Part shown: one piece after another, positions 1 through 64,000 of the stretch
How positions within the stretch are numbered: the first letter of the stretch is position 1
How the letters are laid out: every line of letters starts with the position of its first letter
NCBI GenBank assembly: GCA_029567375.1
Contig: JAKQLB010000198.1
Coordinates: 1-64,000, forward strand
DNA length: 64,000 nucleotides
Source: Bacteroidota bacterium
GTDB taxonomy: Bacteria > Bacteroidota > Bacteroidia > Bacteroidales > UBA932
Reading direction: 5' to 3'
Translations under genes and position numbers: made by a program
Notes under the pieces: generated by a model
What the model was told of the DNA's origin: nothing
Seen by the model: the letters and a program-made list of their open reading frames with translations, nothing else
Database searches by the model: none

Positions 1-37
1 AAGCGGTCATTGCCTTTTTAATCGTATTGAGATCCAT
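1..37 (-). CDS. Possible start of a minus-strand gene cut by the window edge
   Basis: On the minus strand an ATG is followed by eleven open codons (MDLNTIKKAMTA) that run off the window. The upstream side is AT-rich, as expected for a Bacteroidales promoter, but no clear ribosome binding site is visible. Too little is present to name a product, and the open stretch could be chance. Confidence 0.25.
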   Translation of the reverse strand, partial: MDLNTIKKAMTA

Positions 38-247
38 AGATTTCTATAATTTGTTAAGTTTGATTATTTTATACCTCAGGGGTCTTGAAGACAATGAGGT
101 TAATAGGATATTTGTTTGATGAATTATTTACCAATGCAGAATGTTTATTTGCCCACGCAAACGATATTTGTATTGTGTAAATCACTGTGTATCAATGGGG
201 AAATTTTTGAATGATATTTTCGGGGGACAAACGGGGGACAAAATTTC

Positions 248-668
248 GCATACCAAAAGAAAGAAAAACAATAAAACCCTTTCAGAAAATGACACTGAAA
301 TGTGGGGGACACAATTTGTCCCTCGCTATTGTTTTGTTTGTCCCTCATTGTCTCTCGGTCGTGAGGTTAGGTTTAGTATAATTTCTGAAACTCTAAAAGT
401 AATCACATGCACCTAATTTTAAAATCAGCAATCCTGTATCAATTCTTGCATACCAAAAGAAAAGCAATAATATTATTTTAGAAGCTGTCTGAAATTAGGG
501 GGACACAATTTGTCCCTCGCCATCTTTCGTTTTGTCCCTTGCTGTCCCTCGTTTTCATGACTGAGTCCTGTATTATTTCTGAAAAGCCTTCATAAATAAG
601 TTTAGTTTGGTTTTTGTATATCTAATCAAGTTCTAAACTAAACCACTTTTTCGGCATACCAAAATAAA
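248..668. repeat. About 200-bp imperfect direct repeats, two and a half copies
   Basis: The block begins with GCATACCAAAAGAAA at 248 and the same 15-mer recurs at 448. A variant, GCATACCAAAATAAA, lies at 654, so the period is about 200 bp. The first two copies also contain GGGACACAATTTGTCCC (about 306 and 500), which can fold as a GGGACA/TGTCCC hairpin, and both are followed by T-rich sequence with several TGTCCCT words. No convincing gene overlaps the block; the short open frames across it do not resemble proteins. It may hold recombinase arm sites, regulator sites or a small RNA. Confidence 0.6.
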
Positions 669-839
669 ATGGATTTTTTCTTTTCGCCAGCAATAAACTT
701 TTTCTTAGAAGTGTACTTTACAGAACATTTTTGCGTATTTCCACAGATTTATGCCACAACGACAATGTATTGTCGCCGGACTATGTCTGATTTTCCTGTG
801 CAAAGTTACTGCCTTCGCAAATGGCAAGAATCGTATCCT

Positions 840-912
840 AAACAGACTGTAAATCAATAACAGCTTTCCACAAATCATAGATTTTGGTATTTCATTGATT
901 TACAGTCTGTTT
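840..912. repeat. 19-bp perfect inverted repeat
   Basis: AAACAGACTGTAAATCAAT at 840-858 is repeated as its exact reverse complement at 894-912, with a 35-bp spacer. It lies just upstream of the excisionase-like gene. The arms are long for a simple terminator and neither side ends in a clean T-run, so an operator or recombination site is also possible. Confidence 0.7.
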
Positions 913-961
913 TTCTTGCATTATTGCTGCTATTTGCAGTGATGGATTGCACATAAAATCA

Positions 962-1564
962 ATGAATAGTCCGGCGAAGCTAAATACTTCAAACGGAGGG
1001 AATAAAAAAACATTCAAAAACAGCAGAGTTATGGAATATACATCAGTTTCAGACATTTTAGTTAATAGAGAGGGTAACAATAGGAGTGAGGGTGTAACAT
1101 TGGCAAATGATATACAAAATATCCTTTCTCATTTTTGGAACAGCATATCGTGTAATTTTGTTTTGAAGTCAGATGTTGAAGCACTTGTTCAAGATGCGGT
1201 CAATGTAATTAAGAACAAAATAGAGGATGAAAAAGAAATGCTGACTATTAGCGAAGCGGCAGAGTATCTGCAAATAAGTAAGGGCAGTGTGTATAAGATG
1301 ACCTCCTCTCGTCAGATACCATTTTACAAGCCAGCCGGCAAGATGATATACATTCACCGCCAAGATTTAGTGGATTGGATAAAGAAATATCCATATAAAT
1401 CCAAACAACAGATTGAAGCAGAGGCAACAGCTTTTTGCATGAGGCGTAAGCAACAATCAAATGTCGGAGATACACGTATAAGAACCACAGTTGTGGATTC
1501 AGATGTTAAAAGCCGAAACAAACAACTTGCAATGGAGATACGACAGAAGTATCAGTTAAGATGA
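962..1564 (+). CDS. Helix-turn-helix (excisionase/MerR-like) DNA-binding protein
   Basis: This 200-residue protein carries a HTH_17 type domain at about residues 93-140. Its core reads LTISEAAEYLQISKGSVYKM and is followed by the wing-like IPFYKPAGKMIYIHRQDLVDWI. This is the usual layout of Bacteroidales element excisionases and accessory DNA-binding proteins that bend DNA or regulate integration. The N-terminal 90 residues are polar and unrecognised; the C-terminal tail is basic. I chose the ATG at 962. The reading frame is open further upstream only through a TTG, and an ATG at 1031 would still keep the domain intact. A perfect hairpin follows the stop codon. Its position near repeats at one edge of the element suggests a role in excision or gene control, which is inferred. 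Confidence 0.75.
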   Translation: MNSPAKLNTSNGGNKKTFKNSRVMEYTSVSDILVNREGNNRSEGVTLANDIQNILSHFWNSISCNFVLKSDVEALVQDAVNVIKNKIEDEKEMLTISEAAEYLQISKGSVYKMTSSRQIPFYKPAGKMIYIHRQDLVDWIKKYPYKSKQQIEAEATAFCMRRKQQSNVGDTRIRTTVVDSDVKSRNKQLAMEIRQKYQLR

Positions 1565-1577
1565 TTTTTGAATGGTT

Positions 1578-1612
1578 TTTACACAGTGTGTTCTCGCAAT
1601 ATGCTGTGTAAA
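1578..1612 (+). terminator. Hairpin after the excisionase-like gene
   Basis: TTTACACAG (1578-1586) pairs perfectly with CTGTGTAAA (1604-1612). A second small stem, GCTGT/ACAGC, follows directly. The hairpin begins 13 bp after the stop codon. Confidence 0.55.
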
Positions 1613-2008
1613 GCTGTTTTGAGTGACAGCTTCCTCTTATATTTTTTAGGTTGCACGCTGCACTTCCTTTTATAATTTCCCCTTTTGTAAGAATGTATTT
1701 ATGGGACTGTTATATCGTTCCAATTGAACTGTTGTAAAGAAAGTAAATTCTCTTTTCCACATCACTTTCGGGCTGGTTGAATAAGAATTGTGTCGCGAAG
1801 GTATATGTCCTGTCTTTCTTCTTCGCAAGGTCAAGCCTGTCGGTTCTTGCCAAAATCTCCACACTCGGTTTTTAACTGAGGTAGTATTTTGCCAATGAAG
1901 CCTTGCTGGAAGAGCCGGGACACCTTGCAAAGCGACATAATTTTAATCAAACCCGAAAGTAGCTGATGCTAACAGAGGGAAAAGTAATAAATCAAATCAA
2001 AAGCGATT
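1613..2008. other. Gene-free leader before a small-ORF operon
   Basis: No protein-like frame is seen here. The last 30 bases contain CAGAGGGAAAAGTAATAAAT and end directly in the ATG of the next gene. Similar AGGGAAA-rich ends precede three other operons in the window (about 19.1, 22.0 and 23.5 kb), so this is probably an untranslated leader rather than a gene. Confidence 0.4.
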
Positions 2009-2302
2009 ATGGCAAATTATGCGACTAACATCTTCTACGCAAGTACGGAGAATGAGAAAGACCTTGATAAGGTGGAGAATTTTTTGGAAGACACATTTTG
2101 TGACTGTTACCTCGACAGGTCGGAAGACAGTATCGAGGGCGAGTTTTCGTCAAAATGGGACTATCCCGAAAAAGAGATAAACAAGATGATTTCTCTTTTG
2201 GAGGACAAAGACAAAATCTACATTCGAGTGCTGACACACGAACTATGTAACGAGTATGTGAACTTCCAAGTGTTCTCTAATGGAGAATGGTCATACCGAT
2301 AA
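2009..2302 (+). CDS. Hypothetical small acidic protein
   Basis: A 97-residue acidic, soluble protein with no signal peptide or membrane segment. I do not recognise the family by function. It starts MANYATNIFYAST and has two acidic stretches. It is the first gene of a tight run of four small genes; its end is followed after 20 bp by the next start. Small proteins of this kind cluster around ssb genes in Bacteroidales conjugative elements, so a role in element biology is likely but unproven. Confidence 0.6.
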   Translation: MANYATNIFYASTENEKDLDKVENFLEDTFCDCYLDRSEDSIEGEFSSKWDYPEKEINKMISLLEDKDKIYIRVLTHELCNEYVNFQVFSNGEWSYR

Positions 2303-2322
2303 CCCTTAAAAACTCACTGATT

Positions 2323-2502
2323 ATGTATTACGAGGACGAACAAGATACGGACATTATCGGGTGCTTATGCACGTTACTGACTCCTTACAAGGGGCATACA
2401 GAGGGTGAAGTCATGGGAGACTACGGCAACGAGATAGTGGTAAGGCTCACCAACGGCAAGGAGGTGGTGGAATACCGGGATGAAGTGTTAATCTATGACT
2501 AA
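2323..2502 (+). CDS. Hypothetical 59-residue protein
   Basis: A short acidic protein beginning MYYEDEQDTDIIGC. I start it at the ATG after the upstream stop, because the longer frame begins inside the preceding gene. Its stop codon overlaps the next ATG as TAATG, which argues for translational coupling. The middle (GEVMGDYGNEIVVRLTNGKE) looks like a small beta-barrel or strand-rich fold, but no function can be assigned. Confidence 0.55.
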   Translation: MYYEDEQDTDIIGCLCTLLTPYKGHTEGEVMGDYGNEIVVRLTNGKEVVEYRDEVLIYD

Positions 2503-2852
2503 TGGAGGATTGCTTTATGATGACACCGATAGCGACAAGGTTTGTGGATTGGAATATTCCCGAACTTTCAACCCTGCAAGACAGCAAGGTCTATCAGTTG
2601 AGACAACAACTAAATGATGGTGTTCCTATGTGCCGACAGCAGAAGAATTGGCTGACAAACAGCGTGAACAGCAATACCTATTTCAAAAGGTCAGTTCCAC
2701 TTATGGGCTACCGCTTTGACTTTTCGGATGTGCTGAAACGTTTCTTTGTCAAGCAATATGGGCATATTGCAGAATACTATGCCGTTGATAAAACCTCATT
2801 GAGGGCATTCCTTTGTGGCAGGATTGATGAAATCATTGAAATAACCGATTAA
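2502..2852 (+). CDS. Hypothetical 116-residue protein
   Basis: The start overlaps the preceding stop (TAATG). Alternative ATGs lie 5 and 6 codons later. The protein is soluble and mildly basic, with a motif-like stretch around SVPLMGYRFDFSDVLKRFFV. I do not recognise the family. Its membership of the tight small-gene run suggests co-expression with the LPD28-like protein that follows. Confidence 0.55.
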   Translation: MEDCFMMTPIATRFVDWNIPELSTLQDSKVYQLRQQLNDGVPMCRQQKNWLTNSVNSNTYFKRSVPLMGYRFDFSDVLKRFFVKQYGHIAEYYAVDKTSLRAFLCGRIDEIIEITD

Positions 2853-2864
2853 AATAAAAATATT

Positions 2865-3152
2865 ATGCTGTACGATTATAGACAAGAAAGTAAAACACCA
2901 ATGCTTCTGACTTTGGCTAATGGCAAGACCATTGAGGGCGAATTTATAGACCTACGGATAGATACCAACACATTGCCCAAAGGTAAACTATGGTATCACA
3001 TTCGGCATACGGACGATGATTGGACGGAACCTGCCTCATTGAAGAACGGTTGCGTGGTGGTCAATTTCTGCGGTACGTTCATTTGCGACCCCATCGACAA
3101 TTTTCCTTGTGGACAGGAACTGGAGATAGCCGACTGGTCATATCTGGAATGA
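2865..3152 (+). CDS. LPD28-like small protein
   Basis: This 95-residue protein resembles the stand-alone LPD28 (large polyvalent protein-associated domain 28) proteins of Bacteroidales elements. The features are MLLTLANGKTIEGEF near the start, then RIDTNTLPKG, a YHIRHTDDD stretch and a VVVNFCGTF strand. The domain is otherwise found inside giant polyvalent proteins of phages and conjugative elements; its biochemical role is unknown. It is the last gene of the run and is followed by a perfect hairpin about 100 bp downstream. The family name rests on recalled pattern similarity, not on a search. Confidence 0.55.
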   Translation: MLYDYRQESKTPMLLTLANGKTIEGEFIDLRIDTNTLPKGKLWYHIRHTDDDWTEPASLKNGCVVVNFCGTFICDPIDNFPCGQELEIADWSYLE

Positions 3153-3254
3153 TGACAGGCTTCAGGCGAATGGCAGCACGGAGAATGTTTCTCTATGTTG
3201 CCATTTCTGTTATTGACCAATATGCCATAAATGGCTATCGACTTTTATAATCCG

Positions 3255-3272
3255 GGCTTGTAGAAACAAGCC
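3255..3272 (+). terminator. Hairpin after the small-gene operon
   Basis: GGCTTGT (3255-3261) pairs with ACAAGCC (3266-3272) around an AGAA loop. A short T-rich stretch follows. Confidence 0.5.
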
Positions 3273-3965
3273 TGACTACCTTTTGTAAATTAGCATTATT
3301 CCGATGAAGCCGGCAATACACCTTTTATAGATACGACAGTTCATACTTCGCCAATGGCGACCAAGGCAGCTTTGTCCGGCGATAGCGGGACTTCTGCTTT
3401 TCTTTCCCTTTTGGGCATCCTTGTCTTGTCGGTCGTTGAAGTAGAAGGCGACTATTCTGATGCGGTTTTCGACTGTTCGTCAAGTCGGTCTGTTCTTCGG
3501 GGCGGCACACTCCACGGCAGAATGCTCTTGGTTGGCTTACGACATAAATGCAGGCATTGTCCAGCATCCACTTTTGGTGGCAATACTCGTTCCTCTCCGA
3601 TCATACTTCTTCTTTTTCTTTTGGACTTACAGCCGGAGCGTTTATTCAAACTTGCATTTACGGACGGATGCTGTCCACTCACGAAGCCTTGCCCATTTGT
3701 TTTCATCAACCCGTTTCACAACCGCTTTTGGTCGTGTTATCATACATTTTTCCGTTGCAAAGTTAGTATGTAGCCGGGCACGGCTAAAGAGCCTTGGTCA
3801 ATGGCGTAGCTTCACAAATCTTCCTTTATCGAGCCTGTGGTTTTGGCGGCTTGCGCTGACAAAAATAAAGCGTATTTGATTGCTATCCTTGTCGCAACCC
3901 TATACTGCACTCACTTATGTTGGCAGCGTAAAAATAATTTTAATAACAACTTAAAGCATTGTAAT
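3273..3965. other. Gene-free region upstream of ssb
   Basis: Several overlapping open frames exist on both strands, but none has protein-like composition or a plausible start, so I treat them as chance. A Bacteroides-type -7 box (TAACTTTG) lies on the minus strand at 3758-3765 and would drive a leftward transcript through this interval. An untranslated or antisense RNA is possible. The plus-strand leader of ssb is AT-rich in its last 60 bases. Confidence 0.35.
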
Positions 3966-4346
3966 ATGAAACAGATTGAGAACAATTTCGCAGTATCAGG
4001 ATTCGTAGGTAAGGACGCAGAAATCCGTCAGTTTGCAAATGCAAGCGTGGCACGCTTCTCATTGGCAGTAAGTCGTCAGGAGAAGAATGGAGAGGAAACA
4101 AAGCGTGTTTCCGCTTTCATCAACGTGGAAGCCTGGCGTAACAACACCAGCACCGATTCGCTCACCCAGATAATCAAGGGCGTTCTGCTGACCGTGGAGG
4201 GCTATTTCAAACCCGAAGAGTGGACCGACAAAGACGGCGTAAAACATAATCGCATCGTCATGGTCGCCAACAAGTTCTATCCAACGCCTGACAAGGAGGA
4301 AGCTCCGGCAGAGCCTGAGAAGAAAACTAAAAAAGGCAAGAAGTAA
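3966..4346 (+). CDS. ssb: Single-stranded DNA-binding protein
   Basis: A 126-residue SSB with the usual OB-fold. It begins MKQIENNFAVSGFVGKDAEI and continues through FSLAVSR, an FINVEAW strand and LTVEGYFKPEEW. The C-terminal tail is lysine-rich (ending KKTKKGKK) instead of the acidic tip that recruits partner proteins in classical SSB. The start is the ATG that opens the family-typical N-terminus; the frame continues upstream, but that extension has no family match. Plasmid and ICE SSB proteins protect transferred single strands and help replication in the recipient. A terminator follows. Confidence 0.9.
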   Translation: MKQIENNFAVSGFVGKDAEIRQFANASVARFSLAVSRQEKNGEETKRVSAFINVEAWRNNTSTDSLTQIIKGVLLTVEGYFKPEEWTDKDGVKHNRIVMVANKFYPTPDKEEAPAEPEKKTKKGKK

Positions 4347-4368
4347 TTCCTGCCTCGCCTTAAAGAAC

Positions 4369-4395
4369 AAAGCGGCTTCGGTCGCTTTTGTTTTT
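4369..4395 (+). terminator. Rho-independent terminator of ssb
   Basis: AAAGCG (4369-4374) pairs with CGCTTT (4383-4388) and is followed by TTGTTTTTG, a good intrinsic terminator placed 22 bp after the stop codon. Confidence 0.75.
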
Positions 4396-4992
4396 GCTTC
4401 GTAGATTTGCCTGTTATATTCTAATGGTTGCGCCCTTATACTTTTTCACCCTTCCCGTAAGCGGCTTCTTCTATTCTTTCTGAAGAGACTTGTTCGGTTG
4501 TGCAATGTTACACGTTGCTCCACTCTCGCAAGACTCTCCGACGGAAACGATCGATACAAAAAGATTTGCCAACCGCTCCAAGACTTCGTTTTATCCCGGT
4601 AGTCAAAACATTTTGTTGATTATCGGGCTTACAGAAGAAACTCGCTTACTGCCCACCCGAATATGCTTGGAAGATTTATGACAAGAGGGAAAATGTAATT
4701 GCTTATCAGTCCCCCTCTCGCTACCGACACTGTTGGACTGGCATCGGTTGAAAGCTATCCCAAAACTTACTATCTGTCTCTTCGGTAGTCGCTTTTACCC
4801 CATCCAACGAGAAGAGCCTTTACTATTTTAATGAATACCCAGAAAGCCAATAATACAATAATTGTTTCTCCCATACTGCTGTTATATTTTTGTTCTTGCT
4901 ACTTGTAAAAGTACGAAAAAATCATAAGAAAAACAAATGTATTTAACTAAATATCAATGTGATAGGCTGAGTTGTTCGATCTCTTAATGCTA
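4396..4992. other. Gene-free region between ssb and the broken FKBP gene
   Basis: No protein-like frame was found on either strand. The region is convergent: ssb ends on its left and the minus-strand operon ends on its right. I see nothing else I can name in it. Confidence 0.4.
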
Positions 4993-5391
4993 CTATGCAA
5001 TACCAAACAATTCAATCTCGAATATCAAGGTTGAACCACCCGGGATGCCTGGTTGCGAGAACTTGCCATATCCCATTTCTGCAGGAATGTATATCTCCCA
5101 TTTATCTCCTATGTACATCTGTTGCATGGCCACAATCCAACCCTCAATCAGTTCGTTCAGACGGAAGGCAATCGGAGTGCCGCCCCGACTGCTGTCAAAT
5201 TTCTTTCCGTTTATAGTCCACCCGATATAGTGGGCGGTGACGATACTGCGTGGTGTAGGATGCTTGTCATCGTTCTTCCCCTCACTGATGACTTTGTAAT
5301 AGATACCTTTCGGGAGTGGCTTTACTCCCTCTTATTTGGCTTTCGCTTCCAGCCAATCCTTATTGGCTTGTATGTATTCTTTTTTGCTCAT
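4993..5391 (-). pseudogene. FKBP-type peptidyl-prolyl isomerase, broken by a nonsense codon
   Basis: Reading the minus strand from the ATG at 5391 gives MSKKEYIQANKDWLEAKAK and then a TAA at codon 20 (5332-5334). The same frame continues without a stop for 112 codons. It reads EGVKPLPKGIYYKVISEG, then SIVTAHYIGWTINGKKFDSS, a GTPIAFRLNELIEGWIVAMQ stretch and a PGGSTLIFEIELFGIA end. These are the core strands and active-site loops of FKBP-fold prolyl isomerases. The position of TAA corresponds to a glutamate-type codon (GAA to TAA is one base change). No good start codon follows the stop early enough to restore the fold. It is the last member of the minus-strand DUF262 operon. Confidence 0.8.
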
Positions 5392-5452
5392 TTCTTTGCC
5401 AAACTCAATTGATAAATCTATAAAATTCGACTAAAGTTAATTATACATGAAT

Positions 5453-7417
5453 TTACAAGGCATTAAAAGGTTCGTTTGATGACAGAGCTTTACTAATCAA
5501 CTCTTTTATGTCTTGTTCTTCTTGTACTATTTTCGTTTCGTCCCACCGTTCTCCTTTCTTAATAGTATTCATCATAGATTTTAATTTGAGACTATAGGTC
5601 TTCATAGCTTTGGCATCACCAAAGTTTTCATATTTTGCTCCTGGAAGATTATTGGTGAATTTTGAATTCATACCCCTGCTGACAAGACACAAATTTCCAA
5701 AACTATGTAGATGGTTAAAATCCATTGGTTCTTTATCCGTTGGATGTTGTGGGTAGAAATGTTCAACAGAAGTTCTGTATGAAAACTCAAAGTCTGCATC
5801 ATTAGTCTCTCTCAACAATAGGTAGTCGTAAAAGTTAAATACGAAATTCTCTACATGTTCTCCTTTTTGTGGATACTCGTCTATATTGATATTTGACCAT
5901 AAAATGTCTTTGCTGTGGTTTACACTCTTTCCATTATTCTTGAATATAATAGTCTCAAATGGGACCTTTTTTTCAGGGACTGCTAAATATCTATCTAACA
6001 TATATGCTTTTGACAAATTCCATAGATATTCAGCATATTCAGAAGCGTTTGTATTCCTATGATTATAGACATAGTATAAGCTGGCATTCATCCAGTGCTT
6101 ATATACCTGAGTCGGTGCTGACACATGAAACATGGATAGGAGTGTAACTATATTACGGTTTTGTCCAGACCTATCATCTTCGGATTCAGTTTGTGAGAAG
6201 GTATCTTTGTAATAGTATTTATCTTTATCTGCTTTTTGTGGCGACAATTTCTTCAGACTCCATTTATCTTGTTTTCTTTTAATGATGTATCTGTCAAAGA
6301 GAAAACGTATATCAAGGAGTTTCATAATAAACTCTATGCTGAAACTAGCAGCGTCTCTTTCGCTTTTAACCACGCTTTTGAAAATCTTCGTCAATCTTTT
6401 GTCATCCAACACAACTTCTTTATTGTCTGGACGGATTATTTTTAGGGCATGGAGAAGAAAGTTGGAAAAAGTAATCAATGAATGGTAAGCTTCTGATTGG
6501 TCTTTGTCGGTGCCGTCTTCCCATGGCTTACTATAAGGTGTGTTGTTAGCAGCATCTACGAATAACCGCATTAAAGAATGATTCTTTTCATTACCAAGCA
6601 CAGAATTTTTACTGTATAATGCAGCTAAATCTTTGAATGTGATTTTAATGCTTTCAGTGCCATTATTGTCAAATATTTGCTCTCTTGTGGTTTTGGAGAA
6701 ATTCAGCTGAACATATCTATCCATATTTGAACAGGCTTCCCAAATCAGATTAAAAGCGGCCATAGCAGACTGATCTTCTTTAATTGGAGCCATAAGTTGT
6801 GCTTTCACAATTTCGTGTTGTTCAAGCTGCTCTCCCCTGGAGTTCATTATCTCGAAATAATGATTAAGGTTTGTGTCTTTTGGAACACTTATACGAAGAA
6901 TGATTACCTTATTAAGTAGATAATCAATAAAACTTGAAACGGAAATTTCTTTGTCCTGACAAATTTTGTAAACAATGCTCCACGCTTTGTTATACACTGC
7001 CATAATATTTGCATTAACAACGCTATAATTGATAGCTTCGGGGTTACTGTGCAATGCAAATAACGTGAGGTTGGATTTTTCTCTATGGTCAAAAGAGAGA
7101 TTTACCTTAGAATACCATGCTAAGTCATATTTTGAATAATTGTGTTTTAGTGCACATAAGAGTATTGTTATGGTTGTCGTTCTCTGTTGTCCATCAATTG
7201 TCTCGAAATACAAACTATTGTCCTTATGCCTTGGGAATACAATAAGGTTTCCTATGTAATAGTTATTAGCTGGTGAATCTTTCGCATAATCTGCTATATC
7301 CTGAATAAGTTGAGTTGTTTCGCCTACCCCCCAGGCATAGTTCCTTTGATAAATAGGTATGCGATATTCATTGCTGCTCAGCAATTCTTTTATGGTGAGT
7401 TCTTGTATATCGTTCAT
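5453..7417 (-). CDS. DUF262 + DUF1524 (GmrSD-type) putative defence nuclease
   Basis: A 654-residue protein. Near the N-terminus it has the DUF262 signature YRIPIYQRNYAWG, followed by ETIDGQQRTTTITILL. The IDGQQR motif is the ParB-like nucleotide-hydrolysis motif of the GmrS half. Near the C-terminus, SVEHFYPQHP followed by SFGNLCLVSRGMNSKFTNN matches the His-Me/HNH nuclease pattern of DUF1524, the GmrD half. GmrSD enzymes are type IV restriction systems that cut modified (glucosylated) phage DNA in an NTP-dependent way, and BrxU is a related fused protein. The gene begins 5 bp after the other DUF262 gene, so the two are co-expressed. The exact target is unknown. Confidence 0.8.
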   Translation of the reverse strand: MNDIQELTIKELLSSNEYRIPIYQRNYAWGVGETTQLIQDIADYAKDSPANNYYIGNLIVFPRHKDNSLYFETIDGQQRTTTITILLCALKHNYSKYDLAWYSKVNLSFDHREKSNLTLFALHSNPEAINYSVVNANIMAVYNKAWSIVYKICQDKEISVSSFIDYLLNKVIILRISVPKDTNLNHYFEIMNSRGEQLEQHEIVKAQLMAPIKEDQSAMAAFNLIWEACSNMDRYVQLNFSKTTREQIFDNNGTESIKITFKDLAALYSKNSVLGNEKNHSLMRLFVDAANNTPYSKPWEDGTDKDQSEAYHSLITFSNFLLHALKIIRPDNKEVVLDDKRLTKIFKSVVKSERDAASFSIEFIMKLLDIRFLFDRYIIKRKQDKWSLKKLSPQKADKDKYYYKDTFSQTESEDDRSGQNRNIVTLLSMFHVSAPTQVYKHWMNASLYYVYNHRNTNASEYAEYLWNLSKAYMLDRYLAVPEKKVPFETIIFKNNGKSVNHSKDILWSNINIDEYPQKGEHVENFVFNFYDYLLLRETNDADFEFSYRTSVEHFYPQHPTDKEPMDFNHLHSFGNLCLVSRGMNSKFTNNLPGAKYENFGDAKAMKTYSLKLKSMMNTIKKGERWDETKIVQEEQDIKELISKALSSNEPFNAL

Positions 7418-7422
7418 AATAA

Positions 7423-9222
7423 TCAGAAATAGAGTTGTTTGATTTGAGAATCTGCATTTGAAGCTAATGATTCGATTTGCGGGGTCATGAGATTTATAAT
7501 TTCATATGGGGATTGAGCATCACGAATAGTTTTGAACATAATGCCGTTAGTGGCACTATTGTCTATAGTTGGGAGCTGAACACTGTAGTGTATTAGGCGA
7601 ATTTGATACACATATCTAAAGATTTTTCTCACTACCTTATTTATTTCAGCGAAACCAAATCTATCAACATAATAAATCAACAGGCAATTAAATAACTGCC
7701 GGACATAAATATCACCAGTACGATTCCTGTTAGAATAATTGTTTAACATTCGAACGATTTTATATGCTGATTTTTCATCTTCTGTTGAGTCATAATTTTT
7801 GTATTCATTTTCGTCTATGATTTTATTATACATGGCATCGTAGTAACGAATCATATCAAAAAACCGGCTCCCGTTAATACATATTTGATCTATCTGGAAA
7901 GGAAACTCCATTTTTGACTGGTCGATATTTCTAGATGGTTCATTGGCATAAAACGATGAGAAAAAATGACATATAATTTGCTGCATATAAAAAGGATATC
8001 GTTTATCTTCTAAAGATATACCCTTAAAAGCGTCAATATTGTCTTTTGTAAATTCCTTTCCACTGTTATTTTTGGCCCATCTTTTGACTCTATATAAAGT
8101 CAAGAACAATTCGACTAATCTTTGTGGATCAAGATCCTGCCATTTTGTGATGTTATCACTGTCTTTCTCGGAGAGTCTTTTGATTTCTCTAAGATGAAAA
8201 GCTTTCAATAGATCATGTGGCTCCAAGTCTTTTCCTCTTGCATTTTGAGAATCAAAAAATTGGAAAGCTTCAGATATTTCTGGTAGGCGAACTACAACAA
8301 ACTGACATTTGCTTAAAAGAAAATCTAAAAAATTATCATCCAAATCATCCAATCTATCTTCAATAGCTATAAGGTTTTCTCTCACATGTCCAATTGAATG
8401 CTCGTTTGTAAATTCAGTACGTTTCCAAAATGTTTTAATTCTATCTTGTACTTCTTGATAAGGATTCTTGATCCTTATTTCTTTTTTGTTGAAAAGTTCG
8501 TACAAAATCAAAGAAAGAGTGACTATACGTTGTTGACCATCCACTATATTGTTCTCATGAAGAACAAGAGTACCAAGTCTATATTCTTCGCTATCCTTGA
8601 AATACAAAAGATCATTGATTAATTGATTGACATTCTTTACACCCCATTTATATGGACGTTGATATTCTGGAATTATGAAGTTATTGAAAGGTAATTCTTT
8701 AATTTTTAGAATGCCGTAAGTAAGCTTTTCTACTTGCATGCTATCGGCAGGTGGAAGAATCTCTAAATTTTCCATTTGCTGCATTATGACTTCTGCGTCT
8801 CCATGCTCTGCTGATAAAGGAGATAACACAGGGTCGAATATTTTAGATATTTTCTCAAAGCATTTGATGATATCGTCTGCAGACTGAATAGAAATATTGA
8901 TTCTACACCGGCCTCTATTACGATTTCCCCATCTATGCCAACTTAGCTCTTGATGCTGATAAGATTCTTCAACTAACTCTCTCCAAATAGTATTATATTC
9001 ATAACCGCTGAATTTTCCTTCGAGGTGTAATTCAACGTATCCTTGATAGTATTCGTAATGTATATCGATATCGTGGAGGATGGTCTCCAATTGGATGAAA
9101 CGATTGTCGTGATAATGATTTGTTTCAGTCTTGTAGTATCTTCCAAGAAAGTAATCCTTTAGCTTGGGCTCAATTTCCTTTTTTAAGCTATCAGTAATTT
9201 TTAAATACTCCATAATTCTCAT
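7423..9222 (-). CDS. DUF262 protein with an extra N-terminal domain
   Basis: A 599-residue protein. Residues 1-165 form an unrecognised alpha/beta domain, vaguely like the DUF4268-type modules attached to nucleases. The DUF262 core starts at about 170 (FNNFIIPEYQRPYKWGVKN) and contains NIVDGQQRIVTLSLIL. No HNH/DUF1524 motif is visible at the C-terminus, so this copy looks like a GmrS-like NTPase/sensor without its own nuclease. It sits between the degenerate recombinase gene (9-bp gap) and the complete DUF262-DUF1524 gene (5-bp gap). That arrangement suggests a two-component complex in which this subunit recognises the target. The start could also be the ATG three codons later. Confidence 0.75.
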   Translation of the reverse strand: MRIMEYLKITDSLKKEIEPKLKDYFLGRYYKTETNHYHDNRFIQLETILHDIDIHYEYYQGYVELHLEGKFSGYEYNTIWRELVEESYQHQELSWHRWGNRNRGRCRINISIQSADDIIKCFEKISKIFDPVLSPLSAEHGDAEVIMQQMENLEILPPADSMQVEKLTYGILKIKELPFNNFIIPEYQRPYKWGVKNVNQLINDLLYFKDSEEYRLGTLVLHENNIVDGQQRIVTLSLILYELFNKKEIRIKNPYQEVQDRIKTFWKRTEFTNEHSIGHVRENLIAIEDRLDDLDDNFLDFLLSKCQFVVVRLPEISEAFQFFDSQNARGKDLEPHDLLKAFHLREIKRLSEKDSDNITKWQDLDPQRLVELFLTLYRVKRWAKNNSGKEFTKDNIDAFKGISLEDKRYPFYMQQIICHFFSSFYANEPSRNIDQSKMEFPFQIDQICINGSRFFDMIRYYDAMYNKIIDENEYKNYDSTEDEKSAYKIVRMLNNYSNRNRTGDIYVRQLFNCLLIYYVDRFGFAEINKVVRKIFRYVYQIRLIHYSVQLPTIDNSATNGIMFKTIRDAQSPYEIINLMTPQIESLASNADSQIKQLYF

Positions 9223-9231
9223 TAATATAAC

Positions 9232-9858
9232 TTATTCCTCTTTCGGTTTACGTTTTCCAAGCGGCCCGCTGAACTTGCCTCGATTGAGTGAAACACCATA
9301 TTTATTGAGAATGCGGAACACCGAACTGCGACTGTTGAATCCGCTCACTTTCCAGATGTCATCAATGGAATGCCCGTTATTGTACATCGCCACTATTGTC
9401 TTTTCACGCTCCGCCCTGCTAAGACTTTTCTCTTTGGTCGGCTGGTTGATATTCTGTTTCAGATGGATGATGTGGGCTGAAGCCTTGCGTAGCATGGCAC
9501 ATTCCTCCGGCAAAGAACCGAACATCTCCAGTACATCGGAGGCTTTTGTTTCCGGAAACAAATCCCCACGGCTGTCAATCTTGTCGTGAATGGAGACAAT
9601 CCGAACCACCTTTACCCGGCAGAACTCGATGAATGTCGCCAGCTCACGGGAGCCACGCAGGGCATTACTGAATTTTGAGACAACCAACTCGTCCCCACGC
9701 TCCAGACTTGCCATCAGCTGTTTCCATTGAGGGCGCAGTTTCTCGTGTCCGTTCTCTTCCTCTATCACTTGTACACAGCCGTATTGCTCCATCCACTCCT
9801 TGTCAGTGTCGAAGCCGTCATAACCGGCTGCCTTGAATATGTAACCTACTTTTGCCAT
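9232..9858 (-). CDS. Serine-recombinase-like protein with degenerate active site
   Basis: A 208-residue homologue of resolvases. The N-terminus MAKVGYIFKAAGYDGFDTD aligns with the resolvase GYARVST segment, but the nucleophilic serine is replaced (KAA). KFSNALRGSRELATF aligns with the KLDRLGR segment and lacks the first catalytic arginine. The C-terminal helix-turn-helix is intact (AMYNNGHSIDDIWKVSGFNS, then SVFRILNKYGV). I therefore expect a DNA-binding regulator rather than a recombinase. The start is the ATG at 9858, because a promoter -7 box lies at 9890-9897 and would be inside a longer frame. It heads the DUF262 operon and is divergent from the lipoprotein/relaxase operon. Confidence 0.75.
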   Translation of the reverse strand: MAKVGYIFKAAGYDGFDTDKEWMEQYGCVQVIEEENGHEKLRPQWKQLMASLERGDELVVSKFSNALRGSRELATFIEFCRVKVVRIVSIHDKIDSRGDLFPETKASDVLEMFGSLPEECAMLRKASAHIIHLKQNINQPTKEKSLSRAEREKTIVAMYNNGHSIDDIWKVSGFNSRSSVFRILNKYGVSLNRGKFSGPLGKRKPKEE

Positions 9859-9889
9859 ACTGATGTTCAATGCTAAATGATACCAACTG

Positions 9890-9897
9890 CAAAGGTA
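9890..9897 (-). promoter_or_regulatory. Bacteroides-type -7 box for the DUF262 operon
   Basis: The minus strand reads TACCTTTG, an exact match to TAnnTTTG. It lies 32 bp upstream of the ATG at 9858 and decides that start. Confidence 0.65.
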
Positions 9898-9918
9898 CAA
9901 AGTTTAATCTGAATAAAA

Positions 9919-10010
9919 TCATACTTACGAAAATAATTTGCAATAATTATACTCTGTATTTTCATTTGTTTTGCTCTTGTTTGTTTTGCCCATCATACTC
10001 GTAAGTATGA
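9919..10010. promoter_or_regulatory. Operator-like TCATACT sites between divergent operons
   Basis: TCATACT occurs at 9919-9925. At 9993-10010 it forms a perfect palindrome with its complement, TCATACT-CGTA-AGTATGA. The sites lie between the divergent recombinase-like and lipoprotein genes. The same half-site recurs as a cluster in the other divergent control region at 41363-41449, which suggests a common regulator. Confidence 0.6.
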
Positions 10011-10066
10011 AAAGGAAAGTATATTAAAGTTTGATTATTAAGTATTATTATACAAACTTTTATACT

Positions 10067-10074
10067 TACCTTTG
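10067..10074 (+). promoter_or_regulatory. Bacteroides-type -7 box for the lipoprotein/relaxase operon
   Basis: TACCTTTG matches TAnnTTTG and lies 24 bp upstream of the ATG at 10099. No clear -33 TTTG is seen at the usual spacing. Confidence 0.6.
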
Positions 10075-10098
10075 CAGCCATAAATCAATAATAATCGT

Positions 10099-11193
10099 AT
10101 GTGCAAAGGCTTATTCAAAGTGAAATCAGAGAGAAAAATCAAAGGTGTTGATGTTATATCATACTTAAAAAAGCAATCCGTTCTTGCCAAAGGTATTGCC
10201 GTATGTTTTGCCATCTTTATATTGGCATCGTGCGGAAAAAATACGGATGACAGTATGTTTCAGACAAGTGAAAGTGCTGTCAATGCTTACAGAACCTATT
10301 TGTCCGATATGCGTAGTATGGAAACCCTTTCGACCGAACATTTGATAGAGGCTGTCAACGGTTGGCAGGCACTTCGGGATTCAGTCTTTGTCCGTATCGC
10401 CAAAGACACGGCAGACCATATCCACGCAAAGTATGAAACCACCATACAAATGTTGCACGATTCCTTACAAACGGAGTTCATACGCCTGGCTAATTCAACC
10501 CCAAAAACATTCAAGGATGTATTGCTCATCAAGGAACGGACTTCCCCATACAGGCAAGATGCGGAACTGGCACAAGCGGTTGCGACAGCAGAATCGTTCT
10601 TCGACTCGTTGAATTCGATACCGCTTTACCGAAAAACGACAAAGAATATCGTATCTGTTTATAAGACCTTTCTTGCCCAAACTCTAAAATCCGGAATAAA
10701 CAGCAAAGATGAGATGCTTGACTTTATAAGAGAAGAAGACAGGCTGTTCCGTTCATTCCTTGCCCATCTTCCGGAACTTGCAGATGCCGACCTTTCTGCC
10801 ATTACAGGCGACACGGAGCAATGTTGCCTTTCGGTGTTTCAGTCGGCAGAGGACGGCAAGTTCTCTTACCGGGATGCCCTGATATATTTCGCCAAACGTA
10901 CCGACCGAAGAATCGTCTTCAATGCGTTGGTTTGCAGGAATGACATCAACCAAGACAAGGTCAAGACGGATGCACAGGCACGTGCGTATGTGTGGATGCT
11001 GTTGCAACCCTACATAGCATTGGACGATTTCAGTATGGCTGTGCTGTCCGATAAGGAAAGGGTGTCATTGCATGGTGTGGCAGAACAGATGCCCTCTATG
11101 ATAGCCAGACTAAACAAGATTATCGGTACTGACAATGACCAATGGGAAACTTTGCCGGAATTGTTTATCAAAACCATGATCACTTCCATTTAA
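10099..11193 (+). CDS. Putative lipoprotein of the element
   Basis: A 364-residue protein with a long basic start, a hydrophobic segment (about 30-45) and a lipobox ending ILASC at Cys46. It is thus predicted to be exported and lipid-anchored. The rest is mostly helical and charged, with no recognised catalytic motif. It is the first gene of the plus-strand operon that leads to the relaxase. The unusually long n-region before the signal segment may mean that translation starts later, but no other in-frame ATG is available. Function unknown; a role at the envelope during mating would fit the neighbourhood. Confidence 0.65.
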   Translation: MCKGLFKVKSERKIKGVDVISYLKKQSVLAKGIAVCFAIFILASCGKNTDDSMFQTSESAVNAYRTYLSDMRSMETLSTEHLIEAVNGWQALRDSVFVRIAKDTADHIHAKYETTIQMLHDSLQTEFIRLANSTPKTFKDVLLIKERTSPYRQDAELAQAVATAESFFDSLNSIPLYRKTTKNIVSVYKTFLAQTLKSGINSKDEMLDFIREEDRLFRSFLAHLPELADADLSAITGDTEQCCLSVFQSAEDGKFSYRDALIYFAKRTDRRIVFNALVCRNDINQDKVKTDAQARAYVWMLLQPYIALDDFSMAVLSDKERVSLHGVAEQMPSMIARLNKIIGTDNDQWETLPELFIKTMITSI

Positions 11194-11222
11194 AAACAGA
11201 AACAAATAAAAACTACAACGAT

Positions 11223-11669
11223 ATGCTACAACTCTTTTACAATGACTTTCTCTCCTTCGTGCCGCTCCAGCTTCCGCAACTATTGGATGTTACCACGATG
11301 GAGCAACCGCAGTTCTATGACGATTATGTCCTGCTCTCTTTTCCGCTTGCGGAACAATACGATCTGGAAGAAGTAATGGATATGTTGGAAGATGACATGG
11401 AGCTGATAATCCTTTACCACCATATTCAGACAGGGGCTACCAACTTCGGCAGCAGTACTTGTGCCTACTCCAATCCTACTTTCGGGCAGATGTTCAAGAT
11501 GAATGCAAGAGTAACAGATACCGGCAAGGTTGACCGCATTGATGTGACCATCTATGATTCCTTAGAGTTCATGTGTTCAGACATCTGTCTTGACCTGAAA
11601 CTCCACGAACAGGGCGGTTACTTCAAATATCGCAAAAATAAGGAAGAATTGCTCGCGGAGTTTATATGA
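11223..11669 (+). CDS. Hypothetical 148-residue protein
   Basis: The protein begins MLQLFYNDFLSFVPLQLPQL. The longer open frame begins inside the preceding gene, so I use the ATG 30 bp after that gene. It is soluble, acidic in the middle (DLEEVMDMLEDDMELII) and rich in aromatic residues. I do not recognise it. Its stop overlaps the next start as ATGA, which shows translational coupling within the operon. Confidence 0.6.
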   Translation: MLQLFYNDFLSFVPLQLPQLLDVTTMEQPQFYDDYVLLSFPLAEQYDLEEVMDMLEDDMELIILYHHIQTGATNFGSSTCAYSNPTFGQMFKMNARVTDTGKVDRIDVTIYDSLEFMCSDICLDLKLHEQGGYFKYRKNKEELLAEFI

Positions 11670-12046
11670 GACGGACGATATACCTGCAAATGCTTTATCT
11701 TATAGATATGCACAAGAGTTGGATTGCCTTGGATGGCAGTCGCAGTTATGCGCCACGTATCATCTTCAAGCGTAGCGGGGCACTTCTATGTACATTCCGC
11801 ACCATTCGTCTTCGGGCAATCTATAAACACAATGGCTATGAGCGCGGCACGAAATGGAGCATATCCGAATACGAACTGGACAGGGCACTGGCAGTGTATC
11901 GCAAGCGGAATCCCGAAGTCAAGGCCCGCCTGAAAAAGGGAGCGTTCTATATGGAAGCCAAAGATGTCAATGCCATTGTGGAGCTTGCCACATACGGTTT
12001 GCTCAAACTGGAACTGTCAGAATTTCCATTATACAAACAACGTTGA
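11666..12046 (+). CDS. Hypothetical basic protein
   Basis: A 126-residue, clearly basic protein (many Arg and Lys, for example YKHNGYERGTKWSISEYE and NPEVKARLKKGAFYM). It has no signal peptide. Its start overlaps the previous stop by four bases. A nucleic-acid contact is possible from the charge, but no family is recognised. Confidence 0.55.
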   Translation: MRRTIYLQMLYLIDMHKSWIALDGSRSYAPRIIFKRSGALLCTFRTIRLRAIYKHNGYERGTKWSISEYELDRALAVYRKRNPEVKARLKKGAFYMEAKDVNAIVELATYGLLKLELSEFPLYKQR

Positions 12047-12066
12047 TTATACAATACCCATTTATT

Positions 12067-12561
12067 ATGATTTGGATTATCATTGAATTTATTTTCCCGG
12101 CATTGCTCATTGCATTGCCCTTGTCATTGTACAGAAGCAACCGCCTTTTTATGGCAAAGTTCTATTTAAGGATGACGGCAAGCGGGAACGCACGCAAACT
12201 CTATGTGCGCTGTATGCTCATACTTATTCTCCTGTATCACTATATCTATGCAGGCGGACATTTCGGAGAATGGGGCATCCTGGTATCTACCATCCTGTGT
12301 GCCATTCTGTTCCCGTTCAAACGTGCGGACAAATGGTTGGCCGGACTTCACGAGGAACAGAAGCGTTTCTTTCTGGCGGCACTGCTCGCATTGGCAATTT
12401 GTGCAGTACCGCATCTGCACACCACAGCCGTTACGCTTGGCTTTCTTCTTTTGGCTGCCATGTTCTATCCCTCTTGTAACGTGCTGTCAAAATGGGAAGA
12501 TGAAGAAACCAAGAAACAATGGTGTAAGAATCCCAGAACATTGTCCGAATACTACTATTGA
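12067..12561 (+). CDS. Hypothetical four-helix membrane protein
   Basis: A 164-residue integral membrane protein. About four hydrophobic segments are visible: residues 1-20 (IWIIIEFIFPALLIALPLSL), about 45-60 (LILILLYHYIY), about 65-85, and about 100-135 (FLAALLALAICAVPHL and LGFLLLAAMFYP). The soluble tail is short and charged. The gene lies 20 bp after the basic protein. It probably serves the same operon-encoded envelope process; the family is not recognised. Confidence 0.6.
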   Translation: MIWIIIEFIFPALLIALPLSLYRSNRLFMAKFYLRMTASGNARKLYVRCMLILILLYHYIYAGGHFGEWGILVSTILCAILFPFKRADKWLAGLHEEQKRFFLAALLALAICAVPHLHTTAVTLGFLLLAAMFYPSCNVLSKWEDEETKKQWCKNPRTLSEYYY

Positions 12562-12645
12562 CATCATCACGCAATGCTGCCATGAATAAGTGGATAGTGG
12601 CAGTGGACTCGAATCCACAGATAGTCAAATTAAAAAACGACCGAA

Positions 12646-13497
12646 ATGACGAAAGACAAGAATAGATGTGCCAATCAGATATTGGCGGATATGGAACTCT
12701 TCGACTTCCTCAAAGAGAAAGTCGGAGAAAGAAAGACGAAGACCGGTGCCTACCACGACCTGTTGGAAAAGTGTGTGGCAGGATTCGTAGTCCCTTTCCT
12801 CAAGAATCACGAATACGTGTTGCAGGCTGACCAATGCCATGTGACCATTTCCGACCTTGCATCGGAATGGCATTGGCACAGGGCTACCGTCAGGACATTC
12901 CTCGACAAGTTGGAGGATATGGGGCATATATATCGTACACGCTTTGCCAAGAGTGTGGTCATTACAATGGTGTTCAACAAAACCGGCATTGGCAATTCTA
13001 CTACCACTTATAATGGTCAAGCGGAGATTCGACCTGCCGATGAGTTTGATGCCGCTCTATCCAAATGGATAACCGGCAATTTGACAGACTCACAGATGGG
13101 TGATATATGTGAACAATACTACGTAAGTCGGTTGAAAGAGATTGCCGACAATTCTCCTGTTGGTGGCTCTGGAAGCCAAACGTCTTCAAAGGACAAATCA
13201 GCAGATGAACTTACCCGGACATTGGTTCAGCGCATAGCCGTTGCCGGACTGAAGCGAACCATACGAAACTCACGCTTCGACAACCCGACCGCTTTTATCG
13301 ATTTCTTCCACTTCGAGCTGGGGGATGACTGGTCTTCTCTTTTGGCTGCATCCAAGATGACCGCCAAGATAATCCTCGACGGTGAAAGTGAGGTAACGGG
13401 CGCAAGTTCCGATGAGATAGAGATCCTTGCCACGCTCAAAGAACCGTTCAAGGCTCTATGGGCGAAGTGCCGGGAAGACGATTCGGACCTTTTATAG
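12646..13497 (+). CDS. Winged-helix-like DNA-binding protein
   Basis: A 283-residue protein. About residues 60-110 look like a winged helix: VTISDLASEWHWHRATVRTF, then LDKLEDMGHIYRTRF. The remainder is helical and unrecognised, apart from a polar linker (GGSGSQTSSKDKSAD). It lies just upstream of the candidate oriT and the relaxase gene. That is where auxiliary relaxosome or replication-control proteins are often encoded, so oriT binding is a reasonable inference. It could equally be a regulator of the operon. Confidence 0.55.
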   Translation: MTKDKNRCANQILADMELFDFLKEKVGERKTKTGAYHDLLEKCVAGFVVPFLKNHEYVLQADQCHVTISDLASEWHWHRATVRTFLDKLEDMGHIYRTRFAKSVVITMVFNKTGIGNSTTTYNGQAEIRPADEFDAALSKWITGNLTDSQMGDICEQYYVSRLKEIADNSPVGGSGSQTSSKDKSADELTRTLVQRIAVAGLKRTIRNSRFDNPTAFIDFFHFELGDDWSSLLAASKMTAKIILDGESEVTGASSDEIEILATLKEPFKALWAKCREDDSDLL

Positions 13498-13500
13498 GCT

Positions 13501-13728
13501 TTACAACAGTTGTTGTAAGTTTCTACCAGATTGTATAACCACGGACAAGCCGTGATACCCTACGCTTATAGGCTTGCCATTCCAAGCGTGCAGCAGTGCT
13601 TGCACGGTGACCAAACAGAGGGAAGTAAGGGTAGCCTAATACCCCAATAGCATAAAGCTATCGGGAGAGGTGCCCGGACAAGCAGCAAGCTGGGGCAAAC
13701 AGGATGTCCGAAAAACAGAAAAGAGAAT
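13501..13728 (+). other. Candidate oriT: cluster of inverted repeats upstream of the relaxase gene
   Basis: This 230-bp gene-free stretch holds at least four inverted repeats. They are TTACAACA/TGTTGTAA (13501-13518, 2-bp centre), CACGG/CCGTG, CGTGCA/TGCACG and ATAGC/GCTAT. MobV-family relaxases nick next to such hairpins directly upstream of their own gene, so this is the best oriT candidate in the window. The first repeat could instead terminate the preceding gene. Confidence 0.5.
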
Positions 13729-15180
13729 ATGGCAAATGCAAAGCAGGTGATGGATTTCCGACCATCAAAAGGCATAACCACAGCACAAAGCAACGAACAC
13801 CAACGCAGGTGGACGGAAAAAGGCTGGGAGCGTGCCGTGTCGGTCGGGAACTATGATCCGACAAGAGAACATTTGAATTTTGAGATAAGGGCAGGTAAGG
13901 TCTGCCCTATAGATAAGACACGGAGCATCCCGGAAAGAATGTCCGATAATTTGTTGGCGAGAGGAATCAAAGACCCAAATGCAGGTTTGGCAGAGCCACG
14001 TTTCCGCACGGTGGTCAATTTTATTTTCGGAGGTTCACGTGAACGTATGCACGAAATAGCTTTCGGCAGTCAGATTGTAAATTTTGATAAGGGAGCGGAC
14101 AATTCCCATGTCGAGAGGTGCAAGGATATTGAAGAATGGGCCAAGGACGTCTATTCATTCGTTTGTGGCAAATATGGAGAGGAGAACATTGCAGCTTTTA
14201 TCGTACACATGGATGAACTGAATCCCCATGCGCATTGTACCTTGTTGCCAATCCGTGACGGCAAGTTTGCATACAAGCAGATTTTTGCAGGAAAGGACAA
14301 GTACGAGTTCAGCGCACGGATGAAGCAGTTACATAGCGACTTCTCAGAAGTGAACAAGCGTTGGGGAATGTCACGTGGTAGCAGTATATCCGAGACCGGC
14401 GCAAAACACCGCACCACCGAAGAGTACCGCCGACACCTTTCGGAAGAATGTACCAATATCGAAGAACAGGTTGTCCAACATAAAAAAGCACTGTCCGACT
14501 TAAAAGTGGAAATCAGTCTGGCAGAACGCAGGGTAAAAGGCTTGACCTCAATGGTGGACAACCTCAGAAAGGCGAAAGCGGAAAAGGAATACCAGTTGTC
14601 GGCATTGGAGCGCACCCTTCAATCCCATCAGGGAGATACGGCTGCCATTATAGCAGAGAGGGATCGGTTGGAAAAGGAACTGGCTTCTATCCAAACGAAA
14701 CTGGAAGACAAGCAGGATAAGCTACGGACGGCTGACCAACAACTTGAAGCCCTTAAAAGGGACATGGATGCCATTGGCGAGCGCACGGAGGAGTTGAAAG
14801 GCGAAGCCTATAAGTACATCCGTGAAATCCATTCCAACGTGGATGTGCTGCTCAAAGATGTAATGTTGGAAACATTGGTCAGGGAGCACTCGGCACGATT
14901 GGGAGAAATGGGACTTTCCGAACAGTCCCGATTTGACGGTTCATTACTGCAAAGCCTGACGGAACAAGGATCGGAAGTGATGCACTGCGCCACGCTTCTG
15001 TTTCTCGGAATGGTCAATGATGCCACTACTTTTGCCGAAACGCATGGCGGTGGTGGAAGCTCCAGTGACCTTAAATGGGGACGGGACGATGACGAGGACA
15101 ACCGGGCCTGGGCAAGACGGTGTATGATGATGGCAAGCAAGATGATGTGTCCGGCTTCCGGCAAAAAGCAGAAACGATAA
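13729..15180 (+). CDS. MobV-family relaxase
   Basis: A 483-residue mobilisation protein of the Pre/Mob (MobV) type. The N-terminal relaxase domain covers about residues 1-225. Its motif III, HMDELNPHAHCTLLPI (about 164-179), matches the HxDExxPHxH metal-binding pattern of this family. The region 235-365 is a long coiled coil rich in Glu, Lys and Leu, usual for MobV proteins. The C-terminus is basic. The enzyme should nick oriT, covalently hold the 5' end and be carried to the recipient through a type IV channel. A cluster of hairpins upstream may be its oriT. Confidence 0.9.
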   Translation: MANAKQVMDFRPSKGITTAQSNEHQRRWTEKGWERAVSVGNYDPTREHLNFEIRAGKVCPIDKTRSIPERMSDNLLARGIKDPNAGLAEPRFRTVVNFIFGGSRERMHEIAFGSQIVNFDKGADNSHVERCKDIEEWAKDVYSFVCGKYGEENIAAFIVHMDELNPHAHCTLLPIRDGKFAYKQIFAGKDKYEFSARMKQLHSDFSEVNKRWGMSRGSSISETGAKHRTTEEYRRHLSEECTNIEEQVVQHKKALSDLKVEISLAERRVKGLTSMVDNLRKAKAEKEYQLSALERTLQSHQGDTAAIIAERDRLEKELASIQTKLEDKQDKLRTADQQLEALKRDMDAIGERTEELKGEAYKYIREIHSNVDVLLKDVMLETLVREHSARLGEMGLSEQSRFDGSLLQSLTEQGSEVMHCATLLFLGMVNDATTFAETHGGGGSSSDLKWGRDDDEDNRAWARRCMMMASKMMCPASGKKQKR

Positions 15181-15235
15181 TCGGCAGGAGGTAGTTTCCT
15201 GCATCGGATGTGAAATCTATAATAACAGAAAACGT

Positions 15236-16732
15236 ATGAGAAATAAAATAGTATTTGTAATGGCAATGGCAGGAATGTGCTGCACACTGCAAGCGAAGGC
15301 GAATGTACAACCTGTCCCACAGGATAGTGTACACTATGAATCCTATATGGAGAAGGAACTGATGTTTCAAACCGCAGAGCCGACTTATCACAAGGGAGTG
15401 CTGGTAACTTCACCATGGAACGGCAACTGGTTTGTCAGTCTGCAAGGTGGTGCAAGTGCTTTCATCGGCAGACCGATTGGCTGTGCTGATTTGTTTGACC
15501 GGGTACAACCATCGTTATCCGCATCAGTCGGCAAATGGTTCACTCCACAGATCGGGGCAAGAATCGGGTATGGAGGTTGGCGGTTCAAGGACTGCAACCT
15601 TACTGCCAATGACTATCATCATTTCCACGCCGACCTGATGTATAATGTCCTTGGCGGACTGTATGCAAAGAAAGAAAATCCACGTTGGGGCATTGTTCCA
15701 TACGTTGGCCTTGGAATGATGTATAATCCTCAGAACGGTCAGAAACCATTTGCCATTTCTTATGGCATACAAGGGCAATACCGCATCTGCAAACGGCTGG
15801 CAGCATTGCTGGAGATTGGCAATGCTTCCACTTTCCAAAACTTTGACGGATATGGGGAAGCCAACCGCTTCGGGGACAATATGCTCTCCGTTTCTGCCGG
15901 ACTGTCTTTCACGATTGGAAAGGTCGGGTGGAAACGAACCGTTGATGCGACTCCTTATATTCGGCAAAACGAGTGGTTAGTGGAATATGCTTCGGAGTTG
16001 TCGGAAAGCAACCGCAGGTACATTGGTCAACACGACAGGGATATGCGTACCTTGAATGAACTGAAGAAAATTTTGGATATTGAAGGATTGCTTGAAAAGT
16101 ACAGCCGGCTGTTTGAAGACCATGAAAATTTAAGCAGTGGTTATCCTAAAAATGATTACAGCGGACTGAACTCGCTCAGGGCAAGGTTGAAGAACAGGCG
16201 TTGGGATGGCAAGTCGCCTTTGTCCAATGACAGCCTTGCGGTTTGTTCCGGAATTGCCAATGTGAATGTAGATGATAGTGGAAATTCAAATGAAGTCCAA
16301 TCGGACAATCTTGCCAAAGCTCAGGAATTGACAAATATGGGCGGAGACAGCATTGCCACCTATAACCACTCGGATTATCTGTCCTTTATAAACTCCGGCA
16401 ACGAGTGCATCGGTTCTCCCGTTTATTTCTTCTTTGAACTCGGCACAGCGAAGTTGACAGACAAGTCACAGTCGGTCAATCTTGATGAACTGGCACGTGT
16501 CGCAAAGAAATACGGATTGTCGGTTACTGTTGTAGGTGCGGCTGATGCAGCCACAGGGGCTGCCGATGTAAACGACAGGTTAAGCATATCGAGAGCCGAT
16601 TATATTACCACAGAATTGGTTAAGCGAGGACTGGCAGTTGATGTGATTACCAAGGTCGGCAAGGGAGGAATCTCAGATTACAATCCTACCGAAGCCAATC
16701 GACATACCAAAGTATTGCTTTATATGAAATAG
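15236..16732 (+). CDS. OmpA-family outer-membrane protein
   Basis: A 498-residue exported protein. The signal peptide covers about residues 1-22 (MRNKIVFVMAMAGMCCTLQA). Residues 60-245 resemble an outer-membrane beta-barrel with alternating aromatic strands (WFVSLQGGASAFIG and GIVPYVGLGMMYNPQNG). A helical linker follows. The C-terminal OmpA-like peptidoglycan-binding domain covers about residues 385-498. It starts at VYFFFELGTAKLTDKS, includes LSISRADYITTELVKRG, and ends with NPTEANRHTKVLLYMK. Such proteins anchor the outer membrane to the wall. Located just after the relaxase gene and before a terminator, it may stabilise the mating surface or act in surface exclusion; this is inferred. Confidence 0.8.
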   Translation: MRNKIVFVMAMAGMCCTLQAKANVQPVPQDSVHYESYMEKELMFQTAEPTYHKGVLVTSPWNGNWFVSLQGGASAFIGRPIGCADLFDRVQPSLSASVGKWFTPQIGARIGYGGWRFKDCNLTANDYHHFHADLMYNVLGGLYAKKENPRWGIVPYVGLGMMYNPQNGQKPFAISYGIQGQYRICKRLAALLEIGNASTFQNFDGYGEANRFGDNMLSVSAGLSFTIGKVGWKRTVDATPYIRQNEWLVEYASELSESNRRYIGQHDRDMRTLNELKKILDIEGLLEKYSRLFEDHENLSSGYPKNDYSGLNSLRARLKNRRWDGKSPLSNDSLAVCSGIANVNVDDSGNSNEVQSDNLAKAQELTNMGGDSIATYNHSDYLSFINSGNECIGSPVYFFFELGTAKLTDKSQSVNLDELARVAKKYGLSVTVVGAADAATGAADVNDRLSISRADYITTELVKRGLAVDVITKVGKGGISDYNPTEANRHTKVLLYMK

Positions 16733-16769
16733 AAAACAAAAGATACTTTTTGCTTCATGATTTGAATTG

Positions 16770-16800
16770 GGAGAGCCTGTCCGTGATGGATCGGCTCTCC
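16770..16800. terminator. Terminator hairpin between convergent genes
   Basis: GGAGAGCC (16770-16777) pairs perfectly with GGCTCTCC (16793-16800). It sits between the ends of the OmpA-like gene and the AbiEii gene and could serve both directions. Confidence 0.7.
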
Positions 16801-16816
16801 TGCATTATAAAGTGCA

Positions 16817-17881
16817 TTATCCTAACTTTTGTATTTCACTCCAATAGAAGAACGCTTCTGCATTTGTCTTCTTAAATTTGTTCAACTTAGTTGATAATGG
16901 AGGTTGTATCGTTGTGTTGATTAATAAATTCGCTTCGGACGGATTATAATGTTTTACCTCGTGTATTCCTTTGCCGATAAGTTTAGCGAGATAGGCGGCT
17001 TTTGAAGCATTTGTGATAGCACTTTCCAAAGTATAGACTTCACTATGAATAAAGCCACGCACTTTTTTTATTCCATCTTGAATCATGTCAAACTCTTCTT
17101 GATTATCTTGTCCACGCATTACGATACATTTAGCCGTATCATAAATATCATCCAAAACTTTTTGAATTGCATCAGGACTCTCACCTCTGTATTGAAGTTC
17201 AACCATCGCAAACTTATTGAATGTCTCTGTTGTAATGGACAAGTCATTGACAATATCGAAAAGAGATGCAATGTCAAATAGTTGTTTGCATATTTCCATT
17301 GAGCAATTCTTTTCTCCTTTGAAAAAAGGAATCCCGGTCGTGTGAGGAGCAAATGCAGTTAATTTATCGCCAAGCAAATCCTCTTTACTTGGTAACTTTA
17401 CAATTATGGGGTCTCCCTCTGTTTTTAACAACCGGCTTTGAATAGGAAGTTCCACTACATTTGCATAATGAATTTCCTCGAATAATACATCCAACAAAAT
17501 CTTATCCTGACGTCCTCCTGCCGGATATGCCACTTGGTAAAAGAATTTGGCGTGTTGTTTCGGAATATCGGTACGAGAGATACGCTCTACCAATTTGACC
17601 TCTCCAAAGCCATATTCTTCGGAATACTTTTCAAGATAATCTTCAATTCTTGTTCCAGGAGGACATATTATATCAATATCGATAGAAAGTCGTTTGCCTG
17701 TATCAAGATGAAGCATTAAGGACGAACCTCCCTTGAACAAAAATGGGCAACCCGATCGAGCCAATGCTTCCAACAATGAGAATGCACGGATTGTTTTCTC
17801 AACGAGGGTTATATCTTTTATCTTATTGTCTTTGGCGACTTGTTCTATCCAAGACAAAGTCCTGCTATCGGGATGTATCAT
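16817..17881 (-). CDS. abiEii: AbiEii-type nucleotidyltransferase toxin
   Basis: A 354-residue protein with the nucleotidyltransferase motif KGGSSLMLHLDTGKRLSIDI followed by DII, that is GGSS plus the R-x-S-x-D-x-D pattern of the AbiEii/MenA toxin family. The invariant downstream Lys/Asp region is present as PSKEDLLGDKLTAFAPHT. Family members transfer nucleotides to tRNA or other targets and cause abortive infection or growth arrest. The start overlaps the antitoxin stop by four bases (ATGA), the usual arrangement. The pair protects against phage and can stabilise the element. Confidence 0.85.
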   Translation of the reverse strand: MIHPDSRTLSWIEQVAKDNKIKDITLVEKTIRAFSLLEALARSGCPFLFKGGSSLMLHLDTGKRLSIDIDIICPPGTRIEDYLEKYSEEYGFGEVKLVERISRTDIPKQHAKFFYQVAYPAGGRQDKILLDVLFEEIHYANVVELPIQSRLLKTEGDPIIVKLPSKEDLLGDKLTAFAPHTTGIPFFKGEKNCSMEICKQLFDIASLFDIVNDLSITTETFNKFAMVELQYRGESPDAIQKVLDDIYDTAKCIVMRGQDNQEEFDMIQDGIKKVRGFIHSEVYTLESAITNASKAAYLAKLIGKGIHEVKHYNPSEANLLINTTIQPPLSTKLNKFKKTNAEAFFYWSEIQKLG

Positions 17882-18606
17882 ATATTGATTGTATTGATAA
17901 TTTGTTCAACTTTTTGTTTTCGGTTGCGACGTGCCGCATATCTCAATAACCTTGTTTTTTTGATTGCATAGTCAGAGAATGCGTTTGAATATATAGTATA
18001 TAATTCATTGCCTTGAAGATGTTGTAGTTCTTTGTCAGATATGGCATCAACAAGCATTTTCTCCAATGTGGGAACGGGACAGCCATTTATAACATCTAAT
18101 GGAGCCTCTTTAACAAGAGGGCGGACAATAATTAAGTCTCTATTTGTAATGTATCTGTCCACATCTTCTTGGGACGGATTCAAGAAAATAGGGATTTCTG
18201 ATTCGACGTTTTGTAATGACATAAAAACAGATTCCATCGCTTCCCTTTCAACATCTACTAATGTGGTTCTTACCGCAGGTACATGTAGCATCATTGATGC
18301 AAATACAGACGGTTGCCATATACAATAGTCGATGAAAGGAAATTTTTCTTTTATATGCTTGTTGAGTGAAAGCATAAATTCGTTTGGTTCATACAAAAAT
18401 TCATGCTTCAAATCTTCATTTAATTTATATTTCCCGTATGAAACCCTAATGATTTTGTTTTCTGCAATCATCCTATTCAAAAGCACAACAAGAGACCCTT
18501 CTGATATGTTTTTCATACCAGATCGTACCACATTCAACAAGTCTTTTCTTGTGAATATGCCATCTTGTTTCTTAGCAATATCTATTATTTGATTTACAGC
18601 AGTCAT
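17878..18606 (-). CDS. abiEi: AbiEi-type antitoxin and autorepressor
   Basis: A 242-residue protein with an N-terminal winged helix (IIDIAKKQDGIFTRKDLLNV and VVLLNRMIAENKIIRV) and a C-terminal domain of the AbiEi/DUF6088-like type. In the AbiE family this protein represses the operon by binding inverted repeats in the promoter and counters the toxin by an indirect (type IV) mechanism. Here the promoter region contains two matching pairs of inverted sites, consistent with autoregulation. Toxin and antitoxin genes overlap by four bases. Confidence 0.8.
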   Translation of the reverse strand: MTAVNQIIDIAKKQDGIFTRKDLLNVVRSGMKNISEGSLVVLLNRMIAENKIIRVSYGKYKLNEDLKHEFLYEPNEFMLSLNKHIKEKFPFIDYCIWQPSVFASMMLHVPAVRTTLVDVEREAMESVFMSLQNVESEIPIFLNPSQEDVDRYITNRDLIIVRPLVKEAPLDVINGCPVPTLEKMLVDAISDKELQHLQGNELYTIYSNAFSDYAIKKTRLLRYAARRNRKQKVEQIINTINI

Positions 18607-18628
18607 TATTGCTTTTTTAATTATACTG

Positions 18629-18658
18629 CAAAGTTATAACAAATTTGGCATATAACAA
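18629..18658 (-). promoter_or_regulatory. Promoter of the abiE operon
   Basis: The minus strand has TAACTTTG (18629-18636), an exact -7 match, with TTG at 18656-18658 after 19 bp. It lies 23 bp upstream of the antitoxin start and overlaps the first operator arm. Confidence 0.65.
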
Positions 18659-18753
18659 TGTAGTTTGCCATTTTTGTTATACTGTAGTAAGATAATGCTG
18701 TGAATGTTATAACAATTTTGGCAAATATACATCAAATTTGCCGTTTTGTTATA
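18633..18753. promoter_or_regulatory. Two pairs of inverted operator-like sites upstream of abiEi
   Basis: GTTATAACAAATTTGGCA (18633-18650) faces TTTGCCATTTTTGTTATAC (18664-18682). GTTATAACAATTTTGGCAAA (18706-18725) faces AAATTTGCCGTTTTGTTATA (18734-18753). The four arms share TTATAACAA-N-TTTGGCA or its complement. The first pair overlaps the promoter, as expected for AbiEi autorepression. Confidence 0.7.
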
Positions 18754-18858
18754 TTTTATCCTGTTTTATAATTCCTACTACCAGACCATTATACCTGTTT
18801 CTATTATCACAATACTGTGAGCTTCTCCGGCTATTCTTGTCGGCTCCATTTTCCTTTG

Positions 18859-19115
18859 CAAAGGTACTGCGGCGAGGGAACGCCAAGTACCGATTCTCCG
18901 ATTGGCTCCACTAATGCCTTGTGGACTTGACGACAACTTTCCACAATTTCCGGCAGGCTGAAATTGGGTATTTCATCAACTCCTCTGGCATTTACTTGTC
19001 TTATCCCTCTGTAGTCCACAGTCTCTGAATGCACGTAAAATTCAGATCCCGACAAGAAAGCGATAAAGGCTTCAAAATAAGGGAAAAGAAAAAACAAAAG
19101 TTCAACGATTAAAAC
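18859..19115. repeat. Conserved non-coding leader, copy A
   Basis: This block has a relative at 21821-22050. Shared words in the same order include GCAAAGGTACTGC, GAACGCCAAGTA, ACGACAACTTTCC, CAATTTCCGGCAGGC, GAAATTGGGTATTTCAT, TTTACTTGTCTTAT and AGGGAAA. No reading frame is conserved between the copies, so the conservation is at DNA or RNA level. A minus-strand -7 box (TACCTTTG, 18859-18866) opens the block. It ends 9 bp before the ATG of the next gene. Confidence 0.7.
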
Positions 19116-19124
19116 AGACAGATT

Positions 19125-19610
19125 ATGCACAGCAAGATTTTTCAAATCACAGAAGAGAGACCTCTAAAAGACAACATCCTGAACGACTGCACCCTTGAAC
19201 AAGGAGACGGACACTATTATGACTATTGCTCGGAGATTGACGAGGAAGAGCGTAAATCACACATTGATAATCTGATAAACAACATTCTGCCCAAAGGGAT
19301 GTTTGAGCTTGTTTCAGATGATACAATCTGTTACAATGGCGGTGCGGACAAATGGAAAGAGGAATTTGTGGCAACCTTGCAAGAAAAGGCGAAAGCCGTT
19401 ACCACAGAAAACTGCACTCTTTGGATTGGCGAGGTGTACCAACTTGAAAAGTACCTCAAAAATCCGCTTGATACCGCCTATCAGTTCTATATGGACGAGC
19501 AGTGTATCAACGGAGCTGCCGAACAATCTTACGAGTTTCTGCGAGTGGTAAGCCAATTAGAGCCAGGAACATTGCTGTATATCGGTGGAGTGATTGACTA
19601 TCATTTCTAA
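19125..19610 (+). CDS. Hypothetical acidic protein
   Basis: A 161-residue acidic, soluble protein beginning MHSKIFQITEERPLKDNIL. It has acidic stretches (YCSEIDEEERKSH) and no membrane segment. I do not recognise a function. It is the first gene behind conserved leader copy A and heads the cluster that ends in the PcfK/PcfJ pair. Confidence 0.6.
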   Translation: MHSKIFQITEERPLKDNILNDCTLEQGDGHYYDYCSEIDEEERKSHIDNLINNILPKGMFELVSDDTICYNGGADKWKEEFVATLQEKAKAVTTENCTLWIGEVYQLEKYLKNPLDTAYQFYMDEQCINGAAEQSYEFLRVVSQLEPGTLLYIGGVIDYHF

Positions 19611-19614
19611 TGCT

Positions 19615-19806
19615 ATGAGAACACGAAGAATGACCAAAGAGCAGGGAGAACGCTGTAATATCAGCCGATTTCCCAACTTCCATAACACAGGCAGTGTCAA
19701 AGGAATGAAGCGATTGTATTATGGTAAACAGGCATTGTTGGTAAGGTGCGGAGCATACATCTACAATGTTTCAAGTGAGCCAAGTATTTATTATCAAGCA
19801 AAATAA
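19615..19806 (+). CDS. Hypothetical small basic protein
   Basis: A 63-residue basic protein beginning MRTRRMTKEQGERCNISRF. It contains NTGSVKGMKRLYYGKQALLV, which suggests a small beta-rich fold. The start is the second ATG in the frame, four bases after the preceding stop. Conserved small proteins of this type occur in Bacteroidales elements; function unknown. Confidence 0.5.
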   Translation: MRTRRMTKEQGERCNISRFPNFHNTGSVKGMKRLYYGKQALLVRCGAYIYNVSSEPSIYYQAK

Positions 19807-19814
19807 CAGACGAT

Positions 19815-20255
19815 ATGAAAGGAACAGAACAATTCAAGCAGACCATAAAGGCATATTTGGACGAGAGAGCCAAGACGGATGAACTCTTTGCCGTGTCGTA
19901 TGCCAAAGAGAACAAGAATTTGGACGATTGCATCACATTTGTACTCAACCAAGCAATGGCTATATGCAAAGAGGGCGGTTGTGGAATGACCGACAATGAG
20001 GTTTATTCTCTCTGTACCCACTATTATGATGAAGACAATATAGAGGTGGGTAAAGCCGTCAACTGCGGTGTGATAGTCAATCATAGGGTAGAACTTACTC
20101 CCGAAGAGCAAGCCGAAGCGAGGGAAAAGGCACTCAAAGCCTATCAAGACGAGGAACTGCGGAAGATACAACAACGTAACAGCAGACCCAAGCCAACCCA
20201 GAAAGCAACGAAACAGGAAGTTACCCAACCATCACTATTTGATTTAGGACTATGA
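19815..20255 (+). CDS. PcfK-like protein
   Basis: A 146-residue protein beginning MKGTEQFKQTIKAYLDERAK and continuing LDDCITFVLNQAMAICKEGG. This matches the PcfK-like family, named from the enterococcal pCF10 conjugation region and widespread in Bacteroidales elements. It is helical and ends in a basic linker plus QPSLFDLGL, which resembles a beta-clamp (DnaN) binding motif of the QxxLF type. Its stop overlaps the PcfJ-like start (ATGA). The biochemical role is unknown; conservation with PcfJ suggests that they act together. Confidence 0.75.
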   Translation: MKGTEQFKQTIKAYLDERAKTDELFAVSYAKENKNLDDCITFVLNQAMAICKEGGCGMTDNEVYSLCTHYYDEDNIEVGKAVNCGVIVNHRVELTPEEQAEAREKALKAYQDEELRKIQQRNSRPKPTQKATKQEVTQPSLFDLGL

Positions 20256-21517
20256 GAGCCAAGACGAGATTACAGCACAAGGTAGTAACCGCCAATGAGC
20301 GGTTACTGCCACTGACCGAGAAGCAAGAGTTATGGGCATTTCGCCATTGCTTAAATCATTATGCGTTCCGTACCAAAAGCGGTATGACCACCTGTATGGA
20401 TTGCGGACACCAATGGAGCGAGACCAGAGAAAAGACCTGCCGTTGCCCTCGCTGCGATACAAAGTTGGAGATACGCAACACCTTACAGCGTAAGTATAAA
20501 GACAAATCCTATTACTCCATACTGACAACCCAAGACGGCTTACAGGTGCAGAGGGTGTTCCTTTTGACGGCTCATTATCGCAAGGGCAAGAAAGCCGATT
20601 TTTACTCAATGGAGGTAGTCCGTTATTGGATTGATGATAATGGCAAGACAGAAGTAACGGCATTAAGGCGTACACTCGGCTACTATATAGACAGCTTTGT
20701 CTTTGACAATCATATAGAACTGCGGAACGACAATAATGTTTACAGGCGGATTGCCGACTGCAAGGTTTATCCTTATTATTCTGCCACAACCAAGTTAAGA
20801 CGCAACGGACTAAGAGGTTCTTTGTCGGAGATTGAGCCAACGAAGCTGATTGAAGCCTTGTTGCAGGACAGTAGAGCCGAAACGATGTTCAAGGCAGGGA
20901 GAAAGGTGGATTTGAACTATTTTCTGCAACACCCTATGTATTTTGATTTGTATTGGAACACTTATAAGATAGTGATGCGTAACAATTATCACATATCCGA
21001 CATTTCCCTTTGGGTGGATTACATCCGCTTGCTTGAAAGGTGTGGCAAGGATATTCGCAATGCCCATTATGTCTGCCCATTGGATTTGAAAGCCGAGCAC
21101 GACCGCTATCAAGAGAGGCTAAGGGTTATCCAAGAGCGAGAGAAACGTGAAGCCGAGCAGAAAAAGGCGCAGGAGAATGAGGAGAAGTTCAGAGAGTTGA
21201 AAGGCAAATTCTTTGGATTGTCATTCACTGACGGACTGATTGTGGTCAGCGTGTTGGAGAGCGTGGATGATTATTACAAAGAGGGAAATGCTTTACATCA
21301 TTGTGTGGGACAATGCGAATACTACCTCAAACCCAAGTCTTTGGTTTTCTCTGCACGGATAAATGACAAACGCATTGAGACTGTTGAACTGTCGCTTGAA
21401 AATTTCAAAGTCCTGCAATCAAGAGGGCTTTGCAACCAAAACACAGAATACCACGACCGCATCATACAACTTGTACAGAAAAACGCACGGCAAATCCGTA
21501 AGCGTATGACTGCATAA
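20252..21517 (+). CDS. PcfJ-like protein
   Basis: A 421-residue PcfJ-family protein. The N-terminal third contains a zinc-finger-like set of cysteines (CMDCGHQWSETREKTCRCPRC). The C-terminal part has the family signature ESVDDYYKEGNALHHCVGQC, then YLKPKSLVFSARINDKRIET, then VELSLENFKVLQSRGLCNQN. The gene overlaps the PcfK-like gene by four bases. PcfJ was first seen in the conjugation region of pCF10; it may bind nucleic acid through the zinc finger, but no activity is established. A terminator follows. Confidence 0.8.
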   Translation: MRAKTRLQHKVVTANERLLPLTEKQELWAFRHCLNHYAFRTKSGMTTCMDCGHQWSETREKTCRCPRCDTKLEIRNTLQRKYKDKSYYSILTTQDGLQVQRVFLLTAHYRKGKKADFYSMEVVRYWIDDNGKTEVTALRRTLGYYIDSFVFDNHIELRNDNNVYRRIADCKVYPYYSATTKLRRNGLRGSLSEIEPTKLIEALLQDSRAETMFKAGRKVDLNYFLQHPMYFDLYWNTYKIVMRNNYHISDISLWVDYIRLLERCGKDIRNAHYVCPLDLKAEHDRYQERLRVIQEREKREAEQKKAQENEEKFRELKGKFFGLSFTDGLIVVSVLESVDDYYKEGNALHHCVGQCEYYLKPKSLVFSARINDKRIETVELSLENFKVLQSRGLCNQNTEYHDRIIQLVQKNARQIRKRMTA

Positions 21518-21537
21518 TCTGTTTTGTTCTTTTCGTC

Positions 21538-21577
21538 AGCCACTTGTTACGATATACAATGTAGCAGGTGGCTTTTA
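21538..21577 (+). terminator. Terminator after the PcfJ-like gene
   Basis: AGCCACTTGTTAC pairs with GTAGCAGGTGGCT (21538-21573) and is followed by TTTAT. It is 21 bp after the stop codon. Confidence 0.7.
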
Positions 21578-21820
21578 TGTATCCGGCTACGGCTGCTCGT
21601 TGATTGCCGTAGCGATGTACTGTTTTAATTCTACCGCAAAGTGGTAGATGTAACCTGCTAAAATATAGTATGTACGCAATTCTTCCATTTATACAACCAC
21701 TTGTGCCGTTTATAGCACCACTCAAAGGTCAAATCTGTTTTACCTACTAACAACCCATTATAGTTTTTTGAGTATTCTCCTTTGAGCCGACCACCACGCC
21801 GCGCGGATTGTTTTATGGTG

Positions 21821-22050
21821 CAAAGGTACTGCTGTGGGAGAACGCCAAGTATCGCTTCGTCTAACAAATCACCGGACTTAACGACAACTTTCCTCAATTT
21901 CCGGCAGGCAGAAATTGGGTATTTCATTAACTCCCTGTTTGTTTACTTGTCTTATCTCCCTTGTAACGCAGTCTTTAACGCACATAAAACATATCCCGGT
22001 GGCGAAGTCGGAAGGCTTCCAAGCAGAGGGAAACAAAAACAAGTCTAACA
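21821..22050. repeat. Conserved non-coding leader, copy B
   Basis: This is the second copy of the leader family described at 18859-19115. It opens with GCAAAGGTACTGC and contains the same CAATTTCCGGCAGGC and GAAATTGGGTATTTCAT words. It ends in GCAGAGGGAAACAAAAACAA just before the next gene. The minus-strand -7 box (TACCTTTG, 21821-21828) is conserved too. The interval 21578-21820 before it contains no gene I can support. Confidence 0.7.
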
Positions 22051-22066
22051 ATAAAAATTTACGATT

Positions 22067-22648
22067 ATGCCGAATTGGTGCAGCACTGCGTATGCGATAG
22101 AGGGCAACGCAACAGAATTGAAAAAACTCTATGAGTTAATGAAAGATTTAGAAAAACGACAAAAGCCGTCCGTTCAAAATGGTTTTGGAACTACGTGGTT
22201 AGGGTGTCTTGTAGAAGCCCTCGGAGAAAGTTGGGAAAAGATATATTGCCGTGGAACGTGGGATAACCTCAAATTCAACGGTGAGGTGCTTACATTCAAT
22301 ACAGAAACAGCGTGGTCTCCCTGCAATGAAATGTTTGATATGGTATGTGAGAAATATCCCACGCTGCGATATTTCTATCAGTCGGAAGAACCTGGTATGT
22401 GTGAGTATTGGACGAATGATGATGAGGGCAAATACTTTCCTGACAGATACTATGTTGATGTATGCACTTCGGAGGAAGAATACTATTCCGAGTATTTTCA
22501 AGACTTGGAAAGCGTATATGACTGGCTGGAGGATATTTGCGAAGTACAAGTCAAATCCCGTCAGGATGTCAATGCGATTGTCAAGCAATGGAAAGAAGAA
22601 AATGAAGACGCATACTGCTCTATTCACGAATATCAAATATCGGCATAA
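22067..22648 (+). CDS. Api92-like (DUF1281-type) protein
   Basis: A 193-residue acidic protein beginning MPNWCSTAYAIEGNATELKK. The PNWC-N-x-hydrophobic start and the later W-G/T-x aromatic pattern (WDNLKFNGEVLTFNTETAWS, then PCNEMFDMVCEKYPTL) resemble Api92-like/YubB proteins of plasmids and phages. Their fold is ferredoxin-like and their role is unknown. It follows leader copy B and is probably co-transcribed with the next gene, which starts 24 bp later. Confidence 0.6.
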   Translation: MPNWCSTAYAIEGNATELKKLYELMKDLEKRQKPSVQNGFGTTWLGCLVEALGESWEKIYCRGTWDNLKFNGEVLTFNTETAWSPCNEMFDMVCEKYPTLRYFYQSEEPGMCEYWTNDDEGKYFPDRYYVDVCTSEEEYYSEYFQDLESVYDWLEDICEVQVKSRQDVNAIVKQWKEENEDAYCSIHEYQISA

Positions 22649-22672
22649 TCGGAGAGCATAAAAGACAGGAGT

Positions 22673-23119
22673 ATGGAAAAGAAAGGTTACGGCATAGGCA
22701 AACGTACAAAAAGAGAGATTGGGACTCCCCTGATGGTTATCAATATCAAACAAGAAATCATAGATATTCTTCAAATAGCCAACAGACGTTTTATGTACAA
22801 TCCTAAAATCGGAATCCTGATTTTAGGAGACGAGATGTACGGAAAGAACATTTGCAGTTCTCATTCGCAAGAGTTCTATGTGTCAAAAGCGGACGGACAT
22901 TTCGATGATTATTTGCGTGGGTGGATAGGTGTATCAAAAAGCTATCCACGTGGAGTTATTCATTTTGCCCCTGCTGTCAGCAAGGAGCAATTCGACAGAG
23001 GATTTGACTCCTTGCAGATGTTCAGCAAACTTGATGGCGTAAACGGAGATACTATCATTCGGGGCTTTTGCGGTTTGCCGGAACAGAGGATGAGTGATTT
23101 ACTGCCTTCATCTTTTTAG
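22673..23119 (+). CDS. Hypothetical protein with a clear Shine-Dalgarno
   Basis: A 148-residue protein of unknown family. AGGAGT directly before the ATG gives an unusually clear ribosome binding site for this organism and supports this start over an ATG 20 codons later. The N-terminus is basic (KKGYGIGKRTKREIG) and the rest is soluble alpha/beta (KIGILILGDEMYGKN, WIGVSKSYPRGVIHFAPAV). Confidence 0.55.
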   Translation: MEKKGYGIGKRTKREIGTPLMVINIKQEIIDILQIANRRFMYNPKIGILILGDEMYGKNICSSHSQEFYVSKADGHFDDYLRGWIGVSKSYPRGVIHFAPAVSKEQFDRGFDSLQMFSKLDGVNGDTIIRGFCGLPEQRMSDLLPSSF

Positions 23120-23521
23120 CTCTTATCAATGAGTGTCGTGCTTACGTGGTTTCACAAAAGCACGATACCCGTTTTTATGAGTTGCCTAAACTGCGTTGGC
23201 AGCTTCCTTTTGTATCTCAACCTTTATATTTTGCCCAAGCCATCTTCCTTTTATAGGTATAACTGCCGTGGCTCATCTTCCGTCCACACCGCTCTTGGTT
23301 TTATCAGATGCAAAGGTCTGCTGTCGCGCTTGATTCTCCGGCTTGAAGTGCATTCCCTGCAAATTCTTCCTTTCCGTGAAAGAGTAATTGGCCGGGAAAG
23401 CCGTCGCATGAAGCAGTACCGACAGCCGTTTACCGCATCCATAAAATTCCAAGGCGGTTCAGACGGGAAAGAACCGACCAGAGGGAAAAGAAAAAATGTT
23501 CAACATCAAAATTCATTAGAA
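23120..23521. other. Gene-free leader related to copies A and B
   Basis: No protein-like frame in the sense strand stands out. The region contains GATGCAAAGGTCTGCTG and ends in CAGAGGGAAAAGAAAAAATG shortly before the next ATG, so it shares the two ends of leader copies A and B but little of their centre. It is probably a diverged third member. Confidence 0.4.
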
Positions 23522-23833
23522 ATGGAGTACAACAATCAATTATCAGAGAACGACAAACGCTTTGCGGACGAGTTCTCAAACTATGTAAACGGAAAAATGG
23601 CTTCACCCCGAAAGGTGGGCAAGGCATTGGCGGATGACCACCGCTATTTGGTAAACGAAAAAGCCAAGCTGATGTTCTACTTTATGGAGCAGTTGGCGGA
23701 GAACTGGCACAAGGGAAGATATGACCAGCGTAACGAATGGGCGTGCCGTCTGGCAGCGGAAGCCATAGACCATTTGGCAGAGAACGACCTCTATCATTTA
23801 CCCGAAGAGTATTACGAAAACCATAAACAATAA
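23522..23833 (+). CDS. Hypothetical helical protein
   Basis: A 103-residue helical protein beginning MEYNNQLSENDKRFADEFSN, with MFYFMEQLAENWHKGRYDQR in the middle. The long upstream frame is discarded because it covers the leader. No function is recognised. It starts a run of six closely spaced small genes. Confidence 0.55.
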   Translation: MEYNNQLSENDKRFADEFSNYVNGKMASPRKVGKALADDHRYLVNEKAKLMFYFMEQLAENWHKGRYDQRNEWACRLAAEAIDHLAENDLYHLPEEYYENHKQ

Positions 23834-23838
23834 CGATT

Positions 23839-24171
23839 ATGAAAGCACTTCAAATCGCCATCCCAAGATGGAACATAACAGAGTTGAACGGTTACGAGCC
23901 GATAACCACCTTTTGGCAGGACTTCTCCATTGCCGATAAATTCGGAGACAAAGCCATAGCCGACACATACAGGCGAGCCAAGTCCGAATGGAAAGACAAC
24001 TACAAGTATTGGACGGAACTCTGCCTTGTACTTAATCACAAGATATGGCAGTGGCACGAGAGAGACAACCAAAGAGCCATTCTCTATGACAAGCTATGGA
24101 GAGAAGCGGACGAAATGACCTCTGAATGGTCGGACGAGAAGCAGGAGTATTATTTTCAAGTAACGGATTAA
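23839..24171 (+). CDS. Hypothetical Trp/Tyr-rich protein
   Basis: A 110-residue soluble protein rich in Trp and Tyr (MKALQIAIPRWNITELNGYE, KYWTELCLVLNHKIWQWHER). It is close behind the preceding gene, so it is probably co-translated. Family and function are not recognised; small aromatic-rich proteins of this type recur in Bacteroidales element cargo. Confidence 0.55.
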   Translation: MKALQIAIPRWNITELNGYEPITTFWQDFSIADKFGDKAIADTYRRAKSEWKDNYKYWTELCLVLNHKIWQWHERDNQRAILYDKLWREADEMTSEWSDEKQEYYFQVTD

Positions 24172-24222
24172 GCCACGTGTGGGGAAATGTAAAAAGTTTC
24201 CCCACTTCAAACCCCTCACAAG

Positions 24223-24585
24223 ATGATTACCGAAGAACAGATACAGAGAATAACCGACATTGCCCAAGAAAAAGGCTGGAGCGTGAACGTTGAAGACAAA
24301 AACGAGACAAGAGTATTGTTTGAGTTTCAACGCTATACCAAGTACGGACAGGATTTTCTCTTCAATGCCGATATGCAGGGCGAGGATATTGATTCCCTCA
24401 TAGCCAATGTAAAAGAGTATTACGAGGGTTTTGACCCCGATTATGAAGCCTATTTGTGGATAGGCGATGACGGACACGGCAAGAATGGCGCACCTTATCA
24501 CATCAAGGATATTGTAGCGGATATGGAAGATGCCGAAGAACAGATATACGAATTGCTACAAGCATTTGAAATGGAATTTCTTTAA
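24223..24585 (+). CDS. Hypothetical acidic protein
   Basis: A 120-residue, strongly acidic protein beginning MITEEQIQRITDIAQEKGWS. It continues with VLFEFQRYTKYGQDFLFNAD and a highly acidic C-terminal helix (DIVADMEDAEEQIYELLQAF). The charge resembles DNA-mimic antirestriction proteins, but there is no sequence match that supports that. A conserved element protein of unknown role. Confidence 0.55.
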   Translation: MITEEQIQRITDIAQEKGWSVNVEDKNETRVLFEFQRYTKYGQDFLFNADMQGEDIDSLIANVKEYYEGFDPDYEAYLWIGDDGHGKNGAPYHIKDIVADMEDAEEQIYELLQAFEMEFL

Positions 24586-24596
24586 TACACATAATT

Positions 24597-24848
24597 ATGA
24601 CTTTATCGAACAAATCATATTACAGAAGACTTTGCAGGAATATCCTTGCAGACCGCTTTAATTGGCGGAAATACTGCACACCGAGCCTTTATTTTGGCAG
24701 GGAAATATGTGTAACACCGCTTCATTGTTCCTACGGACAAATCGGCTACACCATCAATTTTCCCTATACCAATGCACCGGAAGTGGAGTATGATTGGGAA
24801 ATGAACAAACTTACGATTGATGATGAAAATTGGAAATTGGTATGTTAG
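24597..24848 (+). CDS. Hypothetical small protein
   Basis: An 83-residue protein with a basic first third (SYYRRLCRNILADRFNWRKY) and a strand-rich remainder (IGYTINFPYTNAPEVEYDWE). It overlaps the next gene's start by seven bases. No family recognised. Confidence 0.45.
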   Translation: MTLSNKSYYRRLCRNILADRFNWRKYCTPSLYFGREICVTPLHCSYGQIGYTINFPYTNAPEVEYDWEMNKLTIDDENWKLVC

Positions 24849-25069
24849 ACGAAATCAGACAAAACGGAAAAACAGTGTTGTCAGGAGAGGATGGGTTTTC
24901 AATACCCATGTTTTTCAACAACTTGTGCGGTAAAAACTTTTCAGGCGAGAAGTACCGGGATTATATCAAATACATAGCCTTCGGAGAAATGGGGTTCAAG
25001 CCCGGAGGAATCATGCTTTACCGCAATGGTACACTGGTAAGGACAGGTAAAATAAACATTGAAAAATAG
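24842..25069 (+). CDS. Hypothetical small protein
   Basis: A 75-residue protein beginning MLDEIRQNGKTVLSGEDGFS. The ATG used here overlaps the end of the previous gene and gives a normal soluble N-terminus. The centre has a KYIAFGEMGFKPGGIMLYRN strand pattern. Function unknown. Confidence 0.45.
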   Translation: MLDEIRQNGKTVLSGEDGFSIPMFFNNLCGKNFSGEKYRDYIKYIAFGEMGFKPGGIMLYRNGTLVRTGKINIEK

Positions 25070-25077
25070 ATACAGAT

Positions 25078-25704
25078 ATGGAAATGACAACTATTCATCC
25101 GGCGGAGAGCTATCTTCGCAACGAAACCAATCCTCCGTCTTTATACGTGCGGATTGCAGGAAAACGCAGACGCTTGTTCATCAACCGAGACAGAGGTATT
25201 ATTGGCATTATCGCTCTCGGCAAGCGGACAAAAGGCTATGTGTTTACAGACTGGGCAAGCATCGAGCAAATATACTATCCCTCGCAAGAACAGGACGAGA
25301 ATACGGACAGAAAACTTATTCTGAAATATCAGAAACTTGCCCGACTTGCCACACATACAAATTCCTGGCTTCGTGAAATCGCCAATGCGGATTTGGATAA
25401 AAACCTTTACGAGAACCACATCACAACAGGCACGCGCATCAACGGCAAATGTATCGGACTTGCCACCATTGAAAAATACTGTGGAACGACAGCAATGCGT
25501 CTCTTCCGTGAGGCACTGAAAAACAAAGAGAAATTTTCCACTTGCCGCTTTGATTTTTGCGGTTATGACGGAACGCTTTGGTGTGAGCCACGAGACAATG
25601 GCGATATGGCGGCAGGCTTCAGCAAGGAATATCGGAATTGTGGCAACGGCTACTACTATCTGCTTATCAATGACGATTATGTGATAGGCTATGATATTGA
25701 CTGA
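25078..25704 (+). CDS. Hypothetical 208-residue protein
   Basis: A soluble protein, basic in its first third (PSLYVRIAGKRRRLFINRDR) and aromatic-rich in its last third (FDFCGYDGTLWCEPRDNGDM, YYYLLINDDYVIGYDID). It is the last plus-strand gene before the convergent long operon. It may be an unrecognised element protein; no catalytic motif is visible. Confidence 0.5.
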   Translation: MEMTTIHPAESYLRNETNPPSLYVRIAGKRRRLFINRDRGIIGIIALGKRTKGYVFTDWASIEQIYYPSQEQDENTDRKLILKYQKLARLATHTNSWLREIANADLDKNLYENHITTGTRINGKCIGLATIEKYCGTTAMRLFREALKNKEKFSTCRFDFCGYDGTLWCEPRDNGDMAAGFSKEYRNCGNGYYYLLINDDYVIGYDID

Positions 25705-25718
25705 CTGTATAGCTACAA

Positions 25719-25760
25719 CAATCCAACCGCAAGGAGAACAAACTCCCAACGGTTGGATTG
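25719..25760. terminator. Strong hairpin between convergent operons
   Basis: CAATCCAACCG (25719-25729) pairs perfectly with CGGTTGGATTG (25750-25760). It lies between the end of the plus-strand small-gene run and the end of the long minus-strand operon. No long T-run follows on either strand. Confidence 0.6.
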
Positions 25761-25783
25761 AATACGCAAACGCCCCATTATAG

Positions 25784-27496
25784 TTATCGGTGCATACCAC
25801 CGCTATATTCCACCTCTTCCTCCTGATACTGTTCCATATGACTTAATTCCGAATGGACGGATTGCAGGTTGGATTCGAGAGAATTGTCGTGGTCGTAGGG
25901 GAACTGATGGTTGGGAACAAGACCGGCATTGACCACCGTACCGACATCAAGCGTGTCGGTCTCCCTGTTATATCCGGCATAGAGAATATCTCCGCTCGGC
26001 ATTTCAAAGACAGGTATTCGCTGTTTCGTTATAGCCTGGAACTGTTCTGCCACCATATCCTTTGCCACCTCTTTGATGTCATCGCTTGCCAGACGGGTTC
26101 CATATCTGGTAATATGGTCACGGATTTCCTGTTCCGAATATTTCAGCATCACCTCGTATGTGCCACCCACGCTGTTGTTATAGACCACGGCAAAATCCTT
26201 GTCTTCAATCAACAGGTCATCACCCTTGTTCTGGAGAGGAGAGGCAAAGGTATATTGCTCATTGATACCGTTTCCGTCATAATACTCTTTGGCAGCTTGG
26301 AGCAATCCTTCATAATCACCCTTGTCCCGAAATTCGTCCAGCCGGGAAGTGTCATCGGTTGATTGCAGGTAGGCAACGGAAGAATAGAAAATCTTTTCGC
26401 CGGATGCAGGTTGTTCCACTTTCATTCCCTGCTTGTTGTCCTGCTCTTCCTTTTTCCCCTTTTCCAATTCTTCCGCAATCTTATCCACGTTTTGCGTAAC
26501 CAACGAAGTCGCCTTTTTCACATCCAAGAGCGTGGTCTTGATAAATTGCGGAGACTCTTTCAGTTGCTCCAGCCACGATTTCAGATAGGCGCAGCTCTCT
26601 TCTTTCAGAGCCTTGCTCATACCGTAACGCTGTGCCACCAATGCGCTGCCTAATTCAGCCACTAATTCCTCACGGGCATATTCGTCCGAACCGAAAGCGG
26701 TGGGCTTGATGCGGTCAAGCTGCCCCTCGATACCTGTGCTGTGGGTCATTTCATGCCAAAGCGTGCCGTAGTACGATTCCCCGTCCTTGAACTGTGCCTT
26801 TTCAGGAACCACAATCTCGTTTTTGGTAATGGAGAAGTAGGCTTTGTCCTGGTGCATCGGCTTGATGGGACAAATCCAACGGTTATCACGGATCATCACA
26901 TCCATCGGTTCAAAAGACATCTTCTCGCTCTCGTCCAATTTTACGGCATCCCCATTCGCCAGCTTGTTCCAAAGTTCCGGACGGGCTTCCTGAAGATTGG
27001 TCTGGGACACGTTAAATACCCGAAAGACCTGCATCTTCGGATATACGTTGTACATCTTCTTCTCTTCGTCGGAGAGCCTTTTGTAATCGTCATACTTGAT
27101 TTTCTCCTTGGTCTCCTTATGGATGCAGGTAAAGGTGGTAAGCATGACCGGGAACGATTTTTCACCACGGTTGACGGCAACCCTCGGCAGTTCCACACCC
27201 TCTTTAGCCTGCTTTTCAGTCGGCTTGTTCAACCGTTGCACACAGTCAAAGGTGCAGAAACGAGGAATCTTATATCCGTTCTTCTCGCAGTGGAGAAGCA
27301 ACATCAGCGCGTTCATCCCATTGTACTCACGCCCGGATAAGTTCTTCGGCCACCCTAAACTTCCCTCGGTAATCCACGGCTTCGACCAGTCCTTGCTGAT
27401 GGTCTCGATGCGCTCGATCATCATTTCCGCAAAAAGGTCAAGAGCCTTGTCTTCTGCGGAAGGGCCATCGTTGTTATATTTCTTGTAACCGGCCAT
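25784..27496 (-). CDS. ArdC-like antirestriction protein (ssDNA-binding + metallopeptidase)
   Basis: A 570-residue protein. Residues about 15-160 match the ArdC N-terminal ssDNA-binding domain (SKPWITEGSLGWPKNLSGRE). A zincin-like peptidase follows, with HEMTH in GTLWHEMTHSTGIEGQLDR and a third ligand candidate in REELVAELG (HExxH...E). The C-terminal 200 residues are a separate unrecognised region. ArdC proteins counter type I/II restriction and, in plasmid pSa, accompany the transferred strand to the recipient. The chain ends in an acidic linker and SGGMHR, a tail shared with other proteins of this operon. It is the last gene of the operon. Confidence 0.8.
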   Translation of the reverse strand: MAGYKKYNNDGPSAEDKALDLFAEMMIERIETISKDWSKPWITEGSLGWPKNLSGREYNGMNALMLLLHCEKNGYKIPRFCTFDCVQRLNKPTEKQAKEGVELPRVAVNRGEKSFPVMLTTFTCIHKETKEKIKYDDYKRLSDEEKKMYNVYPKMQVFRVFNVSQTNLQEARPELWNKLANGDAVKLDESEKMSFEPMDVMIRDNRWICPIKPMHQDKAYFSITKNEIVVPEKAQFKDGESYYGTLWHEMTHSTGIEGQLDRIKPTAFGSDEYAREELVAELGSALVAQRYGMSKALKEESCAYLKSWLEQLKESPQFIKTTLLDVKKATSLVTQNVDKIAEELEKGKKEEQDNKQGMKVEQPASGEKIFYSSVAYLQSTDDTSRLDEFRDKGDYEGLLQAAKEYYDGNGINEQYTFASPLQNKGDDLLIEDKDFAVVYNNSVGGTYEVMLKYSEQEIRDHITRYGTRLASDDIKEVAKDMVAEQFQAITKQRIPVFEMPSGDILYAGYNRETDTLDVGTVVNAGLVPNHQFPYDHDNSLESNLQSVHSELSHMEQYQEEEVEYSGGMHR

Positions 27497-27501
27497 ACCT
27501 G

Positions 27502-28110
27502 TCAGTTATTGGGGGTATACGGAGGCTTGACATACGCCGACATCTCGGCAATCTTGCAGGAAAGGTTCAGCTTGTCGTTATAGACGGACAGCTCCATGTC
27601 GCCTTTGACCTCGATGCCTGTCTGGGGTTGCAGCCACTCTTCACGTTTGCAGTCAAAGCCAAAGAACCGTACCCACAGGTATTCGAAGCCGTCATTGACT
27701 TTCTCTGCGGAAAAGCCTGAGAACTGTAAAAATTCCTTGCCTTTCTTGTCGGTTTTCTCTTCAATGATTTTTCCAGTCTTTCCCCGGAAGTGCATTTCCC
27801 CCTTGATGGAATCTTCATTGGAAGCCGAAAGAGTGACCTCCGAAGCTGACAGATTGAAATAGAGGTTGTCCCCACGTTTCTTGAAAGTCAGCGTGCCCGA
27901 CACATTTACCCGTTGTCCCAAGGCACAATTCTTCAGTTCGTTATCCTCTCCATCTTTGGCGACGGAGATTTCCACGGTCTTGTTGATACCGCTTTTGGCA
28001 GGAACCACACAATTTACGGCAAAAGCCGTGAACACTTTATTCTCGCTGTTGGTGCGGACGGTAGCCACACGGCTGATTGTACCGCACATTGTTACATTAC
28101 ACTTTATCAT
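27502..28110 (-). CDS. Putative tandem OB-fold (SSB-like) protein
   Basis: A 202-residue protein with two strand-rich halves. The first half (MIKCNVTMCGTISRVATVRT, then VFTAFAVNCVVPAKSG) reads like an SSB/OB-fold, and the second (LWVRFFGFDCKREEWLQPQT, VKGDMELSVYNDKLNLSCKI) reads like another. A single-stranded DNA-binding or replication accessory role is inferred from the fold pattern only. The gene ends five bases before the ArdC-like start, so they are co-expressed. Confidence 0.5.
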   Translation of the reverse strand: MIKCNVTMCGTISRVATVRTNSENKVFTAFAVNCVVPAKSGINKTVEISVAKDGEDNELKNCALGQRVNVSGTLTFKKRGDNLYFNLSASEVTLSASNEDSIKGEMHFRGKTGKIIEEKTDKKGKEFLQFSGFSAEKVNDGFEYLWVRFFGFDCKREEWLQPQTGIEVKGDMELSVYNDKLNLSCKIAEMSAYVKPPYTPNN

Positions 28111-28190
28111 ATTGCTTGTAGTTTTATTTTACCAAGACCATTTGACCGGAATATCCTGTTAAATGTGAACCACTTGCCTGTGCAACCGTC

Positions 28191-28364
28191 TTAGTCGGGC
28201 GCACGGATTTTAATCCAGACTATCCCGATGGCGATGACGACCTGCACCCCTATGATCACGAGTGTCGCCACCAAGCCGAACAGTTTGTAGCATACGAGGG
28301 TGTGCAGTGCTGCCATGGACAACCCGACAAACAACAATCCTATTTCCATCATCACGCGTTTCAT
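28191..28364 (-). CDS. 57-residue two-helix membrane protein
   Basis: The minus strand encodes MKRVMMEIGLLFVGLSMAAL, then HTLVCYKLFGLVATLVIIGV, then QVVIAIGIVWIKIRAPD. Two hydrophobic segments are separated by a short loop. The ATG overlaps the preceding gene's stop as TAATG, the strongest argument that it is translated. It may help or hold the upstream lysozyme-like/M23 enzyme, in the way a small membrane partner or holin-like protein would, but this is inference only. Confidence 0.6.
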   Translation of the reverse strand: MKRVMMEIGLLFVGLSMAALHTLVCYKLFGLVATLVIIGVQVVIAIGIVWIKIRAPD

Positions 28365-29908
28365 TATCTCTTGATTTGTTCCTCCCGGCTCTGTTGTTCC
28401 GACATTCCCTGCTCGAAGTTCTGCGAAGCCTGTTGCGACAGCACCAGGGCATTGACCATCCCGGCCACACGCATACGCTTGCTTTCTTCCGAGAGTCCCG
28501 GACTGTTCAGCGTGGCAGACAGGCGGCTCAGCTCATTGGCACTCAACTCCCGTGAGAATTGGATGGAGCCGTTGTCTGCCTGCAATACGGCTTTGTTGTT
28601 CTCTCCAACCACGAGAGCGCAGGTTTTCATGTGTGGTAAAAGTGGGGTCAAATCCACTTTCCGTTCATCGGCCATTTTGGAAACGGCACTTATCTGTTCC
28701 TCTTCATCCTTGCTGTCAATGACTACTGCCAGCATCATCAGCGAAGAAAAGGCTTTGACCACCATATCCATAATCGGGTCGTTGGTTCCCGATAAGCCGA
28801 CACCGCTGTCCTCCGAAGAGAGCAGCTTTTTCATCCAGTCTTCAGGACTTTGAGCCTTGCTTTCTTGTGGAGTGGCCACTGCCTCCGTCTTGTATTTTGC
28901 CAGCAGGTCATTCCCGTTATGCAGAGCTTGTAACTTGATATTGCCTTTTTCGGCAATCTCAGCCAGATAAACAGCCGGGTCCATATCCCGCTTCTGCCCA
29001 TCCGCTGAAACTAATGTCACCCCGAAATGCAGGTGCTCGCCGGTAGTCCGTGTCCCGGTATTCCCTGAAACACCGACTTTCTGCCTGGCTTGGACGGTAT
29101 CGCCCACCTTGACATCGACAGAAGACAGGTGCATATAGGTGTTCTGCACCTTGCTCCCGTCGCTCCTTGGGTATTCGATGGTGATGGACTTCCCTCCGGC
29201 GGTATTTGCATTTTGGTTGACGGCCACCACCTTGCCGTTGTTCTCAGTCGCCAGTACCGCATCTCCCTTGCAGCGGATGTCGATACCCTTGTGCATCTGT
29301 TGTTTGCCGGCATCCATCGGGTCGGTGCGCATACCGAATGGAGAGGTGACAAACATAAATTCCGCACGCTCCACAGGGAATGAATACGCTTCCTTGTTTG
29401 CATCGACATTCATTTCTTGTCCAATCTCTAATCTCTGCGTTTTCGTTTCCGCCATCACCATCCGGTCGTACTTCTGCAATCCGTTGACCTCGATGATTTT
29501 TTGCAGGCTTCCTGCATAATTGCTGCCGCTGGCATATCCTGCCTTGGCAAGCCCTTCCGTCCAACCCTTATAGTCATCGGGAGCCAAGGCGAAACATCTG
29601 TCATACCGCTTGTTCTCTACCAGAAATCTGGAGTGGTGTTCGTAAGAATCACCCACACTGTCATAACTGCAAAACTTTTCGTTGGGCTTGTCATCGGTGT
29701 ATAATCCGTACTTGCCACCCTGCGCAATCCATCTTGGAGTGGCTTTGATGCCGAAATGGTTGTTCTCGTTCAGGGCCAGACGGCTTTGTCCGTTGCTGCT
29801 CTCCAATATGCCTTGCGCCAAGGTCACAGAGGCAGGTATGCCGTACTTGCGCATCTGCTCCATCGCAAAATCGGCATATTGTTCTGCGTATTGTTGGTTC
29901 TTGCTCAT
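28364..29908 (-). CDS. Cell-wall hydrolase: glucosaminidase + M23 peptidase
   Basis: A 514-residue two-domain enzyme. Residues 1-155 match the mannosyl-glycoprotein endo-beta-N-acetylglucosaminidase family (GIPASVTLAQGILESSNGQS, then NNHFGIKATPRW). Residues about 195-330 form an M23 LytM domain with intact metal ligands (HKGID near 220 and HLHFG near 290). The C-terminal 150 residues are helical and unrecognised, ending EEQIKR. No signal peptide is visible, so export would need another route, possibly the transfer channel. In conjugation such enzymes open the peptidoglycan for the mating pore. Adjacent genes overlap or abut it. Confidence 0.8.
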   Translation of the reverse strand: MSKNQQYAEQYADFAMEQMRKYGIPASVTLAQGILESSNGQSRLALNENNHFGIKATPRWIAQGGKYGLYTDDKPNEKFCSYDSVGDSYEHHSRFLVENKRYDRCFALAPDDYKGWTEGLAKAGYASGSNYAGSLQKIIEVNGLQKYDRMVMAETKTQRLEIGQEMNVDANKEAYSFPVERAEFMFVTSPFGMRTDPMDAGKQQMHKGIDIRCKGDAVLATENNGKVVAVNQNANTAGGKSITIEYPRSDGSKVQNTYMHLSSVDVKVGDTVQARQKVGVSGNTGTRTTGEHLHFGVTLVSADGQKRDMDPAVYLAEIAEKGNIKLQALHNGNDLLAKYKTEAVATPQESKAQSPEDWMKKLLSSEDSGVGLSGTNDPIMDMVVKAFSSLMMLAVVIDSKDEEEQISAVSKMADERKVDLTPLLPHMKTCALVVGENNKAVLQADNGSIQFSRELSANELSRLSATLNSPGLSEESKRMRVAGMVNALVLSQQASQNFEQGMSEQQSREEQIKR

Positions 29909-29920
29909 ATTCCGTTTCGT

Positions 29921-31921
29921 TTATCGGTGCATACCTCGTGATGCCTCTTCCTGTTCCTCGACTTCCTCTTTAGGCTGTTCAGGCTTGATTTCCTCTTTCC
30001 GGCCGACTTTTGCCTCCACCTCTTCTTCCTGTTTCTCGGAAGAGGTCTGCTCCTGTGATTGGCTCTTGTTCAGCAGATCCGCAAAGAGTGTTGCAGCCAA
30101 ATGCTGCTTGAAGCTGTTCCGGTCTTCGGCAAGCCACATCCGTTGCCATTGTTGTGGCGTGACACTTCGGGGCTGTGGCTTCTGATTGTCTATGGTGGGA
30201 GCGCAGAGTATCGCACCGTTCTTGGTCTTGAACACGGCCACACGCTGGATGCGGTTCAGGTCGATGCGCTCGTCCGATGTGTGGAACAGATCCACCTTCA
30301 GTTCGGGTTTGCTCTCCGCCAAGGCATAGTATTTCTTCGCCAGTTCGCCACGTACCTTGTCGATGTTATCCAACGACTGCTTGAGAGTGGTGAAGAAACG
30401 GTTCAGGTCATCCTTGTCGGGATAGATGCTGTAACCAGACTTGCCTTCGGGTTTTATATACAATGCCCAACGGTTCTTGTCGTCCTGCACCATCTGGATT
30501 TGCTCAAAGCCAAGGTCATAGGCTTGCTTTACCGCAGGATGGGCGTCGATGGTGGAGAGCGTTTCCAAAGTCCAGCTCTTCAATCTTGCCACCTCAATCT
30601 GCTTCTCGGCAAAATAGCGGTCGTCGGGACGATACCCCAATGCTCCGTCTGGATTGTAGAAGCGGACATGCTCTATGCCGCTTTTCTGCAGGGCAGACTG
30701 TATGCGCTGTTTGTTCATACCCTTTATCTCGTTGTTCACCTCCAGGGATGCGCCGGCAGGCAAGATGACATCGGCACTCTTTCCCTGTCGGTCTATGACC
30801 AACACGATGGTCTTGTTATCCTTGTCGGGGTGTTTCTTTATCTCGTCAGCCACAAAGAAATGCTTGGGCATCTGCTCCTGCATCCGCTCGGTCTGCCGGT
30901 GGTTACGAAAGGTGGCATATTCGATTTTCTCGCCTCGTTCCGCCTTGCGTATGACCTCCAAGGCATTGTTCACATCGCTCTCGATGGCATCAATCAGGTT
31001 GGGATTCTCTTTGAGTTCCCGGTTCCAGTAGTCCACCATCTTGATATTCTCATCCGACAGGCGTGCAGGCAGTCCCATTTCCAGCATCTTGATACCCGAA
31101 GCGATTTCGGAGATAAGATGTTCCTGCTTGACGGCATCCTCGGTGGGTGGCACTCCGTTTTTCATCACCATGCCTTCACGGGCAAGGCGTTGCTGGTGTC
31201 CGGTAGCCGCTATGATTTGCCGCAAGGTCTCTTGTGCATAGTCGGTATAATGTTCAAAATCCTTTTGACGGGGAATGTAAACCGCATCCTTTTGACTGTC
31301 GTAATGTGCCACGCCGCTTCCGTCCGTGCGGACGGGCACCATGTTTTTGGAAATGGCTTGCACAAAGGCATTGAAGCGGGGGCGCAATTCACGCAGCTCC
31401 TTTTCGCCGAATCCCTGCTCCACGCTGTTGCCGTGCTTCTGCACAAGGGTCTCATATACATTCTTGTCAACAAGGGGCAGCAGGGTCTGGTTTATGGTGA
31501 ACAGTGTGCGAATCTCCCTGTTGTGTATGCCCTTGTACCGGTTCCTCTCTTCAGGAGGCAGTTGTTGGTAGTCGTTTCTTGAAATGATGTCGTTGGGATT
31601 GTTCCGGTTTACATACTTGTTCCAATTGTAGAACAGGAAGGGCACACCTTTCTCGTGTTCACGGACAGACTCTCCCCGTGCCTTGGCTTCGCTGTATAAG
31701 GTGAAGAGGTTGGTCTTGCTTCCGGTCTTGTCTGAATGCAATGCCATGAACAGGGCGTTGAACGGACTGACCGCAACTCCTTTCGGATAAAACTTCGGAT
31801 ATCCCTTGCCCGTGGCGTTGAGCCAATGACCGCCGGCACTGACCGCACCGTTCAATGCTTCGGAAAGCAATTCGACCTGCTTGTCCGCAGCGTTTTTCTC
31901 AAACTGTGATTTCTCTTTCAT
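29921..31921 (-). CDS. ArdC-like paralogue without a metal site
   Basis: A 666-residue protein. The N-terminal 150 residues match the ArdC-like ssDNA-binding domain (GVAVSPFNALFMALHSDKTG, PFLFYNWNKYVNRNNP). Where the active paralogue has HEMTH, this one has TLRQIIAATGHQQRLAREG, so the HExxH motif is lost. The rest contains large-polyvalent-protein-like segments (SIYPDKDDLNRFFTTLKQ). The last 40 residues are a Glu/Lys/Gln-rich linker ending SRGMHR, like the other ArdC protein. It may be a structural or DNA-binding protein sent with the transferred strand. The gene lies 13 bp after its upstream neighbour. Confidence 0.65.
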   Translation of the reverse strand: MKEKSQFEKNAADKQVELLSEALNGAVSAGGHWLNATGKGYPKFYPKGVAVSPFNALFMALHSDKTGSKTNLFTLYSEAKARGESVREHEKGVPFLFYNWNKYVNRNNPNDIISRNDYQQLPPEERNRYKGIHNREIRTLFTINQTLLPLVDKNVYETLVQKHGNSVEQGFGEKELRELRPRFNAFVQAISKNMVPVRTDGSGVAHYDSQKDAVYIPRQKDFEHYTDYAQETLRQIIAATGHQQRLAREGMVMKNGVPPTEDAVKQEHLISEIASGIKMLEMGLPARLSDENIKMVDYWNRELKENPNLIDAIESDVNNALEVIRKAERGEKIEYATFRNHRQTERMQEQMPKHFFVADEIKKHPDKDNKTIVLVIDRQGKSADVILPAGASLEVNNEIKGMNKQRIQSALQKSGIEHVRFYNPDGALGYRPDDRYFAEKQIEVARLKSWTLETLSTIDAHPAVKQAYDLGFEQIQMVQDDKNRWALYIKPEGKSGYSIYPDKDDLNRFFTTLKQSLDNIDKVRGELAKKYYALAESKPELKVDLFHTSDERIDLNRIQRVAVFKTKNGAILCAPTIDNQKPQPRSVTPQQWQRMWLAEDRNSFKQHLAATLFADLLNKSQSQEQTSSEKQEEEVEAKVGRKEEIKPEQPKEEVEEQEEASRGMHR

Positions 31922-31934
31922 ATATGTTTGTCTT

Positions 31935-33776
31935 TTATTGTATTCCTCTGGTTCTTATAATGGTCTCCCGTTCTCCATTCTCAAAGTTGCGCTCCATCAT
32001 CGCCCTGGTCTGGTCGCTCTTGGCGAGAATGGCGTTGGCAAGGGTGTTGAGAGACAAGGCTCCTGCGTGGTACGCGGCTGTTACCTTTTCGGGTAGCTGG
32101 ATGGTACAGGGTACACGGTCTATTGTCGCTATCAGGTTGTTGCCTTTCAATATCGGATTGGAGATGCGCGGATTGAGCGGTTCATCCGGATAGCTTCGGT
32201 ATTGTACAGGTCTGTTTTCCGATACAGGCCTGCTGTTACCCTCATTCCGTTTCCAGTCAATGGCTTCATGTCCTGCCTTGTTCAACAGGTTGGCACCGCC
32301 CAATCCAATCATCAGCATTTTTAGGACGGGGTTCTTGACAAACAAGCCGGCTAAGACGCTTGCCATAGGTACGATGTTGTCTCCTATATCCAAAGATTTC
32401 GTCCTGCCTGTAAACATCCCTACCAGGATGTCGGGCAGCATGGAGAGTACATAGCTTAAGTTTCTGCCTATATCACCCATGCCGTTCAATCCCAAGGAGG
32501 AGAACAGTCCGTTCCAGCCGTTTTCGTTGGTACGGGTGTCGGATTGTACCGTTTGTTGTCCTTGTTCTTCTTGCGTAATTGCCTCCGAATGCGATTGTCC
32601 CGACATTTCACTTTCCTCTATTTGTTGAGTAACAGCTTGCTCGGTAGTGTTTTGAACTTCCTGTTTTGCTATTTCGGTAGATGCAGATTCTTCACTTCCC
32701 TTATTTTGCTTCTGTTCTAAACTATTTAGATAGGCTTCCCGGTATTCCGGCATAATCACCAAAGGTACATTCTTATACCGTTCCTCGTTTTTCTTTTCGT
32801 CAGCCAAACTCCACATGGGTTTGCTTGTTATCGTATGCTCACTCATCCATTTCGTAAAATCAAAAGTTTCAATGGGAATCTTCTTGGCCAGTCGCTCGTT
32901 GGTAGCGATGATGTACGGATTCTCGTCCTTCTGTATGCTCCTGGCTTGTTTGCGGAAATCCGCAAAGACGTTGGCTTCGCTTCCAAACACGCCTTTACTG
33001 ATACAATCCTCCACCGATTGCCCGTTTCCTTTATTGTCTTGGGAAGGTGTCAATGCGGAAAAAGCCAGATCCACTCCGACAAACTTTGCGAAGCTCGTCC
33101 AACTGCCCACACCGCCTAAAGAGAGGGCGTCAATCCCTGCACCGATGACACGGCTTGTCCCTTTTTCTAATTTGGAAGGCTTGTAGGCCGCTTCGCCACG
33201 TTGCTCGATCTCGGCGGCAAGCGGTGATTGGCCCAGTGTCGCTGACAAGCCTAACAGCGTATTCTGTGCGGCTTTGCGGATGATGTAGTCTGCCGATGAC
33301 TTGGGCATACGTTCCTTGACCAACCTGTCTATCATCAGTTGTTCCATGCGGTAATCCGTGTAGGCGTAGGCAAGGTCGCATCCTAATTGTCCGGATAATG
33401 TGTCATAACGATCCCTGCCGATTTCTCCGATTACAGCGGAACGCCATTCGCCGGCCATCATCGCCAGGTCGGTCTGCATATCCTTGTTGCCGGAAATTTT
33501 GTCCTTGACCATCGCCAAATAGTCTTCCGTAGTCTTGGAGTTCCATTCGCCTGTTATTTTCAGTGTCTGGTACGGATCGATCATCGGATTGTTGGCGGCT
33601 GCCATCGAACTGAGAATACCGGCTGCACTGGTAGAGTATTCCGCCATTTCTTCCACCTGCTTGCGGTTGAGATAGCTTTGCGTGTCACGCATGACAGGGG
33701 CAAGGTGGCAATTGAAGTAGTCACCGAATATCCTTTCTATCTCTGCAAAACGCTCTGTATGTCTGATTTCGCCCAT
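31935..33776 (-). CDS. Large transfer-associated membrane protein, unknown family
   Basis: A 613-residue protein. The N-terminal half is helical (ERFAEIERIFGDYFNCHLAP) with a weakly hydrophobic glycine-rich segment near residue 215 (IGAGIDALSLGGVGSWTSF). A Glu/Gln/Ser/Thr-rich linker covers about 365-425. Two likely membrane segments follow (YVLSMLPDILVGMFTG and PMASVLAGLFVKNPVLKMLM). The C-terminal 90 residues are soluble. I do not recognise the family. Its place between the M23-like and ArdC-like genes suggests an inner-membrane component of the same apparatus. Confidence 0.55.
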   Translation of the reverse strand: MGEIRHTERFAEIERIFGDYFNCHLAPVMRDTQSYLNRKQVEEMAEYSTSAAGILSSMAAANNPMIDPYQTLKITGEWNSKTTEDYLAMVKDKISGNKDMQTDLAMMAGEWRSAVIGEIGRDRYDTLSGQLGCDLAYAYTDYRMEQLMIDRLVKERMPKSSADYIIRKAAQNTLLGLSATLGQSPLAAEIEQRGEAAYKPSKLEKGTSRVIGAGIDALSLGGVGSWTSFAKFVGVDLAFSALTPSQDNKGNGQSVEDCISKGVFGSEANVFADFRKQARSIQKDENPYIIATNERLAKKIPIETFDFTKWMSEHTITSKPMWSLADEKKNEERYKNVPLVIMPEYREAYLNSLEQKQNKGSEESASTEIAKQEVQNTTEQAVTQQIEESEMSGQSHSEAITQEEQGQQTVQSDTRTNENGWNGLFSSLGLNGMGDIGRNLSYVLSMLPDILVGMFTGRTKSLDIGDNIVPMASVLAGLFVKNPVLKMLMIGLGGANLLNKAGHEAIDWKRNEGNSRPVSENRPVQYRSYPDEPLNPRISNPILKGNNLIATIDRVPCTIQLPEKVTAAYHAGALSLNTLANAILAKSDQTRAMMERNFENGERETIIRTRGIQ

Positions 33777-33779
33777 ATC

Positions 33780-34061
33780 CTAATAATTCAATTGGTTCAA
33801 AAGCTGTTCTTTGGTCTGCTCTATGGCGTTATGGTATATCTCCATCTGTTTGGGAAAGAACTCCTCTAACCATTCATCCTTTTCTATCCTGTCCTGAATG
33901 AAACGGATGGCATTGTTCCGGTCTATCTCTACTGAAAGTTCGCCTTCCTCCCGGTTGTTGAACCAGGCCTTTGTCCACCATCGGACTCCGGCACGGTCGG
34001 GATAGACGGACACGACTCTCGGAATGTCAAAACTCTGCACATCAATCTCCAATTCTTCCAA
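33780..34061 (-). CDS. 93-residue ORF, probably the -1 frame extension of the M23-like gene
   Basis: The frame has no ATG start: the first usable codon is TTG at 34061. It is open back into an A9 run at the end of the M23-like gene. Reading from there gives KKKLQSEAIASSGIIDPLEE, which joins smoothly to LEIDVQSFDIPRVVSVYPDR. The C-terminal part is acidic and helical (ERDEWLEEFF-like, then QTKEQLLNQLNY). The most natural reading is a domain fused to the M23-like protein by a -1 slip, or two halves of a gene split by a one-base deletion. Translation from TTG is the alternative. Confidence 0.55.
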   Translation of the reverse strand: MEELEIDVQSFDIPRVVSVYPDRAGVRWWTKAWFNNREEGELSVEIDRNNAIRFIQDRIEKDEWLEEFFPKQMEIYHNAIEQTKEQLLNQLNY

Positions 34062-34084
34062 AGGGTCAATGATTCCACTGCTCG

Positions 34085-34915
34085 CTATGGCCTCGGATTG
34101 AAGTTTTTTTTTAATTCTTCATCCATGGTGGAGAGATAGACATTGTGCCTGAGTGCGAGGTAATTCAGGAAATCGGCTATCAGGAGATTCTGTACCTTGC
34201 TTGCCAACGGCAGGGCACGGCTACCGATACCAAGAGGATTTGCCATGCTCGGCATAGTCTCAAAGAAATAATTTTTGGTGGCACCCACTGCAAACACGTT
34301 CCGCAGCGATTGCTCGGTGTATTCGGGTACGGTGTACGCTCCACGGAACAGGTCTTCCATATAGACCGGCAGGAAACGGATCATCAGTTCCTCGATTTCT
34401 TCCTTGTCACGGTCGTATCTTGTCTTCATCTCACCGTCAAATTGGATAAATTCGTGGGTGGCTTCGTGCCCGGCTTTGCGTAATGCCTGGATATTGCCGT
34501 AGAGCATGGTCAGGAACTCTATCGGATTCAGTTCTTCTCCGTCAAACGCCACTTCCATGTGAAGGTCGCTTCCACTGATGGCTACCGTCTGACCGGCCTT
34601 TACCTTTTGACCGAAACGTATGAATATATTGGCAAGATGTGCATAGGTCACTTCGTATTTACCGTAGCGTATGACAATATACACGCCACGTTCCTTGTCC
34701 GTACCGATGCTCGATACGACACCGCTTGCTACTGCCGCCAAAGGGCGGTGGCTGGCATTAAAGTCTATGCCGTGATTAAAGAAAGTTTCTCCGGTTACGG
34801 CATCTTTCTGTTCGCCATAGCCCTTTGACAAGGTTACTTCTTTGTTCTTATCTTCCTCGAAGGGCATACAGTAGCCGCTTGGGGAATGTAAAATCATTTC
34901 TTCCGTATATTTCAT
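34085..34915 (-). CDS. M23-like protein with altered metal site, ending at a slippery A-run
   Basis: A 276-residue protein with an LytM/M23 fold at about residues 30-135 (NHGIDFNA, VSSIGTDKERGVYIVIRYGK, TYAHLANIFIRFGQKVKAGQ, then DLHMEV). Compared with M23 enzymes, the H-x-G-x-D motif reads N-H-G-I-D and HLH reads DLH, so two zinc/catalytic histidines are missing and activity is doubtful. The second half is helical. The last codons are TTA AAA AAA AAC, containing the -1 slippery heptamers A-AAA-AAA and A-AAA-AAC, and the following frame is open. No signal peptide is visible. Confidence 0.7.
   Translation of the reverse strand: MKYTEEMILHSPSGYCMPFEEDKNKEVTLSKGYGEQKDAVTGETFFNHGIDFNASHRPLAAVASGVVSSIGTDKERGVYIVIRYGKYEVTYAHLANIFIRFGQKVKAGQTVAISGSDLHMEVAFDGEELNPIEFLTMLYGNIQALRKAGHEATHEFIQFDGEMKTRYDRDKEEIEELMIRFLPVYMEDLFRGAYTVPEYTEQSLRNVFAVGATKNYFFETMPSMANPLGIGSRALPLASKVQNLLIADFLNYLALRHNVYLSTMDEELKKNFNPRP
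34099..34115 (-). promoter_or_regulatory. Candidate -1 ribosomal frameshift (or transcript slippage) site
   Basis: On the minus strand nine adenines precede a C. In the M23-like frame the codons are TTA AAA AAA AAC, so both A-AAA-AAA and A-AAA-AAC heptamers are correctly phased. The zero frame stops six codons later, while the -1 frame stays open for about 110 codons. Confidence 0.55.
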
Positions 34916-34943
34916 TGTTGTTGCAATATTGTTTTCGTGGATG

Positions 34944-35615
34944 TTATCTTCTCATTCCTCCGCTATGGGTCTGTTCTTCCTGTTGGGAGGGTGTCTGTCG
35001 GGGTGCGTTGGCGACTCTGGTTTCTTGCAGCAGGTTGGCGTGATTGCCGATGGTCATCATCATCAGGAAGGCACCGGCAATCTTGCCGAGCCATCCGAAA
35101 CGGCCGAATACCAAAAACGCTCCGGCAATCAGTCCGGCAATGCTCATTCCCGATACCTTGCCGTTTGCAAGGTTGCTGAAGAAGTTACCCAACATATTGC
35201 CGCCGTTCCCATTGGAAACATTACCCAAGAAGTTGGATGCTCCGTTGAGAGTGGATGAGAGGTTGCTTGTCGCCTGGTTTACATTGGCCATGGTCTGCTC
35301 TGCCTTGTCGGTAAGCTGGCTTACTTTGTCCCCGGCTGACTTGGCTGTACCGCTGATGGCATTGGTGGCTTCCTCGCCTATGACGGCATCGCTCACGATA
35401 CGCACCACGCTCTTGTCCGTGGTCAGTTTCTCCCAACCGACATAACCGACAGCACCTCCGACGGTGGCTGTCTTCAACGCACTTCCTGCTCCACGCAGTG
35501 TCTGTGAGGGGTGCAGCACAGCGTTGCCTACACTTTTCCCGGTAGCGACAGTTGCCTTGCCACCGTATGATATGGCTTTACCGCCGGTTTTTAATAATGA
35601 ACTCCAAAATCCCAT
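34944..35615 (-). CDS. Glycine-rich membrane protein with GMRR tail
   Basis: A 223-residue protein. The N-terminal third is glycine- and alanine-rich (GGKAISYGGKATVATGKSVG). The centre has an amphipathic helix region (KAEQTMANVNQATSNLSSTL) and the C-terminal part has one or two membrane segments (GMSIAGLIAGAFLVFGRFGW and LGKIAGAFLMMMTIG). It ends with a Gln-rich linker and SGGMRR, very similar to the SGGMHR of the ArdC-like protein. A pore or inner-membrane role is suggested by composition; the family is unknown. Confidence 0.55.
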   Translation of the reverse strand: MGFWSSLLKTGGKAISYGGKATVATGKSVGNAVLHPSQTLRGAGSALKTATVGGAVGYVGWEKLTTDKSVVRIVSDAVIGEEATNAISGTAKSAGDKVSQLTDKAEQTMANVNQATSNLSSTLNGASNFLGNVSNGNGGNMLGNFFSNLANGKVSGMSIAGLIAGAFLVFGRFGWLGKIAGAFLMMMTIGNHANLLQETRVANAPRQTPSQQEEQTHSGGMRR

Positions 35616-35638
35616 ATTCTTATGTTTTATTCGTTATT

Positions 35639-36319
35639 CTAATAAGCTCCGGCTTTGCCGCTCCGTTTCCACCGTCTTATGGCAGAACGGGCGATTTCCA
35701 CCTTGTTGGCTTTCGGGCGTGCCTCTTCGCTGATTTCTGCCCATATATCGCCCATGGAGGTGTACTTGACCGCAATCGACAGCCGTTGCAGTTTCTTGTT
35801 CATCAGTTGCAGCTTGGGGCGGATGCCGAACACGATTTCCATCCGTTCTTTCTCCGTCATCTTGTTGTCCGACAGGCAAACCGTCCGTATATCGTTGATT
35901 ATCTCTATGGAATTGTATATCAATTCTCGGTATATTTTATTCCGGTTTGTGGACAATGCAACCGCCAAGGCGTTTGTCGGAGAGTTTTTGAGTTGCCCGG
36001 TGAACTCGCCCATATTCTCCGTCAAGTGCGTTATCTCGTGGTAGAAGCCGTATATCTGGGCGGCATAGCTGACAACCGAACGGAACGAATCCAGATAGTC
36101 GTTGAACTCCCTCTGCAAGTCGGTGACGGCTTCCACCTCTTCCTTTGTCCAGATGTGGCCGGTGGTTTGGAGCAGCATGACTTTCTCCTGGTTCTTCAAG
36201 GTCTTCTTTGCCTTTTCGGTGTATATGAGAACCATTCCGGTAAGGGTAGGGTCTAACTGTGCGTGGACTTTTATGCCCATACACATCAGGAGGATTGTTA
36301 TGAAGATTGTCCGTCTCAT
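35639..36319 (-). CDS. Exported helical protein, paralogue 1
   Basis: A 226-residue protein with a signal peptide (MRRTIFITILLMCMGIKVHA, cut before QLDP). The mature part is almost wholly helical. It ends in a basic segment, EIARSAIRRWKRSGKAGAY. The upstream neighbour has the same architecture and a matching EIAQIAMRRWRR end, so the two are paralogues. VirB5-like or other periplasmic transfer proteins show this layout, but no family match is claimed. Confidence 0.6.
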   Translation of the reverse strand: MRRTIFITILLMCMGIKVHAQLDPTLTGMVLIYTEKAKKTLKNQEKVMLLQTTGHIWTKEEVEAVTDLQREFNDYLDSFRSVVSYAAQIYGFYHEITHLTENMGEFTGQLKNSPTNALAVALSTNRNKIYRELIYNSIEIINDIRTVCLSDNKMTEKERMEIVFGIRPKLQLMNKKLQRLSIAVKYTSMGDIWAEISEEARPKANKVEIARSAIRRWKRSGKAGAY

Positions 36320-36335
36320 TGTATTCTCTCTGTTT

Positions 36336-37025
36336 TTATCTGATTGTAGCCGCCCTGCGCCATCTTCGCATCGCTATCTGTGCGATTTCTCCGTTGTTCC
36401 GGTCCAGCATCCCTGCGGTGGCATTGTTCCATACATCGGTCATCGTGTAGGTGCGGATGCTCAGGTAGAGCAGATTGAGCTTTTTCTGAAATGCGGAAAG
36501 CTGGTCGTTCAATGCCCATAAGGTCTGGCTACGTTCCGCTCCCGTGAGCATATTCTCCTTGCCGCCCTTGGCCACGGCATCACGGAGTAGGGAGAATACG
36601 GTTACAAGTTCGGTCGCTGTCTCTATATAGAGATTGTTCATGCTAATGGAAGCCACAATGCCTTGCGGATTGTCGCTTACGGCATTCTTCAACTTGCCCA
36701 GTGTGATGAAAATCCTCACGCCGTCATTGTACAGATGGGTGCAGGCTTTGATGGAAGAGGCGAATCCGCTTGCTGTTTTGAGATAGCTGTTGTATTTCTT
36801 TTCCCACTGGCGCATCTGCTCGAACTCTGCGGCAATGGTGTTCTGCAAAAGGGCGGTCTTTTTCTGACCGTCAATCTGGTCTCTGACCTTGGCGAGAATC
36901 AGCTCGTTGCCTTCTGCCAATGCCACGTACTCCAAAGGGTTGGCAGTTACAATCTGCGCCTTTGCCGTGTGGGTCAGCAACAGGACGAGTGGCAGAACCA
37001 GTATTTTAATGATTGGTGATCTCAT
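36336..37025 (-). CDS. Exported helical protein, paralogue 2
   Basis: A 229-residue protein with a signal peptide (MRSPIIKILVLPLVLLLTHT, cut after AKA). I chose the ATG at 37025 because it begins this signal peptide; the longer frame starts inside the upstream gene. It overlaps that gene by 20 bases. The mature part is helical and ends EIAQIAMRRWRRAATIR, paralogous to the next gene. The pair may form a heteromeric periplasmic piece of the transfer machinery. Confidence 0.65.
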   Translation of the reverse strand: MRSPIIKILVLPLVLLLTHTAKAQIVTANPLEYVALAEGNELILAKVRDQIDGQKKTALLQNTIAAEFEQMRQWEKKYNSYLKTASGFASSIKACTHLYNDGVRIFITLGKLKNAVSDNPQGIVASISMNNLYIETATELVTVFSLLRDAVAKGGKENMLTGAERSQTLWALNDQLSAFQKKLNLLYLSIRTYTMTDVWNNATAGMLDRNNGEIAQIAMRRWRRAATIR

Positions 37026-37494
37026 AGATGCCTTTTCTTTTTTTGTTAAACTCAACACGTTCCCTGATAAGTTCCACGATGGCTGTCTGTTTGGGCAAGC
37101 CAATCAGAGCCAGCTTGGGTGTGGTCCTGTCCATAGAGAGTACCGTTACCGTTTTCAGTCCGAAAATCTGTTGTAACAGGGTCTGGTGTTCGTGAAAATC
37201 CACTACTCGGTACAGTTCGATATAACCTGTGCTGCGTTGGAACACGCCATGCGCTGCCGTCAGTTGTTCGCTCCCGATGTGGTAGCGTATCCGTTTCAGA
37301 TAGATGAGCTGGTAGGCCAAGTAGAGGGAAAGAAGCACGGCAAAGAGGGTGGCGATAGAGCCAAGGGGCGCGTCATCCATACCGCCATAGACCAAGCCTG
37401 TTATAGCCACAAACAACAAAGGCAGCTCATCAATGAAGAACTGCGTGGTTTTCGGACGAAGCGAAATGTCTCTGTATAGCTGTCTGTTCTGCAT
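37006..37494 (-). CDS. PH-domain (YdbS/bPH_2-like) membrane protein
   Basis: A 162-residue protein. Two membrane segments lie at about 25-65 (LPLLFVAITGLVYGGMDDA, then IATLFAVLLSLYLAYQLIYL). They are followed by a bacterial PH domain: RIRYHIGSEQLTAAHGVFQR, then IELYRVVDFHEHQTLLQQIF, then LKTVTVLSMD. YdbS-like bPH_2 proteins are membrane proteins of unclear function. Here it is embedded between the primase and the exported paralogues, so it probably belongs to the element's envelope apparatus. Confidence 0.7.
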   Translation of the reverse strand: MQNRQLYRDISLRPKTTQFFIDELPLLFVAITGLVYGGMDDAPLGSIATLFAVLLSLYLAYQLIYLKRIRYHIGSEQLTAAHGVFQRSTGYIELYRVVDFHEHQTLLQQIFGLKTVTVLSMDRTTPKLALIGLPKQTAIVELIRERVEFNKKRKGIYEITNH

Positions 37495-37499
37495 GGCTC

Positions 37500-38672
37500 T
37501 TATCTGTGGATGGTGGATTGTTCGTTTACTTCTTCTTCGCCGGCTGTGCTTCCTTTTGTACCGAGTGGCGCACTCAAAGGAATAACCGCATCTTTGATGC
37601 TGTCAAGGTATTCCTCGCTCGTCTTGCCAAGCAGGGCATCGTTCCAGTCCTTGTAACAGGGCATCAAGGGGATTTCTCTTATCTGTTCCGGATTGATGTG
37701 CATGGATTTTGCGATGAGCCGGAATTTATTTACAAACTCGCGCCCGGCACTGTCGTTGTCGAAACACAGGTAGTGGTTCACATTCGGGGTGGCGGAGAGC
37801 ATTCCCCGTATCTGCATATCGGTGGGCGTGCCGCCGGTGGAGACAAACACGCTTTTCTTGGAAAGTTCGGGATTGTCACGGAAGGTGTCACGGTGCAGTT
37901 GGTGGAATGCCATCGCATCGTAGCCGCTTTCAAACCAGGCGACACCTCCGGCTTGATGCAAAGGTTCTCCGCTGAAATTGGCTATCCACAAGCCTTCGCT
38001 GCTGTTGCTGCCCTCGGCTTTGCCCTTGTAGCTGCCGCTGCCGTCCATCTTGGGACGTCCACGTTCTTCTAAACCGACAACTTTGTCTGGTTCTTTGGGC
38101 AATACCAACGGGAAGGCGAGGTTGGCGTATGACAGACCGTCTGTCCTGTGTTTGGTGGCTAAGAAAAAATGGCCGGCAAAAGCACGTTGCGTGAAGATGT
38201 CAATGCCACGGTTCTTGAAGTAGGGATAGAAACGCTTGTGGGTCTCCCGGTCGTTTACGTCAAAATGGTGTATGTCGTAATCTTGGAGACTGAACGGGCG
38301 GCTGTGCTGCTTGGGTTGGATGATACAGATTGGTCTGTTTTCGATGGGGTGGTTCAACAGTCGGTTACAGACAAGGTTGACCAACCTGTCGGGAGACACG
38401 CCGTTTCTGTGTTCCGCAAACTTTTCGGGGAACGACTTGATAAAGGAGATGATGTTGTAGAGCTTTTGCTGTGGGGGCTGGAAGCAACATTTGCCACCTC
38501 CGGTCACGATAAACTTGTCTCCACGGATGCGTGTGCCATTGCTGTCCGTGCGGATATAGGACGGATAACGCAGGCCGTCACGCTTGTTCAGGTGATAGCC
38601 TGCATCCACCAGTACGTCCTGTATGTCCAAGCGTTGCAGGAAGTCATCGTATGTCAGTTCTCCGTTTGCCAT
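37500..38672 (-). CDS. TOPRIM-domain primase-like protein
   Basis: A 390-residue protein with a DnaG-like layout. The N-terminus (DVLVDAGYHLNKRDGLRYPS, then GKCCFQPPQQKLYNIISFIK) resembles the CHC2 zinc-binding domain but keeps only part of the cysteine pattern. The TOPRIM core at about 235-325 has the glutamate in VAWFESGYDAMAFHQ and the acidic pair in YLCFDNDSAGREFVNKF. It should prime complementary-strand synthesis. Primases of conjugative plasmids (RP4 TraC, ColIb Sog) are transferred to the recipient. This one ends EEEVNEQSTIHR, an acidic linker plus an xHR tip like its operon partners. Confidence 0.8.
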   Translation of the reverse strand: MANGELTYDDFLQRLDIQDVLVDAGYHLNKRDGLRYPSYIRTDSNGTRIRGDKFIVTGGGKCCFQPPQQKLYNIISFIKSFPEKFAEHRNGVSPDRLVNLVCNRLLNHPIENRPICIIQPKQHSRPFSLQDYDIHHFDVNDRETHKRFYPYFKNRGIDIFTQRAFAGHFFLATKHRTDGLSYANLAFPLVLPKEPDKVVGLEERGRPKMDGSGSYKGKAEGSNSSEGLWIANFSGEPLHQAGGVAWFESGYDAMAFHQLHRDTFRDNPELSKKSVFVSTGGTPTDMQIRGMLSATPNVNHYLCFDNDSAGREFVNKFRLIAKSMHINPEQIREIPLMPCYKDWNDALLGKTSEEYLDSIKDAVIPLSAPLGTKGSTAGEEEVNEQSTIHR

Positions 38673-38688
38673 CTGTGTATCATATTAG

Positions 38689-40305
38689 TTAAAATCCTCT
38701 TCGTATCTCCGCTATTTCTTGGTTCATCTGTGCCTCGAAGTTCCGCGCGGCTACATCCCTCGGTGAATCCACTCCGGGCTTGAAATAGGGACGGGGCGCA
38801 TGACAGAAATGCTCGCCGTATAATTCCGGGCAGGGGTGGTGGTGAATGCCGTGGACAAGGTCGGAAGCCACGACTGTTCCTGCGGCAAGGGCTGCGAATA
38901 TCTTTGCACCCAAGTTACTCCGCATCTCCGGGCGTGTCTTCATATCTACCTCGTTGAACACTTTTGAGAAGAGCTTCATGCGGTGGTAGTCATCCACTGC
39001 CAGGAACTTGTCGTACTGCTTTTGGCTGATTTCTTGGGTGATGGCTTCTCCATTGATAATGGCGGTCATCCTGTATTTGCCTTCCGCTTCTGCCGGCTGT
39101 ACGGCAATCGCTTCCACTTCCACCTCCCGTCCGTGTTCTCCTTCCCGATACCATCCCTTGCTTTCATGGAGATACGGCAAGTCTCGTCCGTCAATCAAAG
39201 CCCCTTCCTGTGGCTCTCTGATAATGGATTCATCTTCTTGCAATATGGCCTGTTCGTTTGAATATGGTGCAAGTCCGTTATCAGCTTCCAAGGGCAGGAG
39301 TATTTCCTGTTCCTGCTGTTGGCGTGCCGCCAAATCTTGCTCTACTTCGGGATGCAAGGTGATACCGATGCGCTCGGTATGATTCAGGGAATCCATCGTG
39401 ATCTTATCGGCGAAGTCTTCCTGAATAACCGTGTTCAACAGCTCCAATCGTCGCTCTATCGGGTGCTCTTCGATGGAATTGGAGGTCAGTGCGGATAATT
39501 CCGCATCTGTGATGTCATAGACCATATCAGCATGGATTTGTTCCGATTGTATGGTCAGGGTCTTTTCTTCTTTGTCTACGAGTATGCCGTGTGAGGACAG
39601 GCATTCCTGCCACTTCTCATTAGAGAAATAGACAGGGGAGGTAATCAGCTCCTTGTAGGGCTTTGCAGGTTCTTCGCTTCTGGGCTTGCCTACCATCGGG
39701 GTGATGACGGCTTGCAGCTCCTGCAACACGTCTTGGCGGACGGGTTGTGCCGGTTGTTGTGGATGGCCTTTGTAATAGAATCCGTAACCGCCCGACTGGA
39801 GTTCTCCGGGTTTCATGCGTCCGCCGGGACGTTCTGCCACCATGGGCGTTCCAGCATAGAAAAGCCGGCCGCCCACTCTGCGGAGGTGGTAACCTTCCTG
39901 CTGTCGGGGTGTCCATCCCAAGAATGGAGGCGGCATCCCATATCTGCCGACCCTGCCGTATTCCCCGATGCCGATACGGTAGCCGTGCAGTCCCATAGCC
40001 ACCCTGCCGTTGGCATTACGGGCATGGACGAAGTTGCGTGGCAGGTCAAAGTCATCCTTTACTATCTCCGTAAAGGTGTTGTATGCCTTTTTGTTGGCAT
40101 GGTTCGTACCCCAGTCGGTAAGAGCTGAAAACTGCTGCTTGCTGATGGGGTATCGTAAGAGCGGAGAGTCGTGCCCTTGTACTACCAACTGGTAGCCCTC
40201 TCCGGCAGGCACGATGTGGGCTTGCATACCGTTGCGCATCAACAGGTCACGCATTTCAGGTTGCAAGTCCGCTATCCTTGGATTTGTATGGGTTCGTATA
40301 GCCAT
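38689..40305 (-). CDS. Large element protein with a three-fold repeated module
   Basis: A 538-residue protein. A module recurs three times: YPISKQQFSALTDWGTNH near residue 50, YDITDAELSALTSNSIEE near 265, and QEISQKQYDKFLAVDDYH near 425. Each is followed by a similar hydrophobic helix ending in F-x-E/N-V-I/D-M. A Gly/Pro-rich basic segment (RIGIGEYGRVGRYGMPPPFL) lies between modules 1 and 2. The C-terminus has a short hydrophobic helix and a His/Cys-rich patch (HGIHHHPCPELYGEHFCH). The family is not recognised beyond this. It lies between the primase and DUF4099 genes, so a DNA-processing or scaffold role is plausible. Confidence 0.6.
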   Translation of the reverse strand: MAIRTHTNPRIADLQPEMRDLLMRNGMQAHIVPAGEGYQLVVQGHDSPLLRYPISKQQFSALTDWGTNHANKKAYNTFTEIVKDDFDLPRNFVHARNANGRVAMGLHGYRIGIGEYGRVGRYGMPPPFLGWTPRQQEGYHLRRVGGRLFYAGTPMVAERPGGRMKPGELQSGGYGFYYKGHPQQPAQPVRQDVLQELQAVITPMVGKPRSEEPAKPYKELITSPVYFSNEKWQECLSSHGILVDKEEKTLTIQSEQIHADMVYDITDAELSALTSNSIEEHPIERRLELLNTVIQEDFADKITMDSLNHTERIGITLHPEVEQDLAARQQQEQEILLPLEADNGLAPYSNEQAILQEDESIIREPQEGALIDGRDLPYLHESKGWYREGEHGREVEVEAIAVQPAEAEGKYRMTAIINGEAITQEISQKQYDKFLAVDDYHRMKLFSKVFNEVDMKTRPEMRSNLGAKIFAALAAGTVVASDLVHGIHHHPCPELYGEHFCHAPRPYFKPGVDSPRDVAARNFEAQMNQEIAEIRRGF

Positions 40306-40310
40306 AATTT

Positions 40311-40535
40311 CTATGCTTCACCGCTCTCCATGGCGGCTTCTAATTGTTCGCTTTTGTAATGGACGAACTGCTCGGCAGAGGCATCGTTGATTTCCAATGC
40401 GCGTTCCGTGCAGTATTCCGCCAGTTCATCCTGCCATTCGGCAGAAAAGTGGTTGACATAATCCAGCCAGCCGTATTCTCCGCTCTCCATCTTCTCGATG
40501 AGAACGTCTTCGGGGTAAAATGCGTTTTGTGCCAT
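40311..40535 (-). CDS. Small acidic protein
   Basis: A 74-residue acidic protein (AQNAFYPEDVLIEKMESGEY, then EQFVHYKSEQLEAAMESGEA). I start it at the ATG two codons into the frame. Spacing to its neighbours is 5 and 18 bp. No function can be assigned; a small chaperone-like partner of the large neighbours is one possibility. Confidence 0.55.
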   Translation of the reverse strand: MAQNAFYPEDVLIEKMESGEYGWLDYVNHFSAEWQDELAEYCTERALEINDASAEQFVHYKSEQLEAAMESGEA

Positions 40536-40553
40536 AATCATAAGGATTGAAGG

Positions 40554-41312
40554 TTATTTGTGAAGTCCTGCGCCCATATTGCGCTGGGCACTCTTTTTCT
40601 GTTCGTTCCAGAGTTCTTCCGTGTACTGTTCTTCGGGTACATAGTCAAGACATCCGTCATCGTCCATGACCCAACAGCCGTAACAGCCGAAAGTGTATTT
40701 GTCCCATTCTCTTTTGGTGTGCTCGCTCCATTTCTGGCAGTCCCCCTGGCAGAAGCGGATGCCGTTCTTCTCGTTCAGGTCTATGCCGACCGTAACCGGT
40801 TCGTCTTCCATCACGAAGGTCAAAGGTTCTCCTTGCTGCATCACCTTGATTTCGGCATTGCTGAGTTTCAGTTCCTCTGCCAATACCTGAAGGTTGCGGG
40901 CGATGACCTGTGTGGGAACGGACATGACCTGGTTGGTCTCGGTGTCGATCTGCACGAATACCTTGGTCTTGCGGCCGTCCGCCGTTACGGAGTCTGCAAG
41001 GATGGTCTTTCCGGATTGGAGCTGCTTTTTCTGCTCCTCGTTGTATTTCTCCAAAGGCGATTTCTTCAATACCGGGAAGAATATCACATCGGCTTCTCCG
41101 TTTTCCTTGCGCACGAAAGCGAAACGGCTTCGATCGGTAACGGTGTTTCCGTTCTCATCGTTTACCTTGATGGGCAGTACGGGAGAGTGTTTGCCGTGAC
41201 TGATTGCCTCCAAGGTCTGCATGGGCAGGTCTTCAATCATTTCTTGGGTAAGTCCGAACTGCGACAGGGTGTCGTATGGCAGTTCCTCAAATTCAAATCG
41301 TACTTGTTTCAT
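40554..41312 (-). CDS. DUF4099-domain protein, first gene of the transfer operon
   Basis: A 252-residue protein that matches the DUF4099 family of Bacteroidales conjugative elements. It begins MKQVRFEFEELPYDTLSQFG, then LTQEMIEDLPMQTLEAISHG, then EPVTVGIDLNEKNGIRFC. It ends KKSAQRNMGAGLHK, a tip that resembles the GMHR/GMRR tails of other operon proteins. The molecular role is unknown. It is the first gene behind the promoter at 41344-41351, so its promoter probably serves about 15 kb of genes. The stop precedes the next gene by 18 bp. Confidence 0.75.
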   Translation of the reverse strand: MKQVRFEFEELPYDTLSQFGLTQEMIEDLPMQTLEAISHGKHSPVLPIKVNDENGNTVTDRSRFAFVRKENGEADVIFFPVLKKSPLEKYNEEQKKQLQSGKTILADSVTADGRKTKVFVQIDTETNQVMSVPTQVIARNLQVLAEELKLSNAEIKVMQQGEPLTFVMEDEPVTVGIDLNEKNGIRFCQGDCQKWSEHTKREWDKYTFGCYGCWVMDDDGCLDYVPEEQYTEELWNEQKKSAQRNMGAGLHK

Positions 41313-41343
41313 ATTTTAATATGATATTTTAATTATACTTTGG

Positions 41344-41373
41344 CAAAGGTATATACTATTATTCATACTTCAA
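41344..41373 (-). promoter_or_regulatory. Promoter of the long transfer operon
   Basis: The minus strand has TACCTTTG (41344-41351) with TTG at 41371-41373 after 19 bp. It lies 31 bp upstream of the DUF4099 start. Operator-like TCATACT half-sites flank it on the upstream side. Confidence 0.65.
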
Positions 41374-41449
41374 TTTTTATTGCTTCAAATAGCCGGATTA
41401 TTTGTGTTTATTTATGTTTTAAGTATGATTATAGTATGATAATCATACT
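41363..41449. promoter_or_regulatory. Operator-like TCATACT/AGTATGA cluster
   Basis: TCATACT lies at 41363-41369 and AGTATGA at 41422-41428. A perfect 17-bp palindrome, AGTATGATAATCATACT, lies at 41433-41449. The same half-site is present at 9919-10010. The cluster lies between the divergent DUF4099 operon and the M23 gene, so a regulator here could control both. Confidence 0.6.
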
Positions 41450-41494
41450 CTGAACTTATTTAATGTTATATTTTAATCGTAAATCAAAACATCT

Positions 41495-41527
41495 TTTGGC
41501 GTGGACGGAAAACTGTTCCTACATTTG
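41495..41527 (+). promoter_or_regulatory. Promoter of the plus-strand M23 gene
   Basis: TTTG (41495-41498) and TACATTTG (41520-41527) are 21 bp apart, a full match to the Bacteroides consensus. The ATG at 41533 is only five bases further, so the transcript would be leaderless or nearly so. Confidence 0.6.
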
Positions 41528-41532
41528 CATCT

Positions 41533-42213
41533 ATGAGTAAAACACGAATCCTTATAACCCTTCTTTTGCTATTGTCCGGGAAACATATGAAAGCGCAGTT
41601 CAACACGATTTCCTGTCCGGGCAATCGCTATAAAGTCGTTGTGGAAAATCCATCTCAAACGACAAACGAAACAGAGGCGACACCCGAAAGCATCACCTCT
41701 GAAAACGAAAAGTCCGTACCCGACAAGGTTGCTTTGTCAAGTACGGACATCAAAAAGAAAGAGCAGGTAGCATGCTATCTCAGCGTATGCTATCCGCTCT
41801 CGTCTGTCAAAATCAATTCGCCCTACGGCTATCGGAAAGACCCTTTTACAGGGAAGAGGAAGTTTCACAACGGCATTGACCTCCATGCCCGGAGTTCCAA
41901 GGTATTTGCCATGATGCAGGGGAGAGTGTTGAAGGTAGGACAGGACAAAGTATCCGGAAAATATGTCACGTTGCAACACGGCAGCTTCACCGTCAGCTAT
42001 TGCCACCTGTCTCAAATTTTCGTATCACAGGGGCAGGACGTTCTGTCGGGTGATGTTGTTGGAATCACCGGTAACACAGGGCGCAGCACTGGGGAGCATT
42101 TGCACATTACCATACGTCAAAAAGGAGAATATGTCAATCCCAGGATTTTCCTTGATTATATCAACTCTGTTAAAGAGTCTTGTGTGATGGAGTTTGTCAA
42201 AAATATTATTTGA
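41533..42213 (+). CDS. Exported M23 peptidase
   Basis: A 226-residue protein with a signal peptide (MSKTRILITLLLLLSGKHMK, cut near A-QF). A polar linker follows, then an M23 LytM domain from about residue 95. All metal and catalytic motifs are intact: FHNGIDLHA near 113-121 and GEHLHITI near 193. It should cleave peptidoglycan cross-links in the periplasm. It is transcribed away from the long transfer operon but shares its control region. Its stop overlaps the end of the convergent membrane-protein gene by eight bases. Confidence 0.85.
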   Translation: MSKTRILITLLLLLSGKHMKAQFNTISCPGNRYKVVVENPSQTTNETEATPESITSENEKSVPDKVALSSTDIKKKEQVACYLSVCYPLSSVKINSPYGYRKDPFTGKRKFHNGIDLHARSSKVFAMMQGRVLKVGQDKVSGKYVTLQHGSFTVSYCHLSQIFVSQGQDVLSGDVVGITGNTGRSTGEHLHITIRQKGEYVNPRIFLDYINSVKESCVMEFVKNII

Positions 42214-43720
42214 AATGTGTTCGCATAGCCAACATAATAGCTTCACCAACTAAAGCTACATTAGCCAAAAGATAATGACGTTTACAATTTAGCCTAACGG
42301 TATGACCTGCAATCTCAGCTGTTGTCAAAATATCATTTCTCGTTTTTAAATCATTAAAATAGGTCGCAGCTCCAGTCATGAATGCAGTGCCTGATGGACT
42401 TAATTCAAATAAAATTGGTCCGGCATCTATATCCAACCCCAAATAGCAGGTTCTGTCATAGTATTCTTTTAGTCCGGAAATAACACCGTCTTTCCAAAAC
42501 AATGATTTGAGCGTTTCATATTGTTGCTTGGCAAAAGTTTCATCTATAAAAGTCAGATAGTAGCAGTTTAAAGCTGAATATGAACCTTTAACTGGAACTT
42601 CTTCGTACTGGTTTCCATTCTCCTGAAGGAATGAAACCAACAAACCGGTTTTGTCATCAATCCATTCTTTTTGTGCTCGTTTTATCCATTTTTTGACAGT
42701 GCTACGGTATTTACCATTATTCATGTCTGCATATTGATTTAGAGCGACAATGGCAACAAGCATATCCGGAATGTAGATTGACTCTCCGGGGTAAGTGGGC
42801 AAATTCAAGGAACTTCGATTAAGAAGCCTTCTATTCATTGTACTACACAAAGAAAACAATAACTTATCGTACTTTGAATTACCTCCGATTTGTTTGTAGC
42901 CGCAAATCATCCAAGCTAAGTGACTGAGATAGGATATATGGCTTTCATCGCCGTCCAAAGATTCCAATGGATCTTCATTCCATCGCATTGTATCATAATA
43001 GCGAAGTTCGGGAGACATTACAATATTGATGAGACTGTCAATGAGTTGAATGTTCCCGGTTTTTGTCTCTGGATATAATTGGGATATGTTTACCAATGCC
43101 GCAGACAACATGGAACAAGAATACAATGCCCACTCTCCCTGAAATTGTGTTCCTATTGCAGCAGGCATTTCGTTCAGGACTACCTGTGGATTTACCATCA
43201 ATTTACCCAGTAAGTAATCTTTCCTCGCCAAAATGTCTTCCTTTTCAAAAGAATTTCGTTTTGAACATTCCCATGAAACGGAGATGGATTTCAGCGCGAC
43301 AAAAAACAAGAGAACTGCAGTATATGTTATTATTTTGCCAAATTTGTATTTCTTCCGAATTCTTCTAATCTGCTTTCCACAAATTTTCGCAAGAATTACA
43401 CAAGTTGCGCCATATATGGGCAATAAAAAGGAATACCATACAGATACATTCCAAGTTTTAATCAAGCCACAAAACAAAATGGCTATGCCGGAATACATGA
43501 AATATGGTAAAAACAGCCAACGTAATCTTTTATCTTTCGGTACGGTTTCCCAGTATATTGCATATAAAGCTGTGTAAAGTAGCATTAAACAAATTGTCTC
43601 GCCATTATAGTGGTCAGCCCACAAATATGGCATCAAGAACATGAGAATGATTTGTAAAAAGAACCATCTACAAATCCTCCATGTTATTACAATCAATTTG
43701 ACTATGATATCATCCTGCAT
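42206..43720 (-). CDS. Membrane protein with a C-terminal alpha/alpha-toroid-like domain
   Basis: A 504-residue protein. Four or five membrane segments are visible in the first 160 residues (MFLMPYLWADHY region, ICLMLLYTALYAIYW, LFLPYFMYSGIAILFCGLI, ITYTAVLLFFVALKSI). The remaining 330 residues are helical repeats with NCYYLTFIDETFAKQQYETL and DIDAGPILFELSPSGTAFMT. This layout resembles proteins with a linalool dehydratase/isomerase-like toroid, but I cannot prove the match. I start at the ATG; the frame opens two codons earlier with TTG. It lies 36 bp behind the ADP-ribosylglycohydrolase fusion, so it is probably its operon partner. Confidence 0.5.
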   Translation of the reverse strand: MQDDIIVKLIVITWRICRWFFLQIILMFLMPYLWADHYNGETICLMLLYTALYAIYWETVPKDKRLRWLFLPYFMYSGIAILFCGLIKTWNVSVWYSFLLPIYGATCVILAKICGKQIRRIRKKYKFGKIITYTAVLLFFVALKSISVSWECSKRNSFEKEDILARKDYLLGKLMVNPQVVLNEMPAAIGTQFQGEWALYSCSMLSAALVNISQLYPETKTGNIQLIDSLINIVMSPELRYYDTMRWNEDPLESLDGDESHISYLSHLAWMICGYKQIGGNSKYDKLLFSLCSTMNRRLLNRSSLNLPTYPGESIYIPDMLVAIVALNQYADMNNGKYRSTVKKWIKRAQKEWIDDKTGLLVSFLQENGNQYEEVPVKGSYSALNCYYLTFIDETFAKQQYETLKSLFWKDGVISGLKEYYDRTCYLGLDIDAGPILFELSPSGTAFMTGAATYFNDLKTRNDILTTAEIAGHTVRLNCKRHYLLANVALVGEAIMLAMRTHFK

Positions 43721-43756
43721 AAACAATAATACTTTTTCAAAAGAGTTCGATTTGTG

Positions 43757-45055
43757 TTATCTATTCGTTTCTTTATTGTCAAATTTCGATTGTATAGCAA
43801 TGCGTTCTGCACACACTTTATCAAATTTCGCTATTATATCCCGGATATACTGAGGCAGAAACTCAACCGTAACATACTTAACAAGCCATGAGGGGATGCC
43901 ATAATAGGCAGCGGCAATGCCGCCTGTCATGCAGGCGATTGTATCACTGTCACCACCCAAGGATACTGCAAGCCGGATAGCAGATTCGTAATCGTGACTA
44001 TCCAGGAATGCAATTATCGCTTCCGGACAGGAGCCTTGACAAGTTACGTCAAACTGATATGTCGGGCGAATCTCATCGCAAGATCGATGCATATTATAGC
44101 CAAAGGTCTGTTCGATATAATCCCGAATTTCATCTTTGGATTTATGCTGGCGAGCCAAGAAGATTGCTGAAGCAATAGCCTGTGCGCCCTTGATTCCTTC
44201 AGGATGATTGTGTGTAACCTCTGCTGATTGTTTGGCAAGTTCAAGTGCTTTGTCAAGCGATGTGGCATAATATCCACAAGGACTTACACGCATACCGGCA
44301 CCATTTCCAAAACTATTGTATGGTTCTTTGGTCTCACTATAAAACAACCACTCATAGAACATTCCGCCATATTCTCTGTTAGGATATTCTTTACCCCAAT
44401 CGAGCATAGCTTCCCGCAATGGAACTCCACTCAAAAGCCAGTCAGCTACAGCAATGGTCATTACTGTATCGTCTGTAAACTGAGTTCCCCTCGTAAATAA
44501 AGCGATATTGGTTGACTTGTGATTGCAAAACTCATAAAATGAGCCGACAATATCTCCGATTATAGCACCAATAATTCCCCCTGAAATAAGCTGTTCGTCC
44601 TTGACTTTACTTGTTTGCAACATTTCCAATGTGCGTTCATCAGATTTACCATCGTAATACTTCTGTAAGGCATCAGAGAAAATATCGTTAGGACATATGT
44701 TATCGAAAAGCGTCATTGATGAGCGGAATTTCAAGGCATCTATTCCACCTAAAATTTCCTCGGCGGATTTTCCGTCAATGGTAAGCATTGCCATTGTGAT
44801 TTCGTAGAGGTTTCTGCCTAACAGAGGATGAAGTAAAAACATAATTGCTTCATCGCGGTCTATAATACCATAATATTCAGCATTGCGACTATGCCCAAGA
44901 CCTCGAAGTTGTGGAAATATATACCACATCCAATGCGATTGTTTCTTGCCAGAACGAATTTCCGTCAAGGCAGAGCCGTATATCTGGCGATGCGCATCAA
45001 CGAACCGCCTTAAATTGTATTTTGAAATATATTCTTCGTATTTTGCTGAGTTCAT
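43757..45055 (-). CDS. DUF1810 - ADP-ribosylglycohydrolase fusion
   Basis: A 432-residue two-domain protein. Residues 1-150 match DUF1810 (RRFVDAHRQIYGSALTEIRS, KKQSHWMWYIFPQLRGLG). Residues about 160-430 match the ADP-ribosylglycohydrolase/DraG family, with the Mg-binding motifs TRGTQFTDDTVMTIAVADW and SLGGDSDTIACMTGGIAAAY. The latter removes ADP-ribose from protein or nucleic-acid targets. The fusion suggests a repair or reversal enzyme for a nucleotide-derived modification. Its own -7 box (TATTTTTG, 45078-45085 minus strand) lies nearby. It follows a terminator, so it may be a separate unit from the Ter operon. Confidence 0.8.
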   Translation of the reverse strand: MNSAKYEEYISKYNLRRFVDAHRQIYGSALTEIRSGKKQSHWMWYIFPQLRGLGHSRNAEYYGIIDRDEAIMFLLHPLLGRNLYEITMAMLTIDGKSAEEILGGIDALKFRSSMTLFDNICPNDIFSDALQKYYDGKSDERTLEMLQTSKVKDEQLISGGIIGAIIGDIVGSFYEFCNHKSTNIALFTRGTQFTDDTVMTIAVADWLLSGVPLREAMLDWGKEYPNREYGGMFYEWLFYSETKEPYNSFGNGAGMRVSPCGYYATSLDKALELAKQSAEVTHNHPEGIKGAQAIASAIFLARQHKSKDEIRDYIEQTFGYNMHRSCDEIRPTYQFDVTCQGSCPEAIIAFLDSHDYESAIRLAVSLGGDSDTIACMTGGIAAAYYGIPSWLVKYVTVEFLPQYIRDIIAKFDKVCAERIAIQSKFDNKETNR

Positions 45056-45146
45056 ATCGGTAGTGTATTAAATCTTTATACAAAAATAGTGATTTTTAAA
45101 ATCCAAACACTTCATTCTTTGGAAGTTATTTTGGTACTAAAGTAAA

Positions 45147-45170
45147 ATACCACCCCAAAATAGGTGGTAT
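45147..45170 (-). terminator. Terminator after the XRE gene
   Basis: ATACCACC (45147-45154) pairs with GGTGGTAT (45163-45170). On the minus strand the stem runs into TTTTACTTT. It lies about 10 bp after the stop of the XRE gene. Confidence 0.65.
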
Positions 45171-45179
45171 CTACGTTAA

Positions 45180-45386
45180 TTACTCAGTTATCGAATGGAG
45201 TAAATCTTTTGTATCGACTTCCAAACACCTTGCGATGGCGACTAAATCATCCAAACTTGGCTGACTCTTATTAGTACACCATTTGGATATGGTGGCTTCA
45301 TTCTTTCCTAATTGAGCCGCAAGCCAACGATTGGTTCGCTTTTTCTCAGCCAAAACTACTTTTAACCTATTGATTTCTCGCTTCAT
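45180..45386 (-). CDS. XRE-family helix-turn-helix regulator
   Basis: A 68-residue Cro/CI-like repressor. The recognition helix region is NRWLAAQLGKNEATISKWCT, followed by QPSLDDLVAIARCLEVDTKD. It is one domain long, so probably a simple dimeric DNA-binding protein. Its start overlaps the stop of the TPR-protease gene by four bases (ATGA), which implies coupled expression. It may control that gene or the neighbouring stress operon. Confidence 0.85.
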   Translation of the reverse strand: MKREINRLKVVLAEKKRTNRWLAAQLGKNEATISKWCTNKSQPSLDDLVAIARCLEVDTKDLLHSITE

Positions 45387-47440
45387 TTGTTTTCCTCTAC
45401 TTTCTTTTTATACGTTATCTTCAACACTCTATTTGCATTATCAATCTCAATATTTCCCAAACGGTTGAGAATGGACTGCCCTAACAGAAGAGGGGCTTTC
45501 TGGTTATGCACGACTGAGGCACGGACATTATCCAAATCTAAACCACCGAAATTCACATTACGGAGATTGACAACCGTACCGGCACTTACTTCTCCGTTGG
45601 CCATCATATAATTCTGTTTGCCTATTACGTCCGTTGGTTTCAAATAGCCATTTTTCATCATGAATGTAGCCTCGACAGAGGAGAGAGATACATCTGACGC
45701 CCCTGTATCAAAAACAAAGTATAAAGACAGATTGTTTATTGCACATTTTACCTTACAGACACCGTCTTCTTTGGTAAAAGGTATTTCAACAGTCTTTTCC
45801 TCATATAGGGATGTATCTTGTGTCTTGCCTTCTATTTCTGATTCAAACCGTTTCTTATATTGCGCTATCATTTCCTTGAACTCTGGCAATTCTCTTATCG
45901 GATTTAGGTCGTCATCCATTTCAAGATGAGCAAAACGGCGATAACCTTTTTCCAATGCCGTTCGCATAAATTCAATAGCCTTTTCTAATTCGCCCATTCT
46001 TGAATGCAAACAAGCTGCATCATAATAGTTACCGGCATTATCCGAATCATTGGCAATCACCTTGTCCATAAATTCAATGGCTTTTTCTTTTTGGCCTAAT
46101 CCCCAATATGCGTATTGAGCGCAAGAACTATTACTTGGAATAGTATCGAGTTCTATAACTTTTCTATAGTCTGCTTCTGCGGATTTTTTATCTCCTTTCA
46201 GGATGTACATATCACCTCGTCCCAAATATGCATATGCATAATCTGGCTGCAAAACTATAGCCATTGTATAATCCTCAATGGCTCCGTCTGTGTCGTTGCT
46301 ATTGTCCTTGAACCAGCCACGACGATAGTACCCTCCAAAATAATCAGGATAATGGTTGATATATTTACCCGACTCAACGATAGCGTCTTTCGTATTCCCG
46401 GATTCATACAAAAGATCTGCTTTTTCCATCACATAATCAAAGTCTGTAGAATCCAAGGCAATCGCATTATCAATATGATCCAAGGCCAAGGAAAAGTTCC
46501 CCATTTCGCTATGGCATTGTGATATGCGATAGGCGACTACATCGGAAGCATCTTTATTATAGCAACTTGTATAATATTCAATGGCCTTTTTATAAGCATC
46601 AGTACGTTCGTGTACAATTCCCAAACAATAGAGCCAATATTCATTATTGGGATTTTTTGCGGATTGCACCTTTAATTTTGCTACTAACGGAATCATAGCG
46701 GAATCTGCGACTTGCTGCATTAAATGAAATGCTTTATTGTCACCGTCAATATCTAACGCTTTGATAACATCATCAATAGCTTTGTCGTATTGTTGTAGCC
46801 CAAAATAACTTTCAGCCCTAAAAGAATACCCTGAAGAATAGTCTGATGCCAACCGTGTCACATAATTGAATTGCTCGATTGCGTCATTATATCTTTTTTC
46901 CGCATTGGCATTTCGACCAATTCCCATGTAGCCCATTACACTACCAGGATCTATTGATATGATTTTCTGGTAATCCTTATCTGCCAAGTCATATTTATCC
47001 ATATAATAATATAGATTGGCTCGCTTTTCATAGACATCAGCAGCATCAGGAGTTTCTTTTATGGCGGATGTGAAATCGACAAGTGCTTTTTCATTTTCAC
47101 CAAGTCCCACATAAACTTCTGCACGAACAATATATGCAAAGGCTCTATATTGTTTGTCCTTTTTAGGAATATGCTTTATTGCCAAATCTACAGCGGTTAA
47201 TGCGCGACCATACTCCTCTTGATAGTTTCGTACAGTCGCAATCCAAGCCAAAGCATATCCGTTGTTTGGATTATCTTCCAGCTCCTTGTTAAGGTATTCA
47301 AGAGCCTCTTCTGCATTGTTGTTTTGAATAGCTTCAACGCCACGATTGTAGTTGTAAGAATCCGGACGTTTGATGTTTTGGGCGGAAATCGAACAAGTCA
47401 TTCCTATAACAACAAACAATGTGATAATTATTCTTTTCAT
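45383..47440 (-). CDS. Exported TPR protein with a retropepsin-like aspartyl protease domain
   Basis: A 685-residue protein. The signal peptide is MKRIIITLFVVIGMTCSISA. About a dozen tetratricopeptide repeats fill residues 25-530 (for example YAYLGRGDMYILKGDKKSAE). The C-terminal 130 residues are a clan AA aspartic protease domain with the catalytic YFVFDTGASDVSLS and a later LLLGQSILNRLGNIEI strand. I start at the ATG at 47440; the frame extends upstream only to a GTG. TPRs bind peptides, so this may be a periplasmic sensor or processing protease for the stress system. Hairpins separate it from the ATPase gene. Confidence 0.8.
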   Translation of the reverse strand: MKRIIITLFVVIGMTCSISAQNIKRPDSYNYNRGVEAIQNNNAEEALEYLNKELEDNPNNGYALAWIATVRNYQEEYGRALTAVDLAIKHIPKKDKQYRAFAYIVRAEVYVGLGENEKALVDFTSAIKETPDAADVYEKRANLYYYMDKYDLADKDYQKIISIDPGSVMGYMGIGRNANAEKRYNDAIEQFNYVTRLASDYSSGYSFRAESYFGLQQYDKAIDDVIKALDIDGDNKAFHLMQQVADSAMIPLVAKLKVQSAKNPNNEYWLYCLGIVHERTDAYKKAIEYYTSCYNKDASDVVAYRISQCHSEMGNFSLALDHIDNAIALDSTDFDYVMEKADLLYESGNTKDAIVESGKYINHYPDYFGGYYRRGWFKDNSNDTDGAIEDYTMAIVLQPDYAYAYLGRGDMYILKGDKKSAEADYRKVIELDTIPSNSSCAQYAYWGLGQKEKAIEFMDKVIANDSDNAGNYYDAACLHSRMGELEKAIEFMRTALEKGYRRFAHLEMDDDLNPIRELPEFKEMIAQYKKRFESEIEGKTQDTSLYEEKTVEIPFTKEDGVCKVKCAINNLSLYFVFDTGASDVSLSSVEATFMMKNGYLKPTDVIGKQNYMMANGEVSAGTVVNLRNVNFGGLDLDNVRASVVHNQKAPLLLGQSILNRLGNIEIDNANRVLKITYKKKVEENK

Positions 47441-47456
47441 ACACAATAAGTGAGAT

Positions 47457-47497
47457 AATTCTATGGGTGAATTTGAATCTCATTCACCCATAGAATT
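47457..47497. terminator. 16-bp perfect hairpin between the ATPase and TPR genes
   Basis: AATTCTATGGGTGAAT (47457-47472) pairs perfectly with ATTCACCCATAGAATT (47482-47497). It lies a few bases after the ATPase stop codon on the minus strand. The TPR-protease/XRE pair may therefore have its own transcript. Confidence 0.7.
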
Positions 47498-47502
47498 ACG
47501 TA

Positions 47503-50358
47503 TTATTTTTTTGTAAACAATCGACAAATTTCTCGAACCCAAAGAACGAGTGAAGATGCACTAACAATTATCAACAAGTCAATGGCACCTGTGGGATTGA
47601 AGTGCCAATCAAGGGTGTGAAGCATCGGTTCTACATTAAAGAATTCGTATGCAATCTCAGTGATAAATAGCTGACCAATAATGATAATTCCGACTATAGT
47701 CCAAAATCCGCGACTCATTTTTACTTTGAAAATACTTTCTCCTGTTTCAAATACACGGGCATCAAACATATACCAGAAGTGTGTCCATACAAAAATGGAG
47801 AAGAGAAGTGTAGCTTCGTATGCTGTCATCGGATTTTCACCACCTACAACTGCTGAGAACATCTGTGTAATCGAGGTTACTTCAGCATGGTTGAACAACC
47901 AGTAGAAGCCCAATGTCAAGGCAAAGAAGAACAAACCCACACCAAGTAGTTCTGTCATCATTGGACGAGTCAAGATTGAAGCCTCACGACGACGCGGTTT
48001 ATCATTCATCACACTTGCAGAAGGGGGTAGCGAAGCGAGTGCCATTGCTCCGAATGTATCCATAATAAGGTTTACCCAAAGCATCTGAGTAACAGTCAAT
48101 GGAGATTCGGTACCCATAAATGAGCCAAACAGTACAAGGAAGCAAGCTGCCACATTAACCGTAAGCTGGAATAATAGGAAGCGTTGAATGTTCTTATAAA
48201 GTGAACGTCCCCACATTACAGCACGGCCGATTGACGAGAAAGAGTTGTCTATAATCGTAATATCAGATGCTTCTTTAGCAACAGATGTTCCATCTCCCAT
48301 AGACAAGCCCACATGAGCTGTCTTCAGAGCCGGGGCATCATTCGTTCCATCACCGGTAACAGCAACAACTTCATTGTTCGTTTGCAGTGCTTCTACAAGA
48401 CGCTTCTTATCCATAGGACGGGCACGGGCTATGATTTTCAAGTCGCCTACACGATCGCGCAACTGCGCATCTGACAGTTCTGAAAACTCAACTCCAGTAA
48501 TAATGTTGCGGTCTGTGTCCGTCGCATCATTCCAAAGCCCGATCTGTCTACCGATTTCCTTTGCCGTTCCAGGTGTGTCACCAGTTACGATTTTAACTTT
48601 GATTCCGGCTGCAATCACTTCATTAACGGCATCAGGTACATCTAAACGTACAGGGTCAGAGATAGCAACAATTCCGAGGAATGTGAGTTTATCGGCTACG
48701 ATCTTGCCATTTTCAATAGTAGCATCCTTATCTCCAAGTTCCTGATATGCAAAACCGAGAGTACGCATCGCTTGATTTTGATATGCAAGCAGCTGAGCGT
48801 CTATCTCTTGTTTGGAAACGCCGCAAGTATTCTTACACATGGCGAAAATAATTTCCGGCGCACCTTTTATATAAAGAATGTTCTTGCCTGTCGCAGATTT
48901 CACCACGGTAGCCATATATTTACGTTCAGTAGTAAATGGCAGTTCTTCAATACGCGTGGCATTCATACGCAAAGCCTTGTAATCTGTATTGTGTTCCTTC
49001 AGCCAAAGAAGCAACGCTCCTTCGGTCGGATTGCCAAAAACCTGTGGCTTATCTCCGGTCAAATCAAGTTGAGCCGTTGAGTTTACAGCTATACCCTCAT
49101 AAAGAATTTCATCTGAAGGCTCTCCAAAGAAATTAGTTTTATAGACCTGCATCTGGTTCTGCGTCAGTGTACCTGTCTTGTCTGTGCAAATTATGGTTGT
49201 AGCACCCATTGTTTCACAAGCGTGCATCTTGCGGACAAGATTGTTGGTTTTAAGCATACGGCTCATGCTATATGCAAGTGAAAGGGTTACAGCCATAGGT
49301 AATCCTTCCGGTACGGCAACCACAATTAAGGTTACAGCCACCATGAGGGTTTTAAGTGTATGAGCAAGGAGCAACGACCAAGTGGTACTATCTGCGCCAG
49401 CGTGTATCATTGAGAACGCTCCAATTACCATAGCGAAGAACAGTACGAAAAATCCGATGATAGTAAATATGCACTTAGCCTTTGACCAATCTTCAAATTT
49501 TTTGATGACAAGCCAAAAGAATAAAGCAACAGGAACAATAAGCGTCCATGCTTGCCAGTTACTCCATCCGAGGAAATGAATCAACTGACCAACAATTATC
49601 AATCCAGCAAAACCATAGCTGACATTCGTAATCCAATCTGCGAGTCCGTCAAGTTGTTCATTGAGCGGTGTCTTTACAGAATCGTCAATTTGCGCTTCCT
49701 CAAATACTTTACCCATCTCTGTTGCATCACCGACTTTCAGCACACGCATCACGCCGTGACCTTCCATTACTTTTGTACCACGCATGACATGATTGGACGG
49801 ATAGGTTGCTTCTTTGTCGAAATGCGCTGGGTCGATGGTTTTGGCGCAAAGAGGCTCACCTGTAAGCGTTGACTCATCTACACTGAGAGTAACAGAATCA
49901 AGAAGTTCACCATCGGCAGGTATTTCATCACCTGTGTTAATGATGACAATATCACCTACAACTACATCTTTTCGAGGAATTGTAGTAGTCGTACCGTTTC
50001 TCATAACTTCAACCAATTCATCATCGTTGACCTGATTGAGTATTTGGAAAGCCTTGTTTGCCCTTTGTTCAAAGATGAAAGCAAGAGTTGTTGCCAATCC
50101 TATGGCAACGAAGATACCTATTGGCTCAAAAAAAACTTTCCAATTTTGCCCTAAGCCAAAGAACTCATAGAATGAAATTCCGATTGAAAGCACTCCGGCA
50201 ACAAGGAGAATGATGATTAACGGGTCTGAGAATTTTTCAAGAAATTCTTTCCACCACGGATCTTTTTCTGGTGGAGTAAGAATGTTTGCTCCATACTTCT
50301 TCCGGCTTTCTAGCACTTGGGCATCAGTTAAGCCAATGTAATTTTTCTTTTGTTCCAT
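47503..50358 (-). CDS. Ca2+-type P-type ATPase
   Basis: A 951-residue P2-type cation pump of the plasma-membrane calcium ATPase group. The phosphorylation motif is ICTDKTGTLTQNQMQ, the actuator motif TLTGEP, and the hinge VTGDGTNDAPALKTAHVGLS. PEGLPMAVTLSLAYSM matches the M4 ion-binding segment (PEGLP), and NLIMDTFGAMALASLPPS matches the M6 site with the N-x-x-x-D pattern of Ca2+ pumps. About ten membrane helices are visible. It should export Ca2+ from the cytoplasm. In the Ter cluster, where TerD proteins bind Ca2+, it links calcium homeostasis to the stress pathway. Confidence 0.85.
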   Translation of the reverse strand: MEQKKNYIGLTDAQVLESRKKYGANILTPPEKDPWWKEFLEKFSDPLIIILLVAGVLSIGISFYEFFGLGQNWKVFFEPIGIFVAIGLATTLAFIFEQRANKAFQILNQVNDDELVEVMRNGTTTTIPRKDVVVGDIVIINTGDEIPADGELLDSVTLSVDESTLTGEPLCAKTIDPAHFDKEATYPSNHVMRGTKVMEGHGVMRVLKVGDATEMGKVFEEAQIDDSVKTPLNEQLDGLADWITNVSYGFAGLIIVGQLIHFLGWSNWQAWTLIVPVALFFWLVIKKFEDWSKAKCIFTIIGFFVLFFAMVIGAFSMIHAGADSTTWSLLLAHTLKTLMVAVTLIVVAVPEGLPMAVTLSLAYSMSRMLKTNNLVRKMHACETMGATTIICTDKTGTLTQNQMQVYKTNFFGEPSDEILYEGIAVNSTAQLDLTGDKPQVFGNPTEGALLLWLKEHNTDYKALRMNATRIEELPFTTERKYMATVVKSATGKNILYIKGAPEIIFAMCKNTCGVSKQEIDAQLLAYQNQAMRTLGFAYQELGDKDATIENGKIVADKLTFLGIVAISDPVRLDVPDAVNEVIAAGIKVKIVTGDTPGTAKEIGRQIGLWNDATDTDRNIITGVEFSELSDAQLRDRVGDLKIIARARPMDKKRLVEALQTNNEVVAVTGDGTNDAPALKTAHVGLSMGDGTSVAKEASDITIIDNSFSSIGRAVMWGRSLYKNIQRFLLFQLTVNVAACFLVLFGSFMGTESPLTVTQMLWVNLIMDTFGAMALASLPPSASVMNDKPRRREASILTRPMMTELLGVGLFFFALTLGFYWLFNHAEVTSITQMFSAVVGGENPMTAYEATLLFSIFVWTHFWYMFDARVFETGESIFKVKMSRGFWTIVGIIIIGQLFITEIAYEFFNVEPMLHTLDWHFNPTGAIDLLIIVSASSLVLWVREICRLFTKK

Positions 50359-50463
50359 ATAATGATTCTATTTAATAATATTTTTCAAATGTGACTTATG
50401 CGTAATACTGCGATGATAACGACACTACAAATTCAACTAATCATATGTATCGCATATAGATGT

Positions 50464-50964
50464 TTAGACTACTATTTTGTTTTTTCTACAACCGACTTTA
50501 TTTATACCGAATTGAAGACTACGACCTGTTTTTGAATTTCTGCACAATAATGACAGTATTTTGCACCCAAGATCATATGCAATGTTTGTATGTTCTTGAA
50601 TTGCCTTTAGGTTTGATGGGAAATACTTCACTTTAGAACTCAACTTGCAAAGTAGCTCTTGTTCTATATGGTCAATATATTTATCCGCACCGATTTTGTC
50701 TATGAGCCAAGATACATCATCGTCAGTTATTGTGTCATGTGATTCTTCTAATAGATGGTCACAAATGGCCTGAATGAAAAAATTATCCCATTCTTTTAGA
50801 TTGCCAAAATTTAGTATCTCTTTTCGTAAGTCAAATAAAAAATCAGCCTCTTCTCGGCTTACTCGACCATCTTTATATACAATCTTGCGCAAGTCTGGAA
50901 TATCACTTGAAGTGATGCTTCCGTTTGCTATGATAGTTTGTTTAATCTGTTCTAAATTATACAT
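50464..50964 (-). CDS. TerB-like protein with C-terminal extension
   Basis: A 166-residue protein. Residues 1-120 are paralogous to the TerB-like protein at 59580-59957 (IVYKDGRVSREEADFLFDLR, then DNFFIQAICDHLLEE). Acidic DGR/DDD turns recall the metal-binding acidic residues of TerB. The last 40 residues are cysteine-containing and basic. TerB-type proteins couple Ter signalling to the membrane. The gene lies directly after the zinc-ribbon/TerB/PH gene (5-bp gap). Confidence 0.7.
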   Translation of the reverse strand: MYNLEQIKQTIIANGSITSSDIPDLRKIVYKDGRVSREEADFLFDLRKEILNFGNLKEWDNFFIQAICDHLLEESHDTITDDDVSWLIDKIGADKYIDHIEQELLCKLSSKVKYFPSNLKAIQEHTNIAYDLGCKILSLLCRNSKTGRSLQFGINKVGCRKNKIVV

Positions 50965-50969
50965 AACGA

Positions 50970-51797
50970 TTATTTGTAATTTGCAACAACATTATAAGCG
51001 AACCAGCTGTTAATTCCTTCAAGGAATATAGGCTTGTCATTAGCCCCATCCTTTTGCAATCCTATCCCATTTGAATATGATTCAATACTCAAAATCTTTG
51101 AGTATGGTATTTTCAGACTTTTTTCAGGAGAAGCAAAATAGATATGTTTATCGGTGAGGCAAACACTTCCAGAACCAATTTTTTGCATAACGGTTGTTTC
51201 AACAGGATGCCCCTTGAAACCACCCGTGCGATAATAAACGCCTTTCATTACTCTAACGCTAACACCTCTACTTCGTCCTACATATTCTCGTTGAATCTTT
51301 TGTTGGTAAAGTGTGATATTGCGGAATAGCCATACTAAATGCTCTGATTTGTTCAGCAGAAAAGGAAAATCACCTGCAATGGTTATTTGAGGTGTTGGAA
51401 TATTTCCTGATAAAATATCACGAAGGACTTTTGACTGCAAGACCTTTTCAAGAGATTTATTGGCATTGAGGAATGATTGTGAAAGCCCGGAATATTGAAT
51501 GAATCTGGCAACAGTTTTCTCTTCTGCTGAATCAACTATCCCATCATTAAGATAGCCGTCAATAGCTTCATCAAATGCAGAACAAAACATATTGTCTAAA
51601 GACGTTTTGTTGATATGCGAATCTTGAACGATTTTCCTTATTTCTGAATCTTTCAGATAAAAATCCTCCTTATGTGTAAAACAATCTATTATAATTTGTT
51701 TAATAAAAGACAAACCTTTAAGATGTTTTGCTTCGCATTCATTGTGTTTGTTACGAAAGAAACCAGCATCCTGACCGCAGTATAGACATTTTCCCAT
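50970..51797 (-). CDS. Zinc ribbon - TerB-like - PH-like protein
   Basis: A 275-residue three-part protein. The N-terminus has a CxxC zinc knuckle (MGKCLYCGQDAGFFRNKHNE, next Cys eight residues on). The middle, about 40-130, is helical and TerB-like (EAIDGYLNDGIVDSAEEKTV). The C-terminal part from about 150 is a bacterial PH/GRAM-like beta-domain (GSVCLTDKHIYFASPEKSLK, then IPYSKILSIESYSNGIGLQK). Such proteins were noted with Ter systems and may read lipid or membrane state. It lies between the PrsW homologue and the TerB-like gene. Confidence 0.65.
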   Translation of the reverse strand: MGKCLYCGQDAGFFRNKHNECEAKHLKGLSFIKQIIIDCFTHKEDFYLKDSEIRKIVQDSHINKTSLDNMFCSAFDEAIDGYLNDGIVDSAEEKTVARFIQYSGLSQSFLNANKSLEKVLQSKVLRDILSGNIPTPQITIAGDFPFLLNKSEHLVWLFRNITLYQQKIQREYVGRSRGVSVRVMKGVYYRTGGFKGHPVETTVMQKIGSGSVCLTDKHIYFASPEKSLKIPYSKILSIESYSNGIGLQKDGANDKPIFLEGINSWFAYNVVANYK

Positions 51798-51803
51798 AGT
51801 ATA

Positions 51804-52841
51804 TTAGTTTCTAAGTTTTGACTGATAATTTACTCCTTGCTTTAAGTAAGTCATGAGCAACAATACAGCGATAAAGCATATGCCAACAGCGATAAATATC
51901 AATACGCTATAACCACACAACGTATCATATAGCCCATGCAACAAAGCTGGAATAGCTAATGATAGGAAGTACAATGATATACGATATTTCGGATATAAAT
52001 TGGCGAAAGCAATAAAATATCCTCCGATACCGCACCATATTGCATGAAGGAACGGCAAACTGGTCAATCGTGCAATGTTCATGAAAAATGCTCCGGTATA
52101 ATCAAGCTGAGTATTAACTGAAGTTTGATATCCAACTCCCTCATATACACCAAATGCAATACCAGCCATTAAACCATAAAACACTAATGTTTGTGGTATT
52201 AATGGCTCTTTTGCTCGGGCAATAAGAATATAAAGAGGTATCGCTTTTGCAAATTCTTCTGTTGTTCCAACTCCTAAAGTGTATCCGATGAAATTAAATG
52301 GGAATGGTAGATTTACAAGGTTGTAAAATGGATTAAGTTTTGTCCAACCTACGATATCCCATAGGAAGAATATACAGAGTTGCGTCATAAAAAATACAAT
52401 TAATGTATATTTCAACGACACTTGCTTGGTTCTAAAAAAATAGTAAAAGAATATTCCCCATATACATGAAAAATACAGTGCAATAGCATAAAATATTCCC
52501 ATTGCAGGGAAGGGTATTGCCATGAAAATGGTAGGGAATAGACCTATTAAAGCTAAAAGTAACAGCCTTTTATCTGAAAGCCATTGTTTGCTGATAATGG
52601 TGGATTTTGGTAATATTAATTCGCCACCAATCATCGCTAACTGGTGAAATAGATGTCCTTTATGAGGTACTTTGGGTTTTAATCCTGCCTTTTTCAGAAA
52701 ATACTTTACCGTATTTTCTTCATTCGTTGCATCGTTTCTAGCAGAATCACTTCTGAGAATCTGTCCGGAATTGACATACGTCAAAAGGGTCGATTCATCA
52801 TAGGGGCCAAACTCTTGATTATTCCTTTTTACGTATATCAT
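51804..52841 (-). CDS. PrsW-family membrane protease with GYF_2 domain
   Basis: A 345-residue protein. Residues 1-60 match the GYF_2 domain (MIYVKRNNQEFGPYDESTLL). Residues 75-345 form about eight to nine membrane helices carrying the PrsW/CAAX-protease-like motifs: GTTEEFAKAIPLYIL (EExxK), FGVYEGVGYQTS, and HAIWCGIGGYFI. PrsW cleaves an anti-sigma factor in Bacillus subtilis. Here it may process a membrane target of the stress pathway. It is tightly linked to the neighbours (3-6 bp gaps). Confidence 0.8.
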   Translation of the reverse strand: MIYVKRNNQEFGPYDESTLLTYVNSGQILRSDSARNDATNEENTVKYFLKKAGLKPKVPHKGHLFHQLAMIGGELILPKSTIISKQWLSDKRLLLLALIGLFPTIFMAIPFPAMGIFYAIALYFSCIWGIFFYYFFRTKQVSLKYTLIVFFMTQLCIFFLWDIVGWTKLNPFYNLVNLPFPFNFIGYTLGVGTTEEFAKAIPLYILIARAKEPLIPQTLVFYGLMAGIAFGVYEGVGYQTSVNTQLDYTGAFFMNIARLTSLPFLHAIWCGIGGYFIAFANLYPKYRISLYFLSLAIPALLHGLYDTLCGYSVLIFIAVGICFIAVLLLMTYLKQGVNYQSKLRN

Positions 52842-52844
52842 ATC

Positions 52845-54005
52845 TCAAAAACGAATAGTTCTGATAAAGTCGATAATATCTAGCGTTTCATCCTGTATTT
52901 GTATGGAATGAATGACACAAACTTTACCTGTTTTAGGACTAAACAACAAAATGAAATGCCATATAATAGGCGTTTCTGTATCGTATTTCACTGATTTTAT
53001 GAAGTATGGATTACCATTAATTTCTCTTTTTTCGTTTGTGATTTCCTTATACGAATAATCCTTTAAATCATCATCCTTCCAGCCATTCCAATAAGTATTG
53101 AAATTCTGTACAGAAACGTCTGAATCATAGTCGCTAACAATGCGTAAATAGCTATATTCTGATTCTAAATCAAAAACAGTGATTTTTGGATCGTCTAATT
53201 CTTGCTTTTCGCAAGTAAAACCGTCTGGTTTAGTGAATATTATACGACCATCTGTATATTCATTGTAATCAAGATCCGTGGTTGATATAAAGTTTTGTTC
53301 CTGCTCTTCTCTTTGAGAAAATATATTTCCAACACCTATGGCAAGGCATAATATTGGAATAATGATAAATGCCGTCATCAAATAATAATCCCGGCTAAAG
53401 ACCTTACGGTATGACTTGGGTATTATATCTTTTACCTGTTCAGAATAAGTCAGATATGAGAACCAGATAACACCCCAAACAAGACTTCTGACAATACGTG
53501 GCAAACTACCGAGTCCCGTTTCTTCAAACTCTCCGCTTATTAATGCTAATATATTAGTTATAAATGTTACCACAACATACATCTTCGCTAAGAATACCGC
53601 ATTGGGTTTCCTCTTGCAAAAGGAATATATTGTGTAACAGGCTAAAATGAGCAACATTACTCCTAAAACCACATCTGATATGGCCAGAAAATGGTTTCCA
53701 TCGTATTCTGCAATGTTATATGTGAAAATAGGGTAAAGCGCACTTATTAATCCGCCAAGTCCTATCGAGAACAAGAAGAAAGTAAGCCAGCCATGAATAC
53801 TATAGTTGGGGTCTGGATATTCTATGGTAGCAGATGTCTCTTGATTTTGCTGTATAACGTTACTATCATCTGGAGTTTCATTCTTCTCAGATTTCTCCAG
53901 ATTTATACGTTTAGCATATTGCTCACATGATAAACCGTTAAATTCTATATTCTCTTGACAATCGGTGTTATTCCTCTTGCATTGTTCACATTGTTCTTTT
54001 ATCAT
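52845..54005 (-). CDS. DUF2569-like membrane protein with Cys-rich N-terminus
   Basis: A 386-residue protein. The N-terminus has a cysteine cluster (MIKEQCEQCKRNNTDCQENI). Four membrane segments follow (IHGWLTFFLFSIGLGGLISA to SLVWGVIWFSYLTYSEQVKD) in a DUF2569-like pattern, then a fifth (YYLMTAFIIIPILCLAIGVG). The extracytoplasmic C-terminal 150 residues are a beta-rich domain similar in style to lipoprotein substrate-binding folds. Function unknown; perhaps a sensor paired with the PrsW homologue. Confidence 0.6.
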   Translation of the reverse strand: MIKEQCEQCKRNNTDCQENIEFNGLSCEQYAKRINLEKSEKNETPDDSNVIQQNQETSATIEYPDPNYSIHGWLTFFLFSIGLGGLISALYPIFTYNIAEYDGNHFLAISDVVLGVMLLILACYTIYSFCKRKPNAVFLAKMYVVVTFITNILALISGEFEETGLGSLPRIVRSLVWGVIWFSYLTYSEQVKDIIPKSYRKVFSRDYYLMTAFIIIPILCLAIGVGNIFSQREEQEQNFISTTDLDYNEYTDGRIIFTKPDGFTCEKQELDDPKITVFDLESEYSYLRIVSDYDSDVSVQNFNTYWNGWKDDDLKDYSYKEITNEKREINGNPYFIKSVKYDTETPIIWHFILLFSPKTGKVCVIHSIQIQDETLDIIDFIRTIRF

Positions 54006-54013
54006 AGTGACAA

Positions 54014-55489
54014 TTAATTATTAACCAGTTGAACAATAATCAGCCGTCCGCCATCCTCTGTAGACAAGAGAATTTTTTTGCCTTCGGTTAATTCTACATA
54101 TTGACCAATTTCTATTTTCTTATCTAAGTCTTTATCGTACAGACTATCCAAACGACGATTAATAAGAATCCATTTGCCATTGAAAAAATGGAAATCACCA
54201 ACAGGCTTTTTATCTTCATCGCTTGTCTTTTCATTTGGAGTAACAAAACGGTTTACATGCCATTTGTATAATGTCTGTTTGTTATAGACCATAAGACGAT
54301 AATTTTCAGGCTTGAATACTCCTTTTTTAGGGGAATAATACAAGTTCAGCACAGGCAGTTGACCATGATATTCCTGCCCACAAAATGGACATCTCGGTTT
54401 TGTAGAGTTATCGAACACAAACCATTTTGCTTCACAATTAGGGTTTTGACAAGGCTGCATTAAATCAGTTGTCTTAATCAATGCCTGTTCCCATTCATCA
54501 GCAGTAGGTCGTAAAGTAGGATTGTGCAGACCATCTATAAAAGCTCTATTAAACAGTTCTTTCATATATGGGCCACATATGCTATATGGAAGTTTGGTGA
54601 CATCACCTTGGGGTAGTTCACTTTTTGATAACTGATCGACTTTAGGACGATTACTCTTGTCTGACGGATGTTCAATGAACAATGCCTTGGAACCCATAGA
54701 CAATTCTTCGTCTTTAGCAGCATCCAGATCATTTACCTTACCTCCTCTAAGCGGGTGACGGTATAGCAAATACATGTATATGAGTACAGCTAAAGCATGT
54801 CTGTCCGTTTGAATACTTGGTAGTTTTTTATTTGGGTCTCCAATTTTCAAACTTCTTGTTTCAAGCACTTCCGGTGCGATGAAATCAGGTGTACCAACAA
54901 CATCTGGTGGATATTTACCAGGGACCACTAATCCATCAATATCAATGATTGAGGCTTTACCTGTCACTGGGTCAACAAGTACATTTTTATACGACAAATC
55001 TGAATGCGCCAAACCAGCGGCATGTAATCTCTTTACGGCACGAGCTATTTGAATACACATATGATAATGTGTAAGCCAAGTTCCTTTTTCTTCTGCTGGA
55101 AGAAAACGATTTCTCAATTTAGCAGAAGCGAACCATTTTCCTTCTTTTTCTTTTCCTTTGAAATTCCCAGAGCCGAAGAAAAAGTGTTTATGATAAGTAG
55201 GGCATACGATTCCTATTTTGCCATTCCATTCAACCATTTTTGTTGGCCAGCAAAAGAGATTCTTCCAATACTCACCTCCAACTTGATTGAATATTCTCTC
55301 CCGGTATGTTCCTGTTATATTTGTTAGCCGGTCTTTAGAATTTGCATCTTGCGGTTCTCTAAAAAATCCAACAACGTAGCTCTTGTCCGGGCTGAAATAC
55401 ACATCTTTCATGGCTCCAGACCCAATAACATCATCTATAAATTCGACTTTCGTACCATCGGTCGCTGTCAATGTAATAGTCTTGCTCAT
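54014..55489 (-). CDS. Ser/Thr protein kinase of a TerY-phosphatase-kinase triad
   Basis: A 491-residue protein. The kinase domain covers about 15-340. The glycine-rich loop region is DVIGSGAMKDVYFSPDKSYV, the catalytic loop is GLAHSDLSYKNVLVD (HSD in place of HRD), and the metal motif is IIDIDGLVVP (DID in place of DFG). GTPDFIAPEVLE follows. A zinc ribbon lies near 350-380 (CQNPNCEAKW, then CPFCGQEYHG). The C-terminal 110 residues are beta-rich. The kinase, PP2C phosphatase and TerY genes are adjacent, the triad described for Ter systems. Confidence 0.85.
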   Translation of the reverse strand: MSKTITLTATDGTKVEFIDDVIGSGAMKDVYFSPDKSYVVGFFREPQDANSKDRLTNITGTYRERIFNQVGGEYWKNLFCWPTKMVEWNGKIGIVCPTYHKHFFFGSGNFKGKEKEGKWFASAKLRNRFLPAEEKGTWLTHYHMCIQIARAVKRLHAAGLAHSDLSYKNVLVDPVTGKASIIDIDGLVVPGKYPPDVVGTPDFIAPEVLETRSLKIGDPNKKLPSIQTDRHALAVLIYMYLLYRHPLRGGKVNDLDAAKDEELSMGSKALFIEHPSDKSNRPKVDQLSKSELPQGDVTKLPYSICGPYMKELFNRAFIDGLHNPTLRPTADEWEQALIKTTDLMQPCQNPNCEAKWFVFDNSTKPRCPFCGQEYHGQLPVLNLYYSPKKGVFKPENYRLMVYNKQTLYKWHVNRFVTPNEKTSDEDKKPVGDFHFFNGKWILINRRLDSLYDKDLDKKIEIGQYVELTEGKKILLSTEDGGRLIIVQLVNN

Positions 55490-55501
55490 ATCTTCCCTTT
55501 T

Positions 55502-57052
55502 TTAATATAGAATAGCTATGGTTCTATCATCATGATTCCCCGGCGACCAGAAATCCAACCATTTCAATAATTGATATTGAGACTCTGTATTATCATCAGT
55601 TAAATCAACCTCTGAGTTAATATTGACCCACAATTCATTCCATTTTTCTACTTTGTTAAGATTGGCATCTGTTTCAAAGAATGGATCTGAAATACCATCT
55701 GTCATCAATAATAGAGCAGAAAAATCCTCCTCGATAGAATACTTCAATCGAGACATAATTGATTCCGGAGTGAAAATTTCTTTCATTGTCAGGAAGCGTG
55801 TCTGACCTGCATATTCGCCTCCGTCAGGAGTTCCCAATAATTTAATATATTGGCGTTCCTTGTCGTAAATGCACATAGCCCCATCACCAACCCAAAAAGA
55901 AGCAACAAACCAGCCGAAATCAAACTTCTTACAGATGGCAAGTAATAGCGTTGTTGAATAATCACGTGGTTGATCTTCGTTAGCACTGGCGGTTTCAAGT
56001 ATGGCTCTGTGTGCTTTATGGGCTGCACCTCCTACTATGTTGTAAATGAGTGTGCTGATAGCTCTGTTTGATTGACCTTCTGTTGTGCTATTTAATGCAA
56101 TGATCTCTTTTTCCAATTCAATAGGATTCTCCAATGCCGTTTTGCAGAACTCAACACAGGTTTCACAAGCCACCGCAGAGCCTTTCCGTGAATATTTAGC
56201 AGAACCGGCACCGTCTGCAACAGCTATAATGTACCAGCCATTACTATCATTATGATAGATATTAAAGTCATCATCACGTGCTTTCCCTTCATGGGCGTGT
56301 GAACGTCCACGTTTACTTGCTGCAACTATATCCTTTTGAGGACCTTTTTCATTTTCCACGACTGTTATGTATTCGTGTGAATAGTCCTCCTTGAAAAATT
56401 TGATGTTCTTGTCTGTCGGAATGTCTTTCCAAAGCGAGCGTGGGTCTGGATTTACTGCGACTTTGAATTTTCGTTCCAAAATACTATATCCTTCGCTCCA
56501 GTTCTGATATTTATATTTTAGGGTAATCTCATAATCACCAGCTTTCGTCGGGATTCCTTTAACCACGATTCCACGCTCTTTAGTACCAACAATTCTTGTG
56601 TCGGAAAGTACTTGCGCATCTGTTTTTTCTACTTCTGCTACTTCATTGAGGTTTGTAGAATCGGTGACTTCGATTGGTACATTGTCTTCATTAGACGGCA
56701 TAGCTGATTCAGAAGCACAATCATTTGGAATCGTCTTTTCTTCTGCCGGATTCAAGATGATTTCCAATTCTGCTTGCAAGCCGGTATCTTCTAATCCTTC
56801 CAACCAGTATTCACAGACATCAGGATCATCTATTTTTATCAGTTGAGAGTATTCCTCTCTGACCTTAGCATTGGGTAACGTCAAATTTAAGGCATCAATC
56901 CGATTTTTTATAACCAATTCTCTATCCATATAGTACTCGTTGTATTCGTTATATATTTTTTCCAGAAAGAATTTTTGTATGTCAGAACGCTTTTCTGAAG
57001 ATACTCCTTGAGGAAAGTACGTCTCAATTAATTGATCAATTATACTAGTCAT
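55502..57052 (-). CDS. PP2C-type protein phosphatase of the triad
   Basis: A 516-residue protein. Residues 1-120 are helical and acidic. About 150-215 is Ig-like (TKERGIVVKGIPTKAGDYEI, then TLKYKYQNWSEGYSILERKF). The PP2C domain covers about 245-516, with the metal aspartates in ARDDDFN and IAVADGAGSAKYSRKGSAVA, and LLLMTDGISDPFF further on. It should reverse the phosphorylation made by the adjacent kinase. The gene is flanked by the kinase (12-bp gap) and TerY-zinc-ribbon (4-bp gap) genes. Confidence 0.85.
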   Translation of the reverse strand: MTSIIDQLIETYFPQGVSSEKRSDIQKFFLEKIYNEYNEYYMDRELVIKNRIDALNLTLPNAKVREEYSQLIKIDDPDVCEYWLEGLEDTGLQAELEIILNPAEEKTIPNDCASESAMPSNEDNVPIEVTDSTNLNEVAEVEKTDAQVLSDTRIVGTKERGIVVKGIPTKAGDYEITLKYKYQNWSEGYSILERKFKVAVNPDPRSLWKDIPTDKNIKFFKEDYSHEYITVVENEKGPQKDIVAASKRGRSHAHEGKARDDDFNIYHNDSNGWYIIAVADGAGSAKYSRKGSAVACETCVEFCKTALENPIELEKEIIALNSTTEGQSNRAISTLIYNIVGGAAHKAHRAILETASANEDQPRDYSTTLLLAICKKFDFGWFVASFWVGDGAMCIYDKERQYIKLLGTPDGGEYAGQTRFLTMKEIFTPESIMSRLKYSIEEDFSALLLMTDGISDPFFETDANLNKVEKWNELWVNINSEVDLTDDNTESQYQLLKWLDFWSPGNHDDRTIAILY

Positions 57053-57056
57053 ATTA

Positions 57057-58109
57057 TTATCCTCTTGCTCTGTTTACATTCATACCCTCAGCTTTCCCTT
57101 CTCCCAATGTACCTTCTAACCCACACCAAGGACATTTGTTGTATTCAGCATCACCGACGCAAAATATATTACCGCATTCACAGACTACAAATCCAAATTG
57201 ATTTCCGCAGCATGGGCAGGTAGGTGCTCCAAGTAGTTCTATTGTGTTGATATTTCTTTTTGTATGCGATTTATCAGCCAGTATATTGTATGACTCTTCC
57301 TCTACAGGGAATGCCCCGACTAATTTAAAATCTGTGACGTTAAAATGCTCCAATCCTTCTACATCCAATGGTCTGATTCTTTTTGCGTATTTGATTAGGT
57401 AAGGACGTTTGGTTGTTTGGCACTTTCCCATGACAACAGCAAAATTTTCATCAATGCGACATGGTTTATTTGTATCAATCTTCTCCAGATTAATACCATC
57501 TATTGGAGCCAATTTTAGTTCATCATTAGCTGTTTCAGAAACAGATACACTTGATGTTTTGATAGATGCGGTTATCCATTTAAAGAAAGCAGTAAATGAA
57601 TTTGCATCTGTGTCCTTCAATCTTAAAACATTGTCTGTAATGCTACCAAGCATTTTGGTATCAACATTATCTCCAATGGAAATAGCTATTAAGTTACAGC
57701 CTTTTCTGTATTTGGTGTTCCAACGTTGAATGGCTCTGTCTGGGTTATCGGTAGGGGTACCATCAGTGAATAGAAAGACTATCGGTTTCCAATCGCCTTT
57801 TGCCTCCAATGTTGTTTTTTGAACATCACGATCTATACTATCCATAAGATGATTCAACCCGACTCCCAATGATGTACCTCCGCCTATTGGGAACTTAGGT
57901 GGATAAAATTTGAACAACTCTGTCAATTCCGAAATTGTTTTTGCTTTTCCTGCAAAAGCAATTATGGATACATATACAGTTTCCAAAGCGTATGGGTCAA
58001 AGCGTAGCTCTTGTATGATTGTCCGTATGCCGTTTTGAACCTCTTCTATTGGTTCGCCTACCATTGATTCCGATACATCAATGAGGAAGTATATAGGTAA
58101 TCGTCTCAT
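57057..58109 (-). CDS. terY: TerY-type von Willebrand A protein with zinc ribbon
   Basis: A 350-residue protein. The vWA domain covers about 1-210 with the MIDAS motif FLIDVSESMVGEP (D-x-S-x-S) and FTDGTPTDNPD further on. The C-terminal 60 residues form a zinc ribbon with four CxxC-type pairs (CPCCGNQFGFVVCEC, CPWCG). In Ter systems such TerY proteins scaffold the kinase and phosphatase. Its start is followed by the AIM24 gene about 50 bp upstream, so one transcript is likely. Confidence 0.85.
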   Translation of the reverse strand: MRRLPIYFLIDVSESMVGEPIEEVQNGIRTIIQELRFDPYALETVYVSIIAFAGKAKTISELTELFKFYPPKFPIGGGTSLGVGLNHLMDSIDRDVQKTTLEAKGDWKPIVFLFTDGTPTDNPDRAIQRWNTKYRKGCNLIAISIGDNVDTKMLGSITDNVLRLKDTDANSFTAFFKWITASIKTSSVSVSETANDELKLAPIDGINLEKIDTNKPCRIDENFAVVMGKCQTTKRPYLIKYAKRIRPLDVEGLEHFNVTDFKLVGAFPVEEESYNILADKSHTKRNINTIELLGAPTCPCCGNQFGFVVCECGNIFCVGDAEYNKCPWCGLEGTLGEGKAEGMNVNRARG

Positions 58110-58159
58110 ATAATTAGTATTTTCTGATATTAATGCCTTTCTTAATCTATATGTGGGTA

Positions 58160-58819
58160 TTACCTCGTTGTTGTTTGAGGTATGATACTACCAGGACTTA
58201 AGTGTACTTTACCGGGGCCTGTTATGCGAAGCATACTAAGTCCTTCACCCCCGAATACATTTTTTAGTGACCAAGCTGAAGAAAGTTGATGCTCTGAAAT
58301 TCCTTGCATGGCAATAATGTGATCTTCATCAACTTCAATAGTTTCTCCTGCGCATAACTCCTTTGTTATAGGTTGTCCCTTGCAGTCCAGAAACACAGTC
58401 GATGTTCCTGATATTTTCTGTAAAAGTCCACCCATACCGCCAACTATACCTGCAATTGAAATTTTGGCAGATACTTGAACTAAGTTGTTGGAAGCCACAT
58501 ACACACCTCTATTACAAATCAGGGATTCGTTTTGTATCTTAACTGGATGCAGCCCAAAACTTCCACCGAAAGCGACTTTACGAGGTTTATTGCACTTATT
58601 AACGTAACGGACGAGGAAGATAGATTCTCCTGTAAGTTTTGCACCTAATAAATTGCCAATAGTACCAAGAGTTCCATTTCCGCCGCCATTCAGCACAACA
58701 TCCTTCTCTATACCTTGTTCTAAGTATATAAGAGTGCCTTTTTGTGCATAAAATTCTTCGCCGTACATAAGCTCGGCTTCTATATGCTGTATGAAATTTC
58801 CAACTAACTTTACATTCAT
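58160..58819 (-). CDS. AIM24 / TIGR00266 family protein
   Basis: A 219-residue beta-rich protein. The family pattern shows in MYGEEFYAQKGTLIYLEQGI, ILAKLTGESIFLVRYVN-like text (GAKLTGESIFLVRYVNKCNK) and FLDCKGQPITKELCAGETIE. It ends in MLRITGPGKVHLSPGS. The AIM24 family is named from a mitochondrial protein; bacterial members have no proven function and are thought to bind or organise other proteins. It lies between TerY genes in the cluster. Confidence 0.75.
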   Translation of the reverse strand: MNVKLVGNFIQHIEAELMYGEEFYAQKGTLIYLEQGIEKDVVLNGGGNGTLGTIGNLLGAKLTGESIFLVRYVNKCNKPRKVAFGGSFGLHPVKIQNESLICNRGVYVASNNLVQVSAKISIAGIVGGMGGLLQKISGTSTVFLDCKGQPITKELCAGETIEVDEDHIIAMQGISEHQLSSAWSLKNVFGGEGLSMLRITGPGKVHLSPGSIIPQTTTR

Positions 58820-58826
58820 ATTGCTG

Positions 58827-59462
58827 TTAGATTACGACGTTAACTTCTTCCGGTGGAGGAGGTAAGATTAAATCATCGGTAGCTCCGACACTTTTGTTGC
58901 CAACCTCAATTAAATCAGAAACCCATTTGAAAAAGGTCTTGAAGCTGGAACTATCCATTGTGTCTAAGGAATACACTTGATCCGTCAATAGTTTTAACGG
59001 TTCAATCTTTGCTTTCATTCCTGCTGCACAAGCTATGATGCTTGCAAATTTCTTTTTCTTGACCTCAGGTACAACCTTGTTATATACCATTATGTCGGAT
59101 GGATGTCCGTCTGTCATAATGAACAATAATGGCATCCAGTCTCCCTTTCTCTCGGTAGTACTTAATGTTACTTCCTGTTCAACCTGATGACAAAGTTGTT
59201 CCAAGGCGGCACCAGTATGAGTCGGACCAGAATCCGGAGTTGTTATATTGGGTAACTGTAAGTCTTCCAAAGGTGTTAATGGCAGAATAACCTTAACATC
59301 TCTATCGTATGTTATAATACTAATGTTTACAGTTTCCAATGCGTATGGATCTTGACGCAATGTTGCAATCATAGATTCAATGCCAACTTTTACCGATTCA
59401 ATAGGTTCTCCTTTCATTGAACCAGATGTATCTATAAGTAAGTATACAGGTAGTCGTCTCAT
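58827..59462 (-). CDS. terY: TerY-type von Willebrand A protein
   Basis: A 211-residue single-domain vWA protein. The MIDAS motif is YLLIDTSGSMKGEPIES (D-x-S-x-S), with a second acidic loop FIMTDGHPSD. The C-terminus is proline-rich (LPPPPEEVNVVI) and almost the same as in the other short TerY. Members of this family bind partner proteins through Mg2+ at the MIDAS. The gene starts about 120 bp downstream of the TerB-like gene, with a terminator-like hairpin in between. Confidence 0.85.
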   Translation of the reverse strand: MRRLPVYLLIDTSGSMKGEPIESVKVGIESMIATLRQDPYALETVNISIITYDRDVKVILPLTPLEDLQLPNITTPDSGPTHTGAALEQLCHQVEQEVTLSTTERKGDWMPLLFIMTDGHPSDIMVYNKVVPEVKKKKFASIIACAAGMKAKIEPLKLLTDQVYSLDTMDSSSFKTFFKWVSDLIEVGNKSVGATDDLILPPPPEEVNVVI

Positions 59463-59514
59463 TTTATCTAATCATTACTATTTCTTTTTATGCTGATATT
59501 GAATATTACAGAAT

Positions 59515-59559
59515 GGGTATTTCAATAGTAAAGCGATATGCTTCACAACTGAAATACCC
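59515..59559 (-). terminator. Hairpin between the TerB-like and TerY genes
   Basis: GGGTATTTCA (59515-59524) pairs perfectly with TGAAATACCC (59550-59559), 20 bp after the TerB-like stop on the minus strand. It may reduce rather than stop transcription into the downstream genes. Confidence 0.5.
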
Positions 59560-59579
59560 CATTATTATGTGAAACCGTA

Positions 59580-59957
59580 TTACAATAGTTCCTCTAATTT
59601 AGCAGGGAAGTTTTTAGCCTGAGACTTCAGTTGCAAAAGCAATTCTCTTTCGAGAATGTCAATTTGCCCATCACCTTTGATTTTATTATACAACCAATCG
59701 GCTTCTTCGTCATCTATTTCCCCTGGAGAAAGTTTATCCTCCAATAAATAAGAAACGATTGCTCGGATAAACAATTTGTTCCATGAACAGTCATTGTCTT
59801 TGCCGGAAACAGCGTCATTAAGTTCAAAAAGGAAATCAGCTTCTTCTGAATCTATTTTCCCGTCAGTAAAAAGCAACTGTTCCAATTCTTTAACTTCATT
59901 GGCATCAATGATACCATCGGCCAAAAGTTCTGCTTTATATTCCTGTAAAGTTTTCAT
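59580..59957 (-). CDS. TerB-like protein
   Basis: A 125-residue acidic, helical protein. It has repeated D-G-x-I-D-x-x-E elements (LADGIIDANEVKELEQLLFT, FTDGKIDSEEADFLFELNDA, GDGQIDILERELLLQLKSQA), the acidic turns expected of the TerB fold. TerB binds metal through such acidic residues and forms complexes at the membrane with TerC in enterobacteria. No TerC is seen here. A longer paralogue lies at 50464-50964. Confidence 0.75.
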   Translation of the reverse strand: MKTLQEYKAELLADGIIDANEVKELEQLLFTDGKIDSEEADFLFELNDAVSGKDNDCSWNKLFIRAIVSYLLEDKLSPGEIDDEEADWLYNKIKGDGQIDILERELLLQLKSQAKNFPAKLEELL

Positions 59958-59972
59958 TTTTATCTGTTTGAG

Positions 59973-60611
59973 TTATACAACAATATTAACTTCTGGAGGT
60001 GGAGGTGGAAGTTCACTCAGACCACCAACTTCCTGACAAGTTTCTTCGACTTTCATACTGCCTGCACTTACTGAAGCAGAAACCCATTTGAAAAACGATT
60101 TGATTGTAGCACTATCTGCTGTATCTAGTTGCACTACACACTCTGTTATCTTTTTCAAGGTGTCTGTATTCGCACCTTGACCAGCTGCGCAGGCTACAAC
60201 CATTCCAAATTTGCGTTTTTTGAATTCAGCCAGCCCTTTGTTCAAATCATCTGTTGGCTCTCCATCAGTCATAATAAAAACCAATGGTTTCCAGTCACCT
60301 TTTACTTCTGCTGTTGTTTTGGTAACTTCACTGTCAACTTTTGATGCAAGCAATGACAGTGCTTCACCCAAAGCTGTACAACCACCAGCATCGATGTTGG
60401 GTTGTTGGAAAGAAGATAGTTCTGTCAAAGGGGTTACTTGCTGCGCACTACTGTTGAATGTAATAATGCTCAAGTATGCAGTTTCCAGAGCGTATGGGTC
60501 TTGTCTCAATGTTGATACGAGTACCTGTACGCCATTTTTGACTGCTTCAATTGGTTCGCCATACATCGAACCAGAAGTATCTAACAAGAGATAAACGGGT
60601 AATCTTCTCAT
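59973..60611 (-). CDS. terY: TerY-type von Willebrand A protein
   Basis: A 212-residue vWA protein with the MIDAS motif YLLLDTSGSMYGEPIEA and FIMTDGEPTDD. It ends in LPPPPPEVNIVV, matching the tail of the other short TerY. The start overlaps the stop of the upstream TerD gene by four bases, so translation is coupled. Two short TerY paralogues plus the zinc-ribbon form may give alternative scaffolds. Confidence 0.85.
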   Translation of the reverse strand: MRRLPVYLLLDTSGSMYGEPIEAVKNGVQVLVSTLRQDPYALETAYLSIITFNSSAQQVTPLTELSSFQQPNIDAGGCTALGEALSLLASKVDSEVTKTTAEVKGDWKPLVFIMTDGEPTDDLNKGLAEFKKRKFGMVVACAAGQGANTDTLKKITECVVQLDTADSATIKSFFKWVSASVSAGSMKVEETCQEVGGLSELPPPPPEVNIVV

Positions 60612-61219
60612 AAATATCGTTGTTTAACAGTTTGTAATGTACTTTCAAAATCTCTGTCCTTGGTAGGTTCTCCAATGGCATTGAACTTCCATTCTCCATT
60701 CCTCTTGTAGAAAACTCCCATTACCATTGAGACATTCCCGGCAAAAGTCGGGTCGTTTGCAATATCATAAGTTGCAAAGATTTCTTTTACTTTAGTTGGA
60801 GTACCTTCATAGATTCTAATTGAAGCAAAAGGTATCGTCTTAAAGTCATGTCCTCTAAAACTGTTTAGCACAAAAGCTATTTTTTCTGTTTTAGGATTCA
60901 ATTGATTAAGATTCACTGTGATTACTTCATTATCCAATCCATCATCACCATCTGTATCTCCAGTCAAATCGTCTCCGCTATGTTTGATGGCACCATCGTT
61001 TGATTTCAGATGTCTGAACCAAACTTTGTCAATAACATTTCCATTTGCATCGAATTGAGCGCAACTTGCATCCAAATCAACGGCTTCGGTCGTAGTAAAT
61101 CCAAGCCAATTTTTTTTCTTGATAGCACCCCAATTGACACCTACGCAAATGTTCTCCAATTTAGAACCATTACTTTTTTCAAGGTTGATTCTTTGTCCTT
61201 TCTCTAATCGTATTGCCAT
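60608..61219 (-). CDS. terD: TerD-family protein
   Basis: A 203-residue TerD/CABP protein. The family signature shows in VGVNWGAIKKKNWLGFTTTE, then VDLDASCAQFDANGNVIDKV, then IKHSGDDLTGDTDGDDGLDN. The acidic DLTGDTDGDDG loop is the Ca2+-binding site. ITVNLNQLNPKTEKIAFVLN follows. TerD proteins bind calcium and are thought to sense or buffer it during stress. Last of four tandem TerD genes, with its stop overlapping the TerY start. Confidence 0.9.
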   Translation of the reverse strand: MAIRLEKGQRINLEKSNGSKLENICVGVNWGAIKKKNWLGFTTTEAVDLDASCAQFDANGNVIDKVWFRHLKSNDGAIKHSGDDLTGDTDGDDGLDNEVITVNLNQLNPKTEKIAFVLNSFRGHDFKTIPFASIRIYEGTPTKVKEIFATYDIANDPTFAGNVSMVMGVFYKRNGEWKFNAIGEPTKDRDFESTLQTVKQRYL

Positions 61220-61224
61220 AAGTG

Positions 61225-61890
61225 TTATTTTTTTACGTAATCTTTAATAATGCGATGAATGGTAAATCCTAAGAATTTATCATCATAGGCATCACCGATA
61301 GCAGCAAATTTCCACTCGCCATTACGCTTGTACAATTTGCCCATTATCAATGCAGTTTTGCCTTGATATTTTGATTCGGCAGCGACATCATACTGCGCAA
61401 ATACTTCCTTTACTCTTGTAGGAGTTCCCTCATACATTCTAATTGCAGCATAAGGAATTTGAGAAAAATCTTCTTGACCGCAATTATTCAAAAAGAAGTA
61501 TATCTGATGTATAGATGGATTTAATCTATTCAAATCGACAGTTATGATTTCGTTGTCAAGTCCATCGTCTCCACCCTTGTCACCTTCCAAATCATCTCCG
61601 GAATGATGCAATGCTCTATCTAAAGAATCTACCTTTCCAGGAGGAAGGCCAAATTTTGAAAGCAAATCTGGTTTATATAGTGGAGAATAAATGTGATCAC
61701 AGATTTCTCCTTGTTCATTGAACATTACGCAACTCAAGTCCAAATCAACATCTATAGTTTCTTTGCTTAGACCAAAAAATGTCTTTTTCTCGATTGCACC
61801 CCAGTTGCACCCTACACAAAATGAGGTCAATTTAGAGCCATTATTCTTTTCAAGATTAATGCGCTGTCCTTTCTCTAATCGTATAGCCAT
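61225..61890 (-). CDS. terD: TerD-family protein with an internal insertion
   Basis: A 221-residue TerD protein. It shares the start with its downstream neighbour (MAIRLEKGQRINLEKNNGSK) and has the Ca2+ loop HHSGDDLEGDKGGDDGLDNE. Compared with the other copies it carries extra residues before that loop (IYSPLYKPDLLSKFGLPPGK). The close match to the next gene suggests a recent duplication. Gap of five bases to the next gene. Confidence 0.9.
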   Translation of the reverse strand: MAIRLEKGQRINLEKNNGSKLTSFCVGCNWGAIEKKTFFGLSKETIDVDLDLSCVMFNEQGEICDHIYSPLYKPDLLSKFGLPPGKVDSLDRALHHSGDDLEGDKGGDDGLDNEIITVDLNRLNPSIHQIYFFLNNCGQEDFSQIPYAAIRMYEGTPTRVKEVFAQYDVAAESKYQGKTALIMGKLYKRNGEWKFAAIGDAYDDKFLGFTIHRIIKDYVKK

Positions 61891-61896
61891 GATATT

Positions 61897-62448
61897 TTAT
61901 TGGTATTTATTAAGGTATTCTTGTAAGCCACCTTTTTGTCCCATACCGATAGCTTCAAACTTCCACTGGCCGTTTCTTTTATAGATACGACCAAATTCAA
62001 CGGCTGTCTCAACAGAAAAATCCTCTTCAAGCTCATATTTTAAGATTTCTTCCTGTGTATCTGTATTGAAAATACGGATGAAAGAATTGTGGACTTGACC
62101 GAAGTTTTGTTTACGTTCAGCTGCTTTGTGGATTGTAACTACAATTACAATTTCTGACGCTTTCGGTGTAATAGATGTTAAATCTATTTTGATACTTTCA
62201 TCATCGCCATCTCCTTCGCCTGTGAGATTATCTCCAGTGTGTTCAACTGCGCCATCTGGAGATACGAGCTGATTATAGAAGACAAAATAGTCATCAGAAA
62301 TTAATTTCTTATCCTCTCCAAGAATGAATACTGATGCGTCCAAATCGAAATCTTCGCCAGTACTTGATGAGTTGGTATCCCAACCCAAACCGATTGTGAA
62401 TTTGGGCAAATCTACATTTACTCGTTGTCCTTTTTCAAGATTGATCAT
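61897..62448 (-). CDS. terD: TerD-family protein
   Basis: A 183-residue TerD protein of canonical length. Key segments are LPKFTIGLGWDTNSSSTGED, FDLDASVFILGEDKKLISDD and GAVEHTGDNLTGEGDGDDES, the last being the Ca2+ loop. VIVVTIHKAAERKQNFGQVH follows. It is closest to the first TerD gene of the operon (62523-63080) and looks like a second duplicate pair. Confidence 0.9.
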   Translation of the reverse strand: MINLEKGQRVNVDLPKFTIGLGWDTNSSSTGEDFDLDASVFILGEDKKLISDDYFVFYNQLVSPDGAVEHTGDNLTGEGDGDDESIKIDLTSITPKASEIVIVVTIHKAAERKQNFGQVHNSFIRIFNTDTQEEILKYELEEDFSVETAVEFGRIYKRNGQWKFEAIGMGQKGGLQEYLNKYQ

Positions 62449-62522
62449 ATTATATCGTTTTTTGTGTCATTGATGAATTTATTGTCAAAGGCATTGAAAC
62501 TTTATTTTGTTTACAAACCGCA

Positions 62523-63080
62523 TTAGTAGGCATATTTATCTACAAAGTATTGCAGTCCACCTTTATAGCCAATACCCATTGCTTCAAATTTCCACTCAGA
62601 ACCACGTTTATATAAACGACCAAATTCTACTGCTGTTTCAATAGAGAAATCCTCATCTAAGTCGTAACGGGCAATATCTTCATTAGTTACTGCATTGTAA
62701 ATTCGGATATATGAATTATGTACCTGTCCAAAGTTTTGTTTTCTTGCAATTGCTTCATGGATTGTTACTGTGAAGATTATTTCCTCAATACGTGGATCAA
62801 CTTTGGTCAAATCTACGGTTAGAGTTTCGTCATCACCACCATCACTATTACCTCCCGTCAAATCATCGCCTGAAGATTCGACAGCTCCATCTGGTGATTT
62901 TTGATTATTATAGAAAACAAAAAACTCGTCTTGTGGAAGTTTTTTATTACTACCTAACATAAATGCTGAAGCATCTAAATCAAAATCAAATCCAGTACTC
63001 TCATTAGGATCCCATCCTAAACCAACACCGACTTTTGACAAGCCAATTTCAATGCGCTGTCCTTTTTGCAGGTTAATCAT
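62523..63080 (-). CDS. terD: TerD-family protein, first gene of the Ter operon
   Basis: A 185-residue TerD protein (MINLQKGQRIEIGLSKVGVG, FDFDLDASAFMLGSNKKLPQ, AVESSGDDLTGGNSDGGDDE). It is the first gene after the -7 box at 63160-63167, so the operon probably begins here and runs leftward for up to 20 kb. The 70-bp gap to the next TerD gene shows no clear terminator. Confidence 0.9.
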   Translation of the reverse strand: MINLQKGQRIEIGLSKVGVGLGWDPNESTGFDFDLDASAFMLGSNKKLPQDEFFVFYNNQKSPDGAVESSGDDLTGGNSDGGDDETLTVDLTKVDPRIEEIIFTVTIHEAIARKQNFGQVHNSYIRIYNAVTNEDIARYDLDEDFSIETAVEFGRLYKRGSEWKFEAMGIGYKGGLQYFVDKYAY

Positions 63081-63127
63081 AATGCTCTAATTTATTTAAT
63101 ATTGATGTTTGAAACTATATTTCTGTA

Positions 63128-63148
63128 TGTACTCTTACATAGAGTACA
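63128..63148. promoter_or_regulatory. Palindrome in the Ter operon leader
   Basis: TGTACTCT (63128-63135) pairs with AGAGTACA (63141-63148). Its core ACTCTTACATAGAG recurs in inverted form, CTCTATGTAAGAGT, at 63295-63308. The pair flanks the promoter region between the TerD and integrase genes and could bind a regulator or the integrase. Confidence 0.55.
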
Positions 63149-63159
63149 TCAACCATTTG

Positions 63160-63167
63160 CAAAGTTA
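63160..63167 (-). promoter_or_regulatory. -7 box upstream of the Ter operon
   Basis: The minus strand reads TAACTTTG, an exact TAnnTTTG match, about 80 bp upstream of the first TerD start. No -33 element is seen at the normal spacing. Confidence 0.5.
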
Positions 63168-63423
63168 CAAATTTATTTGCAGATAATATGCTTTTCTTTT
63201 CAAAAGTTTCATCACAAAAGGTAAATGTTTGACGAAATACTTCAAACATATTATTTAAATGCCACGGATTCAGTGATATGAGAATGCGTACTAACTCTAT
63301 GTAAGAGTGAGAACTTTTATCAAACAACCACATTTTACCACGAGATATTACGATACAAGTAGTTAGCATTCAATATTTTCCATATTGGATACAGTTGAAA
63401 TCTACTACAACTAAATTGTTATA
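63168..63423. other. Gene-free region between the integrase and the Ter operon
   Basis: No protein-like frame is supported; an 84-codon open frame on the minus strand covers the promoter and looks like chance. The interval holds the inverted copy of the leader palindrome at 63295-63308 and is AT-rich. Confidence 0.4.
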
Positions 63424-64000
63424 TTATTTGTTTTTCTCCAAAAGATTCAAAATCTTATTATTAGCATTATCAATGACATTAGTCTGAATAGATGCAAGAT
63501 AGATGCGTATCGTCTCCTCATTATCATGTCCCATACCAAGACTGATGGCCTGCATAGGCACATTTTTCGATTGGGCTATACTTGCCCAAGAATGCCGGGC
63601 CACGTACATGGTTAGTGGAATAGGAATTTTCGCAAGTTCTGCAATCTTCTTTAAATACCTGTTGATTAGCATCATTTTATTCAAATACTGCTTACGTTCA
63701 GTTCCATCTTCTTTTGTGATAATAGGGAAAAGAAAAGGATTATTTGAATCAAGATGCTTATTGGCTATCGCTTCCATTTGTTTTTCCCATTTTACAACTA
63801 ACTGTTGCCCTGTTTTTCGACGATTATACACGACAAATCCATTTGAAAGGTTCTTCTTTTTCAGGTATGCAATATCAATGAATGACATTCCGCGCATATA
63901 GAAAGAAAACAGAAACATATCCCTTGCAAAATCAAGGGTAGGGGTACTGCTCAAATCCAAATCTTTAATCTTTTTTATTTCTTTCAAACTAATAGCACGT
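63424..64000 (-). CDS. Tyrosine-type integrase, N-terminus beyond the window
   Basis: The minus-strand frame stays open to the last base of the window (RAISLKEIKKIKDLDLSS), so the gene is truncated at its start. The visible part is the catalytic domain of a Bacteroidales element integrase. It has MFLFSFYMRGMSFIDIAYLK with the first catalytic Arg, YVARHSWASIAQSKNVPMQA with the second Arg region, and SLGMGHDNEETIRIYLASIQ with the His and nucleophilic Tyr. It should insert and excise the element at its att site. Transcribed toward the Ter operon, it marks one likely edge of the element just to the right. Confidence 0.9.
   Translation of the reverse strand, partial: RAISLKEIKKIKDLDLSSTPTLDFARDMFLFSFYMRGMSFIDIAYLKKKNLSNGFVVYNRRKTGQQLVVKWEKQMEAIANKHLDSNNPFLFPIITKEDGTERKQYLNKMMLINRYLKKIAELAKIPIPLTMYVARHSWASIAQSKNVPMQAISLGMGHDNEETIRIYLASIQTNVIDNANNKILNLLEKNK

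Follow-up and report, generated by a model that had tools for sequence, protein, structure and literature searches.

A probable TgvAB-like DUF262 pair with an accessory N-terminal domain, carried behind a catalytically dead recombinase gene of a Bacteroidales MobV backbone

Three closely spaced genes on the minus strand of the 64,000-nucleotide stretch of Bacteroidota DNA analysed here (the window) raise the question of whether a serine recombinase homologue and two DUF262 proteins make up one defence operon, or whether the DUF262 pair is cargo behind a gene that belongs to its carrier. The coordinates, gene order and 5–9 bp gaps given in an earlier note on this DNA hold: a recombinase-like reading frame of 208 aa runs from an ATG at 9858 to 9232 (with an in-frame TTG ahead of it, at 9900), and is followed after 9 bp by the gene for the first DUF262 protein (9222 to 7423; 599 aa; TgvA-like by Pfam, family alignments and an AF2 model) and, after a further 5 bp, by that for the second (7417 to 5453; 654 aa; TgvB-like by Pfam and plasmid partner genes). 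A gene for an FKBP-type peptidyl-prolyl isomerase, interrupted early by an in-frame stop codon close to the N-terminus (4993–5407, minus strand), is absent from the earlier note; it forms the 3′ end of the 4993–9858 range and is probably a passenger. Rfam gave no match reaching the gathering score in positions 1–20000 of the window. Scans for sigma-70 promoters (fewer hits than in shuffled sequence) and terminator-like elements (8 hits versus 2.8 in shuffles) were set aside.

The first DUF262 protein carries a GmrSD_N domain (Pfam, E 1e-28; 8194–8685, minus strand) with the motifs YQR (residues 187–189), DGQQR (228–232) and FDSQNARG (323–330), followed by a DUF7834 domain (PF25202, E 2.4e-65; residues 357–589, 7456–8154, minus strand). 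Pfam detects no nuclease domain in it and leaves residues 1 to ~140 unmatched, in agreement with its earlier description as a nuclease-free DUF262 protein with a novel N-terminal domain. Its AF2 model has a mean pLDDT of 86 and a pTM of 0.55; the top match among solved structures is SspE (E 2.4e-5), yet the TM-scores are only 0.23–0.25. The second protein belongs to the GmrSD family, with GmrSD_N (PF03235) at E 4.5e-30 and 105.7 bits (cut-off 33.2) and GmrSD_C (PF07510) at E 1.7e-8 and 34.9 bits (cut-off 23). Its GmrSD_C/HNH (DUF1524) domain (5507–5839, minus strand) contains EHFYP at residues 552–556, N575 and N584, so that the His and Asn of a His-Me finger are present and the HNH-like motif claimed for this DUF262-DUF1524 protein is borne out. 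Against PDB sequences the second protein had no significant match (best SspE, E 0.72); it is 35–39% identical to partner genes on four plasmids.

The earlier note had asked whether the two DUF262 genes lie mostly apart in other genomes. Instead, the nuclease partner stands downstream of the first gene in 77 of 80 loci of GTDB relatives, the other three lying at contig ends, and the co-occurrence check is thereby passed; the partner is likewise downstream in all four plasmid matches examined, from 908 matching records. Distances between first proteins (A) and between second proteins (B) correlate at r = 0.94 over 88 pairs, against at most 0.13 in 2000 permutations, in the tree set described below minus L090, L130, L141 and L160, loci with no B reading frame of at least 450 aa nearby. 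At L160 the B gene is in two parts with a 367-aa reading frame between them. DGQQR is found in 87 of 88 first proteins and as many second proteins, and [DE]HxxP in 83 of 88 second proteins; the stricter YQRxYxW occurs in 86/88 first and 61/88 second proteins, and a tight FxxxxNxRG pattern in 63/88 first proteins.

By sequence, the DUF262 pair resembles a known type of two-protein enzyme that cleaves phage DNA carrying chemically altered bases. The nearest parallel is TgvAB from Vibrio cholerae VPI-2 (PMC11411939; reviewed in PMC12409362), in which two adjacent genes encode first a nuclease-free DUF262 protein and then a DUF262-DUF1524 protein, with DUF262 motifs identical in kind; the 31 residues from H553 to N584 here equal the H571/N602 spacing of TgvB (residues per PMC11411939). 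This likeness is one of order, architecture, motifs and spacing. TgvAB requires both proteins and targets DNA containing sugar-modified hydroxymethylcytosine, and mutants are described (PMC11411939). Homologues of tgvAB have been reported in Bacteroides fragilis (PMC11411939). Our pair differs in its extra ~140-aa N-terminal domain, the DUF262 of TgvA being described as N-terminal (PMC11411939), and in lying behind a MobV backbone gene without type I restriction genes as immediate neighbours. One plasmid relative of the pair does sit within a type I locus, with the S gene ahead of it and hsdR beyond it on the far side of an IS element, as V. cholerae tgvAB likewise sits in such a locus. GrwAB of the V. 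cholerae WASA lineage also combines two DUF262 proteins, one with DUF1524, and requires both (PMC12137116); its nuclease-free member, GrwB, is encoded second and continues beyond DUF262 with several unknown domains, whereas the nuclease-free partner here comes first and is a DUF262-DUF7834 protein. GmrSD, BrxU and SspE share the DUF262 plus HNH architecture of our second protein and are typically single proteins, unlike the paired protein here. HEC-06, the top PADLOC match for both DUF262 proteins (E 2.1e-26 and 1e-29, best-scoring stretches in the DUF262 part), is a GmrSD-like protein that acts independently (PMC11411939). The suggestion of a distinct type IV-like system thus survives in part: a DUF262 partner beside a DUF262 nuclease is type IV-like, but the two-gene design has already been published as TgvAB and GrwAB, and what is new here is the accessory N-terminal domain.

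That domain (residues 1–140; 8803–9222, minus strand) belongs to no Pfam family, its single Pfam match standing at E 0.5–0.6, and its profile found nothing credible among PDB sequences (best E 0.026). The predicted order is helix, four strands, helix, two strands, helix. Certain motifs, and the naming of DUF4268 among the extra domains of GmrSD homologues (PMC4619093), made DUF4268 a candidate identity, but comparison of profiles did not support it, with an hhalign probability of 0.5% against four DUF4268 rows (a shallow profile, with which remote kinship is possible) and no DUF4268 match in Pfam scans. On a family tree of 91 loci plus the window (95 candidates minus the truncated or broken L084, L089, L092 and L102), gain and loss of the domain take three changes. 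L129, from Kiritimatiellae, was rejected as a carrier and counted as lacking the domain because the A4 profile, built without it, fails to match it at E ≤ 0.01; L129 is a row in alignments A2, A3 and A5 and hence in both structure models. Extensions of more than 100 residues at the N-termini of the L113 and L122 reading frames do not match the domain and may be start-codon artefacts. Two weak profile matches were also discarded, G571 (E 2.4e-4; judged by eye to be a repeat protein of no relation) and G763 (E 1.5e-4; a stop inside, and overlap with a reading frame that is by eye a polynucleotide phosphorylase). The domain occurs once fused to a putatively uracil-DNA-glycosylase-related protein (L161), which itself has no Pfam hit; its homologues L167 and L168 score 24.1 bits (E 4.3e-5) and 20.3 bits (E 6.4e-4) against PF03167, both below the cut-off of 24.3. 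Single-sequence scans of viral contigs, whose reach is close relatives, returned none for the L161 protein, the first DUF262 protein or the recombinase-like protein.

The recombinase-like protein (9232–9858) matches Resolvase (PF00239) over residues 24–99 at E 5e-9 and HTH_7 at E 0.004, below the family cut-off. In PDB its phmmer matches are the DNA invertases 3uj3 (E 8.4e-5) and 4m6f (E 1.8e-4), which share the Resolvase-type N-terminal domain and differ in that our protein and six close homologues lack the catalytic serine and neighbouring active-site residues. Where the distant homologues L166 and L057 (~20–30% identity) read GYARVST, our protein reads GYIFKAA, and so lacks both the serine and the arginine preceding it; KFSN replaces their KFDR/RLDR, and a later arginine is retained. 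The loss of the serine nucleophile, KAA standing for V-S-T, is thus confirmed. A Resolvase domain is present, as in an active serine recombinase; the catalytic serine and preceding arginine are absent. The earlier note took homologues that keep the serine as evidence against its claim; L166 and L057 do, and none of the six distinct close homologues aligned (50–72% identity) does, so the claim holds for that clade. The protein is possibly a DNA-binding regulator; we found no paper on inactive serine recombinases as regulators in one open-access library. Its position and a nearby palindrome suggest that a regulatory role is probable. The palindrome, ATCATACT-CGTA-AGTATGAA (9992–10011), which lies in the divergent promoter region and may serve as an operator, is the sole match in the window at no more than one mismatch (none in 100 shuffles) and occurs once in the 3.38-Mb genome assembly. 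Relatives have similar palindromes at equal distance (four distinct intergenic regions compared), that of L053 being degenerate. A half-site, AAGTATGAT (9918–9926, minus strand), adjoins a predicted Bacteroidales-type promoter, TACCTTTG (9897–9890, minus strand), called by its match to the Bacteroidales consensus. The window holds four copies of the half-site, versus 0.64 expected, the others lying at 3600, 10158 and 41421.

Could the recombinase-like gene nevertheless be a third defence component, either a dedicated regulator or a DNA-targeting subunit? Its strand, the 9 bp gap and the lack of promoter space between it and the pair would suit a three-gene system, and the earlier note spoke of an operon led by it. 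Yet none of the 80 loci of pair relatives has a recombinase homologue (blastp E ≤ 1e-3, up to 6 kb on each side, less at contig ends), and this lack of co-occurrence speaks against the recombinase as a part of the system. The gene lies within a MobV backbone common to Bacteroidales plasmids, where its close relatives occur without the DUF262 pair (seven of 69 plasmid records with matches were examined, among them all of the five above 60% identity except H24). In the window this backbone continues as a divergent cluster on the plus strand (10099–16732) that matches the plasmid stretches L065 and L066 gene by gene: a lipoprotein-like reading frame (called by eye; no Pfam hit) with small reading frames, a MobV/Mob_Pre relaxase (13729–15180; Mob_Pre PF01076) and an OmpA-type protein (15236–16732), the MobV and OmpA names coming from plasmid records. 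Behind nine recombinase homologues (same strand, at least 90 aa, within 500 bp) the reading frames vary: the same 227-aa frame in two loci (annotated DUF3800 in L064), one of 101–106 aa in three, one of 93 aa in one and none in three; the eight of these loci that were searched for relatives of the two DUF262 proteins yielded none. A three-gene system thus strikes us as very improbable; the recombinase-like gene seems to be a backbone gene of the carrier rather than a defence part, and on sequence grounds the carrier looks like a gut-type bacterial mobile element with the pair as cargo. It is improbable, too, that the cluster is decaying passenger DNA with a pair intact in looks only, as the stop in the FKBP gene directly behind it might suggest, since both DUF262 reading frames are complete and keep every motif.

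A more serious contender, possible if less than even in our judgement, concerns the first DUF262 protein, which might be a structural or anti-inhibitor partner (for instance against phage-injected IPI*) rather than a sensor, its N-terminal domain serving as a protein-binding module. The role of TgvA was itself left open, a phage inhibitor or a regulatory or structural role having been proposed (PMC11411939), and type III secretion chaperones are among the top folds for our domain in VIA-align (Z 6–6.5), after an uncharacterised Pyrococcus protein (Z 7.5) and 8q8o and ahead of a capping protein and T4 MotA (Z 6.0 and 5.7); McrB reaches 4.9 and unrelated rows up to 7.5. Every such match falls below Z 8, in the tool's inconclusive range, Foldseek returns none at E ≤ 0.001, and the lone fusion to a putatively glycosylase-related protein suggests DNA instead. 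We tentatively entertain, as a doubtful extension, that the domain is a mobile module recognising altered phage DNA, which Bacteroidales grafted onto both a TgvA-type subunit and a Brig-like base-excising glycosylase, changing the modifications attacked.

The reading that we favour, and consider likely, is that of a TgvAB-like pair with an extra N-terminal domain, carried as cargo behind the dead recombinase gene of a MobV backbone, the product of that gene being a probable palindrome-binding regulator. By homology, both DUF262 domains would bind and hydrolyse NTP, the pair would sense base alterations in phage DNA entering the cell, and cleavage of that DNA would then fall to the second protein's HNH domain; the added N-terminal domain may widen or tune recognition or dock a partner. 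The palindrome in the divergent promoter region is the probable binding site of the catalytically dead recombinase-like protein, which from there would control its own transcription and that of the backbone cluster, with read-through extending this control to the cargo.

The need for a second DUF262 protein in two-protein GmrSD relatives goes unexplained in the TgvAB and GrwAB papers (PMC11411939; PMC12137116). A removable extra domain on that protein allows a direct test of whether such a domain alters the range of phages restricted, and recombinases that have lost catalysis while position and palindrome are conserved may illustrate, on a small and testable scale, how an enzyme becomes a regulator.

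The two adjoining DUF262 genes of the window form one unit. They lie on the minus strand behind a serine-recombinase homologue, and the order and spacing described in the earlier note are as we find them: the recombinase homologue (208 aa, 9858 to 9232), a 9-bp gap, the first DUF262 protein, P0002 (599 aa, 9222 to 7423), a 5-bp gap, and the second, P0003 (654 aa, 7417 to 5453). Pfam places GmrSD_N/DUF262 at residues 180-343 and DUF7834 at residues 357-589 of P0002, and GmrSD_N at residues 9-209 and GmrSD_C/DUF1524 at residues 527-637 of P0003. Each protein has all three DUF262 motifs, and the nuclease residues H553, N575 and N584 of P0003 are all there. Directly 3′ of the pair is a gene for an FKBP-type peptidyl-prolyl isomerase (4993-5407, minus strand) with an in-frame stop near the N-terminus.

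Searching GTDB genomes with an 11-row P0002 alignment gave at least 434 confirmed loci. Protein comparison found a relative of P0003 downstream on the same strand in 77 of the best 80, and the other three (L084, L089 and L102) each end at a contig end; the two genes thus stay together elsewhere, as the earlier note's proposal requires. By hand count, 72 of the 80 have a partner of 590 aa or longer at a distance between -110 and +20 bp. The five remaining partners appear broken (L090, L112 and L141), are cut by a contig end (L130) or were called from a start too far upstream (L121). These best 80 loci come from Bacteroidota, Pseudomonadota, Bacillota, Actinomycetota, Spirochaetota, a Methanobrevibacter MAG and others. 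Pairwise distances within the two families correlate at 0.94 (88 pairs), or 0.93 with near copies removed (81 pairs); the largest values among 2000 permutations were 0.13 and 0.22, respectively. The pair genes also adjoin in all four plasmid matches examined, out of 908 records matching P0002; the pair on the E. coli plasmid lies 3′ of type I M and S genes and is followed by an IS element and then hsdR.

Judged by architecture, order, motifs and pairing, the pair appears to be TgvAB-like. According to PMC11411939, TgvA and TgvB both contain DUF262 and TgvB also DUF1524, neither protein protects alone, DGQQR and HNH residues are required, Tevenvirinae are restricted, and tgvAB gave 1,341 hits in 41,142 genomes, Bacteroides fragilis among them. 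The spacing of 31 between H553 and N584 of P0003 equals that of H571 and N602, the TgvB residues named there. GrwAB is described as a second two-gene system (PMC12137116; also the review PMC12409362). The earlier note's type IV-like pair therefore stands as a type IV pair, but the distinct class it proposed is not new, since TgvAB and GrwAB are already published.

The recombinase homologue seems to belong to the carrier. In an alignment of six distinct homologues (50-72% identity), namely two sequences from four Bacteroidales plasmid records (L064/L065 and L066/L067; 7 of 69 matching plasmid records were examined) and four loci in two genomes, none keeps the catalytic serine. It is also absent from relatives at about 30-35% (L068 and L165), and GYARVST is kept at about 20-30% (L166 and L057); the loss seen in the window copy is thus a feature of a group of homologues rather than a defect of that single copy. 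The L057 gene (5281-5853, C136) is from the window's own genome. Positions 10099-16732 correspond gene by gene to the divergent cluster in L065 and L066 (MobV relaxase, 66-69% identity; OmpA-type protein, 50-53%), and the ORFs at 2009-4346 on the other side of the pair, SSB gene included, match L066; the pair sits between two backbone parts common to the window and the plasmid stretches. Relatives of the pair are absent from L064-L068 and L053-L056, and a place for the recombinase within the defence system is not supported.

Between the recombinase and the divergent cluster, a palindrome, ATCATACT-N4-AGTATGAA, occupies 9992-10011 in the intergenic region 5′ of the recombinase gene. No second match occurs in the window or elsewhere in the 3.38-Mb assembly, and 100 shuffles gave none. 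Counterparts in L064/L065 (ATCATACT-TGCG-AGTATGAT) and L066/L067 (ATCATATT-AAC-AATATGAT) lie similarly far from the start codon, at about 150 bp, and half-sites occur closer to the promoter; L053 has a degenerate version only. The simplest reading is that the recombinase homologue is a putative DNA-binding regulator of the divergent promoters.

Other genes of the window include a second defence-type module, an AbiEii toxin (PF08843) with a DUF6577/AbiEi-like partner (16817-18606, minus), and an ArdC-type anti-restriction protein (ArdcN plus zincin; 25784-27496, minus), of interest in the same window as a restriction system. DUF1810 and ADP-ribosylglycohydrolase are joined in one protein (PF08837 + PF03747; 43757-45055, minus). 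In a minus-strand ORF run at 51000-63100, a TerD protein (62523-63080) is accompanied by what look like further copies (60608-62448), and the remaining ORFs look by eye like von Willebrand-type, kinase-like and phosphatase-like ones.

What is new here, as far as the literature searched shows, is the accessory N-terminal domain of P0002; no description of it turned up among the open-access papers listed. In the best 80 loci the first protein mostly begins near P0002 residue 150-180, whereas P0002 adds about 140 residues. These have no credible Pfam match, in keeping with the novelty claimed for them earlier. AlphaFold2 predicts an alpha-beta domain both for this part modelled alone (mean pLDDT 82, pTM 0.78, 8-row alignment) and within whole P0002. 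Structure searches gave the domain no Foldseek match at E<=0.001, and all its fold resemblances had Z below 8. Even the longest plasmid matches cover less than 80% of P0002, and each of the best 20 listed starts no earlier than residue 143, which means that these 20 lack the domain. It occurs in 6 of the best 80 loci (blastp E<1e-5), all Bacteroidales MAGs, and in three more genomes from the same family as the window (L050-L052). Within the order, profile searches matched 7 of 344 genomes (the window's own, four with further TgvA-type proteins [G406, G479, G635 and G637], G607 and a weak match in G571, left out of the count); the class search matched 2 of 395 (the window's own and one weak match, likewise left out) and the phylum search 1 of 395, again the window's own. 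In G637 (L160:5282-10734) the first gene is intact, N-terminal domain included, while its partner nuclease gene is split, a 367-aa ORF that by eye resembles a transposase lying between the two parts. On a quick tree of 92 core sequences with the domain removed, the domain label needs three changes, all forced by starred branches (shuffled labels: mean 13.3, none of 500 as low as 3); if those branches hold, the domain would have been gained or lost at least three times and would not mark one lineage.

Every ORF of at least 80 aa in the collected loci that a domain profile built without L129 matched at E<=0.01 is either a first-gene protein (in some cases a cut or repeated copy) or the protein of G607, and no partner nuclease is among them. 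In G607 the domain forms the C-terminal end of a 365-aa protein (L161:3978-5072; E 1.4e-12, profile built without this protein) that lacks DUF262 and has no Pfam match of its own; a WYL-domain gene adjoins. Its homologues L167 (MT837679.1, 'UNVERIFIED: Bacteriophage sp.'; E 1e-23) and L168 (E 1.7e-20) both lack the domain, share a GxNPG motif with the G607 protein, and approach the uracil-DNA glycosylase family PF03167 at 24.1 bits (E 4.3e-5) and 20.3 bits (E 6.4e-4), against a cut-off of 24.3. Brig1 and Brig3, of the same glycosylase superfamily, defend against modified-base phages (PMC13160076, PMC11078745). By analogy, this one case of fusion to a glycosylase-related protein makes it more likely that the domain acts in the handling of altered DNA.
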